Positions 1-64,000 of a stretch of DNA of 64,000 nucleotides are shown here, piece after piece. The position numbers and the translations under genes are program-made. The first letter of the stretch is position 1. The number at the start of each line of letters is the position of its first letter. The DNA is from Candidatus Electrothrix communis (lineage in GTDB: Bacteria > Desulfobacterota > Desulfobulbia > Desulfobulbales > Desulfobulbaceae). The stretch lies in contig CP130629.1 in NCBI GenBank assembly GCA_030644725.1, forward strand, positions 2,705,501 through 2,769,500, given 5' to 3'. Under the pieces are notes generated by a model. That model was not told where the DNA came from. It saw only the letters and a list, made by a program, of their open reading frames with translations, and made no database searches.

Positions 1-1
1 G

Positions 2-1219
2 GAACAGGACGTAACCGTTGGCCTGAACAGAGAGGACGGCTCATTCGGCATTGATCATCTTCCGATTCCCAAAACAGATTTTATCGCCAATACGGTCTTT
101 CTCGGGCAACGCCCCCTGACGGAAAATGATTTTGCAGGCTATCGAATATATGTTGATTCGATTTTCGATTGCCTTGATGAACAAGCGCCTGACTGGCTAA
201 AAAAGGCTGGTTCGTATGCAGCCTGGCGTTACGACCATAATGCCATGGCCGCCCTTGTTGATCGCTATCTTATCGGGGTTGATCTACTCAGAGACAGCAA
301 AAAATCCCTGTACTGGCTGAATCGACTTGTCCATGCGGAAAAAGGGCTTGTCCAACCCGGAGAATCCATTACAGAAGAACAACAGATCCTCACCGGCGGC
401 ATCTATGCCTGCCCGCAAGAGGACGAACGATACCGTATCTGTAAAGTCGTGCTCAAAGATAAACACGGAGTGCAGCAGCTCGACTTCCCTTCCCTGCTCG
501 GTCAACTTCCCGAAGAACCGCATCCGATCCAGATAGTTGAGCAGGCATCGGCACGGCGTGCGGGCAAGCCCCCTTCGCTCTCCCATAACTCCCTTGATGC
601 CTCGGGTTTTCTCGCGCAATCGCCTCTTTTCCTCGGTCTCTTGCCCGTAACTATTGATGAGCTCCACTGCTACCGAGCTCATCTTCGAAAAATGTTCGAC
701 GGGGCAGAGTTCCGGGAAAACGCCTGGGAATGCCTCCAGAAAAGGGCTGCTGAAGGCGAGATACAGGCACAAATGGATGTGGCGTATCGTTATATCGACG
801 GCGATTCTCTCTGGGAGGTCAAACGAAATATCCCTGAAGCTATTCACTATTTTTCAGAAGCAGCTAATCAAGGCCACGGTCTTGCAGCCTATACTTTGGC
901 ACTTCTTTTTCAACAGGGCGAAGAAGAGATCCCGCCTGATCCAAAGCTAGGCCTTGAATGGCTCACTTACTCGGCACAACTTAACTACGGTTTAGCCCAG
1001 CTCCATACTGCGGACTGTTATCGCCAGGGCAGAGGCTGCACCGCCAATCCTGCCCTTGCTCATGCCTGGTATTCTTTGGCTGTTGCCGCAGAGAACGACC
1101 TGCCGGAAGACGCAAAAAAGAGAGCTAAACAACGCAAAAACGAAATAGAGAGTACCTGCTCCGACGAACAGCTGGCAGAGGCAAAAGAATATTTTCAGCA
1201 GTTGCAGGAATCCTCCTGA
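2..1219 (+). CDS. Sel1-repeat (TPR-like) protein, 5' end outside window
   Basis: The frame is open from base 2 with no stop, so the gene begins before the window; the ATG at 245 is internal and should not be taken as the start. The last 170 residues contain Sel1-type helical repeats, with the usual A..G...A...L...Y..G spacing (for example GEIQAQMDVAYRYIDGD, then QGHGLAAYTLALLFQQGEE). Sel1 repeats form solenoids that scaffold protein-protein contacts. The N-terminal part visible here matches nothing I recognise. No signal peptide can be judged because the start is missing. A 28-base gap separates it from the TraB-family gene on the same strand, so they may be co-transcribed. The partner protein is unknown. 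Confidence 0.8.
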   Translation, partial: EQDVTVGLNREDGSFGIDHLPIPKTDFIANTVFLGQRPLTENDFAGYRIYVDSIFDCLDEQAPDWLKKAGSYAAWRYDHNAMAALVDRYLIGVDLLRDSKKSLYWLNRLVHAEKGLVQPGESITEEQQILTGGIYACPQEDERYRICKVVLKDKHGVQQLDFPSLLGQLPEEPHPIQIVEQASARRAGKPPSLSHNSLDASGFLAQSPLFLGLLPVTIDELHCYRAHLRKMFDGAEFRENAWECLQKRAAEGEIQAQMDVAYRYIDGDSLWEVKRNIPEAIHYFSEAANQGHGLAAYTLALLFQQGEEEIPPDPKLGLEWLTYSAQLNYGLAQLHTADCYRQGRGCTANPALAHAWYSLAVAAENDLPEDAKKRAKQRKNEIESTCSDEQLAEAKEYFQQLQESS

Positions 1220-1247
1220 CTTCAACAACCTTAACCTGAACAACACA

Positions 1248-2444
1248 ATGCCTGAAACACCTTTTCCGACCAACGAATATTCCGATGATGTTGCCATTAT
1301 TCAGCATAACGATCGAACGATCCTCCTGGTTGGAACCGCCCATATTTCGCAACAATCCGCTGATCTGGTCAAGGAGGTTATTGATCAGGAACAACCGGAT
1401 ACCGTATGCATAGAGCTGGATGAAAAGCGCTATGCTGCTCTGTCCAACCCGCAGCAATGGGAAAATCTGGACCTCAAACAGATTATCCGCAAAAAACAAC
1501 TTTCCACCCTGCTGATTAACCTCGTCCTGGCCTCGTACCAAAAAAAACTGGGAGGAAAACTCGGCATTCAGCCGGGAACAGAACTGCTCACAGCGGCTCA
1601 GGCGGCAGAAGAACATGAGATCCCGGTAGAACTTTGCGATAGGGATGTGCGCATCACCCTGCGCCGTGCCTGGAAAGCGACCTCGCTGTGGAAAAAATTC
1701 TACATGATGGCGACCCTGTTGGCCTCGCTTTTTGATGAGACTGAACTGGATGAAGACAAGTTAACAGAGTTGCGCAGCAAAGATGTGCTGTCAGGGCTCA
1801 TGAAGGAAATCGGCACGGCCCTGCCAGCAGCCAAAGAGGCCCTTATTGATGAACGCGATATCTTTATGGCGGAAAAGATCAAGCAGGCTGCTGGAAAACG
1901 CATCGTGGCTGTGGTCGGGGCAGGCCATATGGAGGGGATCAAACGGGTCTTTCCAGAGGACAATAGCGGCAGGATGGAGGAGATCAACACGATTCCTCCA
2001 GTGTCAAAGAGCTGGAAGGTTGTCGGCTGGTCCATTCCGGCAGCGATTCTCCTCTCGCTCGTTGTCATCGGCTTTCGGCAAGGAGCAGGGGAAGCTGGGG
2101 CCAATGCCCTGTACTGGATTTTGGCCAACGGAATACCTTCAGCCATCGGAGCAGTGCTCGCTTTTGCCCACCCTGCCACGATTATCTCAGCCTTTGTTGC
2201 GGCACCGATCACCAGCCTGACGCCCGTCATTGGAGCCGGTTATGTCTGCGCCTTTGTCCAGGTCATGACCTGCCCCCCTGTGGTGAAAGAATTCGAAGGG
2301 GTGGCCAATGACATTGTTACCCTGCGCGGCTGGTGGCGCAATAAACTGCTTCGGGTCTTCCTGGTCTTTATAATGACCGGTTTCGGTTCCGTCATCGGTA
2401 CCTGGGTCGGAGGATACCGGATATTCTCCAATCTGTTCGCCTAG
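1248..2444 (+). CDS. TraB/PrgY-family membrane protein
   Basis: The protein has 398 residues. The N-terminal half carries the TraB-family signature: VGTAHISQQSADLVKEVI near residue 27, then the acidic segment PDTVCIELDEKRYAAL, and a GAGHMEGI motif near residue 223. The C-terminal third (about residues 262-398) is hydrophobic, with four or so membrane segments rich in Gly and Ala, as in the longer bacterial and archaeal members. PrgY of the enterococcal pheromone plasmids, a member of this family, reduces pheromone activity, and the fold is related to the GumN/TIKI metalloprotease group; the role in this organism is unknown. Its last 53 bases overlap the 3' end of the convergent cytochrome gene. 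I see no strong ribosome binding site before the ATG. Confidence 0.85.
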   Translation: MPETPFPTNEYSDDVAIIQHNDRTILLVGTAHISQQSADLVKEVIDQEQPDTVCIELDEKRYAALSNPQQWENLDLKQIIRKKQLSTLLINLVLASYQKKLGGKLGIQPGTELLTAAQAAEEHEIPVELCDRDVRITLRRAWKATSLWKKFYMMATLLASLFDETELDEDKLTELRSKDVLSGLMKEIGTALPAAKEALIDERDIFMAEKIKQAAGKRIVAVVGAGHMEGIKRVFPEDNSGRMEEINTIPPVSKSWKVVGWSIPAAILLSLVVIGFRQGAGEAGANALYWILANGIPSAIGAVLAFAHPATIISAFVAAPITSLTPVIGAGYVCAFVQVMTCPPVVKEFEGVANDIVTLRGWWRNKLLRVFLVFIMTGFGSVIGTWVGGYRIFSNLFA

Positions 2445-3921
2445 CCGCCCTATTTTCGACAGCCTCCCCGGTTTTCACCAGAGGAGATTCACCGGAATGA
2501 GTCGAGCTCCTCGGCTCATTCCCCTTATTTTTCTTCTTTCGGCTCTCCTTCTTTTTCTCCTGCGGGCCCCATGTACTTATGATATTAATTATCTTATTTT
2601 TCTCCTGCGAAGAAAGATAATTGGGATCACCTGTGCTCTCTACCATGCTGTTGACAATATCCGTCCATTCCTCCTTATTCCTCTCCACCCGCAGGATCCG
2701 CTCCAGGTCATGACAGACATTACATTTATTATCAAGCAAAGGATGAATGTTCTCTGATGTTTCAGGGTCAAGACCGCCCTGCCCCCTCCTTTTAATCGGC
2801 TTACGGGTGCTGAGAAAATGAATTATATCCTTCTTCTCCTGTGGAGTCAAAAAATCCGGGTCGCCTGTTATCTCCACCATACTGTTCACTGTTTCAAGCC
2901 ACTGCTTTTCATCCTTATGCACCCGCAGAACTCTGTCCAAGGCATGACAACCGGCACTGCACTTGAGTGCGACAAGGGCTTTAATCATCTCACCAGGAGG
3001 TTCTTGACCATCAATTGTTATATCCGGGTCGGGATTCTCCGGCTTCTTTTCCTGTCTGATATGCGTTAGGAAGTAAATAATATCTTCAGCTTCCTGATCA
3101 GAAAGAAAATCAGCATCACCATTGGTCTTGGTCATTCTGCTGATGGTCTCAGTCCATTCCTGTCGACCCTTTTGAGCCCCAAAAATTCTATCCAGATCAT
3201 GACAGATACTGCATTTCTGGCTCACCAAACTACGCCCGATTTCCATACGAAGCTTATCTTTTTCCTCACCCTGCCGTTTCTGCTGCTGCTGCACCAGATA
3301 ACCGACAATCTGCTTCACATCAAAATTCGTGATATTTGGATAATCCAGTTCCGCCATCTTATGAATGGTGTGGGTCCAGGCGATATCAGATTTATAACTT
3401 TGGTATACCCGCTCAAGGCTATGGCATTTACTGCATTTTCTATTTGTGATTTTCTGGCCGATTTCCACATTCAGTATTTCATCGTCAACATCGGAGAGAA
3501 CTGCATATTTAAAATCAGAGCGATGGAGTGCATAATAGCCAGCCGTTATACCGGTCAGGCCGAATGAAAGGCCGAATATCGCCAGCCCCAACATAATCAA
3601 TTTGGTGCTGAGCTGGGCATGCCGTCTGGCGATCACGACCTTAATCATAATCAGGGGAATAAGGAGCAAGGCCAGGATAATATGGATCATTGCCCGAGCT
3701 GGGAGCTCCTCCTGAAAACCACCTGCCTTGATCACCATGAAAACCAGCATCGCGGCGAAAAGAACAAGAAACAGATACCCGAGAATACGGTGCAGAAATA
3801 TCCAACCTTTTCTCCAGGGGCTGTCCCGGACCTTTCCGGTCATCTCCAGCATGATAAGGACGGTTACTCCGCCGATAACAACCAACAGCGTTGCTAACAT
3901 TGATGAAAAATGGGGATGCAT
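2392..3921 (-). CDS. Membrane-anchored tetraheme c-type cytochrome with four-helix N-terminal module
   Basis: The predicted protein has 509 residues. The start at 3921 (MHPHFSSM) is preferred over the upstream in-frame ATG because AAGGTAGG lies just before it and the tandem paralogue begins at the same place. Residues 7-130 form four hydrophobic helices; His44 and His80 lie in helices 2 and 3 and could ligate a b-type heme (inference). Four heme c attachment motifs follow, CSKCH (163-167), CSICH (237-241), CSAGCH (321-326) and CNVCH (400-404). Each sits at the head of a repeat of about 75 residues ending in a pattern like W..TV..M....GDPDFL..QE...II.FL. The third motif has three residues between the cysteines, which is uncommon. 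A Lys-rich tail follows residue 455. It probably moves electrons between the membrane quinone pool and the periplasm. It follows a frameshifted paralogue and closes a minus-strand operon. Confidence 0.82.
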   Translation of the reverse strand: MHPHFSSMLATLLVVIGGVTVLIMLEMTGKVRDSPWRKGWIFLHRILGYLFLVLFAAMLVFMVIKAGGFQEELPARAMIHIILALLLIPLIMIKVVIARRHAQLSTKLIMLGLAIFGLSFGLTGITAGYYALHRSDFKYAVLSDVDDEILNVEIGQKITNRKCSKCHSLERVYQSYKSDIAWTHTIHKMAELDYPNITNFDVKQIVGYLVQQQQKRQGEEKDKLRMEIGRSLVSQKCSICHDLDRIFGAQKGRQEWTETISRMTKTNGDADFLSDQEAEDIIYFLTHIRQEKKPENPDPDITIDGQEPPGEMIKALVALKCSAGCHALDRVLRVHKDEKQWLETVNSMVEITGDPDFLTPQEKKDIIHFLSTRKPIKRRGQGGLDPETSENIHPLLDNKCNVCHDLERILRVERNKEEWTDIVNSMVESTGDPNYLSSQEKNKIINIISTWGPQEKKKESRKKKNKGNEPRSSTHSGESPLVKTGEAVENRAARRTDWRISGILRPRYR

Positions 3922-4026
3922 AACACCTACCTTGTTCTTTCCTTTTTGATCTGCTCGGGCGAGTTGCCGAAACGGTCTCTGGTCATCCACATACGGTTAC
4001 GATCCGAAAATCTGGAGCAGGATACC

Positions 4027-5264
4027 TTACTTGGTTTCTCCAGAAGAATGACCTCCCTCTCTGATACGGCCCTGAAAAAGCTTCTCCAAATCATGACATG
4101 CTATGCATTTACTGGAAATAAGCGTATGCATATCTTCCGGTGCCTCTAAATTCACTGTTTTTTCTTGTAAAAAGGCTGTTTCCGATGAAGCAACCAATTA
4201 ATAATAACATTCTTTTCCTGTTCTGAAAGAAAATTAGGGTCGCCGGTCATTGCCTCCATACTCTCAACAGTTTCTCTCCATTGTTGCGGATTTTTATCCA
4301 CCCGCAACACCCTGTCCAGCGCATGACATCCGGCACTGCATTTACGAGCAACAAGAGCTTCAGCCATCTTTGCCTTACTCGAAAGATTGCTCTGTATCCT
4401 ACTGCCCTGCCGACTGCTGAGAAACAGAATAATATCGTTTTTTGCTGCATTGAAAGAAAATTCGAAACGCCGAGAAGCTTGATCATATTATCGACCGTCT
4501 CTTCCCATTCCGATGCTGTCTTATTTGCACTGAATACTCTGCCAAGATCATGGCATATCTTGCATTTTCTGGAAACCAAATTTTTCCCAATTTTTCGTCG
4601 ATCCGTACTCTTTTCTCGTCGCCGCTGCTGTTCGATTAAATAATCCGTAATTCGTTCAACATCACCCTTGCTGATATTGGGATAATCCAATTCCGCCATC
4701 CTCTGGACAGTCTGTTGCCAATCTTTTCCATCTTTAGAACTCAGGAAAATCCGCTCAATTGAATGGCATTTACTGCATTTTTCCCCATAAGGATTTTATC
4801 AGACGCGACACTCCGAGGTGTCCATCGTATTTTTATCTCACTCACAGAACGAGTTTCTGAGGAATTAAAGATATAGTATCCTACTGTAACGCCGATCAGG
4901 ACGAAAATGGAACCAAATAGTACCGTTCCTGTTAAAATCAACCTGAAACTGCTTTGAACGTGTAATTTGATGAGAAACAGCTTGATGAGGATAAGAGCGA
5001 GCAGAAGTAAGGCCAGCACAATATGCACGGCCTCCCAAACAGACATCATCCCCTGATAATCGAACCCGCCAGCATTATTGAGCAGAAGGGCCACGACCAC
5101 TGCAAAAAGGAAGAAAAGGAGATAGCCGAAGAGATGACGAATCCTTTTTTATTTTCTTGTTGCCCCTCTCCTTTTTTGCCAGTCTTTTCAATCATCACAA
5201 GGATAGTTGAACCGGCAATAACCAGCAACAAGGCCACAAGCATGGATGAGAATTGAGAAAGCAT
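4027..5264 (-). pseudogene. Tandem paralogue of the tetraheme membrane cytochrome, interrupted by four frameshifts
   Basis: Stitching the frames together gives the same architecture as the downstream gene: four hydrophobic helices and then four heme motifs, CSKCH, CKICH, CSAGCH and CIACH. Frame changes fall in homopolymers near 5150 (A6 on the coding strand), 4777-4781 (A5), 4438-4443 (A6) and 4158-4163 (A6). Each is corrected by adding one A. With four added bases the length is 1242, exactly 414 codons, ending at TAA 4027-4029. The last part (SSKCIACHDLEKLF) is visible only after the fourth correction. The encoded repeats align along their whole length with the intact copy and have otherwise suffered no stops, which argues for sequencing undercalls or very recent decay. 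It starts 20 bases after the glutamate-synthase-domain gene. If the gene is functional, the product has 413 residues. Confidence 0.75.
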
Positions 5265-5284
5265 AAAAAAATGCGTTAATCAGG

Positions 5285-6618
5285 TTAGGCCGGTTCAACA
5301 CCGGTAATTCGCGCCAACTCAGGATCCAGGGCCGCCAAATCCGTTTGATCAAGGTCATGGACAGAATCCCTACCGCAGCTACGGGCAACGGATTTCACTT
5401 CCTCGGTCGTGGCCTGGATAAAATGAGCAATGCGGGCTGCCCCCTGCTCCACATCAAGCCGCTTGCGCAGTTTTTTATCCTGAGTTGCAATCCCATGGGG
5501 GCAATTGCCGAGATGACATTGGCGAAGATAGGTACAACCTAAAGCGATCTTTAAGGCCCCACCCATGTATACCCCCTCCGCCCCCAGAGCAAGGGCCTTG
5601 GCAATATCTCCTGCATGGCGGATACCACCTGCCGCAATCAGGGTCACCCGATGAAACAGCTCCTCCCGCCGAAGAAAGTCGGCAACCCTGGGCAAGGCAT
5701 AAACCAAGGGCAGCCCGATATGATCCTTCATGGTAACAGAGGCTGCACCGGTCCCGCCTTCACCTCCGTCAATGACCAAGACATCTGGGATATACTCCTG
5801 ATGAAAAATGGCTTTCAGGTCATCCTCCAGATGCCCCCCGGCTATTTTTACCGCAATGGGTTTTCCCTGGGTGAGCTCACGGAGTTCAAAAATTTTCTCA
5901 GACAATTCCGCTCCACCTCGGATGTCCGCATGGACTGACGGTGAGCTCGCCGCCTGTCCTATGGGAATTCTCCGGGTAGCAGCAATATCAACACTGACAT
6001 TTGCTGCGGGTAACTGCGCCCCTGTCCCTGGATGAGCTCCCTGGGCAAGCTTGATCTCCACCATATCTGCCAATAACAACCGCTCCTTTGTAACCCCGAA
6101 ACGGCCCGGAGCATACTGCAAGGTGAGATATTCAGCAAGCTCCCGCTCCTCATCCAGCATTCCCCTTCTCCGGTATTGGCGATGGTTCCTACTTGAGACG
6201 AGGCCAAGGCCAAGGCCATCTTTGCTTCTTTGCTTAATGCCCCGTATGACATTGCGGCATTGAGAATCGGTGTTTCAAGGATAACAGGCTGTTGAGCTAC
6301 CTTCCCAAGGACGACTTCCGTTGTCACCTCAACCATCTCAGAAAGGGGTAACTTGGCGAGCACAGCAGGACGGAAAATCAAGTCATCCATATTCAGGAAA
6401 ATCCTTGAAGTCCCCTTGCCTTCGCGAAACGGTTCCCCAGTCTCCGCCATCGCCTTGATCATCCGTACCGTCGTGATATCCCAATTCCCAAGTTTACCCC
6501 GATCAGCTGCTGTGTAGTCCATAAACAGATCAGCCATGGCATTACAAATCGGACAAAAATGAAAATCAAGGCCCCCTGAATGCAGATAACCACAGACGGA
6601 ACAACGATAGGTCTTCAT
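5285..6618 (-). pseudogene. Rubredoxin-like plus FMN-binding glutamate synthase domain protein, one frameshift
   Basis: The start at 6618 (MKTYRC) has GGAGG nine bases upstream. Residues 1-35 hold two CxxC pairs (CSVCGY and CPIC), a rubredoxin/rubrerythrin-like metal site. The rest matches the FMN- and 3Fe-4S-binding central domain of glutamate synthase: NTGEGG around the frameshift, a GGEGGTGAA loop, and the cluster motif C-x5-C-x4-C in GCTYLRQCHLGNCPHG. The frame changes at the C4 run 6162-6165 (G4 on the coding strand); one extra G restores the family motif NTGEGGM and gives 445 codons. Stand-alone proteins of this kind in anaerobes lack the amidotransferase domain, and their electron donor and substrate are usually unknown. 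It lies between the ASKHA ferredoxin gene (63-base gap) and the cytochrome pair, which suggests a redox role. Confidence 0.78.
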
Positions 6619-6681
6619 CAGGAATATCCTCCAACGCTGATCAAGGTACAAAATATCAACGAAAAACTCATAAGCCTTGTC

Positions 6682-8673
6682 TCACTCCTTTTTATTTTCT
6701 CTTACGCGCTGCGCAATACCGGGAAACAGGGCGAGATCAGTATGGGGCAAAAACATCGAGGCCATATACTGATCTTTGAAACCGGGAACCTCTGAAAGTT
6801 CAAAACTGGTCATTTTTCGAACCGCCTCCACAACATCTCGGCGAATATGATTGGAAAGCTCACACATCCAGCTTCCTGTCAAGGAGCCATTTCCCAGGTA
6901 CAGGATCTTGTCCGGGGCTACTTCTGGAAGCAGGCCCACGCTCATTGCACTGTCTAGGTCAATATAGGAACCAAAGCCGCCAGCAAGAATAATCCGCTCC
7001 AAATCAATCACCTGCAAACCAACCTGCTGAAGCACAGTGGTGATCCCGGCGAAAATGGCTCCCTTGGCCCGAATAAAATTCTCAATATCTACCTCGTTAA
7101 TCACGATATCATGATCTGCGGCGCATTCGTCCTGCCAGGCAAGGACATATTCATGTCCGCTTCGTCCTTCACGGATACGAGGATGATCCAGTGGATGAAA
7201 CTTACCGCTCTGATTGAGGAGGCCGTACTCAAACAGCGTTGCCACGATAATGAGCAGACCAGAACCGCATATTCCTATAGGGGCCTTGCCCCCCTCAGTG
7301 ACATTCATCGGCTCCAGGGTTTCCGGATTCAGGCTGAAATCACTGATCGCCCCTTCCACCGCCCGAATTCCGTGGGTTATGCCGCCGCCCTCAAAGGCCG
7401 GACCAGCGGAACAGGCTGCGCAGGCCAACCAATCCCGGTTACCGATGACGATTTCCGCGTTGGTCCCCACATCAATGAATAAGGTCAGCTGCTCTGAACG
7501 ATACATACCCGAAGCCATGACCCCGGCCACGATATCCCCTCCCACATAACTGGAAATAGCCGGATAGACCAAGGAGGCACAGGTATCGGAGAGATCCAGC
7601 CCTATCTCCCGAGCCCGAAAAGAAGGAAAAAAGGTACTGGTCGGGACATAAGGGGCTCGACGGATACTGCTCGGATCCATGTGCAGGAGCAGATGGGTCA
7701 TGGTGGTATTGCCAGCAATAGAAACTGAATTGATTTCATCCCGCACCACAGGGGCATGACCCAGCCGATCCAACAACCTCTCTGACAAAGAGGCTTTATC
7801 CAGCATCTCCGTGATGAGTTGGTTCATGGCCTCAATCACCAGATTCTGCATCACATCCAGCCCTTCCGGCTTTTCAGCATGAATGATCCTGGAAATCACG
7901 TCCTCGCCGTAACTCATCTGGGGGTTATAACAGGAGGCCTCGGCAAGAAATTTCCCTGTTTCAAGATCAATGAGCACCCCATAGACTGTTGTTGTCCCGA
8001 TATCAAAAGCCAGTCCGAAATTCCGATGACATTGATAACCCGGTTGAATATCCAATAGCCGATATCGCGCCTCCAGGTTTACTGGCACCTCAAGAGTGGC
8101 TGTGGCCTGAAAATTATCCTGACGCAAGGCCTTGCTCAGTTTTTGGAGAAACACCAAGCTCTTTAACTCACATCTCCTGTTATACTGGGCAGACAACCCT
8201 TGCAACAGACGACCGGCATCTGCCCGATTATCGTGGCCAGCCGGTGGGACCAGCTCAATACATACCTTCTCAACAGAGGGGGACCAGCCCCCTTCTTGTT
8301 GAAGCTCCTCCATATTAAAGACATGTCTCCGGGCATGATTCCGCTGCGGAACAACCGTGCCCAAACCTCCCTTGCGCCGACTGCTTTCCTCCGGAATACG
8401 TACGCTAACATCTTCACAGACCTGGGCACTACAGGCCTGCCGGTATCCCTGCTCATAGGAGGCAACTGATATTTTTTCACTTTTACCGCCAAGAACCGTT
8501 CCCTGCTCAATAACAACCTGACATTTACCGCAGACTCCAGCACCGCCGCAGGAGGCATTCACGTGCAACCCAGCCTTCCTCGCAGCTTTAAGCAACTCTG
8601 TCCCTGCCTGAACCCTACTCGTTCGCCCGATGGGAACAAAGGTGACTGTATACTCCTGCCGCTCGTCCCCCAT
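6682..8673 (-). CDS. 2Fe-2S ferredoxin fused to ASKHA ATPase (RACo-like, DUF4445 family)
   Basis: The start at 8673 (MGDERQEY) is chosen because GGAGG stands eight bases before it; the frame is open to 8754. The protein has 663 residues. An N-terminal plant-type 2Fe-2S domain holds the cysteines CGGAGVCGKC and a later one in QACSAQV. After a linker comes an ASKHA-type ATPase domain beginning at LAFDIGTTTVYGV, with further phosphate-binding stretches such as FIDVGTNAEI and ILAGGFGSYIDLDSA. The family includes RACo, which uses ATP to drive one-electron reductive reactivation of corrinoid proteins. No corrinoid protein or methyltransferase gene is in the window, so the target is unknown. It is the first gene of the minus-strand run that continues with the rubredoxin/glutamate-synthase-domain protein and the cytochromes. 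Confidence 0.87.
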   Translation of the reverse strand: MGDERQEYTVTFVPIGRTSRVQAGTELLKAARKAGLHVNASCGGAGVCGKCQVVIEQGTVLGGKSEKISVASYEQGYRQACSAQVCEDVSVRIPEESSRRKGGLGTVVPQRNHARRHVFNMEELQQEGGWSPSVEKVCIELVPPAGHDNRADAGRLLQGLSAQYNRRCELKSLVFLQKLSKALRQDNFQATATLEVPVNLEARYRLLDIQPGYQCHRNFGLAFDIGTTTVYGVLIDLETGKFLAEASCYNPQMSYGEDVISRIIHAEKPEGLDVMQNLVIEAMNQLITEMLDKASLSERLLDRLGHAPVVRDEINSVSIAGNTTMTHLLLHMDPSSIRRAPYVPTSTFFPSFRAREIGLDLSDTCASLVYPAISSYVGGDIVAGVMASGMYRSEQLTLFIDVGTNAEIVIGNRDWLACAACSAGPAFEGGGITHGIRAVEGAISDFSLNPETLEPMNVTEGGKAPIGICGSGLLIIVATLFEYGLLNQSGKFHPLDHPRIREGRSGHEYVLAWQDECAADHDIVINEVDIENFIRAKGAIFAGITTVLQQVGLQVIDLERIILAGGFGSYIDLDSAMSVGLLPEVAPDKILYLGNGSLTGSWMCELSNHIRRDVVEAVRKMTSFELSEVPGFKDQYMASMFLPHTDLALFPGIAQRVRENKKE

Positions 8674-8745
8674 CAAGTTGCCTCCGTTGCGTACTTTCTG
8701 TTCTTTAAGGAAAAAATCCCGCTTAAGCAAAATACTATGCGTACA

Positions 8746-8774
8746 ATTATACATGTTTCTTAAAAAAATCCAAA
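8746..8774 (-). promoter_or_regulatory. Possible sigma-70 promoter for the ASKHA gene
   Basis: On the minus strand a perfect TATAAT (8746-8751) sits 17 bases downstream of TTTGGA (8769-8774), a poor -35 box. It lies about 73 bases before the chosen start codon. The support is the -10 box and the spacing only. Confidence 0.35.
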
Positions 8775-8987
8775 GGATGTTATCAGATCACACCGAATTC
8801 TTTGCAGACGGATTATCCCCTTCAAAAGCAACAGAATCTTACCGAAACCTGACCACAGTCATTTTCGTCCTTGACCTTTTTCTCGACCACGCTTAAAATT
8901 TCGACCAGAGTCAAAAATCATCATAAAGCGTTCGCGCTGACATTTTGCTCTTCAAGGCGGGGCAATTTAATTTCTCAAGAGAAAATT

Positions 8988-9632
8988 ATGGCAGGATTAC
9001 GGGAACAAAAGAAAAAAGCGACCAGGGCCGCGATCATGGAAGCGGCAATCAACCTCTTCGGTGAGCGGGGCTATCAAAGCACCAGTGTTTCCTCCTTGGC
9101 CAAGGCCGCAGGTATAGGAAAAGGGACCATTTACTCCTATTTCACTTCAAAAAATGAAATCCTGCTGGCCTTCTGCGAGGACGAGCTGACCTTTATCCAC
9201 GATGAGATCCAGAAAAAACTCAATCCCGATGCCCCGCTGGCGGAAAAAATGCTTCTGGTGCTCATGAGCGAGTTTTGTTTTGTTACCAAAAATAAAGACT
9301 TTGGAAGGACTCTCCTGCGGGAACTGACCTTTCCCAAAGAAATCACCATTGAGAAGTCAAGAGTGATTGAAGAACGTTTCCTCAATCTTTTTGTCAAAAT
9401 ATTCAAGGAAGGTCAGGAAAGAGGACAGCTGCGCCGGGATATCGAGCTAATTATTACGGGGGGACATTTTTACGGTCTGTACTTGATGGCGCTTTCAGCC
9501 TGGTACTCCGGTCGTCTGCACACGGAAGACGATGTCCGCGAGTCCCTGGAGCTGATGATTAATCAGGCTCTGACCGGGCTTACTCCGCAAGAAACGCCTG
9601 CAAAGGCCATAAATCAAAACAACGGATCATGA
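8988..9632 (+). CDS. TetR-family transcriptional regulator of the RND efflux genes
   Basis: The start at 8988 (MAGLREQ) is chosen over the upstream frame extension because a purine-rich AAGAGAAAA precedes it and TetR proteins start close to their helix-turn-helix. The product has 214 residues. The N-terminal helix-turn-helix is clear: RAAIMEAAINLFGERGY, then TSVSSLAKAAGIGKGTIYSY, then FTSKNEIL. The C-terminal ligand domain is variable, as expected. Its TGA stop overlaps the ATG of the adaptor gene (ATGA at 9629-9632), so the two are translationally coupled. By analogy with AcrR-type repressors it probably represses the pump and is released by a pump substrate (inference). The intergenic region upstream would hold the operator, but I could not identify a convincing one. 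Confidence 0.9.
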   Translation: MAGLREQKKKATRAAIMEAAINLFGERGYQSTSVSSLAKAAGIGKGTIYSYFTSKNEILLAFCEDELTFIHDEIQKKLNPDAPLAEKMLLVLMSEFCFVTKNKDFGRTLLRELTFPKEITIEKSRVIEERFLNLFVKIFKEGQERGQLRRDIELIITGGHFYGLYLMALSAWYSGRLHTEDDVRESLELMINQALTGLTPQETPAKAINQNNGS

Positions 9633-10783
9633 CACCACCCAACCCGAAAACCCTGCGTGGGAAGATTGTCTGGTTTGCCCTCAAGAACCTGCCCGGCCTG
9701 TTCTTCATCCTTATCCTGCTTGGTGCGGCCCTGCTGGTCGGACAGCGAGTTGCTGACCAAAAGGCAGCCCACAAGGAGGAGCTGAAAAACGCCACTGCTG
9801 TGGAAAATCCGCCGACCAATGTGGTTGCCCTAGAACTCAGACCAACAATTCTGCAAGACAAGATCACCCTGCCCGGCATCGTCGAACCTTGGACAAAACT
9901 GGCGCTGATGTCGAAGATCGGCGGCAGCATTGAAAAGATATTTGTCCAGGAAGGTGATCATGTCAAACAGGGCCAACTCATCGCCCGGATTGAAAACGAG
10001 GATTACCGTATCGCCCTGGAATCGGCCAAGGCCGCCTATGCTCTGGCCAAGGCTGATTACGACAGGAACAAAACCCTCCGTAAAAAAGGCATCTCCACCC
10101 AAGCCAATCTGGATGAGCAGCAATCCAAGATGCGCCAGGCCAAGGCCGCACAAAAAAACGCAGAGCTCGCCCTCTCTCGCTGCCGGGTTACCGCCCCCAT
10201 CTCCGGGATTATCAGTCAGCTGAATAGTGAAGTAGGGATGGTGGTCAACCAGATGATGCCTCAACCCATTGCTGAAATCCTCCAAATTGATCGAGTCAAG
10301 GCTGTGGTTGCTATTCCCGAGGCGGACGTGAGTGCAGTCCGGCAACTCAAGCAGGTCGGAATAGAGATTCGGTCACTGGATAATGCCCGCTTCCAGGCCC
10401 AGGTTCATTTCCTGGCTCCGGCACCAGAGACCCTGGCCCATGCCTATCGGCTTGAACTGGCTTTGAATAACCCAGAGGAAAAAATCCTGCCGGGCATGTT
10501 CCTTCAGGCAAATATCGTCAAGCAGAGCAAAGAGGACATTGTCGCGGTTCCTCTGTACACAGTTATCTCCCGAAACGACGAACAGTTTGTCTATGTGGTA
10601 GAGGACGGCATTGCCCACAAACGACCGGTGGAAACTGGTTTTACTGAGGGCTGGCAGATCCTGATCCAGAGCGGACTCCACCACGGCGAGAAGGTTATCA
10701 TCCAGGGGCACCGCAGCATAGAAGACGGACAAAAAGTCCGCGTTGTCAAGGAACTCACTGATCTCAGCGAGTTTATGCCCTGA
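9629..10783 (+). CDS. RND efflux membrane-fusion (periplasmic adaptor) protein
   Basis: The protein has 384 residues. A membrane anchor lies at about residues 14-36 after a short cytoplasmic N-terminus. The lipoyl half-motifs are clear (GGSIEKIFVQEGDHVKQGQ near residue 93, and CRVTAPISGIISQLN near 189), separated by a helical hairpin of Ala/Lys-rich coiled coil (residues about 120-180). Beta-barrel and membrane-proximal domains follow, with LPGMFLQANI near residue 290. This order is diagnostic for HlyD/AcrA-type adaptors, which link an RND pump to an outer-membrane channel. The usual next gene, the RND pump, is absent here; a candidate starts at 18059 on the same strand. No TolC-like gene is in the window. 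The 3' end overlaps the convergent NhaA-like gene by 11 bases. Confidence 0.9.
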   Translation: MTPPNPKTLRGKIVWFALKNLPGLFFILILLGAALLVGQRVADQKAAHKEELKNATAVENPPTNVVALELRPTILQDKITLPGIVEPWTKLALMSKIGGSIEKIFVQEGDHVKQGQLIARIENEDYRIALESAKAAYALAKADYDRNKTLRKKGISTQANLDEQQSKMRQAKAAQKNAELALSRCRVTAPISGIISQLNSEVGMVVNQMMPQPIAEILQIDRVKAVVAIPEADVSAVRQLKQVGIEIRSLDNARFQAQVHFLAPAPETLAHAYRLELALNNPEEKILPGMFLQANIVKQSKEDIVAVPLYTVISRNDEQFVYVVEDGIAHKRPVETGFTEGWQILIQSGLHHGEKVIIQGHRSIEDGQKVRVVKELTDLSEFMP

Positions 10784-12077
10784 TCATTTCAGATCTCTCC
10801 TTAATCGACACCTCTCGAACGACACCTGTGCCGCAGGTGTCGATTTCCTCCATCTCCTCCGTTGACCCGCCTGTGGTGCAGACTGTGGTCTGCGCAACAG
10901 AAGAAGGCAGACACATACGCAGCACCATATAACCAACAAGGCCGGAAGCCACTGAGCCCAGGATAATACCGAGCCGCTCATCAAAGGTTATATCAACACC
11001 TGTTTCTTCAAAAGCAAGCGATCCCACAAAGAGACTCATTGTAAAGCCGATCCCGCCAAGCGCTGCGGTACCGTACAAGGCCTTCCAGGACATCCCCTTG
11101 GGCAATTCAGCCAGCTTACATTGAACAGCAAGCCAACAGATCCCAAAGATACCTACCTGTTTTCCGACAAAGAGCCCTAAGGCAATCCCCAGCGGAACAT
11201 CGTGAAGAACATAGTCCAGCCCGATGCCGGAAATATTGATCCCGGCATTGGCAAAGGCAAAAATCGGCAGGACAAAAAAAGCGACAACGCAGTGGAGATC
11301 ATCTGCAATACTCTTGAGCGGCGAACGACTCGCGTCCTGCTTGGAGACCATGGGAATAAACAGGGCAAGGATGACACCGGCCAAGGTCGCATGTACCCCG
11401 GATTTCAACATGGCCACCCACATCAGGATACCTATCAGTATATACGGGCTTTTTTCCTCTGAATGACGTTTGTTCAACCAAGCCAAAATAAAAATGCAGC
11501 AAGCAACCACAACAAGAGAGAACACGGAAACGCTTGCCGTGTACAGCAGGGCTATAAGGATAATCGCGCCGATATCTGTGAATATTGCCAAGGAGGTGAG
11601 AAAGACTTTGATTCCCGTCGGCACCCTCTCCCCTAACAACGACAAGATTGCCAGCGAAAACGGCAGGCTGGTAACAACAGGCACAGCCCATCCCTTCATG
11701 GCTATGGGATCGGCAGCATTGAAAAAAGTGTAAATCAGACCCGGAACAACCATGCCGCCGACTGCCCCGAGAGCGGGCAGGATGATATTGCGTTTATCTG
11801 TAAGCTCGCCTTGTAAGATTTCTCTTTTTAATTCAAGGGTGATGAAAAAAAAGAACAGGGCCATGAGGCCGTCGTTGATCCAGAGCAAGAGGGGCTTTGC
11901 GATTTCAAAGGTTCCTATCCGAATTTCTACCGGGATATCAAGAAACAGCGCATAGTACGATTGCAGCGGTGTGTTTGCGAAGACAAAGGCAAGTACAGCT
12001 GCAACCAGCAGGACTATACCGCCGGATGATTCCAGCTTGAAAAAAGTATGTATGAATGATTCTTGGTTCTTGTTCAT
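10773..12077 (-). CDS. nhaA: NhaA-type Na+/H+ antiporter, divergent at two acidic residues
   Basis: The start at 12077 (MNKNQESF) matches the usual NhaA N-terminus; the frame runs open to 12323 but that part is unlike the family. The 434-residue protein has about eleven hydrophobic segments and conserved NhaA landmarks: WINDGLMA with the family Asp (residue 69), LELKRE with the pH-sensor glutamates, and VGKQVGI with the helix X Lys. Two landmarks differ. The helix IV motif that reads ATDIAF in E. coli reads VTSLPF (Asp133 to Ser), and the helix V motif IIDDLGAI reads IFTDIGAI (Asp163 to Thr, Asp164 kept). Asp163 and Asp164 are key residues in E. coli NhaA, so transport may have a different stoichiometry or ion. 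The C-terminal 60 residues are extra, with Cys and acidic residues. Confidence 0.88.
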   Translation of the reverse strand: MNKNQESFIHTFFKLESSGGIVLLVAAVLAFVFANTPLQSYYALFLDIPVEIRIGTFEIAKPLLLWINDGLMALFFFFITLELKREILQGELTDKRNIILPALGAVGGMVVPGLIYTFFNAADPIAMKGWAVPVVTSLPFSLAILSLLGERVPTGIKVFLTSLAIFTDIGAIILIALLYTASVSVFSLVVVACCIFILAWLNKRHSEEKSPYILIGILMWVAMLKSGVHATLAGVILALFIPMVSKQDASRSPLKSIADDLHCVVAFFVLPIFAFANAGINISGIGLDYVLHDVPLGIALGLFVGKQVGIFGICWLAVQCKLAELPKGMSWKALYGTAALGGIGFTMSLFVGSLAFEETGVDITFDERLGIILGSVASGLVGYMVLRMCLPSSVAQTTVCTTGGSTEEMEEIDTCGTGVVREVSIKERSEMIRA

Positions 12078-12287
12078 TTTTCTCGTTATGCGGTGGTGGA
12101 ACTCAGTCCTCGCCTGATAGCGGATAGCTTTTTTCGCAGGGGCTTTCTCACGACCAAGCCGAAACTGTTGAGTTTTCGTATTATATTGAGTACTCGTAGT
12201 GTGTTGTACAATTTCAACCAGAAGCATAAGGTAAGATACACCGAATTGCTTTCGATGGGAAGCAGGTAGCTTTTGATTGCTTGCGGT

Positions 12288-12352
12288 ATTCGAACCTGTG
12301 ACTCCTCCCTGTAACCCCATCACTGCGCACTCCTATTTTGCTCTGTGATACC
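12288..12352. repeat. Left copy of an imperfect repeat flanking the KAP insert
   Basis: This copy contains ATTCGAACC (12288-12296), ATCACTGCGC (12319-12328) and TGTGATAC (12344-12351). The same three blocks occur in the same order and orientation at 14716-14772. The last two blocks are exactly 25 bases apart, start to start, in both copies, with ATTTTG conserved between them. Read on the minus strand, GGTTCGAAT resembles a tRNA T-arm, but no complete tRNA folds here. Confidence 0.6.
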
Positions 12353-12541
12353 GGCATGGGTACATTTCTTATCACGGATGACGGCGTGAGAGGCCGTGAA
12401 GAACAAAGCATTCAGACAGTTTTATGCGGTTTTTCGCCGCTTGAGACTGATCCGCACCGATCCGTTTGCAGCCCGCAAGCCCGCAATCAGCCTTCTGAAC
12501 GCGGTTTTTCACCTCTCCGTCTTTCCATTACGGCTTTTCCA

Positions 12542-12569
12542 TTGACTTTTCAGCATGATATTCTATTTT
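12542..12569 (+). promoter_or_regulatory. Candidate promoter of the KAP NTPase gene
   Basis: TTGACT (12542-12547) and TATTTT (12564-12569) are separated by 16 bases and lie about 70 bases before the start codon, at the point where the sequence becomes AT-rich. The -35 box matches five of six consensus bases and the -10 box four of six. Confidence 0.4.
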
Positions 12570-12636
12570 ACTGAGCAGTAGGCTGTCGGGCTGTCCCTGA
12601 TTTATTCGTTTAACATTTTGGTATTCTTGAAAAACT

Positions 12637-14543
12637 ATGACTTTACTAAATCAACATGTAACTGAATATCTCAATTATTATTCTAAACTTAAAACCTCAC
12701 CCGGATATGCCGTTCTCCTTAAAGGAAAATGGGGTTGTGGAAAAACGTGGTTTATAAAAAAATATCGTGATGAAATAAATGATGATTGTGAAGGAAAGCA
12801 AAAAAATCGTTGTAAATGTTTGTATGTGAGTTTGTATGGTGTTACAAGTTACGGAGAAATTGAACATATATTTTTTCAGCAATTACACCCTGTTCTTTCT
12901 TCTAAAGGGATGGCGATAACTGGTAAAATACTAAAAGGTTTAATCAAAACATCAATAAAAATTGATATAGATGGTGATGGCAAGAGCGATGGTTCTGTGG
13001 GGTCCCAAATACCAGATCTTAATTTACCAGAAGAATTTTTAAATACCGATGATAGTATTTTGATTTTTGATGATTTGGAGAGGTGCGGGATAAATCAAGA
13101 AGATATTCTTGGTTATATAAATTATTTTGTTGAGTATCAAGGGTTGAAGGTGATCATAATAGCTAATGAAGAAGCTATTATAGATAAAGAAAAATATATT
13201 GTAGAAAATGATAGTACAGCTGTATCTTATAAAGAGAAAAAAGAAAAGATTGTCGGGAAAACATTGGAAATAAAATCGGATGCCGATTCAGCTATTGATA
13301 ATTTTATAAATGATATAGATAATGAATCTTTAAGAAGCTCAATAAAAGATAAAAAAAGTTTAATTTTAGATATTTATAGCGGTTCGTCCTATGATAATCT
13401 TAGACACTTGAAGCAAGGGATATTGGATTATGCACGTTTAGTTAGTTCGTTCGATAATGATGTGCAAAATAATACTGAATTCATAAGTCATTTTATTAAG
13501 GTTTTTTTTCCATTATATTTTGAGATTAGAAGTGGAAAGTTTAATGCTGAGGATATTAAGGATGTAAATTGCATTCTTGCAAATTATCGTAATGAAAATA
13601 ATGAAATGGTAAATTTAAATAAAAGCTTAAAAAATATAATTACCAAGAATCATTTGATTTGCTTTTTTCCTTAGAATTTTGGATTGATTTTTTTGAAAAA
13701 GGATTAATAAACAATGAAATGATTGAAAATGATTTAGGTAATATAAAATATTTCAGTTCATCACATAGGGAAAGCTGGAGAACACTCTGGTGTTATCATG
13801 AACTAGATGACGAGTCTTTCAAGGAGACCATTTCGAAAGTTGAGAAAGAACTTGACAATAATGATTATCAGGACCCAGGAGTGATTTTACATATAGCAGG
13901 TATGTTTCTTGATTTTTCCCATAATGGTATTTACGAGGGAAGTAACGATGAAATATCTAAAAGAATAATGTCAGCTATTTCTAATTTACCAGAAAATCCA
14001 TTGATTGATTTTATTGACTTTGAAAAATTTAATTATACTGATAGTTATCGAGGTTTATCTTTTCAAGGAAATGAGCTTGATGAGTTTAAAGATATAAAAA
14101 AACAAATAGTGAATTTTGCAAAAAATAAGAAGGAGTCTAACCTGCCTGATGAGGCTTCTTGTTTGTTAACTACTATGAAGACAGATACTGATTTATTTTG
14201 GAGAAAAGTAACACCAGGACCTTCAATTGATTCTGTTTATCACAATGTACCGATATTACATCATATTGAAACATCAGATTTTTTACGTGCGTATACTGAA
14301 ACTCCTCCTGAAAGTAGAAGATTTGTATTTTATGCAATAAAAGGTAGATATTGTGAATCGATGTACTGTAATTTATTAAAAGAAGAATTGATTTGGCTTA
14401 GAAAAATAAGAGAAGTTTTTTATAACTATTCGCTTGCTAATGAAGGGAAGCTTTCGTCGCTTGTTGTGAAGCAACGCCTTGGAGATATTGATGAATCTAT
14501 CGATTGTCTAGAAAAGTGCTGCCAATGTGAACAACAGGTTTGA
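12637..14543 (+). pseudogene. KAP-type P-loop NTPase, one frameshift
   Basis: Two frames (12637-13674 and 13659-14543) join into one protein if one T is added to the T6 run at 13663-13668, giving 1908 bases and 635 residues. The N-terminal P-loop module has Walker A GKWGCGKT (residues 30-37), Walker B ILIFDDLER (141-149) and a following IIIANEEAI (173-181), the pattern of KAP-family NTPases. The C-terminal half is helical, Lys/Glu/Asn-rich and unfamiliar; no membrane segments are evident. KAP ATPases occur in mobile regions, and some relatives take part in phage exclusion, so defence is a reasonable but unproven guess. The gene is far more AT-rich than its neighbours, is flanked by related repeats and ends at its own terminator, all signs of transfer. 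A -1 slip at T6 is a biological alternative to an assembly error. Confidence 0.7.
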
Positions 14544-14662
14544 TATGACATTCATTTTGTGGATGGAAAGTCGCATAATGTGTGATTATGTTAAATTTGA
14601 CTTGCTGTTATTATTTGCTTATCATTATCAATAATTGTTCTTGATTGTCTTCTTTGACTTGG

Positions 14663-14697
14663 CCGGGTTACGTGCTTAGCGCGTAACCCGGTTTTTT
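14663..14697 (+). terminator. Rho-independent terminator after the KAP gene
   Basis: A 13-bp stem (CCGGGTTACGTGC pairing with GCGCGTAACCCGG, one G-T pair) closes a TTA loop and is followed by six T. It lies 120 bases after the KAP stop codon. Confidence 0.88.
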
Positions 14698-14715
14698 CTT
14701 TGTCCTGGCTCTGGG

Positions 14716-14772
14716 ATTCGAACCCGCGATCCCAGCCTGATCACTGCGCGGGCTGATTTTGGGGTGTGATAC
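14716..14772. repeat. Right copy of the repeat flanking the KAP insert
   Basis: The copy holds ATTCGAACC (14716-14724), ATCACTGCGC (14740-14749) and TGTGATAC (14765-14772), in the same order as the left copy at 12288-12352. The T-arm-like core here is also part of an inverted repeat, CTGGGAT and ATCCCAG, 11 bases apart. The two copies enclose the AT-rich KAP gene, so they could be remnants of attachment sites or of a tRNA-derived repeat family. Confidence 0.6.
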
Positions 14773-14923
14773 GAGAGGGGATACTTTTTCCTATTTGAGG
14801 AAAGTTGTTCTTTACTTTTAAAAAGCCAGAGTGTTTATTTTAGAAATACTGAACGACACACCGCCATAAAAGCAGTACCTTGTTGTTCTTGTTTTTTGTT
14901 TTCGCGTCGCCTTCTCTTTTGAG

Positions 14924-14952
14924 TTGGCGGAGTTGTCGGGAAGCTATATATT
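14924..14952 (+). promoter_or_regulatory. Candidate promoter of the dsbB-dsbA pair
   Basis: TTGGCG (14924-14929) and TATATT (14947-14952) are 17 bases apart and end 31 bases before the dsbB start codon. They match four of six and five of six consensus bases. Confidence 0.5.
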
Positions 14953-14983
14953 CTAAGCCTGGCTCAATCTTAAAAAGATAAAT

Positions 14984-15421
14984 ATGACGAATTCAGATCA
15001 AATGTCCAATGCAAACTGGGCAATTCTTTTTTCATGCTGGCTACTAGCATGCATCTCTGCACTGGGAAGCCTGTTTTTTAGCGAAATAATGAATTTTGCT
15101 CCCTGTGTTTTATGTTGGTACGAGAGAGTTTGTTTGTACCCCTTGGTTTTAATTTTTTCAATGGGGCTCTTTTCTTTTGATAAAAGCGTTGTGAGATTTT
15201 CCCTCCCCTTAGCTTTAATAGGATGGTTTATCACGCTTTATCATAACCTTCTCTATGCTGGAATTATCCCTGAAAGCATACAGCCCTGCACCCAAGGCGT
15301 TTCATGCACAGAGGATTACATCGACGTGTTTGGTGTTTTCTCAATTCCGATGCTTGCGTTAATATCATTCTCAATCATAGCAACATTATTATTTATTTTA
15401 AAAAGAAAGCTTTCCAAATGA
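14984..15421 (+). CDS. dsbB: DsbB-type disulfide bond formation membrane protein
   Basis: The product has 145 residues with four membrane segments. Two periplasmic cysteine pairs are visible: CVLC (in PCVLCWYERVC, just after helix 1) and CTQGVSC in the second loop, which has the C-x5-C spacing of BdbC-like members rather than that of E. coli DsbB. Such proteins reoxidise a DsbA-type partner and pass electrons to quinone. The dsbA start codon overlaps the dsbB stop (ATGA at 15418-15421), so the pair is coupled. Like the KAP gene upstream, the two are more AT-rich than the rest of the window and may have arrived together with it. A second ATG lies six codons downstream; I kept the first because the promoter lies close. 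Confidence 0.88.
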   Translation: MTNSDQMSNANWAILFSCWLLACISALGSLFFSEIMNFAPCVLCWYERVCLYPLVLIFSMGLFSFDKSVVRFSLPLALIGWFITLYHNLLYAGIIPESIQPCTQGVSCTEDYIDVFGVFSIPMLALISFSIIATLLFILKRKLSK

Positions 15422-16068
15422 AAAGAGAACATATAGTTATAGTTTCTGCGATATTCCTGATAGTCGTATTTATACTTGGTGCCTCTTTCTATAAGAAACA
15501 GCAATCAGAAAAATTAGGCTTTATGGCCAAAGAAAACACTTCAACGTTTGTAAGAGAGCATTCACTGACGCTTGGCAGTGCTGATGCAAAAGTTTACCTC
15601 GTAGAGTTTTTCGACCCCGCATGTGAAACCTGTAGAGCATTTTATCCTTTCATTAAAAAAATGATGGCTGCTAACCCAGGGAAGATTAAACTCGTTATGA
15701 GGTATGCCCCTTTTCATGAGGGCGCAGATTATGTTGTGAAAATGCTTGAAGCCGCGAGAATACAGGGGAAATACTGGGAAACCTTGGAGGTTATGTATAA
15801 ATACCAACCTCTTTGGGCAAGCCATCATAACCCACAGTCTCAATTATTATGGCGAGTTCTTCCAGAGGCAGGGCTCGATTTAGAACAACTTGAAAAGGAC
15901 ATTAATAGCCCTGCAATTGATCAACTTATCAAACAAGATCTTGCAGATGCTCAAGCTCTCAATGTCAAAAAAACACCTGGTTTTATTGTAAACGGGAAGC
16001 CACTTCAAGACTTTGGCTACAATCAATTAATCGAGTTAGTGGAAGCTGAAATTAAAGCAAATTATTAA
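15418..16068 (+). CDS. DsbA/BdbD-like thioredoxin-fold oxidoreductase
   Basis: The start is the ATG at 15418 overlapping the dsbB stop; upstream in-frame codons overlap dsbB. The product has 216 residues. An N-terminal membrane anchor or uncleaved signal (about residues 5-23) is followed by a periplasmic thioredoxin-fold domain with the active site CETC (in FDPACETCRAFYPF) and a cis-Pro loop in KKTPGFIVNG. The CxxC dipeptide Glu-Thr differs from the Pro-His of E. coli DsbA and is common in BdbD-like enzymes. It introduces disulfides into exported proteins and is reoxidised by the adjacent DsbB. Its substrates here are unknown; cysteine-bearing cytochromes and small secreted proteins in the window are possible clients (inference). 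Confidence 0.88.
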   Translation: MKREHIVIVSAIFLIVVFILGASFYKKQQSEKLGFMAKENTSTFVREHSLTLGSADAKVYLVEFFDPACETCRAFYPFIKKMMAANPGKIKLVMRYAPFHEGADYVVKMLEAARIQGKYWETLEVMYKYQPLWASHHNPQSQLLWRVLPEAGLDLEQLEKDINSPAIDQLIKQDLADAQALNVKKTPGFIVNGKPLQDFGYNQLIELVEAEIKANY

Positions 16069-16090
16069 GCTTAAACTGACCGTTGCGGAT

Positions 16091-17680
16091 CTAGGGAAGG
16101 GGAAGTGTAAAAGAGAACTGCGAGCCAACCCCTTCTTTAGATTCCACCCATATCCTGCCGCCAAGCATTTCAACATAAGCCTTTGCAATCGCAAGGCCCA
16201 ACCCTGAGCCCTCAAAAGCTCTTGAGCATTCAAGGTCAGCCTGTTCAAAGCGGTTAAAAACAGCTTTAATCCTGGATTGCGGAATGCCTATCCCTGTATC
16301 TTTTACATAAAATCCCAACTCATTATAACCATTGTCCGTAATTAATGAACAGCCGATGGTTACCTGACCTTGATCAGTAAACTTGATCGCGTTTTTAATC
16401 AAGCTTGAGAGTATCTCCTCAAGTTTTTGTTTATCTGTAAAAACGCCTGGATCGCTCTCTGCAAGTGAAGATCTGCAAATCAGTTCGAGCCCTTTTGCCG
16501 CAGCTTTCATGTTGAAAAAATCATATTGCTCATCAATAAGTTGATTAACATCTGTTGCAATTTTTATAACCTCAACCTGCCCGGCTTCAATTTTCGAAAT
16601 ATCAATAAGATCATTTATGGTGCCCAACATACGCCCACTGCTTTCTTTAATAATTTTTATATAATGCCCCTGCTCTTCTCCCATCAGCTGCGGTTCTTTT
16701 AATAAATCGACAAACCCTAAAATACCATTCATCGGGGTACGAATTTCGTGGCTCATATTTGCAAGAAAGGCACTTTTTAAGCGATCGCTTTCTTCAGCTT
16801 TTTCTTTAGCTTTGATTAATTCCTGTTCCACCTTCTTACGATCGGTTATGTCGCTTAATGAAGTAACTCGAACCGTTTTTCCTTTGTAGTGCATCATTTT
16901 TCCTTGTATCATGCACGGAAATGTCGTTCCATCTTTTTTAATTGCTAATGTTTCATAAGGCTGTTCATAGCCGACAAGCATATTATTCATTACTTTTTCT
17001 CTGCATTCGGGTGCAATCCAGTCTGTTCCATATCTGCCCATTGCTTCTTCATTCGAATACCCAAATTTTTTTTCAGCACTCAAGTTTTGTTCAATACACC
17101 TGCCTTGCTCGGAAAGGAAAACACTTTCAAAGGCGGCTTCACTTAATCCGCGATATTTCGCCCTGCTCTCCTCAAGTTCCAGCTCGGCCTGCCTGCGTTC
17201 GGAGATATCATCAAATATCGCCGAAAACACATCTTTTTTACATTTGAAAGCAAAAACAGAATAATATTTATTCGTTCGCTCGTGATACATTTCAAAATTA
17301 ATCGGATTTCCCGTTGTCACTACTTCACTAAATTTTGCAAACCATCCAGGCTCGGTTCCGGGCAGCATTTCTGACACCTTCTTACCCATTGCGGCTTCCT
17401 TTTCCAGACCGGTAAACTTTTCATAGATTGGATTCATATCTTGATATATGCAATCCGAAATATTTCCATTTTTATCATATATTACCTTGCAAAAAACAAC
17501 ACCAGCCAGCATTTTATTAAATAAAAAGTCAAACTTTTCCGAGGACTCTTGAGCTGCTTGCTCTACCGAAATGTGTCCTACACATCCTTCTTGTAAAGAC
17601 TCTTTCAATACATCATATTGTTGTTGTAATCTTTGTAATTCAATCGCGAGTTCTTCTTTGGTTTTTTCTTTATCATTCAT
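16091..17680 (-). CDS. PAS-PAS sensor histidine kinase
   Basis: The 529-residue protein starts at an ATG preceded by AAGGAAG. An N-terminal coiled coil (residues 1-30) is followed by two PAS domains, roughly 47-165 and 170-285; the second ends with SLSDITDRKKVEQEL. The HisKA domain has the phosphoacceptor in [19 protein letters not shown]. The ATP-binding domain shows the N box LIKNAIKF, the G1 box VKDTGIGIP and the G2 box EGSGLGLAIAK. No membrane segments are present, so it is a soluble kinase sensing an internal signal. No response regulator adjoins it, so it is an orphan kinase. It is convergent with dsbA, leaving a 22-base gap. Confidence 0.92.
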   Translation of the reverse strand: MNDKEKTKEELAIELQRLQQQYDVLKESLQEGCVGHISVEQAAQESSEKFDFLFNKMLAGVVFCKVIYDKNGNISDCIYQDMNPIYEKFTGLEKEAAMGKKVSEMLPGTEPGWFAKFSEVVTTGNPINFEMYHERTNKYYSVFAFKCKKDVFSAIFDDISERRQAELELEESRAKYRGLSEAAFESVFLSEQGRCIEQNLSAEKKFGYSNEEAMGRYGTDWIAPECREKVMNNMLVGYEQPYETLAIKKDGTTFPCMIQGKMMHYKGKTVRVTSLSDITDRKKVEQELIKAKEKAEESDRLKSAFLANMSHEIRTPMNGILGFVDLLKEPQLMGEEQGHYIKIIKESSGRMLGTINDLIDISKIEAGQVEVIKIATDVNQLIDEQYDFFNMKAAAKGLELICRSSLAESDPGVFTDKQKLEEILSSLIKNAIKFTDQGQVTIGCSLITDNGYNELGFYVKDTGIGIPQSRIKAVFNRFEQADLECSRAFEGSGLGLAIAKAYVEMLGGRIWVESKEGVGSQFSFTLPLP

Positions 17681-18058
17681 GAAATTCTTCCTTTAAAAGG
17701 ATATTTTCTTGTAACCAAAGTTGCTGCCCATAAGAATAAAGCACAACGTGGTTTTTGATTTGAGATTTCTTTCATGTGTGCTGTAACTTTTTAACTCGCT
17801 ACCGCCGTGTGACAGATGGAAAGTCGGGTCATTATTATACAGCCGCACACTTTTCAGCACCAGACATAACAGCCTGATAAAACTACCACTCCCAAACACT
17901 TGCCGCAAGCAGAATATACTACTCTGTCACCGCTCAGCCAAAATGCAAGCTTACCGGCCACCTCAGCAGCACTCCTTCCTTGACGCAACCCCCAACACCT
18001 TGTAAAATCGACCGCAGTCAATATTCATCTTCAGCAACAACTCAGGGAAATTCGCACC
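17681..18058. other. Intergenic region between kinase and RND pump genes
   Basis: These 378 bases lie between divergent genes and must hold both promoters. I found no convincing -35/-10 pair, repeat or RNA structure. The ribosome binding site of the kinase is at its left end. Confidence 0.4.
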
Positions 18059-21000
18059 ATGATCATATCCGACCTTGCCGTTAAAAAAAGCGTTTCTGTT
18101 CTGGTTCTGGCCGCCCTTATCCTGGTCATAGGGACCTACAGCTATCTCACCCTGCCCCGTGAGGCTGAGCCGGATATCAGCATCCCCCATATCTTTGTCT
18201 CCACCGCCTATCGAGGCGTGGCACCGGGCGATATCGAGAACGCCATCACCATTGAGATCGAAAACAAACTCAAGAGCCTGGACGGCGTCAAGAACGTCAA
18301 GTCCATCAGCTCTGAAGGCGAGTCGCTGATCGATGTGGAATTTACCACCGGAGTGGATATTGACGATGCCCTGCGTAAGGTGAAGGACAAGGTGGACGAG
18401 GCCAAGGGTGAATTACCCACGGATCTGGAAGATGATCCCTATGTCTTTGAGGTCAATATCTCCGAGATGCCGATCCTGATTTTCTCCCTGGCCGGAACCT
18501 GTGGAGAGCGCTGCCTGAAGGAGATTGCTGATGACCTGGAAGATGAGATTGAAGGCGTGCCCGGTGTGCTGGACGTTGAGATCACCGGAGCACGGGAACG
18601 GGAAATCCGCATTGAGTTCTTTCCGGAGAAGCTCACCTATTACGGCCTGAGCATCCCTGCTGTGCAGGCGGCTGTTCAGGGTGAGAACAGTAATACCTCG
18701 GGCGGGGCACTCCACATGGGCGACGGCAAATTCCAAGTCCGGGTACCCGGAGAGTTTGCCACCCCAGAAGAGCTGTACGGTCTTGTCATCGGAACCCACG
18801 GCGGCCAGCCCGTCTATGCCCGTGATGTAGCACAGGTACTGGATACCTTTAAGGAGGAAACCAGTCGCTCCCGGCTCAACGGCCTGCCTGCGGTCAATAT
18901 CGTGGTCAAAAAACGTTCCGGTGAAAATATCATCGCCATTGCCGATGCCGTCGAAGACATCCTGCAAAAAAATCAACCAAGCTGGCCCAGCGGCACGACC
19001 ATTACCAAGGTGATGGACAAGGCCCAGGAAACAAAAGCCAATGTGGCGGATCTGGAGAATAATATTCTCTCCGGCCTGGTCCTAGTGGTGGTGGTGATCT
19101 TTTTTGCCATGGGTATCCGCAATGCCCTGCTAGTCAGCATGGCCATCCCCTTTTCCATGCTCCTCTCCTTCATAGCGCTTCAGCTATTAGGAATCACCCT
19201 GAATATGGTGGTTTTATTCAGCCTGACCCTGGCCCTAGGGATGCTGGTGGACAATGCCATTGTCATCATTGAAAACATCTACCGCTTCATGGAACAAGGC
19301 GTAGGGCGGGCAGAGGCGGCCATGAAGGCGACTTCGGAAGTGGCCATGCCGGTGATCGGCTCCACCCTGACCACCCTGGCCGTGTTTTCACCCATGCTCT
19401 TCTGGCCCGGCATCATGGGCGAGTTTATGGGATACCTCCCCCTGACTCTGATCGTCACCCTGTCTTCCAGCCTATTTGTGGCCTTGGTGATCAATCCGGC
19501 CCTAGCCTCCCTGTTCATGAAGAGCGCAAAACAGGTGCGGTCGGTCTCCTCAGCCGAGATTGAAGCGGCCGGAGAACAACCGGTGACCATCCAAGGGCCG
19601 TTGCTGCGCACCTATGCCTGGTTGCTCAAATTCAGCCTGGCCCACCCCTTTGCTCTGATTGCGGCTGCGGTATCCCTGTTGGTTTTCATGATCCAAGGCT
19701 GGCTCTTGGTGGTGGGCATTGAAAAGCCGATGGAGTTCTTCCCAGATATCGAACCCAAGGGGATCTATATCAACACAGACATGCCTGAAGGGGCTGATCT
19801 GGAGTATATCGACCGAATCCTCCGCCAGATTGAGGAGGCCGTGGCCGGGAACCCCAAGGGCGAAAAATCTTCCACCTCTACAGAAGCATCCTCCGGCCCC
19901 AGTGACCTGCCAAACGTCAGAATCATCTACAGCAAGGCTGTCACCGCCGCCGGTGGCGGGTCCGCATTTGAAGCGAACACTCCCAATCATGTGGGTGTCC
20001 GTTTTATTGATCTAGAAGATCGCTCCCGTCCCACCTACGATACGGTTGAGGAGATCCGAAAACGCCTCAAAACTATTGCCGGGGCTAAAATCACGGTGGC
20101 TATGGAGGCGGAAGGCCCACCCACTGGCGCAGCCATCAATATCGAGATCAGCGGCGATAATTTTGCCGTGCTTGGCTCCATTGCCAGGGAGATCAGATCC
20201 GCTCTGGAAAAAACCCCTCATGTCGAGGATATTCAGGACAACTTCGTGGAAGGCACCCCTTCGGTACGAATCAAAATTGATCGACAGAAAGCCGCTTTAT
20301 TCGGCCTGAACACCAGTGCCATAGGCTCTGCCATCAAAACTTCCTATAACGGCTTGGCAATCTCCTCCTTTCGGGAAGGTAATGAGGATTACGATATCAC
20401 GGTTCAGCTGCCGAAAAAGGATCGCCAGGTCGATAATCTGCTGCGCGAATTGATGATCCCCACACCAACCGGCGTCATTGTCCCGTTGTCCACCCTGGCA
20501 ACGGTGGATTATACCGGCTCCCTGGGCAATATCAACCGGATCAATAATCAGCGGACAATCACGGTCAAGGCCAATGTGGACGAGACCAAGATTCCAGGTC
20601 CGGTGGTTCGGGAACAGGCCGAGAAGCTGCTAGCTGAAATGCCCCTGCCACCGGGCTATACAGTGAGCTTTACCGGCGAAAATCAGGAGCAGGAGGAGTC
20701 CCAAAATTTCCTCAGCGGGGCCTTTCTGGTTGCCCTGTTTTTTATCTTCCTTATCCTGGTCACCCAGTTTAACTCGGTGAGTCAGCCCTTTATCATCATG
20801 AGTTCGGTAATGCTGTCCATGGGTGGGGCCTTTTTCGGCCTGATGCTGTACCGCCAGCCCTTTGGTATTATCATGACCGGCATCGGGGTGATCTCTCTGG
20901 CCGGGGTGGTGGTTAATAACGCCATTGTGCTGATCGACTACACCAATAAACTGCGTGAAAATGGTTTTGCCTTAATGGATGCCGTGGTCTCTGCTGGTGC

Positions 21001-21325
21001 TACCCGCCTGCGCCCGGTCCTGCTCACTGCTGTGACCACGGTTCTGGGCCTGATCCCCATGGTCACCGGAGTATCCTACGACTTCCGCAACCTGTGCATC
21101 TCCTGGGTTAGCGAATCCAGCCAATGGTGGAAATCTATGGCCGTGGTGGTGATCTTCGGCCTGCTGGTGGCCACCTTCCTCACCCTAGTGGTGGTGCCGG
21201 TGCTGTATTTTCTGATCGAGCGAAGTAAAGAGATGTTTGTGGCGGGAATAAAGTGGTTTAAGCGAAAGAGGATGGAGTTGTATTTGGTACTTTCAGGGGA
21301 GAAGGGTGGAAAGGTTGAGGGGTAA
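18059..21325 (+). CDS. RND-family efflux pump inner-membrane subunit
   Basis: The protein has 1088 residues, the normal length for an AcrB-type pump. Helix 1 follows the start (VKKSVSVLVLAALILVIGTYSYL), then the first porter domain, the central helices (about residues 335-500) and a second porter domain and helix bundle. The helix 4 motif reads LGMLVDNAIVIIENIY: one proton-relay Asp is kept and the second position is Asn, seen in many non-enterobacterial pumps. The helix 10 region has VVVNNAIVLIDYTNKLRENG. It would export drugs, bile-like compounds or other amphiphiles with an adaptor and an outer-membrane channel. No adaptor adjoins it; the TetR and adaptor genes at 8988-10783 lack a pump gene, so the original operon may have been split by the 7 kb between. 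Confidence 0.92.
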   Translation: MIISDLAVKKSVSVLVLAALILVIGTYSYLTLPREAEPDISIPHIFVSTAYRGVAPGDIENAITIEIENKLKSLDGVKNVKSISSEGESLIDVEFTTGVDIDDALRKVKDKVDEAKGELPTDLEDDPYVFEVNISEMPILIFSLAGTCGERCLKEIADDLEDEIEGVPGVLDVEITGAREREIRIEFFPEKLTYYGLSIPAVQAAVQGENSNTSGGALHMGDGKFQVRVPGEFATPEELYGLVIGTHGGQPVYARDVAQVLDTFKEETSRSRLNGLPAVNIVVKKRSGENIIAIADAVEDILQKNQPSWPSGTTITKVMDKAQETKANVADLENNILSGLVLVVVVIFFAMGIRNALLVSMAIPFSMLLSFIALQLLGITLNMVVLFSLTLALGMLVDNAIVIIENIYRFMEQGVGRAEAAMKATSEVAMPVIGSTLTTLAVFSPMLFWPGIMGEFMGYLPLTLIVTLSSSLFVALVINPALASLFMKSAKQVRSVSSAEIEAAGEQPVTIQGPLLRTYAWLLKFSLAHPFALIAAAVSLLVFMIQGWLLVVGIEKPMEFFPDIEPKGIYINTDMPEGADLEYIDRILRQIEEAVAGNPKGEKSSTSTEASSGPSDLPNVRIIYSKAVTAAGGGSAFEANTPNHVGVRFIDLEDRSRPTYDTVEEIRKRLKTIAGAKITVAMEAEGPPTGAAINIEISGDNFAVLGSIAREIRSALEKTPHVEDIQDNFVEGTPSVRIKIDRQKAALFGLNTSAIGSAIKTSYNGLAISSFREGNEDYDITVQLPKKDRQVDNLLRELMIPTPTGVIVPLSTLATVDYTGSLGNINRINNQRTITVKANVDETKIPGPVVREQAEKLLAEMPLPPGYTVSFTGENQEQEESQNFLSGAFLVALFFIFLILVTQFNSVSQPFIIMSSVMLSMGGAFFGLMLYRQPFGIIMTGIGVISLAGVVVNNAIVLIDYTNKLRENGFALMDAVVSAGATRLRPVLLTAVTTVLGLIPMVTGVSYDFRNLCISWVSESSQWWKSMAVVVIFGLLVATFLTLVVVPVLYFLIERSKEMFVAGIKWFKRKRMELYLVLSGEKGGKVEG

Positions 21326-21775
21326 GGAAAGTCCGGCGGCGGGGCACAGCACCCCGCGTTGAAACGCAGGGCCATTGTCTACGGTACCTCCGGTACGCTG
21401 TTATTATTCCCAATTTTTTAGTTCGCCCCATGCCTCTCTGATCTCAGCCCGCAACTCTCCCCACATCACGATCAACGATTTTCCCGATCAGATAATTTCG
21501 GCATTGTCCACGCGACCTCTCCCGGATGTTCAAGAGCTTTTGCTGCGGTATTTTACGGAATTTCACTCTATACAGTTTCCTTCTCTCATACCCAAGTTGT
21601 ATCCTCTCCAAAATTCTATCTCCCAGCCTCCTGTTCGCATCTTGTTTTCCTTGCTCCCCGTCGGAGTCAAATACCGACACCCCTTCGCACTTGAAAAGCA
21701 GTATGCGCAGATCAATTATCACAGAACACCGCAACCCAGGCACAGGGCAAAACTAACTAAAAACAACAATATAAC
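21326..21775. other. Region with no supportable gene between RND pump and giant cassette
   Basis: An imperfect hairpin (CCCCGCGTTGAAACGCAGGG, about 21351-21370) lies just after the RND stop. Frames of 134 codons on the plus strand and 99 codons on the minus strand are open but show no domain, no good ribosome binding site and skewed composition. One may be a decayed gene. I leave the stretch uncalled. Confidence 0.4.
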
Positions 21776-21804
21776 TTGACAAACCAAAAGCCATTACTAA
21801 TAAT
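21776..21804 (+). promoter_or_regulatory. Near-consensus promoter of the giant three-gene cassette
   Basis: A perfect TTGACA (21776-21781) is 17 bases from AATAAT (21799-21804, five of six matches). It lies about 90 bases before the GTG start of the first giant gene, leaving a leader of roughly 85 bases. Confidence 0.55.
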
Positions 21805-21896
21805 CCTTAATAATTACCCTTCAAATATACAGCCGCAGTAATGTAAACGAAGAACATGCAGGTTCTCAATGATTGAGTTTTGAACAAGGAGTCGTT

Positions 21897-24800
21897 GTGA
21901 CAAGAAACAACAGTAACGCATCATTTCAGGCCGTTTATCCGAAAAGATTGGGAGTTATTCTGTGCAACTCTACAGGAACAGATTTGAAGCCGAAAGGACG
22001 ACATTTGCGCTGGTTTGTACCAAAAAGCCTAGGATATCCTGACGGCGGCTTTGATTTGATTAAAATCAAATACTCCAATTGGGAGAAATGGTCTTCTAAC
22101 GAGAAGTTACTTCGATATATTCCTTTTGAAAACAAGGGGAAAATATGGGATGTCAATTGGTCAGGGAAAGAAAAAATACAAGCACTTGATGATATTATCT
22201 CTCTGATTGCTCCTGCGGATGTTGATCTCGAAATAACTGAAGAAGGTATTATTAATACCACTAAGCGAAGCAATAAAAATATCCTATTCCGTTTCAAACA
22301 ACCTGTTCTTTATCTTCGTATAGAACTTGATGAACCGGACGACTCTGCATCGCCGAGAGATACTGTTAAAATTTTCTACAAAAGTGCGCAAATAGGATCA
22401 AAAAAAATTGCCAAAGAAATTGTTTTTGAGCAGCCCAATATTACGGATGTTTTGTTGCCGTTGGGTTTTCGTTCAATACGACAAGTTTGTTATGTAACTG
22501 AGAAAAGTTTGATTGTCAGAGAAGATATTCTAAAGGAAAAAATGATTCAATCGTTTCATATTCCAGGCAACGTTGATGATGCCTATACACTGGTTGAGTC
22601 AGGCGCGAGGGGAGGAATTCATAATCGTTTTATGAAGGCAGATCGTATTGACCAGTTTATCGCTGGCTACCCGGCTGACATGGTAAGCAAATTGGTTGAA
22701 CGGCAGCAAGAGTCGTTGGGTAACCCAGGACTTACTGTTGACACAATAAAACAGGACGGCCTTTCCACTACTCAGGTATCAGTGCTTGATTATCTTGATT
22801 TTGCCGCACTTGACCCGAATGTTGCCAGGATGCTGGCATGTTATACGGTTGCCCCTGAGTCTTCCCATAAAAACGACCTGTACATTGTCATAGCAAAATA
22901 TACAGATCAAAATCTGTTCGGTTTTTGTTTCAGTCACTCCGCTTTACCGCTGCCAGAAGTTACAGGGAAAATACAGTTAACCCAACTGCCCGGTATCAGT
23001 TACCGAAAGAGTACAAGGGAGGAGTTAACGCAGCCCGGTGCTCCAAAGTTTCAGCCTCTAGGTTCAGTGGGGGCCTCGTGGATTGAAAACCAAAAAGCCG
23101 ATGCCGTTCACTCCTCCTCTCCAGTTTTTTTAGATATCACACGTCATTCGCCTGCCGGTCCCGAAGAGATTACTCTATCAAAGCCGCAGCTAGCCACTCG
23201 TCGAAGTAAATATATATTCCGTGACAGCGACTTACCCCTTAATACTAAATTTGTTTATGAGGTTAAAGGGATTGATCTTTTCGGCCGCACAGGAGGTGAA
23301 ACGATAAAGAGCGAAGAGATCTCTCTTAAAAACCTCAAGAGACCTGTTCCTCCCAAAAAACTCAAAGTAAAAGTCAAGCAGCATGGTTTCCCCTGGGACC
23401 AACCCAGCAAGAGGAACGTACCTGATATCTTACGGGGTGAACTGAGTGCCGTTATGGAATTCGGAGAAATCCAGCGACGCATTTCCCCCGACGTAACCGA
23501 CTTGGTATGGCTCTGGCGCAAGTTGGACGACAAAGACAATTTAACGGATAATCTAAAGGTTAAACACTGGAATCCGTTCGGAACTATCAGGATTAAGGAG
23601 CCGTTATCTGCAAATGTACATTTCGCCCCGGATGAAAAGATGTCCGACTTTTCCTTCCGCGTAGAAGCAGTACGAGAGACGAGTCATGTTGTCGGGGAAA
23701 ATTCTCAGGCTCAACCAATGGATCCGATACTCCGCAATGCCCTGAAAAGCGGTGATATATCAATGTCGCCTCGTCTTGAGTTGCTGCTTGACCAAGCATT
23801 ATTGGAACCGGATCTTTTTCTCGGTTTGATGCTAACAGCGGGAGGGCATGAGTATGAGGTCATCGGATCTACAGCTGGCCTAGCGTATAAGCAAGACAAC
23901 AGCCCTGATAAAAAAACGACGGCAAGGTTAATCATTTCAGGCACAAAAAAAACATCAGGGATTCAGGAAAAGATGCGAGTCTTTCTGATTGATCCCATCT
24001 ATTTCTTTCGCATTGAAGAAGTACGAAAAAAAGATCACCCAGAGGACATCCTTCATTTATTTCCAAGGAACTCGATATTCCACAATGCTCTAAACAGGAA
24101 TTATTCAAGACGTTTTCGCTTTGAACTGTTACTTGACCAAGCATTATTGAAACCTGACCTTTTTCTCGGTACTATACTAACAGCGGGAAAGCATAAGTAT
24201 AAGGTAATCGGTGCAAAAGCCGGTCTGGCATATAAGCAGGACAAAAGTCCTGATAAAAAAAAGACCGCAAGATTGACTATTCTGACTGTTTCAGCTACGA
24301 GAAATACCCCTAAGATTCAGAAAAAAATGCAACTCTTCCTGGCTGATCGACAGGCGGAAGGAATTTATGAAGGGCAGCAACTATCCCGAGCGTTCATGAA
24401 TAAACTACGTGGACTGGTGCGAATCAGACTCTCAGGAAAGCTGGAGAAATGGGAAACAACAGCGGCTGGCGGTGAACTAGCCCTTGATTTTTATTTCAGG
24501 CAAGTCGAGGGAGAAATTCAGCCGTTAAATGCGGCAGACCATCATCAAGAGAAGCAATGTGAAACATTTATTGCGCGGGTAGTTTCGGATATACGAGTTA
24601 TCGGGGATGAGCGTGAGATACTTGTGCGAATGAAACCGGCGGATTTTACCCGGTTGCTACAAATTAACGGTCAAAAAATCGAGACACAGGCTCGTTACTA
24701 TCCGCCCTACGTTTTACGCAAAACCATCGGACTAAACGGAGAAAAAGGCGATATCACTCTGCACATGTCACCAGAACGACGTTTCGAGAGGATTGCGGTC

Positions 24801-26381
24801 TCCGCAGTTGCATCTGTTGATAACGGGCCTGTTTCTTTAGAATACGCTGACTCTATTGAAGAACAAGAGGTTGCCACCCCGGTTGAGGCACGCATTATCA
24901 ATCCGCCATTGGTCATAACGCCCGCCCCTCCCTACCCAGGTGTGACGAAGGATACAATGAATGCGAAGGTTTTCCCCAAGGGGTTTGCGGCAATGGCCAA
25001 GGCAAACGGAAAAGCATCTGTGAGAATTGCTTGGGACAGAGTCACTGCCGATGACGGGAAAGAAAACGGCATAAAATATGAGCTTGCCCGAGCATTGGAT
25101 AAGAGCATTATCCTGGCGGATCAAAAAAAATGGTTGCGCGGTGTTGATAACAGTCATCATAAAGAGATCGGGATAACCCAAGCCGAAGAGGTGTCAGGCC
25201 ATCTGAAAAGCACCTACGAAACAAGTAAAAACAGGAGTTCGATTCAACTGACCGTTGCCAATGTCACGGAAGGCTTGGCTGAACAATTGCAATCAGCTGT
25301 CAACGGGCGCATTGCTGTGCAACATACCGTTGATGGTGAAGCCAAGGTACTGTTTCATAAGTTATTGCGGGTTGATTATCAAGAAGGTTCTCAAGAATGC
25401 CGCTTGTTATGCCGCCCGCATATTGAGCTGACCGAGCAATCCATGGGCGAAATTCATCCCAAGGCCCCTTTTTCTGCGCAGGGAATGCCGGATTACAGTG
25501 CTGTGCTCAAGGACGATGAGGCATTGCAAAAATTGGCGGATGCAAGATATCCATCATCAAGCGAGATGGCCGGTGAAGGCATTAATGAAGATGCCTTTGG
25601 GTTGGTGACCGGTGTTCCTGTCGCAACGGAGGAATTTGTCGATACAGTGCCGGGCATCGGAACGAACCGTTACTTTTATAAACTGCGGGCTGTCTTTGCA
25701 AACGGGCTAAAATCTGCTTGGTCGAATGCAAGCGTGGGATTTTATCAGCTTGACCTCAGCCCTGCCGAGCTTCCGGTTGTCCGCCGTACGGTCCATGTCG
25801 GTGAAGAATTATTGCTCATTTTGGAGAAGCCGTCAGGCAACGGGGAGCGAGGATTTCGCCTTGTAAAGGAAAATCAACAGAACAAACAACTTGAACCTGT
25901 GAAGTCCTTTCTGTTCGATCAGGATAAATCCTCGTCAAAGGAGGCGACTTTGGAGAATGCGGCGATTTATGCTTTTAATCAGATTATTGATGTCCGCAGG
26001 CTCTTGGAAAAAGGAGTTTTGCATAAAGATAATAGTGAATTTTCCCAGTTGCTTGGTATCTTCAAAACAGATACAGAGAAAGATAATTTACTTGATGATG
26101 ATTCGATTTTAGGGACGAATATGATTCGTTTATCCGATAATCATGATGTTGAGGGAGTCCCGCTGCTGCTTAAGTTGGAAATTGGGGGCGAAACGGTTGA
26201 ATGGCGGGAGGTTCCCGGCCAAGTGCAGGTACGTATCGCTACAGCAGGCTTGGAAGGATGTTCTTTGTATGTGCAGACGGCGAAGAGTATACAGGTTGAT
26301 CATACCAGAACTCAAATTTCTTTGGACTCGGAGCCGATTCGGATTTTTACTGTTGCTGAGGAGATAGATGATGGACATTGA
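21897..26381 (+). CDS. Giant protein of unknown function with Fn3-like modules (cassette gene A)
   Basis: I choose the GTG at 21897 because AAGGAG lies five bases before it; the frame also opens with TTG at 21873. The product has 1494 residues, no signal peptide and no membrane segment. The N-terminus has a distinctive stretch, RHLRWFVPKSLGYPDGGFDL (residues about 37-56). Several beta-rich modules look Fn3-like, for example YEVKGIDLFGR near residue 462 and a later one with YFYKLRAVFANGLKSAWSNA. Residues about 627-700 and 742-820 are duplicates of each other. I recognise no enzyme motif. Gene B overlaps its end by 14 bases, so the two are coupled. It could be a scaffold or a structural shell, but no function should be assumed. 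Confidence 0.75.
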   Translation: MTRNNSNASFQAVYPKRLGVILCNSTGTDLKPKGRHLRWFVPKSLGYPDGGFDLIKIKYSNWEKWSSNEKLLRYIPFENKGKIWDVNWSGKEKIQALDDIISLIAPADVDLEITEEGIINTTKRSNKNILFRFKQPVLYLRIELDEPDDSASPRDTVKIFYKSAQIGSKKIAKEIVFEQPNITDVLLPLGFRSIRQVCYVTEKSLIVREDILKEKMIQSFHIPGNVDDAYTLVESGARGGIHNRFMKADRIDQFIAGYPADMVSKLVERQQESLGNPGLTVDTIKQDGLSTTQVSVLDYLDFAALDPNVARMLACYTVAPESSHKNDLYIVIAKYTDQNLFGFCFSHSALPLPEVTGKIQLTQLPGISYRKSTREELTQPGAPKFQPLGSVGASWIENQKADAVHSSSPVFLDITRHSPAGPEEITLSKPQLATRRSKYIFRDSDLPLNTKFVYEVKGIDLFGRTGGETIKSEEISLKNLKRPVPPKKLKVKVKQHGFPWDQPSKRNVPDILRGELSAVMEFGEIQRRISPDVTDLVWLWRKLDDKDNLTDNLKVKHWNPFGTIRIKEPLSANVHFAPDEKMSDFSFRVEAVRETSHVVGENSQAQPMDPILRNALKSGDISMSPRLELLLDQALLEPDLFLGLMLTAGGHEYEVIGSTAGLAYKQDNSPDKKTTARLIISGTKKTSGIQEKMRVFLIDPIYFFRIEEVRKKDHPEDILHLFPRNSIFHNALNRNYSRRFRFELLLDQALLKPDLFLGTILTAGKHKYKVIGAKAGLAYKQDKSPDKKKTARLTILTVSATRNTPKIQKKMQLFLADRQAEGIYEGQQLSRAFMNKLRGLVRIRLSGKLEKWETTAAGGELALDFYFRQVEGEIQPLNAADHHQEKQCETFIARVVSDIRVIGDEREILVRMKPADFTRLLQINGQKIETQARYYPPYVLRKTIGLNGEKGDITLHMSPERRFERIAVSAVASVDNGPVSLEYADSIEEQEVATPVEARIINPPLVITPAPPYPGVTKDTMNAKVFPKGFAAMAKANGKASVRIAWDRVTADDGKENGIKYELARALDKSIILADQKKWLRGVDNSHHKEIGITQAEEVSGHLKSTYETSKNRSSIQLTVANVTEGLAEQLQSAVNGRIAVQHTVDGEAKVLFHKLLRVDYQEGSQECRLLCRPHIELTEQSMGEIHPKAPFSAQGMPDYSAVLKDDEALQKLADARYPSSSEMAGEGINEDAFGLVTGVPVATEEFVDTVPGIGTNRYFYKLRAVFANGLKSAWSNASVGFYQLDLSPAELPVVRRTVHVGEELLLILEKPSGNGERGFRLVKENQQNKQLEPVKSFLFDQDKSSSKEATLENAAIYAFNQIIDVRRLLEKGVLHKDNSEFSQLLGIFKTDTEKDNLLDDDSILGTNMIRLSDNHDVEGVPLLLKLEIGGETVEWREVPGQVQVRIATAGLEGCSLYVQTAKSIQVDHTRTQISLDSEPIRIFTVAEEIDDGH
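23774..24345 (+). repeat. Internal tandem duplication within cassette gene A
   Basis: Two units, about 23774-23990 and 24119-24345, are offset by 345 bases (115 residues). Both encode LLLDQALL.PDLFLG, then LTAG.H.Y.VIG, then AGLAYKQD.SPDKK. Long DNA stretches are nearly identical, such as CTTGACCAAGCATTATTG, so the duplication is fairly recent or is kept by conversion. Confidence 0.8.
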
Positions 26382-29076
26382 TGTAAAAAATTTTCCTGAG
26401 ATATTATGCGGCCCGATTCTTCGTCGTGTGGAACTACAGCGGGTGTCAGTTTTTATTGCAACGAAACAAAATCACACTCTTGAGCTGGAACTATACAAAG
26501 GATATCGAAAAGCTACGGATAACCTAAAAAGAGAACATATTTCTTCTCAACATGAAATGGAACGCCTAGGGAAACACTTGTATGTGTCGGTCATAACCTT
26601 GGAACTTTCTCAAAGTAATCTGCTGGATCCAGAAACAATTTACTCTTACAATATTTTTTTCGATGCCCAGAAGAGTTCTAGCAACCCTGGAATATCAGTA
26701 AGAGATATTTCAACAAAATCACTTTATGAAAACCTACTAATAAAAAATGGCGAGTCGGGAAATAATGGTCATTGCCCCCTTGGGTTTAAAAAAAACTATC
26801 TCCCATCTTTCAGCACCCCTCCAAACGACATTACCAATCTTAATTTATTTCACGGATCTTGCCGTAAGCCCCACGGGGAGGGACCAGACATGTTGGCGGC
26901 AATTGATGACTATCTTGAAAGCAACTATACGGAACCGACAAAACGCCCGCATATGATGTTAATGACTGGTGATCAAATCTATGCGGATGATGTCGAACCG
27001 ACATTGCTAAAAATTCTTCATGATACAGCCAATGCGCTGTTGGGATGGACGGAAGAATTTAGTGGTTGCGTGACACCAACACCTGACTGGTTCAAAGAAT
27101 TGGAAGGAACTTTCTTTAATGATATAGGAAATTTTAATGGTATAGGAAATGAAATATCAGAAAAACAAATAAAAAATTATAGAGCAGCGGAGGTGAAAAT
27201 TTTATCGGAAAAGGTGCAAGAAAAAATAGAACTGGCGAAGATAAAATGGGGAGGGACGAACAAAACTTCTCCGTTTGAAATGTCAAGCACCGACTCCATC
27301 ATAACCTACTTGAACAGTAATGATTTTTTGCCTCTTTTTGCCTCTGGTGAAGATGAAGAGGTTAACAAAGCCAAACGAAAGTTGCTCTTCATCAAGAAGA
27401 TAGTGGTTGCAACCCGCAAACTATGCAGCGCAATCAGGAGTGATCAGCGATGGGACGAATATTTCCGACACATTGATTACACTAATGATTCCATTCCAAC
27501 ATTAACGCTGGCAAATCGTATTTCTCCGCCGCAAAGGGAAAAGGATTTAAAAGAGTTATGTCGTCTGACAAGCGATCACATGTCCGCCCATCTCATGTTT
27601 TTGGGTGAGTTTTATATGATGTACCTGTTTACTTGGTCTGATGCCTTGTGGCCGAGAAATCTAACAAACCTTGATATTGATGAGAATATAAGGACTTTTT
27701 TTGACACCTTGCCCAAGGTACGTCGCGTCATGGCCAATGTGCCGATAATGATGATGTTCGACGACCACGAGGTCACAGATGATTGGAATATTCATGAAAA
27801 ATGGGTTGAGCGAGTTAACAGTAGTCCAATGGGGCCGCAATTTTTGCGGAATGCGTTATGTGCCTATGCTGTTTTTCAGGATTGGGGCAACCAACCGGAT
27901 GATTATGCGGAAGGGATGAATGGAAGAGAAATACTCAAAGCATTAACAGTATCCGTATCTGAGAATAACATTGTCTCTTCTCCTGCTATTCATAGCACCA
28001 AAAATAGACACATTGATCGACTTTTTGGAGTTGGAACAGTTTTTAAAAGAGTTCAATGGGAATTTTCTGGAGACAAACCAGACGATATTGCATTTGTTAA
28101 AAGCGAAGATGCCCGAAAACAATGGGATTGGGAATACAGCGGTAACGGCACGTTTAAAATCATCACGCTTGATACCAGAACACAACGAGGTTATTCCCCT
28201 TGGAATACTGCAATTCTAATTCGTCCGGAAGAGCTATATAGGCAACTTGAAGGCCGTTTACAAGCCGATCAGGTTAATATAGTGGTGTCGCCAGCCCCAG
28301 TGATGGGAGTGCCTCTTGTAGAAGAATCATTGCAACCGCTTTTCCGTATAAAAGATCAATTGATTAATATGAGTCATGGTCGTAAAACTACTTTTTTAGC
28401 CTTGCGTTACAACAGTTGGTTGGCATCGGTTGAAAGTCAGGATTTTGAGTCTTGGTTAGCAAATGAAGCTGGATTTAATGCAATATCAAAAAGTTTAACA
28501 GGCGAAGGACGCCAAACGATTTTATTATCGGGTGACGTGCATTATGCCTACAGTAACAAGATGGAGCTGAAAAAAGACAACGGTGAGGGAACTGTCTTTC
28601 AGCTGATGCAGTTTTGTTCAAGCTCTATGAAGCATCAGGATTTCAAAACAAAAGAACTGGGATACTCGGGGTGGATAGCCACTCGGCGACCTGCAGTGAT
28701 CGATATACTGACCCTCCTATTCATGCAAGCGGCTGTAGTAGAAGCAAGAGACCTTGGGTTTGACTTGAATTCAATACCGAAAAAATTTATTAATAATAAG
28801 TATAAGATACATTTTCTCAGAGACCGACGTAATCTTGATGAAATAATAAGAAAGACCAATGAAGCTAACGGTAAATCCCCTCCAGTCACTAGGAACGATA
28901 TGGTAGAAGCAGGCATCGCTGTAACTTCGCTGAGATCTGAAATAGTTGGCCATAACAATGTGGCAAGATTGAATTTTACCAAAAGCGGCACAAAGCATCT
29001 TAAGGTCGCACAACATCTCTATTGGTCTCCCATTAAAGACTGGCTCATTGAAACCATCCATAAAGATCAAGACTGA
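26368..29076 (+). CDS. PhoD-like metallophosphatase (cassette gene B)
   Basis: The protein has 902 residues (901 if the second ATG is used); GAGGAG precedes the tandem ATGs. Metallophosphoesterase motifs of the PhoD type appear in order: a GSCRKPHG stretch near residue 167, MTGDQIYADD near 199 for the metal-binding Asp, MMFDDHEVTDDW near 464, and LLSGDVHYAY near 720. PhoD enzymes hydrolyse phosphodiesters and phosphomonoesters with Ca and Fe. The usual Tat signal peptide is absent: the first 40 residues are soluble and start directly with a beta domain. It is therefore probably cytoplasmic, or exported by another route, which is odd for the family. About 200 residues (250-460) between the first metal motifs form a large insertion. 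It overlaps gene A and precedes gene C by 43 bases. Confidence 0.82.
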   Translation: MMDIDVKNFPEILCGPILRRVELQRVSVFIATKQNHTLELELYKGYRKATDNLKREHISSQHEMERLGKHLYVSVITLELSQSNLLDPETIYSYNIFFDAQKSSSNPGISVRDISTKSLYENLLIKNGESGNNGHCPLGFKKNYLPSFSTPPNDITNLNLFHGSCRKPHGEGPDMLAAIDDYLESNYTEPTKRPHMMLMTGDQIYADDVEPTLLKILHDTANALLGWTEEFSGCVTPTPDWFKELEGTFFNDIGNFNGIGNEISEKQIKNYRAAEVKILSEKVQEKIELAKIKWGGTNKTSPFEMSSTDSIITYLNSNDFLPLFASGEDEEVNKAKRKLLFIKKIVVATRKLCSAIRSDQRWDEYFRHIDYTNDSIPTLTLANRISPPQREKDLKELCRLTSDHMSAHLMFLGEFYMMYLFTWSDALWPRNLTNLDIDENIRTFFDTLPKVRRVMANVPIMMMFDDHEVTDDWNIHEKWVERVNSSPMGPQFLRNALCAYAVFQDWGNQPDDYAEGMNGREILKALTVSVSENNIVSSPAIHSTKNRHIDRLFGVGTVFKRVQWEFSGDKPDDIAFVKSEDARKQWDWEYSGNGTFKIITLDTRTQRGYSPWNTAILIRPEELYRQLEGRLQADQVNIVVSPAPVMGVPLVEESLQPLFRIKDQLINMSHGRKTTFLALRYNSWLASVESQDFESWLANEAGFNAISKSLTGEGRQTILLSGDVHYAYSNKMELKKDNGEGTVFQLMQFCSSSMKHQDFKTKELGYSGWIATRRPAVIDILTLLFMQAAVVEARDLGFDLNSIPKKFINNKYKIHFLRDRRNLDEIIRKTNEANGKSPPVTRNDMVEAGIAVTSLRSEIVGHNNVARLNFTKSGTKHLKVAQHLYWSPIKDWLIETIHKDQD

Positions 29077-29119
29077 ATATTGTACTGACAAAAATACAAC
29101 AGCATAAGGCGGAAATAAC

Positions 29120-32100
29120 ATGTCGGGACAGCAAGAGATACCTGAAGAATTTAAACTGTTATTAAATGAGATCGGCGATGAGTTTGAAAGATTTCTCAGA
29201 CCGCTTGTCAGAACGACCGATAGTCCGCTTTATATTTTACGCTTTTTGCAACAGATAGGGTGGAATTGGCAAACTCTTTTTGGCTGGAGTGGTGAAAAGT
29301 CGGAGTTTGAGACATTCTGTAGAAATTTGAATTCGGGCGCTCTTGATGACTTAGCAGAAGCTCTTCAACACGTTATCAATAAGAAAGAAGATGTAATAGG
29401 CTCTTTGGATGATTTCAACGACGTGTACCCTAAACTGCACTCCGTTGCTGAAATTTTCAATGACTTGTTTGCTCATCCAAATAATAGTTCTGGGAAAACA
29501 CTTGCCAACAGTCTCGGTTTATTACAAAATATTCCTAATACCACCCTCGAACATAGTGGCAAACTCATTGCCGCATTTACTCATGATATAGCAGAACATC
29601 TCCTGCTTCGCTATCTTGCCGGGCGAATGCCCACAGTATTTACTTTTGCTCTTCTGTTTGGTTTATTGCACGAGGAAAAAACAAAGCCTTTGTATTTGAG
29701 TGATTCACCGGAGGATGGTGAGCAACCTTTACGTTTTCCCTTGTACCGACTGGCGGTGAATTACAATACCATAAACTACTTGGCTAGTTTATTGCAGAAA
29801 AACCCGTTTGACGGAGTTGAGTGGTCGTCGCCGGAACAATTTTATACTTCAATTGAGCAATTACTTCGTTCACAATTTGAAAGCATCGCCGAAACAATTC
29901 TACGGAGGGGAATGGGGAAGTTAAAAATTTCTCTTTCCCTCTCCTCCCTCGCAATTTCCTTCCCGCTTTGGCTGCCCACCAGCAGTAGCCCAATAGTTAT
30001 CCCTCTCACGGAGCAAGAGAATCCTCCCAGCAGCACCTCAGGTGATAACGAAAATGCAAATATCCCAAACTTAACAATTGATTCAGATAAATGGCGACTG
30101 AACTGGACAGAGATTGAGAATGATGAAGAGGTAGCTATATTGGGGAACTTTCTATTCTTGTTAACTGACAAGGATAGTACCAGTATATCTTTCATCCTTG
30201 ATCCTGATCCTCCTTCGGCGCAGCCGCCTAACGAACCGTATATTGAATTCAAAATCTGTGTTGCACTACTTTTGAAATTCAGTGAAGAGGTAAAAAATAA
30301 AATAACCTTGTCGTTAGCGCTGTCCAGCAAGCCTCTTGATAAGAGGCTGAGCGATGAGTTGCAATTGAAACTCAGACTAGTAGGGGTTGGCGAGCTTATT
30401 TTCCCTTTACCAATACCCGGTTTAACCGGTATGAAATTAGGAATAGATGCTCCTGAAGCTGAAGCGTTATTGAATGTGACTGAAAAAAATCTAACATTCA
30501 AGGTGAGTGCTCAGGGGTTTTCAATTTATCTGCCGACCGAATTTTTCAAGAAAGCTGAAAGAGTTCAAGGAGAAAGCGATGACTGGAAGTTACTGGACGA
30601 AGCTCCAGAGATTTCTTTTAGATTACAAAAAAACGATGAGACGGCAGAATTATTGGAGGTACAGATAGGGCAGGACGCGGGAAATGGTTGGCCGACCATA
30701 ATCTCCCTGAGTCTGCTGCCCCCTCCAGATGGTATGGCACTCACTGTCAATATTGACGGAGCAATATTTATCGGGCTGGATGATGATCCTGAGAACGGGT
30801 TTAAAATAGAACTGACTGAATTTACATACGACTTTAGCCAAAACGGCAGTTTTGCTAGCGGACTTTTTATCCCTGGAGCAACGGTTCATCTACCCAAAAT
30901 TATTCCAGCCTTACCTGTTAAAACACTGTCTCTGCAACAAGTCAGTCTGAGCGATAAAGGCTTTAGCGGTAAAATTTCAGTTTGTTTTGAGAAGAAGACG
31001 GAGGTGGAGGAGAAGGAGAAACTTTTTGGTATTCTGGCAATCCAGTTCTATTCACTGGAACTGGAATTCAAAAATAACATCCCGATTGAATTTAACCTCC
31101 AGGCCGCTGTCAAATTGCCATATTTTGACGAATGGGTAGATATTCAAATAGGCATAGATGAAAATTTTACTATCTTATTCTCCATAGAAAGCCTTGCACC
31201 CGAGGGCATCACTCTCACCCAGGAAGAACTGCTCTCTTTCACCTTCCGTTCCGCCTCCCTGAGAGCCGAGGAACAAACATTATTTCTGTCACTTAATGCC
31301 GGTCTGGAACCGCTGCTATGGAATGCCGACGGCCTGGAATGGCCCCGGTTGGATGTAACTGGTCTCAGTGTTGAGCAGGAAATTCCTCGCTCCGGCAAAA
31401 TACCTCCCCCAGTGTTCCGTTTTCAGGAGGCCTGGGTTGATCTCAAGGATCTGGCGAGCTTGGATCTCTTCGGTTTCCATTTTGAACTGAATCGCATTGG
31501 CATAGGTTATGTCGAAGAGACAGACAGGATGTGGGTTGATCTTACCGGAAGTTTACATCTGATTGACCAGATACCTGTCGGGTTAGGTGTTGAAGGTTTC
31601 AGACTGACCTGGCCGCGAAAAATTTATGAAGAATTGGGCATTGATAATATCAAACCGGACAACATACCGTTTGAACAGATCATTAAGGTAGCGGAAAAAA
31701 TAGAAGTCAAATTCGAGGGAGTCTATTTATTTTTCGGCATTCCGCAGACCGCAGAATTTGAAGGACATATTCGGTTTATCAAAGAAGCGCAAAAAGTAGG
31801 TTTTGCCGGTGATATGGCCTTGCGTTTGCCTACCGTCGGACTGGCTGCAGAAGCAGGCCTGATGGTCGGGATGAATTTTGCCGAACCGCCGTACCCTTTT
31901 TTATATGTTTACTTCGGGATCCTGCTGCCGACAGGTATACCGTTGGGACAAAGCGGCCTAGCACTCAAAGGTGCCAAGGGGATGTTCGGTCTAAATGTTA
32001 CGCCTGATCTGGAACCTGAACAAAACCCCTATTATGATTGGTACAAAAGGGATCAGGAGGGCGTTCATCAGACAAGTAAATGGCGCGATCAAATACAGTC

Positions 32101-35100
32101 CATTGCCTTTGGAGCAGGTATTACCATTACCACAGCTGACGGCAAGATGCTCGGGGTACAGGGACTGCTTGTGATGGTTCTCCCCGGCCCGATCATTATG
32201 ATTGAAGGCAAGGCCTTAATCTTTGACGGCATCTTCCCCGGCGACGGCCCGCTGAAAGCATTAGGCTACTTTGACGGCAATGCAATGACAGTGCAGTTGA
32301 ATATAGAAGCCGCCATGGAGCTGATTGAGGGGGTAATTGATGTCAATGCCGGAATAGAAGCCTTTTTTGATTTCAATAAAAGCGATAACTGGCATATATA
32401 CCTCGGCAAAGACGAGCCTGGAGAACGTCGTGTTTATGCCAAGCTATTGAAAATGCCGTTGATCGGTTGGCTGTTTCAGGGAAACACCTATTTAATGCTG
32501 GATGGTGCTGTACGTAGCCGACTCGGGGCCTACATTGCTTTTGAACCTCCACAGCTTGATCTGTCGATTGCATCAGTAAAAATGAAGGCAGTGCTTGAGG
32601 CTGAAGGGCTGATGACCCTTAACCCGTGTCAATTTAACAACAAGGCCAATCTGGATAACGACGAGGCCAATCTGGATGCTGTTTTGGATATTGAGGCCTT
32701 TGGTCTGAGTGTAATCGGTGTTGAGGCATCGGCTCAGGTTACAATGGAAGGGGCAAACCCGTTAATCGTTGATGCGAAGATTGAGGTTCATGTTGATCTG
32801 CCTGTTCCTGATCTTGAAGCAATTCCCATCATCGGAGAAGCGATAGAAAGCGCAATCGATTGGTTTGAGGAGAAGGTTGCTGACCTGCCGGACATCCCGG
32901 CATATATAGAGTTTCATATCCCTTTTCATTGGGAACACCAGCAATCCCCCCCGATTGAGCCTCTTATCAGAGATATTGCGGTGGAAAGTTATTTTGTGCG
33001 CGGCGGCGGTAGTATTATTGAACACCTCAAAAAACACCAAAGAAGTCACCCTGTCGATACTGATGCACCAAAATCATTATCGGTTCCCTTGGACAGCAAG
33101 CCATCAATTCTGTTTGATCAGTATATGAACCATAAAGACGGCTTTTTGTTTGCCGGGTATGCAAATGGTGAGGAGCAGCGCTTTGCCTCTGGTAAACTTT
33201 TTTTAAAGCCATTGATTACAAAAGTAACAGTAAGCTGCCTGCCTAAACATGAATATGATCCCAAAAATCAAAACTGGACGGAAATTGCGGGTACAGCCGG
33301 TGATGCGGAGAAAAAACTTTGGGGACTTTATCGCCCGTCACAAGATGAAGAGAGAAAAGATGGAGAGAAAAGGTTCAGTGCCGGGCGAAGGCTGTTGACC
33401 TTGTTCAACTGTAATGCCTTTGATTTTACGGCTCATACAGTACCGATGCGTATTCCGGCGTCAACCCCTGAACAAGATCAGAACGGCCAGCTGTTTTCAG
33501 AAAGTTTTTTGCATAGAAACGATTACAAGCTATTGGTTGAGGAAGCTGAAGAACAGAGATGTATTGACATCAAGGATTTTACTCAGCACTATAAAAAAAT
33601 ACTGAAAACCGGAACGAAAAAAAAATCTCACAAGTTCATTCGGAGAGGTGATATATTCCTGCAACAGGTAATCATTGCTGGGGTGCAGTTTGAAAGTCCC
33701 TCGTTGTCCTTTGTGTTGTTAAGGTTGGTTAGGAAAGAATCGAAAAAACAGTACCTGTTAACCGGAGCCTCCGGTAACAGCCATACAGCCTGCCTGCATA
33801 TTCGATTCCCGGAGCCGGTTTCAGAAGTAACGCTTACGTTCAAGAAAGATCGGAAATATACATATACAACTTTAAAGGATGCATATATCAAGATACCGAC
33901 ACGTTACCCAGGAAAACCACAGCCTCGCAAAATCGAAGTTCCGTCGAACCAATGTGTCGAGGAAGTGTCGTCCAATTTACCATTAAATCCAAATTCTTCT
34001 GGTAGCGTTACCGTATCAGGGAAAATTGGGTTCAATTGTTTAGAAATCAAAGCAAAAGACGGCGAAAAGGTCGAACTAATCAAGATGTGCTGGACAAGCA
34101 CGGATGAGAAAAAGCGAGCTGCTGTTCGCAAACAGGAGAATCGGAACAACAAAGAAGTGCTTGCTCTCACTGAACAGCCGGAATTCCTGTTTGAGAGCAA
34201 TTGCTATTATAAAATCGAAGTAGCTTATTCAATAGAATCGGACAAAAAGACAGTTAAGGCATTTCAACAAAAGAGTTATTTTCAGACGGACGGACCGCCG
34301 CAGGACTTATCACCTTATGTTAAGTGGCTTTCATTTTCACAAGCTGATACAACACATTTTTATCAGGATGATTTTGTTATTCGATTTAACCGCTCATACA
34401 TCAGCCGACTTTATCCTGACGCTGACAACAGTAATCTGAATTCTGACCATTTTCCTCATAAACTCGAAGCAATAATTAAAGATTCATCCGGCAACATTAC
34501 AGGCGGATATTTTCACAACTGGACCAAGAGTCAGTCGAGCAGCTTATTGCCAGATGAAGCAGAATGGTATAATCAAGCTCGCTCTCAGCTGGGTCTTGAG
34601 ATCAATACACCAATGGATGATATTCTTGAAATCCGCAATGATTTACTACTCAGCAACCTAACTGAGTTTTCACGTCAAGATTGGCTGGTGGAAACTCTTG
34701 ACAGCCGCCCCGGTTCAAAACCCAAATGGTCGGTCTCCAATAACAAGGTAACTGTTTGGCCGAGCCTGATGCAGCCTATCGGCGCAGGCAGTTCAGGTAC
34801 CGTATTTGTTGTCGGCAAGAAGGAGTGGCAGGATTATCATTTTCATGCACAATTTAAATCCGTACTGACAAAGGGTGCGAAGATAGGTTTGGTTTTCTTG
34901 TATCAAACCGTGAGGGAGCATTATCGACTACAGTTAGTATACACAGGTTTTTCAGTGTTTCTTCAGTTGATCAAGGTGAAAGACGGGAAGGAAAGCGTTT
35001 TAGATCACTTAAAATCAGCCGGAAAATCAGTACTGACTTCTTTTTCACGACGTGATCGTTCTAAATTGCTTGTACATGGCGATGTAGATATTTATGTAAA

Positions 35101-36733
35101 ATCTATTTCTGGACAACTTTCTATTAATATCATTACCGAACAAATGCAGTTGAAGGCAAATGATATGTTTCCGGCAAGCACTTCGGGGGAAATAGGTTTC
35201 TACAGTAGCGGTGTCGCGGCAACGTTCGATCAGGTCAGTATTATTGACGATGGCAATGCGCTGAAACCAAAGGAGCAATATACCTTGCTGATAACCGGCG
35301 GCGAGGGAGGGCGGACCTTAATTAGAGATTCTCAAAAACTTGGGGCACATTGGCTTGAAGACGATAAGAATACCTGGATCTATAAAGAGTCGCTTGAAGA
35401 TTTTGAGTTGATAAGTAAGCTGATGTTGAAATCAACAAGTGACTCAATATCATTTTTGTTACGTACCCCTGCAAAAGATCTCCGTACCCCAAAGAATACA
35501 GTATTTTACAAATTAAATGTCAAACGGGCTGACTCATTATGGGATCTGACGTTCAGTGTTAATGACAATCCAGGAGAACCCGAGCATGTCTTGGTAAGCA
35601 AGGAAATGAGTTTCACCAATTTGAACCTTGTGCCGATCAGGATACGATTGATCGGTAATATGCTAAAGGTTTGGATGTTTGAACAATTGGCTATAGAGCT
35701 TGAGCTAGAAGATTATGCAGTTTCCGCCCCGTTTATACCTATTTTTCCCGCAAGAGAAAATACAGCCTCCCACGGCGTGAGACACGCTACTCATCGTATT
35801 ACCGACGCACGTACAGATCTTTGGCGGAGAAGAATAGGTCGAATCAGCATCCAAAGAAAACGTCATTTTCCCGTTGTACATAACGGCAGGATTAAAATCG
35901 TATTGTCAGAGGGGGCTAAGCTTGATTCTATTGAAATCAGGGAGGCTGCATTATTGACAAAGCGTTTTGTCACCTCTGCATTTGCCTCCTGCCGTGACTT
36001 GTTCTCCGGTATTCGTCAAGCCGGTTCTCCGCTTGTAATCAATAATGGCAGTTACGGTGATGATACATTTGATGTGAAAAAATTTAGCAACACGATAGAA
36101 GTCTTGGTTCGATCACAGCTGAAGGTGTCCGGTTTGACCGCCAACCTGCTTGAGAGTGAAGTCTTGTATTACGCCAAGTCTTTGAATAGAGAAGCCCTTG
36201 AGGAGAGTAAGCAGGAACTCGCTTATGCTGAAGTGATACATGATGAAATGTATTGTGACTTTCTCAACAAAGCCAGAGCCGGTTATTTACAGGTCGGTAA
36301 TTCAATAATCAGTTATCAAATACGATATCAGTGCGGCAAGAAAAGTTATTTATTGGGATATTTACTTAAAAGTCCCGAGTCGCTTGAGCCGATGTATATT
36401 TCGGAGGGAAGTTATGATTCAATAGGTCGCTGTCAGTTTACTTTAACTGCTACTGCTGTAGATAAAAACAACAATGAAGAGGTGTTGCCTATTGACTGGG
36501 TGAGCAGTGCTGACGGCAGTTCTGTATTTATTTATCAACTGAAAAATGATACCGAGAACCGTGAGAAGTTCGCAACAGCGATGGACGGTGAAGGTCATAG
36601 GTTGAACATTACTTACGTTCGAAATCATCACGACGATGAAAAGAATAAAAAGTTTGGTCATCTTTGCGACAGACCTTATTTGTTACATCGAAGTCGATCC
36701 GAGGATGAAATAATACAGAACGTGCCGTTGTAG
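29120..36733 (+). CDS. Giant 2537-residue protein of unknown function (cassette gene C)
   Basis: The largest gene of the window starts at ATG 29120 after AAGGCGGAAATAAC. Residues 1-280 are helical. From about 280 to 1270 the chain is beta-rich, with long amphipathic repeats and Gly-rich hydrophobic stretches such as GLAAEAGLMVGMNF near 894 and GYFDGNAMTVQLNIEAA near 1050. This part recalls the large DUF6603-type proteins, a weak impression. Residues about 1870-2044 (WQDYHFHAQFKSVLTKGAKIG) and 2054-2284 resemble concanavalin-like lectin/glucanase jelly rolls. There is no signal peptide or clear transmembrane anchor. A small hairpin follows the stop codon. The protein would be about 285 kDa and costly to make, so a specific structural or effector role is likely. 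Its function is unknown. Confidence 0.75.
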   Translation: MSGQQEIPEEFKLLLNEIGDEFERFLRPLVRTTDSPLYILRFLQQIGWNWQTLFGWSGEKSEFETFCRNLNSGALDDLAEALQHVINKKEDVIGSLDDFNDVYPKLHSVAEIFNDLFAHPNNSSGKTLANSLGLLQNIPNTTLEHSGKLIAAFTHDIAEHLLLRYLAGRMPTVFTFALLFGLLHEEKTKPLYLSDSPEDGEQPLRFPLYRLAVNYNTINYLASLLQKNPFDGVEWSSPEQFYTSIEQLLRSQFESIAETILRRGMGKLKISLSLSSLAISFPLWLPTSSSPIVIPLTEQENPPSSTSGDNENANIPNLTIDSDKWRLNWTEIENDEEVAILGNFLFLLTDKDSTSISFILDPDPPSAQPPNEPYIEFKICVALLLKFSEEVKNKITLSLALSSKPLDKRLSDELQLKLRLVGVGELIFPLPIPGLTGMKLGIDAPEAEALLNVTEKNLTFKVSAQGFSIYLPTEFFKKAERVQGESDDWKLLDEAPEISFRLQKNDETAELLEVQIGQDAGNGWPTIISLSLLPPPDGMALTVNIDGAIFIGLDDDPENGFKIELTEFTYDFSQNGSFASGLFIPGATVHLPKIIPALPVKTLSLQQVSLSDKGFSGKISVCFEKKTEVEEKEKLFGILAIQFYSLELEFKNNIPIEFNLQAAVKLPYFDEWVDIQIGIDENFTILFSIESLAPEGITLTQEELLSFTFRSASLRAEEQTLFLSLNAGLEPLLWNADGLEWPRLDVTGLSVEQEIPRSGKIPPPVFRFQEAWVDLKDLASLDLFGFHFELNRIGIGYVEETDRMWVDLTGSLHLIDQIPVGLGVEGFRLTWPRKIYEELGIDNIKPDNIPFEQIIKVAEKIEVKFEGVYLFFGIPQTAEFEGHIRFIKEAQKVGFAGDMALRLPTVGLAAEAGLMVGMNFAEPPYPFLYVYFGILLPTGIPLGQSGLALKGAKGMFGLNVTPDLEPEQNPYYDWYKRDQEGVHQTSKWRDQIQSIAFGAGITITTADGKMLGVQGLLVMVLPGPIIMIEGKALIFDGIFPGDGPLKALGYFDGNAMTVQLNIEAAMELIEGVIDVNAGIEAFFDFNKSDNWHIYLGKDEPGERRVYAKLLKMPLIGWLFQGNTYLMLDGAVRSRLGAYIAFEPPQLDLSIASVKMKAVLEAEGLMTLNPCQFNNKANLDNDEANLDAVLDIEAFGLSVIGVEASAQVTMEGANPLIVDAKIEVHVDLPVPDLEAIPIIGEAIESAIDWFEEKVADLPDIPAYIEFHIPFHWEHQQSPPIEPLIRDIAVESYFVRGGGSIIEHLKKHQRSHPVDTDAPKSLSVPLDSKPSILFDQYMNHKDGFLFAGYANGEEQRFASGKLFLKPLITKVTVSCLPKHEYDPKNQNWTEIAGTAGDAEKKLWGLYRPSQDEERKDGEKRFSAGRRLLTLFNCNAFDFTAHTVPMRIPASTPEQDQNGQLFSESFLHRNDYKLLVEEAEEQRCIDIKDFTQHYKKILKTGTKKKSHKFIRRGDIFLQQVIIAGVQFESPSLSFVLLRLVRKESKKQYLLTGASGNSHTACLHIRFPEPVSEVTLTFKKDRKYTYTTLKDAYIKIPTRYPGKPQPRKIEVPSNQCVEEVSSNLPLNPNSSGSVTVSGKIGFNCLEIKAKDGEKVELIKMCWTSTDEKKRAAVRKQENRNNKEVLALTEQPEFLFESNCYYKIEVAYSIESDKKTVKAFQQKSYFQTDGPPQDLSPYVKWLSFSQADTTHFYQDDFVIRFNRSYISRLYPDADNSNLNSDHFPHKLEAIIKDSSGNITGGYFHNWTKSQSSSLLPDEAEWYNQARSQLGLEINTPMDDILEIRNDLLLSNLTEFSRQDWLVETLDSRPGSKPKWSVSNNKVTVWPSLMQPIGAGSSGTVFVVGKKEWQDYHFHAQFKSVLTKGAKIGLVFLYQTVREHYRLQLVYTGFSVFLQLIKVKDGKESVLDHLKSAGKSVLTSFSRRDRSKLLVHGDVDIYVKSISGQLSINIITEQMQLKANDMFPASTSGEIGFYSSGVAATFDQVSIIDDGNALKPKEQYTLLITGGEGGRTLIRDSQKLGAHWLEDDKNTWIYKESLEDFELISKLMLKSTSDSISFLLRTPAKDLRTPKNTVFYKLNVKRADSLWDLTFSVNDNPGEPEHVLVSKEMSFTNLNLVPIRIRLIGNMLKVWMFEQLAIELELEDYAVSAPFIPIFPARENTASHGVRHATHRITDARTDLWRRRIGRISIQRKRHFPVVHNGRIKIVLSEGAKLDSIEIREAALLTKRFVTSAFASCRDLFSGIRQAGSPLVINNGSYGDDTFDVKKFSNTIEVLVRSQLKVSGLTANLLESEVLYYAKSLNREALEESKQELAYAEVIHDEMYCDFLNKARAGYLQVGNSIISYQIRYQCGKKSYLLGYLLKSPESLEPMYISEGSYDSIGRCQFTLTATAVDKNNNEEVLPIDWVSSADGSSVFIYQLKNDTENREKFATAMDGEGHRLNITYVRNHHDDEKNKKFGHLCDRPYLLHRSRSEDEIIQNVPL

Positions 36734-36764
36734 CAAGCGTGATCTCTTGGCCCGGGTGGTTACA

Positions 36765-36786
36765 GTTGACGGAGTATTCCGTCAAC
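36765..36786. terminator. Hairpin between cassette gene C and the convergent TMEM43 gene
   Basis: GTTGACGGA pairs perfectly with TCCGTCAAC around a GTAT loop. Neither side has a clear T tract, so its use as a bidirectional terminator is only likely from its position between two convergent genes. Confidence 0.45.
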
Positions 36787-36799
36787 CGTTGGTTTCCCC

Positions 36800-38005
36800 C
36801 TATGCCGCAGATGGGGGAGGCGGAGGCACAGCTCCGGGAGGTACAGCCTGAGCCTTGCTCGCCTTCCCTGCCTTGATCTTACTGCCGATCAGCACGACCA
36901 ACCCGACAGCAATGGCCAGCAGGATAATACCCAACAAGGGCCGGAAGACAATCCAGGCCACCGCAATGGTGATCAGCGACAGCACCCCTGCGAGCAGAAA
37001 GGCGATAAAGCCGGTGCCCGCTTCGACGACACTGCCCAGAAAAGGCAGGACATCGGCCAGGACCGAAAAAACCTTAAAGATCATGCTCAGACCGATCATC
37101 ATCAGGAAAAAACCAGCAGCCCGCAATGCCCAGGTCAGGATGGTGTTATCGCTCTGCGCCTTCTGAAACATGGCCTCAGCCGTATGCATACCGACCTGAA
37201 GGAGTTCAATATTTCCTCCGGCCTGAGCATGATACGGTCCTAACCCGCTACTGTTCTGTTGAGCAACGATGCTTACCTCGGTGGGGGCCACCGACTCGAA
37301 CTGAATCCGCACATCGCCGACCTGGGGCGAGCTGGGATCAGCACCGAGATAAAAACCGTTCGCCTGCCGTGTCATCCTGCTGTCCAGGTTCTCCGGTGAC
37401 TGAGCATCGCTGCCTACAGCAAGGGGCGCAAACTGATTGATTCGGTTGACCTGGGACGAGGACAGGGTAAAGGCACCCAGCGTGACCCGATCAGCGGTCT
37501 GATCCTCTGAGACATAGGGCATGGAGTCGGGGTTCTGATGCTCTCCCGATTTCTTAAAGCCGGAAGAATGGATGACACTATCGCTCCACTCCTTGCTGTA
37601 CGAGTAGGTCGTCACTGTTTCGGTGCCGCCGCCGAGTTTTTTCTTGGTCTCACTCTCCGAGCTTTCCTGCCACTGATACATCTCCACATTGCGCCGCAGT
37701 CGCAGGGCATTATCCGAGACCCCGAACACCGGGTCGGTCAGAACATCCTCGGTGGTCGCCTTGCCGGACAGGTGGACCAGCTTGCCCTCGTTATTGGCAT
37801 CAACCTGATCAGCCTGGACGCTTATCACGGCCCCGCCGCCCTCCTTCAAGGTCTTGTAGGTCTTCACCGCCCTGCCCTCGTTCCAGAACAGGAGCGGGAA
37901 GGCGATAATGAACAAAATAAAACCGAAGATGATCCCCTTGATGGCCCCGCCGATGCGGCTGAACCACGACTGATCAGTGACTTCCGTGTAGCTGTCGTCG
38001 GACAT
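36800..38005 (-). CDS. TMEM43-family membrane protein
   Basis: The start at 38005 (MSDDSYTEV) follows a strong AGGAGGG; the frame continues upstream to 38239 but without a ribosome binding site. The product has 401 residues. A membrane segment lies at about 23-42 (GIIFGFILFIIAFPLLFW), followed by the family's NEGRAVKTYKTLKEG motif, a large extracytoplasmic domain and a cluster of three to four membrane helices from about residue 285 to 380. The tail is Pro-rich. This is the bacterial version of TMEM43/LUMA, whose cellular job is not settled in bacteria. It is a single gene, convergent with the giant cassette. Confidence 0.85.
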   Translation of the reverse strand: MSDDSYTEVTDQSWFSRIGGAIKGIIFGFILFIIAFPLLFWNEGRAVKTYKTLKEGGGAVISVQADQVDANNEGKLVHLSGKATTEDVLTDPVFGVSDNALRLRRNVEMYQWQESSESETKKKLGGGTETVTTYSYSKEWSDSVIHSSGFKKSGEHQNPDSMPYVSEDQTADRVTLGAFTLSSSQVNRINQFAPLAVGSDAQSPENLDSRMTRQANGFYLGADPSSPQVGDVRIQFESVAPTEVSIVAQQNSSGLGPYHAQAGGNIELLQVGMHTAEAMFQKAQSDNTILTWALRAAGFFLMMIGLSMIFKVFSVLADVLPFLGSVVEAGTGFIAFLLAGVLSLITIAVAWIVFRPLLGIILLAIAVGLVVLIGSKIKAGKASKAQAVPPGAVPPPPPSAA

Positions 38006-38256
38006 GGTGCTTCCCTCCTTTCGTGATAATAATGGGTTACCTGATGGGCCATTGTAAAACAGAATATTACAATTCCGCAATAACTCTTTACAGGGTCTTC
38101 CTCTGAAAGCAATGCTGCAATTCCTGGCAAAGCAGTTATAATGTTCTCTTCCGCCTGCAAGACAGAAAAACAACACTGTTCTAATATCACGTAACCAATG
38201 ACTCCAACATGCAAAACTTATCAGCTTTCCGTAACTCATAGGAATCAGGATTCAGC

Positions 38257-38898
38257 ATGAAACCGAAACCGGAAGATGCACGAACAGTCAAAGAACTCAT
38301 AATCTCCTTTAATGCAGGACACCGGCCCGAGTACATTTTCTTCTGGAGACATACTCCTCCTGAAGACGGCTCAGCAAATCAATCCTGCCTGAGTCAATGG
38401 TATGCTGCTTCCTTTGAGGTTGAGAAGATCAGGTTTCCTACCGCCGAACATTACATGATGTATCGCAAGGCTGAACTCTTCGGTGACAGCGATGCTGCGG
38501 CAAAGGTAATGCAGTCGGATAATCCCGGTGCGGCAAAAGCCGTCGGCAGAAGTGTCAGAAATTTCCAGAGGGAAACATGGAATAAGCACTGCGTAGAAAC
38601 AGTTACCCTGGGGAACATCAATAAATTTGCACAGAACAGGGTGATATTGAATTACCTCCTTGCCACCGACAACAAGGTTCTGGCAGAGGCCAGTCCTTAT
38701 GATGGAGTATGGGGAATCGGTTTGGGCAGTGATGCAAAGGGAATTGAAAATCCGTTGACATGGAAGGGGAAGAACCTGCTGGGCTTTGCTTTGATGGAGG
38801 CAAGGGCAAGGTTGAGAGAGCAATTATCGTCAGACTTTGAGAAGGTTGTGTCCAAAGTGAAAAAACGTCCGGTTCCTGACATGGATAAACTCAAATAA
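38257..38898 (+). CDS. NADAR-family N-glycosidase (YbiA-like)
   Basis: The product has 213 residues. The NADAR fold is recognisable from YIFFWRHTP, LSQWYAASFEVEKIRFPTAEHYMM, AAKAVGR, then ILNYLLATDNKVLAEASPYDGVWGIGL and WKGKNLLGFALMEARARL, which together make up the catalytic pocket. YbiA cleaves N-glycosidic bonds of early riboflavin-pathway intermediates, and other NADAR enzymes remove ADP-ribose from guanine bases of nucleic acids as antitoxins. No riboflavin gene or DarT-like toxin is adjacent, so the substrate is open. A small zinc-ribbon membrane protein gene follows after nine bases and probably shares the transcript. Confidence 0.9.
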   Translation: MKPKPEDARTVKELIISFNAGHRPEYIFFWRHTPPEDGSANQSCLSQWYAASFEVEKIRFPTAEHYMMYRKAELFGDSDAAAKVMQSDNPGAAKAVGRSVRNFQRETWNKHCVETVTLGNINKFAQNRVILNYLLATDNKVLAEASPYDGVWGIGLGSDAKGIENPLTWKGKNLLGFALMEARARLREQLSSDFEKVVSKVKKRPVPDMDKLK

Positions 38899-38907
38899 AA
38901 TACTATC

Positions 38908-39216
38908 ATGAGCAATATATACTATCGAGACTGTGAGTTTTGCGGACGACATATTCGGATGGCCGAGATGACTAATGGTCAGTGGTTGCCGTTTGAAATT
39001 GATGGTAGCGGAAAGCACGAATGCGAAATTTTGCCAACCGAACATACACCACTCCCAAAACCTGCTCTGACATCAACAGTAAACCAACCTTCTTTTCCCA
39101 AATATAGTCCACCAACACTTGAACCACGAAATAACAATGCAAAAGGAAGCAAATTCTGTCTAGGAGCAATTGTTATTCTTGCAATATTGGTTGCGTACAG
39201 ATGGATTAGCAGCTAA
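38908..39216 (+). CDS. Small protein with zinc-ribbon-like N-terminus and C-terminal membrane anchor
   Basis: The 102-residue product begins with CEFCGRHIRMAEM and has a further His/Cys pair in KHEC about 24 residues later, compatible with a single zinc site. A Pro-rich linker (residues 45-78) leads to one hydrophobic helix (FCLGAIVILAILVAYRWI) at the C-terminus, a tail anchor. It follows the NADAR gene by nine bases. I recognise no named family beyond the zinc-ribbon look. It may tether or sense something for the NADAR enzyme, but this is only suggested by gene order. Confidence 0.65.
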   Translation: MSNIYYRDCEFCGRHIRMAEMTNGQWLPFEIDGSGKHECEILPTEHTPLPKPALTSTVNQPSFPKYSPPTLEPRNNNAKGSKFCLGAIVILAILVAYRWISS

Positions 39217-39288
39217 TTATCGGCAACTCAAACAAGCTCTCTCTTCAGGTAGCTATTTACCTGCAAAACCTTATAGAACTTTCAACCC

Positions 39289-41280
39289 ATGCTCACTATA
39301 AACAACCTCAGCCTGCAATACGGCTCTAAACATATTTTCCGTGATGTTTCCGGTCAAATCCATGCGGATGACCGCATCGGCTTAGCCGGAGTCAACGGCA
39401 CAGGCAAGTCCACCCTGATGAAAATCATCACCGGGGCACTGGAGAGCGACCCCGGTGTGATCAGCCGGGCCTCCTGGTTCACAGTGGCCTACCTGCCCCA
39501 GGAGATCTCCATTGAACTGGGCCAACGTTCTCTCTTCGAGGAGGCAGAACATGCCTTTGACGAGGTTTTACAATATCAACAGGAGATCGAAAAAATAGGT
39601 CATCAGCTGGCTGAGTTGAACCAAGACAGCCCGGAGCTGGAGTCCCTTCTGGATCGACAGGGAGAACTCCAGCATCTGCTGGAAGGGCACGACATCTTCC
39701 TCATCCGTCCCCAGATAGAACGTATCCTCTTTGGCCTGGGTTTTTCCAAGGGCGATCTGGATCGACCCGTGGCCGAGTTCTCAGGCGGCTGGATCATGCG
39801 GTTGCTGCTGGCCAAGCTGCTTTTGCAGAAACCGGCTCTGCTCCTCCTTGACGAGCCCACCAACCATCTGGATCTGGATTCCCTGACCTGGATGGAGGAA
39901 TTTCTTCAGCAGTATCAGGGAGCCATGATGATCATCTCCCATGACCGGTCTTTCCTGGATCGGGTGACCAATAAAACCTGGGAGCTGAGCTTGGGGCGGC
40001 TGACCGCCTATAAGGGGAATTACTCCAAGTATCTGGTGGACAAGGCCCAGCGCATGGAGCTGGAACGGGCTGCCTACGATAATCAGCAGGCCATGATCAA
40101 GCAGGCGGAACAGTTCATCATCCGCTTCCGGGCCAAATCCACCAAGGCCAAGCAGGTGCAAAGCCGGGTCAAGCAGTTGGAAAAACTGGAACGGCTGGAG
40201 CTGTCCGAGAGCGAGCGCACCATCCACTTTTCTTTTCCGCCAGCCATGCCCTCCGGGCGCGACATCCTGCATATGGATCAGGTCAACAAATCTTTTGACG
40301 ACAAGAAGGTCTTCCGAGATGTCTGCCTGAGCCTTCAGCGGGGCGATAAGCTGGGGGTGGTCGGGGTCAACGGGGCAGGTAAAACCACTTTGCTCAAAAT
40401 CATGGCCGGGCTGGAAGCTGCCGAAGGCGACATCAACCTGGGACATAATGTAACTCTCACCTATTTCGGCCAGCATCAGGCCCAGGAACTTTACGGAGAA
40501 TCAAGTATCTTGGATACGGTCTACCATGCGGCCCAAGACATGACCGTGACCAAGGTGCGCTCGCTGCTCGGGGCCTTTCTCTTTACCGGCGACGAGGTGG
40601 ACAAGCAGGTGCAGGTGCTGTCCGGCGGGGAAAAAAGCCGGGTGGCTTTAGCCAAGATGCTGGTCAAGCCTGCCAATCTCATGCTCCTGGATGAGCCCAC
40701 CAACCATCTGGACATCACTTCTCAGGAGGTTTTGCAGGAGGCAATGGCGCAGTACGAGGGCAGCATCATCGTGGTTTCCCATAATCGGTCCTTTGTGAAC
40801 TCCTTTGTCAACAAGGTGCTGGAAATCCGGGATGGCCGGGCGATCCTCCATGAAGGCAATATTGATGATTACCTTGCGGCCCGTAAACAGCTGGAAGAGG
40901 ACAAGGCGGGCGGGCAGAAAAAAGAAAAATCGCAAAAAAAGTCGCAAAAAAGTGCTCCTGTGAAGACGAAACAGGACTCCTCCGGTTCGGGTGACCGCAA
41001 GGAAGATCGACGGAAACGGGCGCAACTGCGACAGCAGCTCAGTTCGCAGCTCAAGCCCTGGAAGAACAAGGCAACAGCGGCGGAGAAAGAGATTGAAAAG
41101 CTGGAGAAGCGCAAGGAGGAGCTGGAGGTCTTAATGGCTGACCCTGATCTGTATGCGGATCAGCCCCGCTGGAATAAAACCAGTAAGGAGTACAACGAGG
41201 TGGCGAAACAGCTGGAGCGGCAGTTTGCGGTTTGGGAGGAAGCGCAGGGGAAGATTGAGGAGGCTGAGGGAGCAGAATGA
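39289..41280 (+). CDS. ABC-F family ATPase
   Basis: The 663-residue protein has two ABC nucleotide-binding domains in one chain and no membrane segments. Domain 1 has Walker A GVNGTGKST, signature FSGGWIMRLLLAKLL and Walker B LLLLDEPTNHLDLDSL. Domain 2 has GVNGAGKTT, LSGGEKSRVALAKML and LMLLDEPTNHLDITSQ. A linker (KAQRMELERAAYDNQQ...) separates them and a Lys/Glu-rich coiled-coil tail follows, as in YheS and Uup-like members. ABC-F proteins act on ribosomes, in translation quality control or resistance. The closest group cannot be fixed by eye, and no drug-resistance role should be assumed. Confidence 0.93.
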   Translation: MLTINNLSLQYGSKHIFRDVSGQIHADDRIGLAGVNGTGKSTLMKIITGALESDPGVISRASWFTVAYLPQEISIELGQRSLFEEAEHAFDEVLQYQQEIEKIGHQLAELNQDSPELESLLDRQGELQHLLEGHDIFLIRPQIERILFGLGFSKGDLDRPVAEFSGGWIMRLLLAKLLLQKPALLLLDEPTNHLDLDSLTWMEEFLQQYQGAMMIISHDRSFLDRVTNKTWELSLGRLTAYKGNYSKYLVDKAQRMELERAAYDNQQAMIKQAEQFIIRFRAKSTKAKQVQSRVKQLEKLERLELSESERTIHFSFPPAMPSGRDILHMDQVNKSFDDKKVFRDVCLSLQRGDKLGVVGVNGAGKTTLLKIMAGLEAAEGDINLGHNVTLTYFGQHQAQELYGESSILDTVYHAAQDMTVTKVRSLLGAFLFTGDEVDKQVQVLSGGEKSRVALAKMLVKPANLMLLDEPTNHLDITSQEVLQEAMAQYEGSIIVVSHNRSFVNSFVNKVLEIRDGRAILHEGNIDDYLAARKQLEEDKAGGQKKEKSQKKSQKSAPVKTKQDSSGSGDRKEDRRKRAQLRQQLSSQLKPWKNKATAAEKEIEKLEKRKEELEVLMADPDLYADQPRWNKTSKEYNEVAKQLERQFAVWEEAQGKIEEAEGAE

Positions 41281-41517
41281 GCAGGATTCTCTTTACCTAA
41301 CCAAAACAGGCTACCAGCTTAAGCCGGGACAAAAGTTCAGATTCTGAGGTCTCCGAATCCGACAAAAAACCCGCTATGAGCAGCTTGCGAAGGCCTGCGC
41401 AATTGCCTGATTTTGCAGGATGTCCCACCTTAAAATGGTAACCCCAAAACAAATCATCCTGATAACCCAATGAGTAAATGACTCGGAATAGCTAGCTAGC
41501 GTTAGAGGAGAATATTC

Positions 41518-42351
41518 ATGGAAATTCTCAGATCAAGCTCAACAGAGCTTATTCTAGGGGAAGGAAATATTCTTGCAGGGATTTTGTTCACGGTCTTTAT
41601 CGGAGGGCCGTTTTTCTTTTTATTATACTATGTTGATGTAAAGGAATTAGGAGAAATAAATTTCTCCTGTGACCGGATTGAAGAAACTGAGATGGCAGAT
41701 TGTCGGGTTACAAAAATTCCGCTGTTTCATCTCGGACCAACCATGACAGAAAACTATGATTCTGTTCTTTCCGCGAGCTATAAGAACGATAATGAAGTCG
41801 AGGAGAGTGATTTTTCTACCCGTCATTATGTCGTCCTGACAACAGGATACGAGAAGAAAACAATCGTTCTGTATATACACAAGGGGAGGGTTTCGAAACA
41901 GGCACAAAACCTCGTAAAAAAAACAAATCAATTTTTACGATCCAAACGCCAATCAAACCTTATCGATGAACCTATTGGATTTTATACATATTTAAGACTT
42001 GCTTTCTATTTTTGTTTACTGTTGATTGCTGTTATGCTCCCAAACGCTGCATCAGCGAAGACTATCTTAAGCCTGGACAAACGTCGCAACAAGATCAGCA
42101 GACGTACTATCACTATTATTGGCTTCTGGACCGAAACCTCTGAGTTACAGGAACTCAAAACTGTCGAGGTGGAAGAGGACAGAAGCGGTGACTGTGGTGT
42201 GTATTTTGCACTCGTCATGACAATGCGATCCGGCAAGAAATATAAATTTAGGTGGGTTAGTGATCCCCAAAGGGCCTTTGACAATGCAAATCAGATACGA
42301 AGATTCCTCGACTTATCACCACTCCCACTGCCAGCGGTCTTCTCAACATAA
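41518..42351 (+). CDS. Membrane protein of unknown function (277 aa)
   Basis: A GAGGAG six bases or so upstream sets the start. The chain has an N-terminal membrane helix (about 18-40), an extracytoplasmic domain with a CDRIEETEMADCRV cysteine pair, a second hydrophobic stretch near 160-178 and a C-terminal soluble domain. The CDR..E...DCR layout is shared with the next gene (CEYVEPNQVNCRL), so the two are probably distant paralogues in a small cluster. I do not recognise a family. Confidence 0.6.
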   Translation: MEILRSSSTELILGEGNILAGILFTVFIGGPFFFLLYYVDVKELGEINFSCDRIEETEMADCRVTKIPLFHLGPTMTENYDSVLSASYKNDNEVEESDFSTRHYVVLTTGYEKKTIVLYIHKGRVSKQAQNLVKKTNQFLRSKRQSNLIDEPIGFYTYLRLAFYFCLLLIAVMLPNAASAKTILSLDKRRNKISRRTITIIGFWTETSELQELKTVEVEEDRSGDCGVYFALVMTMRSGKKYKFRWVSDPQRAFDNANQIRRFLDLSPLPLPAVFST

Positions 42352-42559
42352 ATCTTCACTTCTCTCCCTCAAGGAGCCTCCTGAATAAATCCTAAAAGTT
42401 TCTCCTTCTACCTTGAAACCACCTCCCTTTACCCAAGCCCGCTCTGCCCCCACCAGAAAGCCCCCACCCTCTTTTCCCTTGACAGCAAAAACCCACAGGT
42501 TTAACGTATTTTCATACCTATCAAACCGTTACAGGAAGGAATTGCATCATTAGAAGAAC

Positions 42560-43138
42560 GTGTCACCATCGAACAAGCAACGGAGCAACAAACGGATGAA
42601 AAATCGGAAAAAAAAGGAATCACGGCTCTTTGACGTTATTGTCCTGCTCTTCTTCGGCCTCTTCACAGCCGGTATCACCTCAGTACTCTTCTACGTGTAT
42701 CCGGTCTCTGTCCTGACCTGTGAATACGTGGAACCAAATCAGGTCAACTGCCGCCTCCAGGAACGGGCAATCGGTCTGATACCGATCCAGGAAACATCCA
42801 TTATCGATCTCAAAGGAGCCTATGTGACCAAGGAGGTCACCGAGGTACGCCGGGACGGCAGAGAAGAGAGATTGGTCACTGACAGGGTCGTACTCCAAAC
42901 CGGCTCAGATAAAATTCCCCTAAACAGCTTTGACGAATCAGGCGGCTTTCTTGCCCGAAACACGGCGGATAAAATCAAGGAATTCCTCCGCTCCTCCACC
43001 GAGGAACCCCTTCGAGTTTGGCAGGCGACCTGGGTACCCATGGGAATCAGCCTTTTTTTCTTCCCCCTGTCGTTGATCATGCTCTATGCGGCCCTGGATA
43101 TCCTGCTGTGCAGCGGGAGAAAAAAGAAAGCCAGATGA
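42560..43138 (+). CDS. Membrane protein of unknown function (192 aa), related to the preceding one
   Basis: The frame opens with GTG at 42560; an ATG at 42596, just after CGGAGC, is an equally good start that gives 180 residues. A basic N-terminus precedes a membrane helix (VIVLLFFGLFTAGITSVLFY), an extracytoplasmic domain with the CEYVEPNQVNCRL pair, and a second membrane helix near residues 158-178. Gene neighbours of similar topology on both sides suggest a small family cluster; the function is unknown. Confidence 0.6.
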   Translation: MSPSNKQRSNKRMKNRKKKESRLFDVIVLLFFGLFTAGITSVLFYVYPVSVLTCEYVEPNQVNCRLQERAIGLIPIQETSIIDLKGAYVTKEVTEVRRDGREERLVTDRVVLQTGSDKIPLNSFDESGGFLARNTADKIKEFLRSSTEEPLRVWQATWVPMGISLFFFPLSLIMLYAALDILLCSGRKKKAR

Positions 43139-43180
43139 TATACTCCAGGAACGATATGACCAAAATAAAGACAAGATACT

Positions 43181-43738
43181 ATGGGTAAACTTATCGCAAT
43201 CTTAATAGCTTCCCCTGTTCACTCTTTGCTCATAGTGGCAGGACTCTTTTTTCTCCTGCTGGCTATTGTTTCAAAATTAGGCAACACGATTACTGTCTCG
43301 CCCGAGCGACAGAAAACCGCCATCATTATAGGTACAATTCTGCTGGTGCTGGGTCTTTTCCTCCAGTTTCAAGGTTCCTTTTCGCCCCCTCCCCCTTCAC
43401 CCAAAGAAGTTCTCTCTAACTATTTGAATCTTCTCAATAAAAATGAATTTGAATCAGCCAAAAAACTGCGTCCCACCATGGATATTGAGGCGACATCCAG
43501 ATGGATGAAGGCAAAAAACCGACCGGAACAGCCGATTACCTCGATTAATCTTGTTGATTTCCTTGCTGAAGATATTTCTCCAACCAGCGCATCGTTGACT
43601 GTGAAAATTAGATATTGCAGAAAAGACGGCAGCGGTACAGATGAAGAAAAGATTATTCTTTTTAAAACTGTTGATAAGCAATGGATTATTCAAAATGAAA
43701 ATCAGCCTCGTTCAGTAAAAACAATAAAATGTTTTTAA
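43181..43738 (+). CDS. Membrane-anchored protein with C-terminal NTF2-like domain
   Basis: The 185-residue protein has two membrane helices (about 10-32 and 45-62), a short Pro-rich linker and a soluble domain of about 115 residues. The pattern EVLSNYLNLLNKNEFESAKKL and the closing DKQWIIQNENQP resemble lipoprotein-type NTF2/DUF4878 folds, which often bind small ligands or protein partners. It starts 42 bases after the previous gene. Family assignment is tentative. Confidence 0.55.
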   Translation: MGKLIAILIASPVHSLLIVAGLFFLLLAIVSKLGNTITVSPERQKTAIIIGTILLVLGLFLQFQGSFSPPPPSPKEVLSNYLNLLNKNEFESAKKLRPTMDIEATSRWMKAKNRPEQPITSINLVDFLAEDISPTSASLTVKIRYCRKDGSGTDEEKIILFKTVDKQWIIQNENQPRSVKTIKCF

Positions 43739-43859
43739 CCAAGCCAAGCATCTTTTTCTTAAAAACCCATGCTGGTTAAATGTAGAAACCTGACTTTTCA
43801 ACATCTGAACAGCACACCTGGGACCGGGCTAGGCCAGATTTTACTTATGTAGAGAAACC

Positions 43860-44480
43860 ATGCAGAAAAGAGACTACAAAAAAGAACTGAAGCATCTGTA
43901 CAGACCATCAGCAAAGAAGGTTGTTCTGGTTGATGTCCCGAAAATGAACTTTCTGATGATCGACGGACAGGGTGATCCCAACAGCTCACAAACCTTTCAG
44001 GATGCCGTCGCCGCCTTATATCCGCTTGCCTATACCTTAAAATTCATGGTCAAAAAAGGCGAGATAGGCTTTGATTACGGCGTACTGCCTCTGGAGGGGC
44101 TGTGGTGGTCGGATGACATGACCTCGTTCAGCGTGGAAAAGAAAGAAGACTGGCAATGGACGCTCATGATCATGCAGCCGGAGTATATTACCGAGGAAAT
44201 GGTGGGCCTAGCCAAGGAAGAGGTGGACCGCAAAAAGAATCCCCCAGCCCTACCCCTGGTACGATTCGCCTCTTTCCGGGAAGGAAGAGCCGCCCAAACC
44301 CTGCATGTCGGCCCGTTTACAGAAGAAGGCCCCACCGTGGCAAAGGTTCACCACTTTATCGAGGAAACGGGTGAGCAACGAACCGGCAGGCATCATGAAA
44401 TTTATCTCAGCGATATCCGTAGAGCCGCGCCTGCAAATTGGAAAACCGTTATCAGACAGCCATGCTGTCAAGCGGCATGA
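43860..44480 (+). CDS. GyrI-like small-molecule-binding protein
   Basis: The 206-residue chain matches the stand-alone GyrI-like family: KKELKHLYRPSAKKVVLVDV, FLMIDGQGDPN, then YTLKF and a C-terminal WKTVIRQP. No membrane segments or signal peptide are seen. GyrI-like domains bind hydrophobic or cationic small molecules, and some stand-alone members act as hydrolases. It is the last of this plus-strand group. The 180 bases after it carry a direct repeat. Confidence 0.85.
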   Translation: MQKRDYKKELKHLYRPSAKKVVLVDVPKMNFLMIDGQGDPNSSQTFQDAVAALYPLAYTLKFMVKKGEIGFDYGVLPLEGLWWSDDMTSFSVEKKEDWQWTLMIMQPEYITEEMVGLAKEEVDRKKNPPALPLVRFASFREGRAAQTLHVGPFTEEGPTVAKVHHFIEETGEQRTGRHHEIYLSDIRRAAPANWKTVIRQPCCQAA

Positions 44481-44532
44481 AGTCCGGGCTCCACTTTAAC
44501 TGATATAGTTTTTCCAGCTGCACGATAAATCG

Positions 44533-44623
44533 TCCAGCACCTCCCCAGACAATATGTCTTAGAAAGATTATAAGCCAATACAACATAATAAGAAAAAGGG
44601 TTTCACTTTTCCAGCACCTCCCC
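44533..44623. repeat. Two copies of TCCAGCACCTCCCC
   Basis: A 14-base direct repeat occurs at 44533-44546 and 44610-44623, upstream of the small secreted protein gene. The second copy ends about 38 bases before the start codon, so it could be an operator or a chance repeat. Confidence 0.4.
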
Positions 44624-44660
44624 CTATAATAACAAGAAGTACTACAAAGGAGGAGGTACT

Positions 44661-44948
44661 ATGTTAGCAAAAAAAATCATCATCGGAACTGTTCTTTTCA
44701 GCTCTTTAATATTGAGCAGCCAAGGCCTTGCCGGTTGGAAACAATCAGCAATTGCCTATTGGGGAGCATCAGGAACAGCCTCCTGTCATAACTATAAAAA
44801 CATACCCATCTGGGTAGGCATGAGCTATACACACCATAATGACGCCCTAAAAGAACTCTGGGGCAAGGCTGTTACCGCCTGTCACGACAAAGGGGGCTTA
44901 TATGATGTCTCTGGGGCAGCATATTCCCATCAAGGGCCTTATTGGTAA
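44661..44948 (+). CDS. Small secreted protein of unknown function
   Basis: The 95-residue product starts after AAAGGAGGAGG and has a clear signal peptide (LAKKIIIGTVLFSSLILSS, likely cut after GLA). The mature part is about 71 residues with two cysteines in ASCHNYKN and TACHDKGG, which may form a disulfide, and several aromatic residues. I recognise no family. The dsbA-dsbB pair in the window could oxidise it. Confidence 0.6.
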   Translation: MLAKKIIIGTVLFSSLILSSQGLAGWKQSAIAYWGASGTASCHNYKNIPIWVGMSYTHHNDALKELWGKAVTACHDKGGLYDVSGAAYSHQGPYW

Positions 44949-45049
44949 GGATTACCTAACCCGGACAAGCCGGAACCAAAAAGGTGGCAAAACATTAGCT
45001 CATGATTAAATTTTATCCGAGAAAGTAAAATTCACTTGGAGGTTTAATC

Positions 45050-46498
45050 ATGTCCCTTGTAGAACGATATAACCAGCAAATTTCCGGTGTTTATTCATGC
45101 TTTGATCGAGTTGTTATCAATGGCACATTGCCTGGATTTTGTTATGCAGAGGGAATGACAAGTTACCTCTACGCAAATAATATAAGAATTTTTGATTACA
45201 CCAAATTTACAGAGCCGCTTCGTAATGAGATTAGATCCAATGCAGAATATATTGCCAATAAAAACAAATTGAGCATTGATTTCATTCGAAAAAATAACTT
45301 TCGGAAAGAACAACGAGTACGTGATATTATAACTGAACGAGGCCGTCATCCAGGGGTTGTACATATTTTTTCAGCCATGGAACCATGTGCCTCTTACAGG
45401 CCGTGGCATGACAAAAAAACACATAAAACTTTTCTGAAGTTTACTCAGGGTAAATGTCTGCACTATTATTTTTACCTGATTGATGAAGACCTTGGCCTTT
45501 GTTATGTCAGGGTGCCGACTTGGTGTCCTTTTCGGTTACAAATATATTTTAATGGTCACAATTATCTTGCATCAGCACTTGAAAAGCACTCAGTTAAACA
45601 TTCTCAAGTTGATAATATGTTTATCAATTTAGAATCGTTTGAATATGCGCAAGAAATAAATAATCAACTGACTGTAGATGTTATTCATGAGAAGCTGAAC
45701 ATATTCGCGGATAAATTTTGTCCTGTTATAAAAAAACTTGAGCAGCATTATCACTGGAGCATTATGCAGGCCGAATATGCCACCGATATAGTTTTCAAAA
45801 GACAGCAGGATTTAAAACATATATACGATAATCTGATAAGGACGGCAATTCATACGGTAAAACCGGACAATATAGCGACATTTTTCGGAAAAAAGTTACA
45901 CGGTAATTATCAGGGGCAAATGGGCAACAATTTCAACACCAGAATTGAAGGTACCAGAGTAAAACATTCAATGGGTCCTGTTTCTGTTAAAATGTATGAC
46001 AAGCATGGTTTAGTCCTCCGTATTGAAACTACGGTTAATGATGTTTCCTTTTTTAAACACTACCGCAAGGTAGAACATCGAGATGGTACAGAATCTCAAA
46101 AATTGGCTCCTATGAAGAAAGGGATTTACAGCTTATCCCCATTACGAGATTTAATGTGTGCCGCTAACCAACGATACCTACAGTTTATATCAGCCATAGA
46201 CGACAGGAAAGTCGGCGTGAAAAATTTAAATAAACTCACAAAAAGGATAGTGAATAATGATCGTCCCTATAAAGGGTTCAGCTTTTTCTCAGATGATGAC
46301 CAAAAATTGTTTGAGATTATAGCCAGAGGCGAATTCACCATCAGCGGATTCCAAAATAAAAATATCCGTCAGTATTGGGATGGCAAAAACTCAGGCCAAA
46401 TATCTCGCCTTTTTAAACGGCTTCATGTGCATGGGCTGATAAAAAAATTGCTCACACATACAAATATTATCTTTCAAAGTTTGGACAGCAAGTTATAA
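45050..46498 (+). CDS. Uncharacterised 482-aa protein of a family I believe is multi-copy
   Basis: The start follows TTGGAGG by seven bases. The N-terminus has the stretch SLVERYNQQISGVYSCFDRV and later VRVPTWCPFRLQIYFNGHNYLASAL, phrases I recall from a family scattered across Desulfobacterota and Planctomycetes genomes, often in several copies. The C-terminus has helix-turn-helix-like segments (GQISRLFKRLHVHGLIKKL). No DDE, HUH or tyrosine-recombinase motif is apparent to me, and no clear inverted repeats flank the gene. The body is AT-rich relative to neighbours. A transposon-like or toxin-related role is possible but unproven. Confidence 0.55.
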   Translation: MSLVERYNQQISGVYSCFDRVVINGTLPGFCYAEGMTSYLYANNIRIFDYTKFTEPLRNEIRSNAEYIANKNKLSIDFIRKNNFRKEQRVRDIITERGRHPGVVHIFSAMEPCASYRPWHDKKTHKTFLKFTQGKCLHYYFYLIDEDLGLCYVRVPTWCPFRLQIYFNGHNYLASALEKHSVKHSQVDNMFINLESFEYAQEINNQLTVDVIHEKLNIFADKFCPVIKKLEQHYHWSIMQAEYATDIVFKRQQDLKHIYDNLIRTAIHTVKPDNIATFFGKKLHGNYQGQMGNNFNTRIEGTRVKHSMGPVSVKMYDKHGLVLRIETTVNDVSFFKHYRKVEHRDGTESQKLAPMKKGIYSLSPLRDLMCAANQRYLQFISAIDDRKVGVKNLNKLTKRIVNNDRPYKGFSFFSDDDQKLFEIIARGEFTISGFQNKNIRQYWDGKNSGQISRLFKRLHVHGLIKKLLTHTNIIFQSLDSKL

Positions 46499-46844
46499 CC
46501 ATGGGGCTGAAACTTAAAGAAATGGTAATTATCCCGAGCCTTGCTGCACGGGCTTTGTAGAAAAGTCTTGCCATAAAAAACACGAAAATAATAATTAAGA
46601 TACTAAATAAAAAGCGTACAAAAAGGGTCGTTAGCAGAGCTTCTGCTGGCGACTTTTTTTATGACGAGGAAGTGTGGAGCATAACAACACGCGCTTCTTT
46701 CGTAAAAAGAAACATCTTACCCCCTTCTTTTAGAGTTCTTTTCTTGAGCTGCTGTGGTTATCCTGCTATGCTTGAACAGAAACGGCAATCAGCCGCTTTT
46801 TGCTTCTATCGACGGACAACCAACAACAAAGAAAGGAGATGCAC
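46499..46844. other. Non-coding stretch after the 482-aa gene
   Basis: It holds the terminator at 46627-46660 and the upstream region of the outer-membrane barrel gene. I see no gene. No promoter pair was convincing. Confidence 0.45.
46627..46660 (+). terminator. Rho-independent terminator after the 482-aa gene
   Basis: A 12-bp stem (GTCGTTAGCAGA with TCTGCTGGCGAC, two G-T pairs) with a three-base loop is followed by seven T, about 130 bases after the stop codon. Confidence 0.85.
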
Positions 46845-47438
46845 ATGAAACGACGGATTATATACACCGGGATACTCGCCCTGCTTGTGGGTATGGCAAG
46901 TCAGGCCCAGGCCCAGGCCCCGGTTTCTCGGCTCGGTATCCACGGAGCCTATTCAACCGGCGGTAATGTTGAAGAACCTGAAATAGGATTCGGCGGGCAG
47001 CTGGAGTTCCCTATCAACCCGATACTTTCCGTTGAACTCTCTGTGACAAAATTCAGTGATGAAATAGAAAGCGTTAACGCCACTATTGACCAGGACCTGA
47101 CCTCAATCGGCCTTTCTGCTATCTTCAGAGGACCGTTAGGACCACAACTGGATGGCTACATGCTTTTCGGAGCAAACTACAACACCATTGATACGGATAT
47201 CAGTTTCAACAATCCAGCCGGTTCCAGTGCGATGAATTCTAATATGGAGCTGGACGACGAGGTTGGGTTCCACATCGGCGCTGGCTTAAACTTTGTGATT
47301 TCCTACAACATGGAGCTCTTTACTGAATATCGCTATACCTTCTTGGAAACAGACAACGAAACAGCACTGCCCGGTTCAGAAGAAGAATACCAATACGACT
47401 TCGGACTGGTTAAAATGGGTCTGAATTTTCTTTTTTAA
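46845..47438 (+). CDS. Outer-membrane beta-barrel protein (OmpA/Opa-like, 8 strands)
   Basis: The start at 46845 (MKRRIIYTG) follows AAAGGAGATGCAC; the frame opens earlier without a ribosome binding site. The 197-residue protein has a signal peptide cut near AQAQA. The mature chain alternates aromatic/hydrophobic and polar residues in short strands (for example GIHGAYSTGG, GFGGQLEFPINPILSVELSV, FTEYRYTFLET) and ends in Phe (MGLNFLF), the usual signal for the BAM machinery. Such barrels are adhesins, porin-like proteins or structural proteins. The exact family is not resolved. Confidence 0.8.
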   Translation: MKRRIIYTGILALLVGMASQAQAQAPVSRLGIHGAYSTGGNVEEPEIGFGGQLEFPINPILSVELSVTKFSDEIESVNATIDQDLTSIGLSAIFRGPLGPQLDGYMLFGANYNTIDTDISFNNPAGSSAMNSNMELDDEVGFHIGAGLNFVISYNMELFTEYRYTFLETDNETALPGSEEEYQYDFGLVKMGLNFLF

Positions 47439-47462
47439 TCAAAAGGAAATCGATACAAGACT

Positions 47463-47490
47463 GTAGGGACACGGCACGCCGTGTCCCTAC
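47463..47490. repeat. Palindromic GTAGGGACACGG element
   Basis: Twelve bases (GTAGGGACACGG) form a perfect inverted repeat with a four-base CACG loop. A second copy with one changed base is at 62082-62109. It lies just downstream of the barrel gene. Confidence 0.8.
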
Positions 47491-47554
47491 GGAGCAACCC
47501 CTGTAGGCAGAAAGCAGGGATAAAGGGATAATAAAGTATTTTAAACCTCTTCTC

Positions 47555-48619
47555 TTATCGTTTCACACGGGCCTTGCGGTAGCTGAGAATAATTATCAGG
47601 CAGAAAATAAGGCCGAGCATGGTGGCAATTTTACCGTTAAACACCGGTCCGGCGGAGGTGCTGCGCAGCTGCCAGGTGATAACCATAGCCGCCCCGGTTA
47701 CCATACCAAAGGTGGTGATTCCGGCATCAACATCCCCCTCCCCCGCTTTAATAACCTGCCTGAACGGGCAGCCATCAACAATAACCGCTGCAAGCCCAAC
47801 CAGAACCATAGCCAGAAAACTCCAGAGATGACTATGATGGGCACCGGGCTGGGCCTCCATACCTAGATTGAACTGACCGCTGACCAAGGACACCATCAAG
47901 GCAGAGACAAAGATGGCAACCACGCCGCTGAACAGCGTCTTTTCCCGAAACAGGAAAAAGTTACGGATTCCACCGGTGATGCAAAGCCCGGAACGCTGGG
48001 CAAGTCCACCGATCAGCAGGCCAACAGCCAAAGAAATCCATAAGGGCGCATGCTGGGCAGCTGGACCTGAAAAGCCTTGGCGAATAAATGCGGGCTTCAG
48101 AAAAAGAAAGATCAGCAAGAGGAAACCAATACCGGGCAGAATATATCCGTTAATGGTCGGCAGATTCTGAGCACGATCCAGCACAGATCCTGCCCTGATA
48201 TATTTTCCACCCAGCCAAATCCCGAAGAGCATGCCGAGCAGGGCCGCAACAGCGGTCAGGTCTCCGGCTCCCAGGCGCAGGATCATCTTGATCGGGCAGC
48301 CAATAAAAACCCCGCAGCCCACAATCATGAAAAATCCGAGCAGAAAGCGAATGAGCGGAGACGAACCCCCGGTCACCCGAAAACGGCGACTCTGCTTAGC
48401 CATAAAAAAAGCGCCCAGGAGAAAACCAACCAACTCCGGACGGATATAGCTCATACGGAGATCACCCTGAAGCTGGAGTGCTCCAGCAAGGTTTTCCAAA
48501 AAACATGAAATACAGATGCCAGAGTTCACAGGATTGCCGACAAGGGTCAGCAACACAGCCCCGGCTCCGAGCACTACACCTGTTACAATTGAAATATCTG
48601 GTAATTTTAAGCGACTCAC
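47555..48619 (-). CDS. yedE: YedE-type selenium/sulfur-compound transporter
   Basis: The GTG start directly follows the stop codon of the preceding TPR gene, with no spacer. The 354-residue protein has about ten membrane helices and the YeeE/YedE pair of motifs: NSGICISCFLENLAG and GCGVFIGCPIKMILRLGAGD in the first half, then QRSGLCITGGIRNFFLFRE and VDGCPFRQVIKAGEGD in the second. Conserved cysteines line the predicted path, as in thiosulfate transporter TsuA. I assign selenium by recalled similarity to the YedE selenium-transporter subgroup; thiosulfate or another sulfur compound is possible. It closes a minus-strand operon. Confidence 0.8.
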   Translation of the reverse strand: MSRLKLPDISIVTGVVLGAGAVLLTLVGNPVNSGICISCFLENLAGALQLQGDLRMSYIRPELVGFLLGAFFMAKQSRRFRVTGGSSPLIRFLLGFFMIVGCGVFIGCPIKMILRLGAGDLTAVAALLGMLFGIWLGGKYIRAGSVLDRAQNLPTINGYILPGIGFLLLIFLFLKPAFIRQGFSGPAAQHAPLWISLAVGLLIGGLAQRSGLCITGGIRNFFLFREKTLFSGVVAIFVSALMVSLVSGQFNLGMEAQPGAHHSHLWSFLAMVLVGLAAVIVDGCPFRQVIKAGEGDVDAGITTFGMVTGAAMVITWQLRSTSAGPVFNGKIATMLGLIFCLIIILSYRKARVKR

Positions 48620-49180
48620 TTATTCACACCCACCTGCTACTCTTCGTTGTAAATAGAGAAGCTCATCAAGAGCCTTTTTTATCTCTTTATCCTTTGGCCG
48701 TAATCTCTTTTCCCGAACAAGCTTTTCTTTTGATGCTGTCAGGTCATCCATTATTATTTTTCCGACAAAAAGAGGGGTCTTCTTATCAATAAAATCAGGT
48801 TCGCTCTCCACGGCCTGGCGATAGCTGGAAATGGCGTCCACCATTTTGCCAGTATTATACTGCAACCGTGCCTGATAGATCAACGAGCGCGTATTATCAG
48901 GATGCTCCTCCTGTACCTTTTGCAGGGCATCCAGGGCAGCAGCATATTGTTTATGAACGAATAAATCATCCACTTCCTGGTAGATCTTTTCATCCCGCTC
49001 TAATCTCTGCCGGTACATTTCTTCGGCCTGCTCTTTCCTGCTGACGACTGTCCCCTCATCTTGGTGCGCAGCTATTCCTTGCTGGATCAACATCACCGTA
49101 GTGATGACAATCAGCAGGGTCAGGCTGACCGTGGTGAAGCTGTCCAAAAAGCTGCCGAAGAGTTTATCTCTTATATTCAT
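48620..49180 (-). CDS. Membrane-anchored TPR protein
   Basis: The 186-residue product has one membrane helix (TTVSLTLLIVITTVMLIQQG) after a short cytoplasmic head, then a periplasmic helical part with two to three TPR units (YAAALDALQKVQEEHPDNTRS, then IYQARLQYNTGKMVDAISSY). It ends one codon before the yedE start. The TPR face likely binds another operon product. The start codon ATG 49180 has no strong ribosome binding site, but the topology supports it. Confidence 0.8.
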   Translation of the reverse strand: MNIRDKLFGSFLDSFTTVSLTLLIVITTVMLIQQGIAAHQDEGTVVSRKEQAEEMYRQRLERDEKIYQEVDDLFVHKQYAAALDALQKVQEEHPDNTRSLIYQARLQYNTGKMVDAISSYRQAVESEPDFIDKKTPLFVGKIIMDDLTASKEKLVREKRLRPKDKEIKKALDELLYLQRRVAGGCE

Positions 49181-49283
49181 GACTGTCGATTGCGTAAAAA
49201 AATCCGATCGGGCTCCCGACTGAGCAGGAACCCGACCGGATGCTTAACTGCCGGTATCGGTTAACAGGTATAGCTCCTTGAGC

Positions 49284-50255
49284 CTAAAGAATACCTGCTC
49301 CACTGACAGAAGAGGTATAGAAATCCGTCAGGTCAGCCTTGCCAAGACTCTCATCACGGGCCTTATCCATAACCTTTTCCAGGATTTTTTTCTCATCAGC
49401 AGATCCCCACCAGTTGTTACGGACGGAGATGTCTCCGCTCTGGCCTTCCAGCATGGAGACATTATAGCTTTTGTTGTCGGCAATATTATTGTCCCGCAGA
49501 AGAGTCTCTTTGGTGGCATAAAAGATCACACCCTTGCCATTTTTGCTGACATTGTTAAAACGAACAGCAGCTCGACCCCCTTTTTTCACATAGATGCCGA
49601 AAAACTCATTATTGCTGATTTCATTATGGGCAACAGGCGAGGCAGTTCCACCACCGATAATAATTCCGCCTCCGTTCTCTGTCACCAGATTATAAAGAAC
49701 CGGCATAGAGCATCGAACAGGAACATCGGGTAAATTCTTGCTGCCCATAGCGGTTCCGTTATACTTAAAGATATTGTACAGGACAGCAACCTGCGAAGCG
49801 TGGCAATGTACCGCTGTCTGGGCATACATGAACTCGCAGTATTCAAGAAGATTGTCCACAGTACCATTGAAGTTGATCGCGCCCCAGTCTCCGGGAGCAG
49901 GCGATTCCTCCGCACTGGTAAAGGTTATTTTATTCTCTTTGGTTCCCTGGGCATACAGTTTTCCCAGAACAAAGATCTCGGCTCGGGAAAAATGGTTATC
50001 CTTATCCGTGTACATCTTTTCCGGCCCGAACGCCTTAATCTTGGCGAAACGAACAGTGGTGCCCGGCATGATCAGGAGAGTCGCTCCTTTGGCAACCTCC
50101 ACATCTCCTTTTACCAGGACATCCCCGGACCAGGTTGTATCCTTATCAAGAACCCCTTTATTCACAACCAGTTCTTTTGCAAATCCCGGCTGCTGGGTCA
50201 GAAGCGCTGCTGCAACACCGGCAAGCAACGACAGAAATATCTTTTTACTTATCAT
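49284..50255 (-). CDS. Secreted parallel beta-helix protein (NosD/DUF1565-like)
   Basis: The 323-residue protein has a signal peptide (ISKKIFLSLLAGVAAALLT, cut near GFA) and then repeated short beta turns rich in Asn and Gly, the look of a right-handed parallel beta-helix (for example SPVAHNEISNNEFFGIYVKKGG and RFNNVSKNGKG). NosD and carbohydrate-lyase-like proteins share this fold. It is 40 bases downstream of the PhnD-like gene. A periplasmic metal- or glycan-binding role is likely; the substrate is unknown. Confidence 0.82.
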   Translation of the reverse strand: MISKKIFLSLLAGVAAALLTQQPGFAKELVVNKGVLDKDTTWSGDVLVKGDVEVAKGATLLIMPGTTVRFAKIKAFGPEKMYTDKDNHFSRAEIFVLGKLYAQGTKENKITFTSAEESPAPGDWGAINFNGTVDNLLEYCEFMYAQTAVHCHASQVAVLYNIFKYNGTAMGSKNLPDVPVRCSMPVLYNLVTENGGGIIIGGGTASPVAHNEISNNEFFGIYVKKGGRAAVRFNNVSKNGKGVIFYATKETLLRDNNIADNKSYNVSMLEGQSGDISVRNNWWGSADEKKILEKVMDKARDESLGKADLTDFYTSSVSGAGIL

Positions 50256-50295
50256 TGGAGTGCTCTACCTTTACGTGAAAAATTGATCGTGGTGA

Positions 50296-51227
50296 TTAGT
50301 ACTTGGTGTACGGAGGCATATTGCAACGCTTGAGGTCTTCCCGAATTGCATCGTACTCGCTGTCGACAACCGGAGCAAAACCATCGATAAGCATCCGCTT
50401 CAGAATTTTGAGAACTTCTCCGTCGACCATCGCACTTTCATCCTGCTTCAGATTCAGGGCAATATTTTTGATCTGCTCCTTCAAGGCCGGATCAACTTCA
50501 GCCCGGGCACCAATGGTGCAGTACGGCATCTGATCACTCTCAGCAATAATGTTATAATCATCCAGATCGATAATATTCTCTTCCACCATTCGGTCCAAAT
50601 CAATACGAGGCGCAGCGCCCACATCGTATTTTCCGTATTCTACCCCGTAGACCACCTTGTCATGCTTGGCAGCACCGGCAGGAATGGTGTAGGAGGAAAA
50701 ATCTGTTTCCGGATCAAAGTTATTTTCCAGCAGCAGAGCATACTGAGCCATATACCCGAAAGGAGCCAAGGCCGGGCCGAAAACCATAGACTTACCGCGC
50801 ATATCATCGATGGTTTTTATGCCGCTGTCTTTACGGGCAATAAGGGTACCGGTTGCCTTGTAGCCGTTTCGCCCTCGGATATCAATAGCCAGCAGGTCCG
50901 CCTTGTATTTTTCTTTAAGCAAAACAGCGACAATGGAGTTGACGTGAAAGAAATCAACCTCTTTATTTTTAATCAGGCTTTCGAACTCAAAGGTGTTTTT
51001 AAGGATCATTTCCACCTTGCGCCCAAGTTTTTCCTCAAGATAGGCGGTAAAAGGAGCAAAGCGTTCCTGGGACATTTTTCGGCTGTCGCAGATCATGAAG
51101 CCGAATTTCAGTGGCTTTTCATTGCTTGCCGAAGCAGCAGCAGGCTTATCGCCCCCCTCGTCAGTATTGCATGCCTGAAGCGTCAACACGGCAGCTATAA
51201 GAAAAATACATTGAGCAATTTTTTCAT
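50296..51227 (-). pseudogene. Phosphonate/phosphate-type ABC substrate-binding lipoprotein (PhnD-like), frameshift in signal peptide
   Basis: The mature domain (KPLKFGFMICDSRKMSQERF, then EVDFFHVNSIVAVLLKEKY, and PDFSSYTIPAGAAKHD-like segments) matches periplasmic binding proteins of the PhnD/phosphite class. The frame opens with GTG at 51189, in the middle of the signal peptide. Adding one A to the A6 run at 51219-51224 gives ATG at 51227 and a perfect lipoprotein signal ending LTLQAC, for 310 residues. No ABC permease or ATPase genes adjoin it, so it may serve as a stand-alone binding or sensor protein within this operon. Whether the frameshift is real is unknown. Confidence 0.75.
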
Positions 51228-51273
51228 GTCGTTATGGATAAAAAATATAATTATAGATTTTTTCGGAAAATAT

Positions 51274-51768
51274 TCAGGAATTACTGATCAATTCTATTTC
51301 CTTCTGAATCTCAGCAGCAGCCTCTGGGGTTGCAGCGAGTTTTTCTGCGGTTTCCAACGCTTTTTTGGCAAGCTCCGGCTGGTTAAGCTGTTGGTGAGCC
51401 AGCGAAAGATGGACATGCGCCATCATATCTTTGTCATTCAGCGTCAAGGCCCGCTCCAGGTATTTGACCGCATCAGCACCTTTCTTTTGCCGAAGCAGGA
51501 CAATCCCCATACCGTCAAGGGCGTCAAAATTATTGGCGTCCGCTTTTAAAACCCCCTCAAGCTGCTGTGCTGCTTCTGTCAGCTCGTTGGTTCGAAAATA
51601 AGCCATAGCCAAGCTATTTCGAGTGGCAACGTCATCCGCATCCATATAGAGCAGCATTTTATACTGCATAATCTGGACTGAGTCTGGAAGCTTAGAAATC
51701 CCACCATGTGCAGCAGCAGAACTGGCTGAAACAAGAAGGATAAGCAGGGTAAAAAACAATTTTCTCAT
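51274..51768 (-). CDS. Secreted TPR-repeat protein
   Basis: The 164-residue product has a signal peptide (RKLFFTLLILLVSASSAAA) and at least three TPR units, the clearest being NSLAMAYFRTNELTEAAQQL and LDGMGIVLLRQKKGADAVKYL. It lies 46 bases before the PhnD-like gene. In a binding-protein operon such TPR proteins may assemble periplasmic partners (inference). Confidence 0.82.
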   Translation of the reverse strand: MRKLFFTLLILLVSASSAAAHGGISKLPDSVQIMQYKMLLYMDADDVATRNSLAMAYFRTNELTEAAQQLEGVLKADANNFDALDGMGIVLLRQKKGADAVKYLERALTLNDKDMMAHVHLSLAHQQLNQPELAKKALETAEKLAATPEAAAEIQKEIELISNS

Positions 51769-51797
51769 TTCTTCCTCTTTGTAATAGCGTTTTGTTC

Positions 51798-52376
51798 TCA
51801 GATCAAATTTTTGGTCTTGAGAAAATCTTTGGCAACACTTTCAGCATCTCCGCTCTGCACCTGCTGAATGAGCTGCTCCAGAGAGGAATCATCAATCAAA
51901 TCACCCATTTTATTAATAACTCGGTCAAGGACAGGAAATTTAGCCAAAGACTCTCTATTCGCAACCGGCACTGCCAAGGAAGCATCCTGTTGCGGAACCG
52001 GCCCCTTATAACCGAAGGGCTTTAGCCAAACCAAGTTTTCGTTTTCAATATAGTATTCCTTCACCAGGCTATAGTTTTCCTGGTCATCGCTTCCCTGGTC
52101 ATCGCTGCTCATACCGGACAGACCCGTTTTCAGATAGTTGATACAGATATCGCTGGGACATTGTGCGCCATTATCCTCTGAGCTGTTAACGATATTTACC
52201 GTAGTCCCTGTCCGCTCTGTGATATAGGTTGCCATGATATGTGCAACAATCTGTTGTTCAGGAGAATCATTGACCGTCAGATTCAGAATACGGCCGACAC
52301 AGCTATGGCTTGTCGAGGTAAAAGTCAGCAGCAGACATAAAGATGCTGAGAACAGAAGGGTAATTTTTCGTCGCAT
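51798..52376 (-). CDS. Short glycine-betaine-type (OpuAC) substrate-binding protein
   Basis: The start at 52376 (MRRKITLLF) has GGAG thirteen bases upstream; the frame runs open to 52592 but lacks a binding site there. A signal peptide precedes a domain with NDSPEQQIVAHIMATYI and, at the end, LVWLKPFGYKGP, then FPVLDRVINKM and VAKDFLKTKNLI, which are landmarks of OpuAC. The chain is only 192 residues, against about 270 usual, and lacks part of the middle. It may bind a different ligand or act as a sensor. It sits between the DASS-type transporter and the TPR gene. Confidence 0.7.
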   Translation of the reverse strand: MRRKITLLFSASLCLLLTFTSTSHSCVGRILNLTVNDSPEQQIVAHIMATYITERTGTTVNIVNSSEDNGAQCPSDICINYLKTGLSGMSSDDQGSDDQENYSLVKEYYIENENLVWLKPFGYKGPVPQQDASLAVPVANRESLAKFPVLDRVINKMGDLIDDSSLEQLIQQVQSGDAESVAKDFLKTKNLI

Positions 52377-52510
52377 TGTCAAGTAACTCCTTTTTTTTAT
52401 TGTATTTACAAACATCTCTGCAAGAAACGACTTCGTCTTTCCAACAGATTTTTTCATATGATCCATAACAGATATAACATAATCATGATATGAAAAAAAT
52501 ATCATATTCA

Positions 52511-53908
52511 CTACAACCAGTCCAGCAGTTTCCACCAGAAAAAATTCAGCGGCAGTAGGATAAAACCAGTTACCAGAGCCAGTGACAAACATATTTTTGC
52601 CGCATCCAGGAGTTTCTCTCCTGAAAGCTGCATACCCACAACAATAGGCGGGGCCTGATAGGGAAGCATGATGGTGGAAAAACCCACAACCTGCATCATG
52701 AGAAGGGTTTGAATCGGCAACCCAGTTGCCTGGGCCAAGCTGTCAGATAGCGGGGTCAAGACTGCCGGGACAGCCGGAAGAGTGGTCAGCATACCTGTTA
52801 CTGCCGAAGCAAGACTGATCGACATATAATTAATAAAATCTTGGTGCTCGCCCAAAGGCAACAGATCTGTTATTCCGGCAGCGATAATACGGCCTAAACC
52901 GGTGTGGTTGATCATGCCGCCCACGCCCAGGATACCAGCAACAAAAATAATGGCTCCCCAGTTGACCTTTTGATTGAACGCCTTCTTGCCAACAATATCC
53001 ACCCCAGGCATCAGGAGGATGAGAGCACCTCCCAGCGCAACCCAGGCTGGAGAAACATGATGGAGGAAATCCGTTATCCAGAGCCCGAGCATACCTGCCA
53101 AGACAAGGGAGAGGATCAATTCATTCCGGGAAAATTTTACTGCGGCCTGTTCTCCCTGCTCTGGCAATTCAGGTAATTCTTTGGGCTGATCTGGAAAGAA
53201 GAAGAGAATCAATGCGATAATCAGGACTGCTTTGACAAAACTCAGCAGGGGAAAATGAAGAAAGAGATAGCTCCCGTAGAGAATCGAAAGATGATACTGG
53301 GTCTCCGCCATACCAACAAGCACCATATTAGGCACATTGGCGGGCAGAATACCAAAGGCGGGAATATAGGTACCCAAAATAATAGCCAGCAGCACACCGG
53401 TTCTTCCCTTGGAGCCTTCCTTAAAACCGAAATGATCAGCAAGGGACAAGGCAATGGGTGTCAACAGGACGACCCTGCCCATGGCAGAGGGCATCAGAAA
53501 GCTAAACAGCAGGCCTGCTGCAACAAGGCCGCTGATGATCTTGAGATAACTGCCGTGCAGCCAGATCGCTGCGAAGCGTGCAATCCTGGCCCCTAACCCG
53601 GTTGATGAGATAGCTATACCGATGACCAAGCCACCAAAAATAAGCCAAATCGCAGCTGAACCAAAGCCTGCAAAAATAACTTCTGGACCGGCAAGAGAAA
53701 AGACCATCGCCAGCAGAAAGAAGAGCAGAGCAGTAAGGTGTTCCGGGATCAATGCTGTTGCCCAGAAAACAAGGGTGAGCAGAGCAAGAACAGCGGCTTT
53801 TGCCGGTACGGAGGAGCAATACGAAGAAAACTTCAGCAGCGCGACAGCTCCGACAAGAGAAAAGACGACAAAAACAAATCGGAGGGAAATCTTATTATTA
53901 GAAGACAT
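52511..53908 (-). CDS. DASS/SLC13-family anion transporter
   Basis: The 465-residue protein has about eleven to twelve membrane helices. The two halves share the family's characteristic ends, LMPSAMGRVVLLTPIALSLA in the first half and LTTLPAVPAVLTPL in the second, with PYQAPPIVVGMQL near the end. DASS proteins carry dicarboxylates, sulfate or related anions by Na symport. As the first gene of the seven-gene minus-strand run ending with yedE, it would provide an oxyanion or carboxylate route (inference). There is a 165-base gap to the divergent Wzz gene for the promoters. Confidence 0.82.
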   Translation of the reverse strand: MSSNNKISLRFVFVVFSLVGAVALLKFSSYCSSVPAKAAVLALLTLVFWATALIPEHLTALLFFLLAMVFSLAGPEVIFAGFGSAAIWLIFGGLVIGIAISSTGLGARIARFAAIWLHGSYLKIISGLVAAGLLFSFLMPSAMGRVVLLTPIALSLADHFGFKEGSKGRTGVLLAIILGTYIPAFGILPANVPNMVLVGMAETQYHLSILYGSYLFLHFPLLSFVKAVLIIALILFFFPDQPKELPELPEQGEQAAVKFSRNELILSLVLAGMLGLWITDFLHHVSPAWVALGGALILLMPGVDIVGKKAFNQKVNWGAIIFVAGILGVGGMINHTGLGRIIAAGITDLLPLGEHQDFINYMSISLASAVTGMLTTLPAVPAVLTPLSDSLAQATGLPIQTLLMMQVVGFSTIMLPYQAPPIVVGMQLSGEKLLDAAKICLSLALVTGFILLPLNFFWWKLLDWL

Positions 53909-54073
53909 TCAGTTTAAAAAAAATTATTTTTCGCAAAAAGTATAAAAAATATTACTACCTCTTTGTGGGGGGAAGGTCAAGAAAATAACGATCCAGAGGG
54001 TTGTCACCTCAGAAATCGGTTGCATAAAATGAGTCTTATGCCTATTACTTAAGGGTTAAGCGCCGTACACTTT

Positions 54074-55528
54074 ATGAATATGCTGCCGGACACTCAGCTT
54101 GTCTTTGTTACAGGAGAAGGCTTGGTTACCGACCAATTATCTTTCCATATCCTTTTGAACGACAAAATAATGCCTATTTTTTTTACCTCTCTCAAAAAAT
54201 ATACTGTCGGAATGACGATTGTCTTTTTCCTTGTCGCATTAACTGTTGCAGGCATTGCCTTGCTTCATTCTCCTATGTTTCAAGCAGAAGCACGCATCAA
54301 TATACCGGAAATAAAAAGAGAAGGAAGAACAGAGAAACCATCTGACAGGGCCATGCCAAGCACCTCTCTCCCCAACGCTCCTGTGCATCAAGGAATAACC
54401 TTGCAAACAGCAGTTGAAATACTTCAGGGCAATGTGCTGGCCGAACAGGTCATGACAGCCATAGGGATAACGCAACTTTTCCCAGGCCTTGAACAGAACA
54501 CGCAAGGTGAAGAAGATTTCCTTTCCCATGCCCTTGCTGCCTTTCAGCAGCAGCTGACAGTCACACCGATCAAGGAAACCCGCATCATAAAAATTACTTT
54601 TCAGCATCCAGATGCAGCAATGTCTGCCCAGGTTGCCGAAACCCTCGTCCGATTATTCCAAAAGGAATACAGGGGGTTCCAACATCCTCAAGAGGCATTG
54701 CAAAACGAACAGCTTCTGTTCTCACGCCAAAAAATGCATCAGGCAGCACGGGCCTTGTCCATGTTCCAACAAAAGAACCAGCTTTTTATCGTTGGAGAGG
54801 ATCCTGAAAAAATCACGCAGCAATATGACAAGCTGCAAACACTGCTCTCTACAGAGCAAGTGGATCTGCATGAGCAGTTAACTCAGCTGAACAAATTGGA
54901 AGAGCATTACGCAAATACTCTCAAGCCAGACACACAGGACAGGGAGCAGATGAAGCGAGAAGAGTTCACCGAGGAAAGGAAGGACCTCCTTCGTTTGAAG
55001 ATCTACGAGCAAAATCTTAGAGAAAAATATGGAGAAGGAGGCACAGGGGATCGACTTATTGCCAGTGTCCGCCTCCAGATCACGTCGTTAGAAAAACTCC
55101 TGTATACGCAAGCCGGGGTCCCAGAAAAAGAACACAAGGAGCTGCAAGATACTGCGGAGCAAGTTGTTCTTGCCAAAATTACCCATCGCAAGCAGCAGGA
55201 AAAAACAGACCTCTTGCAACGACAGATCCACCAATTAGAAAATAAATTACAGCGCGTGACAGAGCAGGACGGAGTGATAAGCGAACTCCGCCAACAGGCT
55301 GAAAATACCAGAAAAGCATATGTGGGCCTTATTGAAGAGATTGCCGCAGAACAAAAAAACAGCGAACATTCTGAACAAATACGGATTATTGAGAAGCCTG
55401 TGAAGCCGCCTGCACCGATCAAACCACAAAAAAAACATATTGTGCTTCTGGCCCTTGCTTGCGGCTTGATCGGCAGTCTTTTATACGGGATGCTACAGCT
55501 GCTTCGTAACGGCGCATCAGCACATTGA
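54074..55528 (+). CDS. Wzz/GumC-type polysaccharide chain-length or co-polymerase protein
   Basis: The 484-residue chain has the classic layout of one membrane helix near the N-terminus (about residues 45-66), a long periplasmic coiled coil (about 190-430) and a second helix near the C-terminus (VLLALACGLIGSLLYGMLQL). The proximal domain has the IKETRIIKITFQHPD pattern and the distal part RIIEKPVKPPAPIKP just before the last helix. Such proteins set polymer length in surface polysaccharide export. No glycosyltransferase or export gene is in the window, so this is either the edge of a locus or an isolated gene. The start could be M1 or M33 (54170). Confidence 0.85.
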   Translation: MNMLPDTQLVFVTGEGLVTDQLSFHILLNDKIMPIFFTSLKKYTVGMTIVFFLVALTVAGIALLHSPMFQAEARINIPEIKREGRTEKPSDRAMPSTSLPNAPVHQGITLQTAVEILQGNVLAEQVMTAIGITQLFPGLEQNTQGEEDFLSHALAAFQQQLTVTPIKETRIIKITFQHPDAAMSAQVAETLVRLFQKEYRGFQHPQEALQNEQLLFSRQKMHQAARALSMFQQKNQLFIVGEDPEKITQQYDKLQTLLSTEQVDLHEQLTQLNKLEEHYANTLKPDTQDREQMKREEFTEERKDLLRLKIYEQNLREKYGEGGTGDRLIASVRLQITSLEKLLYTQAGVPEKEHKELQDTAEQVVLAKITHRKQQEKTDLLQRQIHQLENKLQRVTEQDGVISELRQQAENTRKAYVGLIEEIAAEQKNSEHSEQIRIIEKPVKPPAPIKPQKKHIVLLALACGLIGSLLYGMLQLLRNGASAH

Positions 55529-55573
55529 TTGCAAGACCGCACAGCTGCCCGAATCCCCCTTCTTAAAAGGGTT

Positions 55574-56056
55574 CTACTTGGCCACTGAACCCTTGGCTGT
55601 CTGTTGGATAGAACCCTGTATACTTTTCATGACAGAGGCTTGGACGCTCTCCTGAATGGAACCCATATTCTCAGCCATAACTTTCTTTTGCATTTCCGCC
55701 ATGATGTCAGAACTGATAAATGTTTCACCCATAGTCTTTTCCATCATTTTGCTCATTTCCTCATCCATCATTCCGATCACTGCCGGACCAGGACCAGGCT
55801 GCATACCACTCGCTGCCGGAGCCGGAGCATTTGCTGGCATAGTTACTGGCGTAGTTGCTTGCATCTGTCCGGCGCTCATGCCGGGAGCCGGATCAACTGC
55901 TCCCCCTTTATTCAGAGCCTGTTTGATCTTAGCAAAATCAAGTTGAACCTTGGTTCCTTCCGCCATGACGACATTGGCAGCTGCCAGCATAAAACAGCCT
56001 GTGAGCAGTATTGCGACAGCAAAATTTTCCCTCTTTTTTTTCCGCTTCAGTTGCAT
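55574..56056 (-). CDS. Secreted low-complexity protein (160 aa)
   Basis: The start at 56056 (MQLKRKKKREN) follows AAGGAG at the proper distance; the frame opens earlier but lacks one. A basic stretch and hydrophobic helix form a signal peptide, cut near VVMA. The mature protein has a Pro/Ala/Gly/Met-rich middle and an Ala/Met/Gln helix-rich end with repeats of SIQ and SVQ patterns. I know no family. A 250-base gap follows on its upstream side. Confidence 0.6.
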   Translation of the reverse strand: MQLKRKKKRENFAVAILLTGCFMLAAANVVMAEGTKVQLDFAKIKQALNKGGAVDPAPGMSAGQMQATTPVTMPANAPAPAASGMQPGPGPAVIGMMDEEMSKMMEKTMGETFISSDIMAEMQKKVMAENMGSIQESVQASVMKSIQGSIQQTAKGSVAK

Positions 56057-56306
56057 CGTTTTTCTCCTTTTCGACAAAACCATTAATCTCTTTCCTCTTG
56101 AATAATCCAGCGTTGAACATGATGTTCTTAACGATAAATACTCAGCGACAATCTCGCCTGTCAATGCATTTTTCATCGAATATGCTGCTCGCATATTTTT
56201 TTTGACACTCTTCCAAAGCTGAATCAAGCAGCTTCCTCGGTATCTCTTTAAAATGTTTTGATCTCTTCGACGTATTCCAACAAGACCGACTCAGAGACGC
56301 GTACCA

Positions 56307-57197
56307 TCAGCTCTTAATAAGCCGTCGCCTTTTTTTCACTTTTTGATCAAACATGCAGGTATCTGCCTCTTTGATCAGTTCTTCATACGTCATATCGTCT
56401 TCCGGGCCGAATTCCGCAAAACCGTAACTGAAATCAATAGGGATACTGTAAAGTTCTTTTTTATTTAAAATCTCCTGAAGCCTACTGACAAGATTTTCCA
56501 TGTCTGCAAGATTTGCATCGGGAAAAACAAGCATGAATTCATCTCCGCCCATTCGAAAGAGATAGTCGGATGCCCTAATATTGTCTGTAAAGGCATTGAC
56601 AACTGTCTTAATGAGTTCGTCCCCCGCATCATGACCATAGGTGTCATTAACAATCTTCAACTTGTCAATATCTACATAACAGACAACGAATTTTTTTTTC
56701 TCCCTCTGTGATACATTGATTTCTCGATTCAGGACATGGAAGGCGTAGCGACGATTGAAGACACCGGTCATTTCATCGGTCACCGACATCTTCTTCATTT
56801 TTTCCATCGCTTTTTTCAGTTTTAGATGAACATTTATTCTGGCCTGTACCTCTTCCTTCACAAAAGGTTTAGTAATGTAATCCCCGCCGCCCGCATCAAA
56901 GGCCCTGATGACATCTTCTGTACCCGACAGAGCGGTTATGAAGATGACTGGAATATCTCTGCTCTGTTCGTTTTTTTTCATGCGCCGACATGTCTCCAGT
57001 CCGTCCATATCCGGCATCATGATGTCCATAAGAACGAGATCCGGCAATTTTGTCTGGAGGAAATCAAGTGCCTGCCGACCGTTTTGCGCTACTGCCACTT
57101 TCAATCCGTTTTCCTTAACAATATTGGCGACTACCTGCAGGTTGTGAGGATTGTCGTCAACAATCAGGATCAGTGCCTGTTCAGCTAAGCCAATCAT
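56307..57197 (-). CDS. Response regulator with GGDEF diguanylate cyclase domain
   Basis: The 296-residue protein has an N-terminal receiver domain ([13 protein letters not shown]; phospho-acceptor in [18 protein letters not shown] motif near residue 110) and a GGDEF domain with intact MGGDEF. The inhibitory I-site RASD lies five residues before GGDEF, so the product is probably feedback inhibited. It makes cyclic di-GMP when phosphorylated. Its first four bases overlap the stop codon of the large hybrid kinase (57194-57197), which is its likely partner. Confidence 0.93.
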
Positions 57198-60100
57198 TCT
57201 TTCCTCCTTTGTATTGTGTTCAACAGCGTTTCGAAGTCGCCTAATATTTTCTGAATGCCGTTGATTTCAAAGTGCTGGACCGCGCTGAGCAGATTTTCCC
57301 CATAGGTGCGCAGTTCCTGTGCATTATGCTTCTGCGCCAGAGCTATGAGTCGCCGGGCGAAATCTTCAGCCGTATCCATCTCCATGGCGCCTTGCAGGCC
57401 CTGCCACATCTCCGCCATTTCACCATTCAAACGCAGAATCAGATCCGGGAGCCGCTCAATGCCTGAGAGGTTCGAGTCCTGCATTGCTTCAGATGATAAG
57501 CTCTTCGCTTCTGTTTCAGTTTCAGAACAGGGGATAAAATGAGCCAACTCTGCAAGAAGACTGTTCCGGTCAACAGGTTTGAAGAGACAGCCGTCAAAAC
57601 CGGCTTTTTCTATTCTCTCCTTTTCATCGACGCTTTTAGACGCAGTGAAAGCAATCACGGAAATATGTTTTGCTGTCGATTTTTCCTTCAACCTTCTCAG
57701 GGTTTCATAACCGTCCATGTTCGGCATTTTAATATCCATAAAAATAACCTGAGGCGCAGACTTTTTAACTGAAATTAAGGCCTCTTTTCCGCTTGTTACC
57801 TCAATAACCTCCAGACCAGATCCATCCAGAAACAGCCTGAATAATTGACGGTTCGCCTCCGTGTCATCGACCACCATAACCCTGGAGGCTTGAAATTTCT
57901 TTCGAGCGGGATCAGCGATATTATGTTCTTGGGATGAGTTTACGGCCTGCAGGGCGTCAGATTGAATATTATGCAGGGTTATCGTGAATTCGGAGCCTTT
58001 TCCGGCAGTACTTCGTAAGGTAACATCACCGTTCAGCATTTCCACCAGTCGCTTGGTGATAGTCAGTCCCAACCCTGTTCCTTCATATTTTCGGGTACGC
58101 TGGCCGTCCTGCTGGCGGAAAGACTCGAATATGACGTCCTGCTGACTTTCCTCAATCCCTATGCCTGTGTCTTGTACTGAAATGAGAAGATCGCCCCCGC
58201 CTTGACTGTCGTTTTTTCGAATCAGCCGGACCGTCAGTTTGATCCAGCCCTTATCAGTGAACTTTACCGCATTTCCCAACAGATTCAGGAGGACCTGTCT
58301 GAGCCGAGTTTCATCAGAGAGCAGGGCTGAGGGGAGATCAGGAGCGATCTCAACGATGAAATCCAGATGCTTTTCCAAGATTTTTTGCGAAAAGATCTGT
58401 TCTATTTCGTGGCATATTTCTCGCAGATCAATATATTCCCAGTGCAGCTCCAATTTCCCCGCTTCAATTTTAGAAAGATCCAGTATGTCATTGATCAGGG
58501 TTAACAGGCTTTTGCCAGCTATTCGGATTGATTTTAAATATTTTTTTTGTTGTTTGTCAATGACCTGAGAGGCCAGGATATCAGAAAAGCCTAGTATTGC
58601 ATTCATCGGCGTCCTGATTTCATGACTCATATTCGCCAGGAACTCACTCTTGGCCTGGCTGGCTGCCTCTGCCACCTCTTTTGCTTGGAGCAACTCTTCC
58701 CTGGCCTGATTTCGTTCAAGGACATGACCGAGACGTTCGGCAAGGGCGTTGATCAAACTGCGTTCTTCCGCGACAAATGGTCCTTCATGAATATCTGGCA
58801 TTTTTTCAAGGTAGACGACCTTGATGCTGCCAACTTTTTCTCCATAGACAAAGATATCCTGAACCTGTCGCCACGCGGTTTCTTTAAAATTCTTTGTTTG
58901 ATATATTTTCCCGTTGACCTCAATTTGTCCGCAGGTGATTTTCGGATACTTCCAGGAAGCAGGGAGGAGCTCCACTGTTCCAGAAAAAATTGCCGCGACA
59001 TTTTCGCTTTCCTCAATAAGCGAAGCGACCCCGTAAAGACAATTCAATTCTTTGACCCGCTCAGCCAGATCAGAGGTTTTCTCTCGAAGTGCCTGTTCAG
59101 TCGATTTTTGTTCAGTAATATCCATCTGGATAGCGACAAATCCTTTGACGTTGTCCTGTTGATCGATAATAGGAGAGATGGTCTGTCGGGCGCTGTATAC
59201 CTTACCGTTTTTGCGGCGGTTCATTATTTCCTCCTCCCAGGAGTCTCCGCCCAGTATGGTCTTCCATAATTTTGAAAAGTAGGAGGCGGGCATCTCTCCT
59301 GAGTCGAGAAGTTTCGGAGTGCAACCGAAGACTTCTTTTGCCGGATAGCCGGTAATTTTTTCAAAAGCCGGGTTCACGTATTCAATAATACCCTCCTTGT
59401 CGGTAAGGTATATAGCATGACCGGCTTCATTGACCGCCTTTTGAAATTTCGTCAGTTTTTCTTCGCGTTTTTTTCGTTCGCTGATATCGCGGATAATAGC
59501 GGTGAACATCCGTTTTCCATCCAAATCCATCAGATTCACGGAAAGAGCCATAGGAAAAACAGAGCCGTCTTTGCGTCTGCCCGGCACCTCACGACCACTT
59601 CCGATAATTTGCGCATTTCCAGTCGTCTTGTAATTTTCAAGATACATGTCGTGCTGACTGTAATGGGGCTCCGGCATCAACATATTAACCTTTTTGCCAA
59701 TCACCTCGTCTGCCTGAAAGCCAAAAATTGACTCGGCGGCTGGATTAAAAAATTCAATAATTCCAAATCTGTCTATGGTTATTACTCCGTCAATCAGATT
59801 ATCGACAACAGCGCGAATCCTCACCTCACTTTTTTTTAGCCTGGCTCCGGTCTTTTCACGTTCGGAAATTTCCTGTTCCAGCTCCTTGTTGGCTGTATAT
59901 AAATCAGCTCTTCTTTGACGCGCTAATTTTTTCAACTGCCCCCGCCGCCGCTCTAGCTTTTCAGTATAACCAAATATTTTAAACATATACAGCACAAGAA
60001 AAAAACAGAGCAGCAGAGATACGACAAGCACGAACCACGACAAGATGAAACTCTGTGATTTTTTATAGACGGCTGACGGTGTCAAGAGAAGTTTCCAATG

Positions 60101-61030
60101 CCGTCCTCCGACCTCAAAGATACTTTCCAGATGATACTCCGATGCAATTCGTTGCATATCCGGTGAGGAGTCCACGCCGTCGCCAGCTGCGAAATACAGC
60201 AACTGATCAGTTTGTCTGCTTGATACGTCGCACAGATAAAGATTCATCAACCTCGGTGTGTCAACAAATAAATTCTCTCGAACGACCTGACCAATGCGCA
60301 GAACTCCGACAGAAAAACCTTCCAGGTATGCGTGCCTCGCTTTCACGGTGTCCAGGGGCACCCCATGTTTGTAGACAGGAGATAAAATCAGCACTCCGGA
60401 TTCGTCCCCTCCTTCCTGCACCAAGGTGATTTTTTCCGTCACCACAATTTCACCGCTGTTTCTGGCCTGCTGTATGCTTTTCAGGCGCTTGTTGTTAGAG
60501 GCGATATCAAAGCCCAAGGCGGCTTCGTTTCCTTTAAGCGGCTCAATATAGTAGACTATGACATATTCCGGTCGTACGCCTGCCCGCACCGTTTTTTCTT
60601 CTGAATTTTTTTCGGTAAATTGAAAATATTGAAAACCCTCATGCTGTCCGGCTTTTTCATAAATGAGCCGCTGATCGTCACGGATTCTTGGATTCCATGA
60701 GACAGCCTGCATACCGGGGTAGGTTTCAAGAACCTTCTCCGCAAACCCCTTAAATTCTTTTCGAGAGGCACCGTCAGTATGCTCCAAAAAATTACCGATA
60801 AATTGAACGGCGATCTGATACTCGTGGAATGCTTCTTCAAGCTGGCCTGCCTGATTTCTGGCCAATTGTTCAAAGTCAAACTCAAAACGCCCTTTCTCCC
60901 AGTTGAGGACGGTACAGAATGCTGTCAGTGACAAAAACAGGCAGACTCCTGAAGCCAGCAGCAGGAATAGTCGACGGATTGAAGAAAATGATTTATCTTG
61001 TTGTTTATCTGTCAGCTGCATTAGCTTCAA
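57194..61030 (-). CDS. CHASE-PAS-PAS-GAF hybrid histidine kinase with receiver domain
   Basis: The 1278-residue protein starts at M1 or M4 ([11 protein letters not shown]). A membrane helix (about 20-42) precedes a CHASE-type periplasmic sensor (about 75-310) and a second helix (about 335-358). A coiled coil, two PAS domains (about 410-530 and 535-660) and a GAF-like part follow. HisKA contains [19 protein letters not shown]; the ATPase domain has [19 protein letters not shown] and [11 protein letters not shown]. The receiver near residue 1090 has [12 protein letters not shown] and [12 protein letters not shown]. The C-terminal 90 residues resemble an Hpt domain without an obvious phospho-acceptor His. 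The gene is the upstream, overlapping partner of the GGDEF regulator. Confidence 0.92.
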
Positions 61031-61465
61031 TCACCTTGTGTAGTTATAAAAGATATCATGGTAGTCAGCGTTTTTTTGAGCCGCCGCAGCTCGGAGTTAA
61101 CAATGCATTATAGTGATGAGTAATGGATGAATAATTTTCTTGCTTATTGTTCAGAATCAGCATAGCAGAATTTCATCCTCAGCTCAATGCAGGAGTACCC
61201 TGATTCTTTTGATAATCTGATAAGATAAGATATTGTCAGTTATTAAATTGAACGGACCTGTTCCTGTTATCCGGCAACGGGAACAAAACGCTATTTCAAT
61301 ATTTACAAAACCTTTACAATTTATTCCTTGATAAACAAATTTTCTTTACATTCATTGTCTATAGTACAAACACAAGCAAGAGGGAACACAGGATCCACGC
61401 CCTGTACGTACCTCTGCCCAACAAAGAAATGATTCACCACCACTCATAATAATTGGAGGAACAAC
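61031..61465. other. Intergenic region between the hybrid kinase and the Spy-like gene
   Basis: These 435 bases separate divergent genes. The half nearer the Spy-like gene is AT-rich with several TTTACA and TATAGT-like boxes, but no pair has good spacing. No terminator or repeat stands out. Confidence 0.35.
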
Positions 61466-62065
61466 ATGAAAAAACGTCTCAATAAAAAAATCGCTACTGC
61501 TGTACTGGCCGGTCTACTTACGATATCCTTTCTTCCCATGACGGCAAATGCCTGTCGTAGAGGAGGCGGGCAAGGACAAGGCAGTGGCTGCGCTATGAAA
61601 GGCGGACAAAACGGAAAACATTTCGGTGGTGCTTTGGGTGTCTGGAAAAACGCACAGGCAGTAAAAGATCTGGGGCTGAGCGCTGATCAGGTCGGCAAGC
61701 TGAAAGATGCTGATTTTGCGGCCCGAGAAAAACAGCTGGCCCTGCGGGCGGAGATGGACAGCCTGCACCTGAAAATGGAGCAGCTTTTTTCAGCAGATAC
61801 AGTAGATGAAGATGCTGTACGGAAATTATCGAAAAAGATAGCAATCATCAAAGGCCAGATGATTGAGCAACGGACCGAAACCCGCCTGATCCTCCGGAAA
61901 TTGTTCACCCCAGAGCAGCATGACAAACTGAGTACCCTGCGACAAAACCGCCGCAGTGCTGGACAGGGGAAGAACGGTATGAATAAATCCTGCAAAATGA
62001 ACGGTCAGGGCGGGGGAGGTAATGGTAACGGTAAAGGCATGAACAAAGGCCAGGGAAGAATGTAA
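61466..62065 (+). CDS. Spy/CpxP-like periplasmic chaperone or metal-sensor protein
   Basis: The 199-residue protein follows TTGGAGGAAC. The signal peptide is clear and ends near ANA. The mature N-terminus is Gly/Cys-rich (CRRGGGQGQGSGCAMKGG), the central helix region has DLGLSADQVGKLKDADFAAREKQLALR and LFTPEQHDKLSTLRQNRR, typical of Spy/CpxP LTxxQ-like helical hairpins (here LSADQ and FTPEQ), and the tail is Gly/Asn/Lys-rich. These proteins bind unfolded proteins or zinc in the periplasm. The extended tail is unusual. Confidence 0.82.
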   Translation: MKKRLNKKIATAVLAGLLTISFLPMTANACRRGGGQGQGSGCAMKGGQNGKHFGGALGVWKNAQAVKDLGLSADQVGKLKDADFAAREKQLALRAEMDSLHLKMEQLFSADTVDEDAVRKLSKKIAIIKGQMIEQRTETRLILRKLFTPEQHDKLSTLRQNRRSAGQGKNGMNKSCKMNGQGGGGNGNGKGMNKGQGRM

Positions 62066-62081
62066 TCCCACAAAGTCCTCG

Positions 62082-62109
62082 GTAGGGACACGGCACGCCG
62101 TGCCCCTAC
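62082..62109. repeat. Second copy of the palindromic GTAGGG element
   Basis: GTAGGGACACGG and CCGTGCCCCTAC surround a CACG loop. It is 27 of 28 bases identical to the copy at 47463-47490 and sits just downstream of a gene stop in both cases, like a REP or terminator-like element. Confidence 0.8.
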
Positions 62110-62194
62110 TGTGTTCTCCTTTTTTGCATACCGCCTTGCACACCGGGCAGGCAGTAAACAATACCATTAATTTTTACATATAAAATATTGCCCC

Positions 62195-62692
62195 ATGAAA
62201 ATGACGCGTGATTGGATCACCCCCATAACAACAGGAGCATTCCTGCTGACCGCCGTGACCGGCGTTCTCCTTTTTTTCCATGCAGCCACCGGCCTGAACA
62301 AAGCTGTTCACGAATGGCTGAGCTGGGTTTTTCTGGTCGGTGCGGTTGTGCATCTTGTGCTTAATTTCGCACCCTTTAAAAAATACCTCACCCAGCGCAA
62401 GGCGCAGGTGCTGATGGGCAGCTTTGTCCTGCTTTTGGCACTCAGTTTTGTACCGATGGGCGAAGAAGGTCATCATGATTCTCCGTTTGTACCGTCGATC
62501 AAGGCCTTGGCCCAAGCACCGCTGACGACTCTGGCCCAAGTTGCCCGAATCAGCCCGGAACAACTGCGTGAGCGACTGGCAGGTGAAGGACTTGCTGTCA
62601 ATTCTGACCAACAGACCATCAGTGAACTGGTCGGCGATGATTTCCGCGCTCAAGTACACCTTTTAGAGGAGTTACTCGAAGAAGAGCATTAA
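62195..62692 (+). CDS. DUF4405-like membrane protein
   Basis: The 165-residue product has three hydrophobic helices (about 10-30, 40-60 and 72-86) with His residues in FHAATGL, VHEWLSW and AVVHLVLNF. DUF4405 proteins carry such His pairs and are thought to hold heme b, hence a possible membrane electron carrier. A periplasmic or cytoplasmic tail of about 75 residues follows. The start is either 62195 or the ATG at 62201; no ribosome binding site decides. The gene follows the Spy-like gene in the same direction, 129 bases on. Confidence 0.75.
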   Translation: MKMTRDWITPITTGAFLLTAVTGVLLFFHAATGLNKAVHEWLSWVFLVGAVVHLVLNFAPFKKYLTQRKAQVLMGSFVLLLALSFVPMGEEGHHDSPFVPSIKALAQAPLTTLAQVARISPEQLRERLAGEGLAVNSDQQTISELVGDDFRAQVHLLEELLEEEH

Positions 62693-62952
62693 CCTTCTCT
62701 TCCTGTACAACAACTCACACAACGATCTCTCGCCTTAAATTTTCGACCCTTCCGCCGCCTTTCTTCTCCTGCCGTTGCATCTCCTTCTCTCCGGCTATAC
62801 GGTGGTTGGGTTGGGATTTTTAAAAGACAGGGGATGACCTGCTGTCAGCAGGCATATTGCTCCCCTTTTTGATATCTGACCTATTGTGAAAGAATCAGCC
62901 TTTAAGGCTGTATTCCATTGCATCCTACAGCTCATTGTCTACGCACATAGGG

Positions 62953-63312
62953 TCATCGTCCAGCGTACATAGGGTCATCACCCGTTCCTATTTCAAACTC
63001 GTTCGCGACAAAGACACCGTTAAAACGGCTGCCTTTCACGGTGATTTTCGCACCAAAATGGGCTTTGGACTGATCGCCTTTGATTACGGTCTGCTCAGTA
63101 ACTATAACCTTTTCATCCTCCACCATCCATGTACCGACAGGCCAGGCGATTCCGGGCGTTTCTTTCACTATACCGCTAAATTCCTTACTCGGTCCAGCCG
63201 CTGCCACCTGTACAGATGCCAACGTAAGCAGAAGCATCATAACGGGTACAGCGAAGTAAACGCTGCGATATTGATCGCGAAACACTCTGTTATTTAATTT
63301 TTGATTACACAT
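62953..63312 (-). CDS. Secreted DUF5666-like protein
   Basis: The start at 63312 follows AGGAGGAGG. The 119-residue protein has a signal peptide (VYFAVPVMMLLLTLASVQVAAA) and a beta-rich OB-like domain (EFSGIVKETPG, WMVEDEKVIV, GAKITVKGSRFNGVFVANEFEI) characteristic of DUF5666-like periplasmic proteins. The end (GDDPMYAGR) falls in a short DNA duplication, so the last residues may have changed recently. The function is unknown. Confidence 0.75.
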   Translation of the reverse strand: MCNQKLNNRVFRDQYRSVYFAVPVMMLLLTLASVQVAAAGPSKEFSGIVKETPGIAWPVGTWMVEDEKVIVTEQTVIKGDQSKAHFGAKITVKGSRFNGVFVANEFEIGTGDDPMYAGR

Positions 63313-63862
63313 ATGTCCTCCTCCTTTAGTACAATTTCTCAATACTGATATTTATTCCTATATAACATCTTTTACTTTAGTCGATTTCAAAAAGCAAACT
63401 ATTTTTATACCTCCCATACTCACAAAATCACCACCATGACCCAACAGATTGATTTTCATTGCAATACCAATTATAGTGTTTATTCAAAAATTAATACTAC
63501 TCAATAATTATTTGCAATATACTCCTGATCGATGCAAGGCTTAGGAATCAATAAATGCCTTTATCAGCATGACAACATATCCCGCAAAACTTCAAGGGAC
63601 GTCGCTTTTCCCTTACCGCTGGAGTGGTCTTTAGCTATTTCTCGGCATGAACAAAAAATACTCCGACTGCTTTTTTTTTATTGACTTTTCCAGACTAAAA
63701 CTGTTTGCTTTTCTTTGAAAATCTCTTGAAAAAACTGTCTTCTCAACGTGACGCATCAGTAAAAGTACTTGGCATTCATAATACCGCCAGTGCATTTGGT
63801 CGTTTTTTGCACTCCAACCGTCAAACTCTCAAATCTCTTCATTCAACAGGAGGAACAGCATA
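63313..63862. other. Long intergenic region before the thiol peroxidase
   Basis: These 550 AT-rich bases contain no supportable gene. The right part includes the promoter area of tpx, and CAGGAGGA directly before its start codon. No repeat or RNA motif was recognised. Confidence 0.4.
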
Positions 63863-63988
63863 ATGGCTCAAGTGACATTTCAAGGCACAGCGGTCAACAC
63901 GATAGGAGACCTGCCAACTGTAGGACAAGACGCGCCTGATTTCACCTTAACAAATAATGACATGAATGACGTTTCATTAGTATCTTAA
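63863..63988 (+). pseudogene. tpx: N-terminal fragment of thiol peroxidase (Tpx)
   Basis: The first 41 codons match the Tpx family start: AQVTFQGTAVNTIGDLP, then VGQDAPDFTLTNNDMNDVSL. A strong AGGAGGA precedes the ATG. A stop (TAA 63986-63988) follows at codon 42, before the catalytic Cys, and the sequence after it no longer resembles Tpx. The window ends 12 bases later, so this may be a contig-end artefact rather than a real truncation. An intact Tpx would be about 165 residues and reduce peroxides with thioredoxin. Confidence 0.7.
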
Positions 63989-64000
63989 TTATTATTTTCG

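Follow-up and report, generated by a model that had tools for sequence, protein, structure and literature searches.

A 64,000-nucleotide stretch of the Candidatus Electrothrix communis genome (assembly GCA_030644725.1, contig CP130629.1, positions 2,705,501 to 2,769,500 of the forward strand; hereafter the window) contains an nhaA gene that raises the question of whether, and how, an antiporter of this family can operate after two aspartates of its ion site have been replaced. The gene, referred to here as nhaA*, occupies positions 10773-12077 on the reverse strand, with its ATG at 12077 and its stop at 10773, and is an intact reading frame of 434 residues. Its product is a full-length match to TIGR00773 (443 bits, cut-off 254) and covers positions 2-374 of the 374 in PF06965 (451 bits, cut-off 23.5); it is 47-49% identical to the E. 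coli NhaA structures, which phmmer places as its best solved relative (6.2e-115), and its best matches in every library searched are NhaA. An AF2 model built on a 13-sequence alignment (mean pLDDT 72.3, pTM 0.71) has the NhaA structure 7s24 as its best match, with TM-scores of 0.80 (by query) and 0.91 (by target), and all 12 PDB matches at E up to 0.001 are NhaA; in this model helices IV and XI are broken at residues 136-138 and 341-344, as the NhaA fold requires. Membership of the Kef group was considered and rejected, PF06965 being the only Pfam-A match at E up to 0.001, to the exclusion of PF00999, the Kef/NHE family profile.

The departures lie in the ion site. The initial annotation had placed Ser at the position of Asp133 and Thr at that of Asp163, with Asp164, Asp65 and the helix X lysine kept, and this is confirmed by an alignment with E. 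coli NhaA that is gap-free from helix II to beyond helix V and so rules out an offset hiding the acids. Ser137 (codon AGC, 11667-11669, reverse strand, as are all codons given here) stands at Asp133 and Thr167 (ACA, 11577-11579) at Asp163, and Asp69, Thr136, Asp168 (GAT, 11574-11576) and Lys306 (AAA, 11160-11162) preserve Asp65, Thr132, Asp164 and Lys300. The unwound part of helix IV (codons 135-143, 11649-11675) reads V-T-S-L-P-F-S-L-A against A-T-D-I-A-F-A-L-G in E. coli, and thus has V-T-S-L in place of the A-T-D-I motif of NhaA, and helix V has Thr-Asp in place of the Asp163-Asp164 pair; the third NhaA feature, Lys300 of helix X, is present as Lys306. Since profile and fold are those of NhaA and two motif features of the clade are absent, the product is an NhaA, but a divergent variant of the family and not an ordinary member. 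The Ser and Thr codons are each at least two base changes away from the GAC and GAT codons of a canonical relative (L005). To our knowledge, the retained Asp164 is essential in all CPA transporters tested.

Such a site is rare. Once 28 duplicates and 10 pieces under 330 residues had been set aside, 199 distinct NhaA proteins could be compared, mostly best-scoring matches and hence a sample biased to close relatives; 197 of them have both Asp133 and Asp163, and all 199 have Asp164. The genomes searched comprised 8 of the genus (7 with a match), 57 of relatives (27), 395 of the phylum (58), 398 of the phylum of G442, a Pseudomonadales MAG (234), 150 of the phylum of G445 (41), 251 of the phylum of G441 (47) and 6 others (6), and a pattern-based scan of a collection of named species added 14 loci; these sets overlap. 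Only the window gene and a counterpart with 88% identity, from Ca. Electrothrix aarhusensis MCF (L004, genome G004), depart from this; the counterpart has the same Ser/Thr pair, which makes a sequencing error unlikely, and none of the 197 others lacks Asp163. The departure is thus more than a matter of chance. Within the genus the variant occurs in two of the eight genomes, one of the others being only 69% complete, so that absence there is not sure. Each of the two carriers also has two further NhaA with the ordinary motifs, and the variant is thus an extra intact copy beside two ordinary ones in two cable-bacterium species. Its closest canonical relatives are 69% (L121 in genome G673) and 67% (L005) identical. 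A second natural departure from the site was seen at the Lys300 position, which is Lys in 193 of the 199 proteins and Asn in six (L011, L016, L133, L167, L217 and L242), all of which keep Asp133, Asp163 and Asp164.

The replacement of the two aspartates is accompanied by other changes, all of them missed in the initial annotation. Of the columns at which at least 90% of 139 canonical sequences agree, 91 in all, nine are altered in both variants: in E. coli numbering, the changes are G76T, A131V, D133S, I134L, A135P, A137S, D163T, F174L and E252A. Glu252 is presumably part of the NhaA pH sensor. Six of these nine fall among the 12 conserved ion-site columns (hypergeometric p about 1e-4), and at the 95% level five of seven changes fall in the 10 site columns out of 66 (p about 5e-4), the limits of the site having been drawn in both tests after the changes had been seen. 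Raising the threshold to 97% leaves 59 columns, of which seven are changed in the window protein and nine in its Ca. E. aarhusensis counterpart (set median 0); the divergent L043, L104 and L049 have more such changes (11-18) but retain both aspartates. Pro108 and Ala160 are invariant among the 199 NhaA, and nhaA* accordingly has neither P108E nor A160S. No compensating acid was found near Lys306, nor any replacement acid in the core: seven acidic residues are common to both variants at columns less than 30% acidic in the 139 canonical sequences (residues 6, 58, 94, 207, 293, 324 and 362, the C-terminal tail excluded), none of which sits in the middle of a membrane helix by the helix limits of the model, Asp293 being at the start of helix X, 13 residues from Lys306. 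Lys306 would therefore be unpaired. The likeness to E. coli NhaA thus takes in the full-length match, the fold, both helix breaks and Asp65, Thr132, Asp164 and Lys300, and the differences are the Ser/Thr pair, V-T-S-L for A-T-D-I, the E252A change and, at the C-terminus, a tail of about 40 residues that the aligned relatives do not have.

Purifying selection on the gene is clear. The two species give a dN/dS of 0.174 at a dS of 0.39 (0.143 over residues 1-392, 0.65 over the C-terminal tail), and neither a broken frame nor a dN/dS near 1 was found. Sixteen comparisons of canonical NhaA, many of them near-saturated in dS, gave 13 finite ratios of 0.039-0.165, all slightly below that of nhaA*; the canonical pair nearest in dS (L001-L021, dS 0.407) gave 0.165 and that of the same two species (L002-L024, dS 0.70) 0.095, and three neighbouring genes gave 0.072-0.115 at dS 0.52-0.60. 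Selection on nhaA* is perhaps a little weaker than on its peers. The earlier proposal that the change is functional rather than decay is thus supported: integrity in two species beside the same adaptor gene, the low dN/dS and the concentration of changes in the ion site speak for it, but they do not prove it, and the ratio is slightly above that of peers.

From its position in a 72-row tree, nhaA* looks like a horizontal arrival. The variant pair forms one branch (100/100) within a group of six (100/96). The rest of this group is canonical: one sequence is from an Anaerolineales MAG, two are from gammaproteobacterial MAGs and one is from a different genus of the same family. The remaining Electrothrix NhaA lie in the sister group. 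The join of the pair with the Anaerolineales sequence is itself weak (81/6), and L121 is not among the rows of this tree. The Anaerolineales sequence, L005, is found among proteobacterial sequences, reflecting horizontal transfer or wrong binning. A horizontal arrival sits uneasily with the published view that the three NhaA clades of cable bacteria trace to their common ancestor (PMC10030654), part of which clustering is disputed in a later paper (PMC12093952).

The surroundings of the gene are variable. An efflux adaptor gene of the HlyD/CusB type (9629-10783, forward strand) is convergent with nhaA* and overlaps its end, and is likewise its neighbour in Ca. E. aarhusensis; an RND permease gene (18059-21325, forward strand) follows the adaptor directly in genome G001, 128 bases away, and nhaA* lies in a stretch inserted between the two. 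This gap (window positions 10784-18058; compare L117, L118 and L119) is an insertion hotspot, with different insertions in the three genomes looked at, those of the window, G003 and G005: defence-type genes occur in the window and in G003, where the gap holds a DNA methylase and other genes, and other ORFs occur in G005. The adaptor side in G004 is the same as in the window, and the permease was not found there within the 16 kb read. Also in the inserted stretch, ORFs at 12637-13674 and 13659-14543 (forward strand) match parts 4-318 and 331-618 of the 624 positions of the PADLOC candidate defence model PDC-S49 (KAP NTPase), and this candidate defence gene therefore looks split; a DsbB-like and DsbA-like tandem follows at 14984-15421 and 15304-16068 (forward strand). 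A promoter search for nhaA* returned 2 sites against 2.0 expected. Elsewhere in the window, overlapping ORFs in different frames at 5285-6160 and 5959-6651 (reverse strand) correspond to one intact 447-residue ORF in L047 (12543-13886), through a frameshift or an assembly error, and three very long ORFs (1502, 902 and 2537 residues) occupy 21873-36733 (forward strand), the first of which has no NCBIfam match. Another nhaA of the genus, L048 in G003 (G003:C1:1464959-1466852), has canonical motifs and is broken into two ORFs, of 298 and 138 residues, with about 630 bases between them.

What the substitutions do to transport can be considered in the light of published mutants, from which a different stoichiometry, ion or direction, as first suggested for this gene, may fairly be inferred; the substitutions probably change how ions are exchanged. 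Electrogenic antiport of 2H+ for 1Na+ is characteristic of NhaA. In E. coli NhaA, D163C, D163N and D163E are inactive and bind no Li+ (PMC4810432), D133S/I134T has lost antiport but still binds Li+ (PMC9408914), and D133S, D133A and D133C are active (PMC4810432, PMC9408914). The double mutant D163N/K300Q is active and electrogenic with a very low turnover, its NapA equivalent being seemingly inactive in electrophysiology but active in fluorescence assays (PMC4810432, PMC9408914), and in simulations cited in PMC9408914 Asp133 replaces the proton site that it has lost. The engineered P108E/A160S/D163N protein is active and electroneutral, and the electroneutral CPA1 exchangers also lack Asp163 (PMC6181914). 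In the salt-bridge model Lys300 is the second proton carrier and needs Asp163 as its partner (PMC6181914, PMC5427271), although K300 mutants stay electrogenic (PMC5427271), and which of Asp163, Lys300 and Asp133 carry the two protons of NhaA is still debated (PMC9408914).

We tentatively favour the reading that nhaA* encodes a working exchanger of the NhaA fold with one carboxylate, quite possibly exchanging one monovalent cation for one proton electroneutrally, at a site with some resemblance to that of the Kef K+/H+ exchangers. Asp168 would be the single titratable carboxylate, so that one cation would be exchanged per proton with no net movement of charge. Where the lost carboxylates were, Ser137 and Thr167 would present hydroxyl groups; Lys306, left unpaired, would bond to hydroxyls at the helix break, those of Thr136 or Ser137, in an arrangement like that of KefC, where Ser125 holds Lys307. 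In addition to two ordinary NhaA, the cell would thereby have a voltage-independent exchanger of Na+ (or, less probably, K+) for H+. In favour of this are an intact gene conserved in two species with a dN/dS of 0.174, the replacement of both conserved acids together with four of their neighbours in the helix IV break, the six of nine changes that fall in the site, and the retention of Asp164 and Lys300; the CPA1 exchangers and the P108E/A160S/D163N protein offer precedents (PMC6181914), as does KefC, which works with Gln-Asp and a serine-bonded lysine (PMC11150392). Against it stand the inactivity of the single Asp163 mutants (PMC4810432) and of D133S/I134T in antiport (PMC9408914), and the lack in nhaA* of P108E, A160S or a replacement core acid, so that any activity would have to come about by another route. 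Moreover, the lysine-free D163N/K300Q protein is electrogenic, and loss of Asp163 need not mean electroneutrality; a second proton carrier in nhaA* is nevertheless hard to find, because Asp133, the stand-in in the D163N/K300Q simulations, is also missing (PMC9408914). Under the rule that Ser or Thr at motif position 1 or 4 goes with K+ and non-polar residues with Na+ (PMC6181914), the Val and Leu at these positions of nhaA* point to Na+ over K+.

One extension of the electroneutral reading, which we regard as unlikely, is that a natural NhaA has arrived by convergence at a layout of charges like that of Kef, electroneutral and possibly K+-accepting, with Asp133 and Asp163 dropped and Lys300 left without an acid partner. 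KefC, as described, has Gln-Asp for Asp-Asp and Lys307 bonded to Ser125 of the helix break, and its authors read the site as electroneutral (PMC11150392). The likeness lies in the uncharged Thr167 before Asp168, Ser137 in the break and Lys306 without an acid partner; unlike KefC, nhaA* has Leu138 for Thr127 and Thr for Gln155, and no RCK domain, and in KefC T127V neither ion is clearly bound (PMC11150392). From E. coli D163N and P108E/A160S/D163N, with which it shares the loss of Asp163 and the presence of Asp164 and Lys300, nhaA* differs in keeping Pro108 and Ala160, in having Thr and not Asn, and in having lost Asp133 also (PMC6181914). If the convergence were true, changes other than P108E/A160S would have overcome whatever makes D163N inactive in E. 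coli.

The main rival to electroneutral exchange, ranked next after it and in our view a serious if rather unlikely account, is a paralogue that folds and inserts but performs no antiport, and is kept, for example, as a cation-binding sensor or as the mixed-dimer partner of an ordinary NhaA. Loss of Asp163 alone is enough to inactivate the E. coli protein (PMC4810432), D133S/I134T shows that Li+ can be bound without antiport (PMC9408914), the two ordinary NhaA of the genome can do the transport, and E252A removes a third conserved acid. Such a role fits less well with a core that is otherwise retained, Asp164, Lys300 and Thr132 included, and with substitutions that are polar and site-specific, and no partner or sensor domain was found in searches with Pfam-A and NCBIfam profiles. 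An antiporter that is still electrogenic, with Lys306 carrying the second proton without an acid partner, is improbable: the lysine is kept and is the second carrier in the salt-bridge model, but the same model demands Asp163 as its partner (PMC6181914, PMC5427271), the partnerless lysine of KefC goes with a site read as electroneutral (PMC11150392), and the electrogenic K300 mutants imply that the lysine is not needed (PMC5427271). We give little credence to an uncoupled or differently coupled carrier (a cation leak, a uniport or another substrate moved through the NhaA fold), for although coupling may be lost with two of three proton-linked acids, and the change of Ala135 to Pro reshapes the helix break, there is no sequence signal for another substrate and the best matches in all libraries are NhaA. 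Early decay, or the neutral leftover of a horizontally acquired copy, would suit the location in an insertion hotspot, the existence of a split nhaA in the genus (G003) and a dN/dS above those of the 13 finite canonical comparisons and three neighbouring genes, but is very unlikely given a ratio far below 1, a reading frame that is intact and carries the same Ser/Thr pair in each of two genomes assembled separately, and changes that cluster in the ion site and are not scattered.

Three NhaA types, NhaA_1, NhaA_2 and NhaA_3, have been published in Ca. E. aarhusensis and Ca. E. laxa (PMC10030654; also PMC12093952), and nhaA* is probably one of these. A term search of the main texts of these two papers gave no residue-level statements on NhaA, and no report of a natural NhaA lacking Asp163 appeared among the open-access papers searched. 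Profile annotation through the TIGR00773 equivalog calls nhaA* a plain NhaA, and it would therefore pass for an ordinary antiporter wherever nhaA is counted as a salt-adaptation marker in cable bacteria. Most mutants of Asp163 are inactive. An NhaA that evolution has kept without Asp163 and Asp133, but with Asp164 and Lys300, is a natural test of the mechanism; its stoichiometry and ion preference would help in deciding between the two-aspartate and salt-bridge models.
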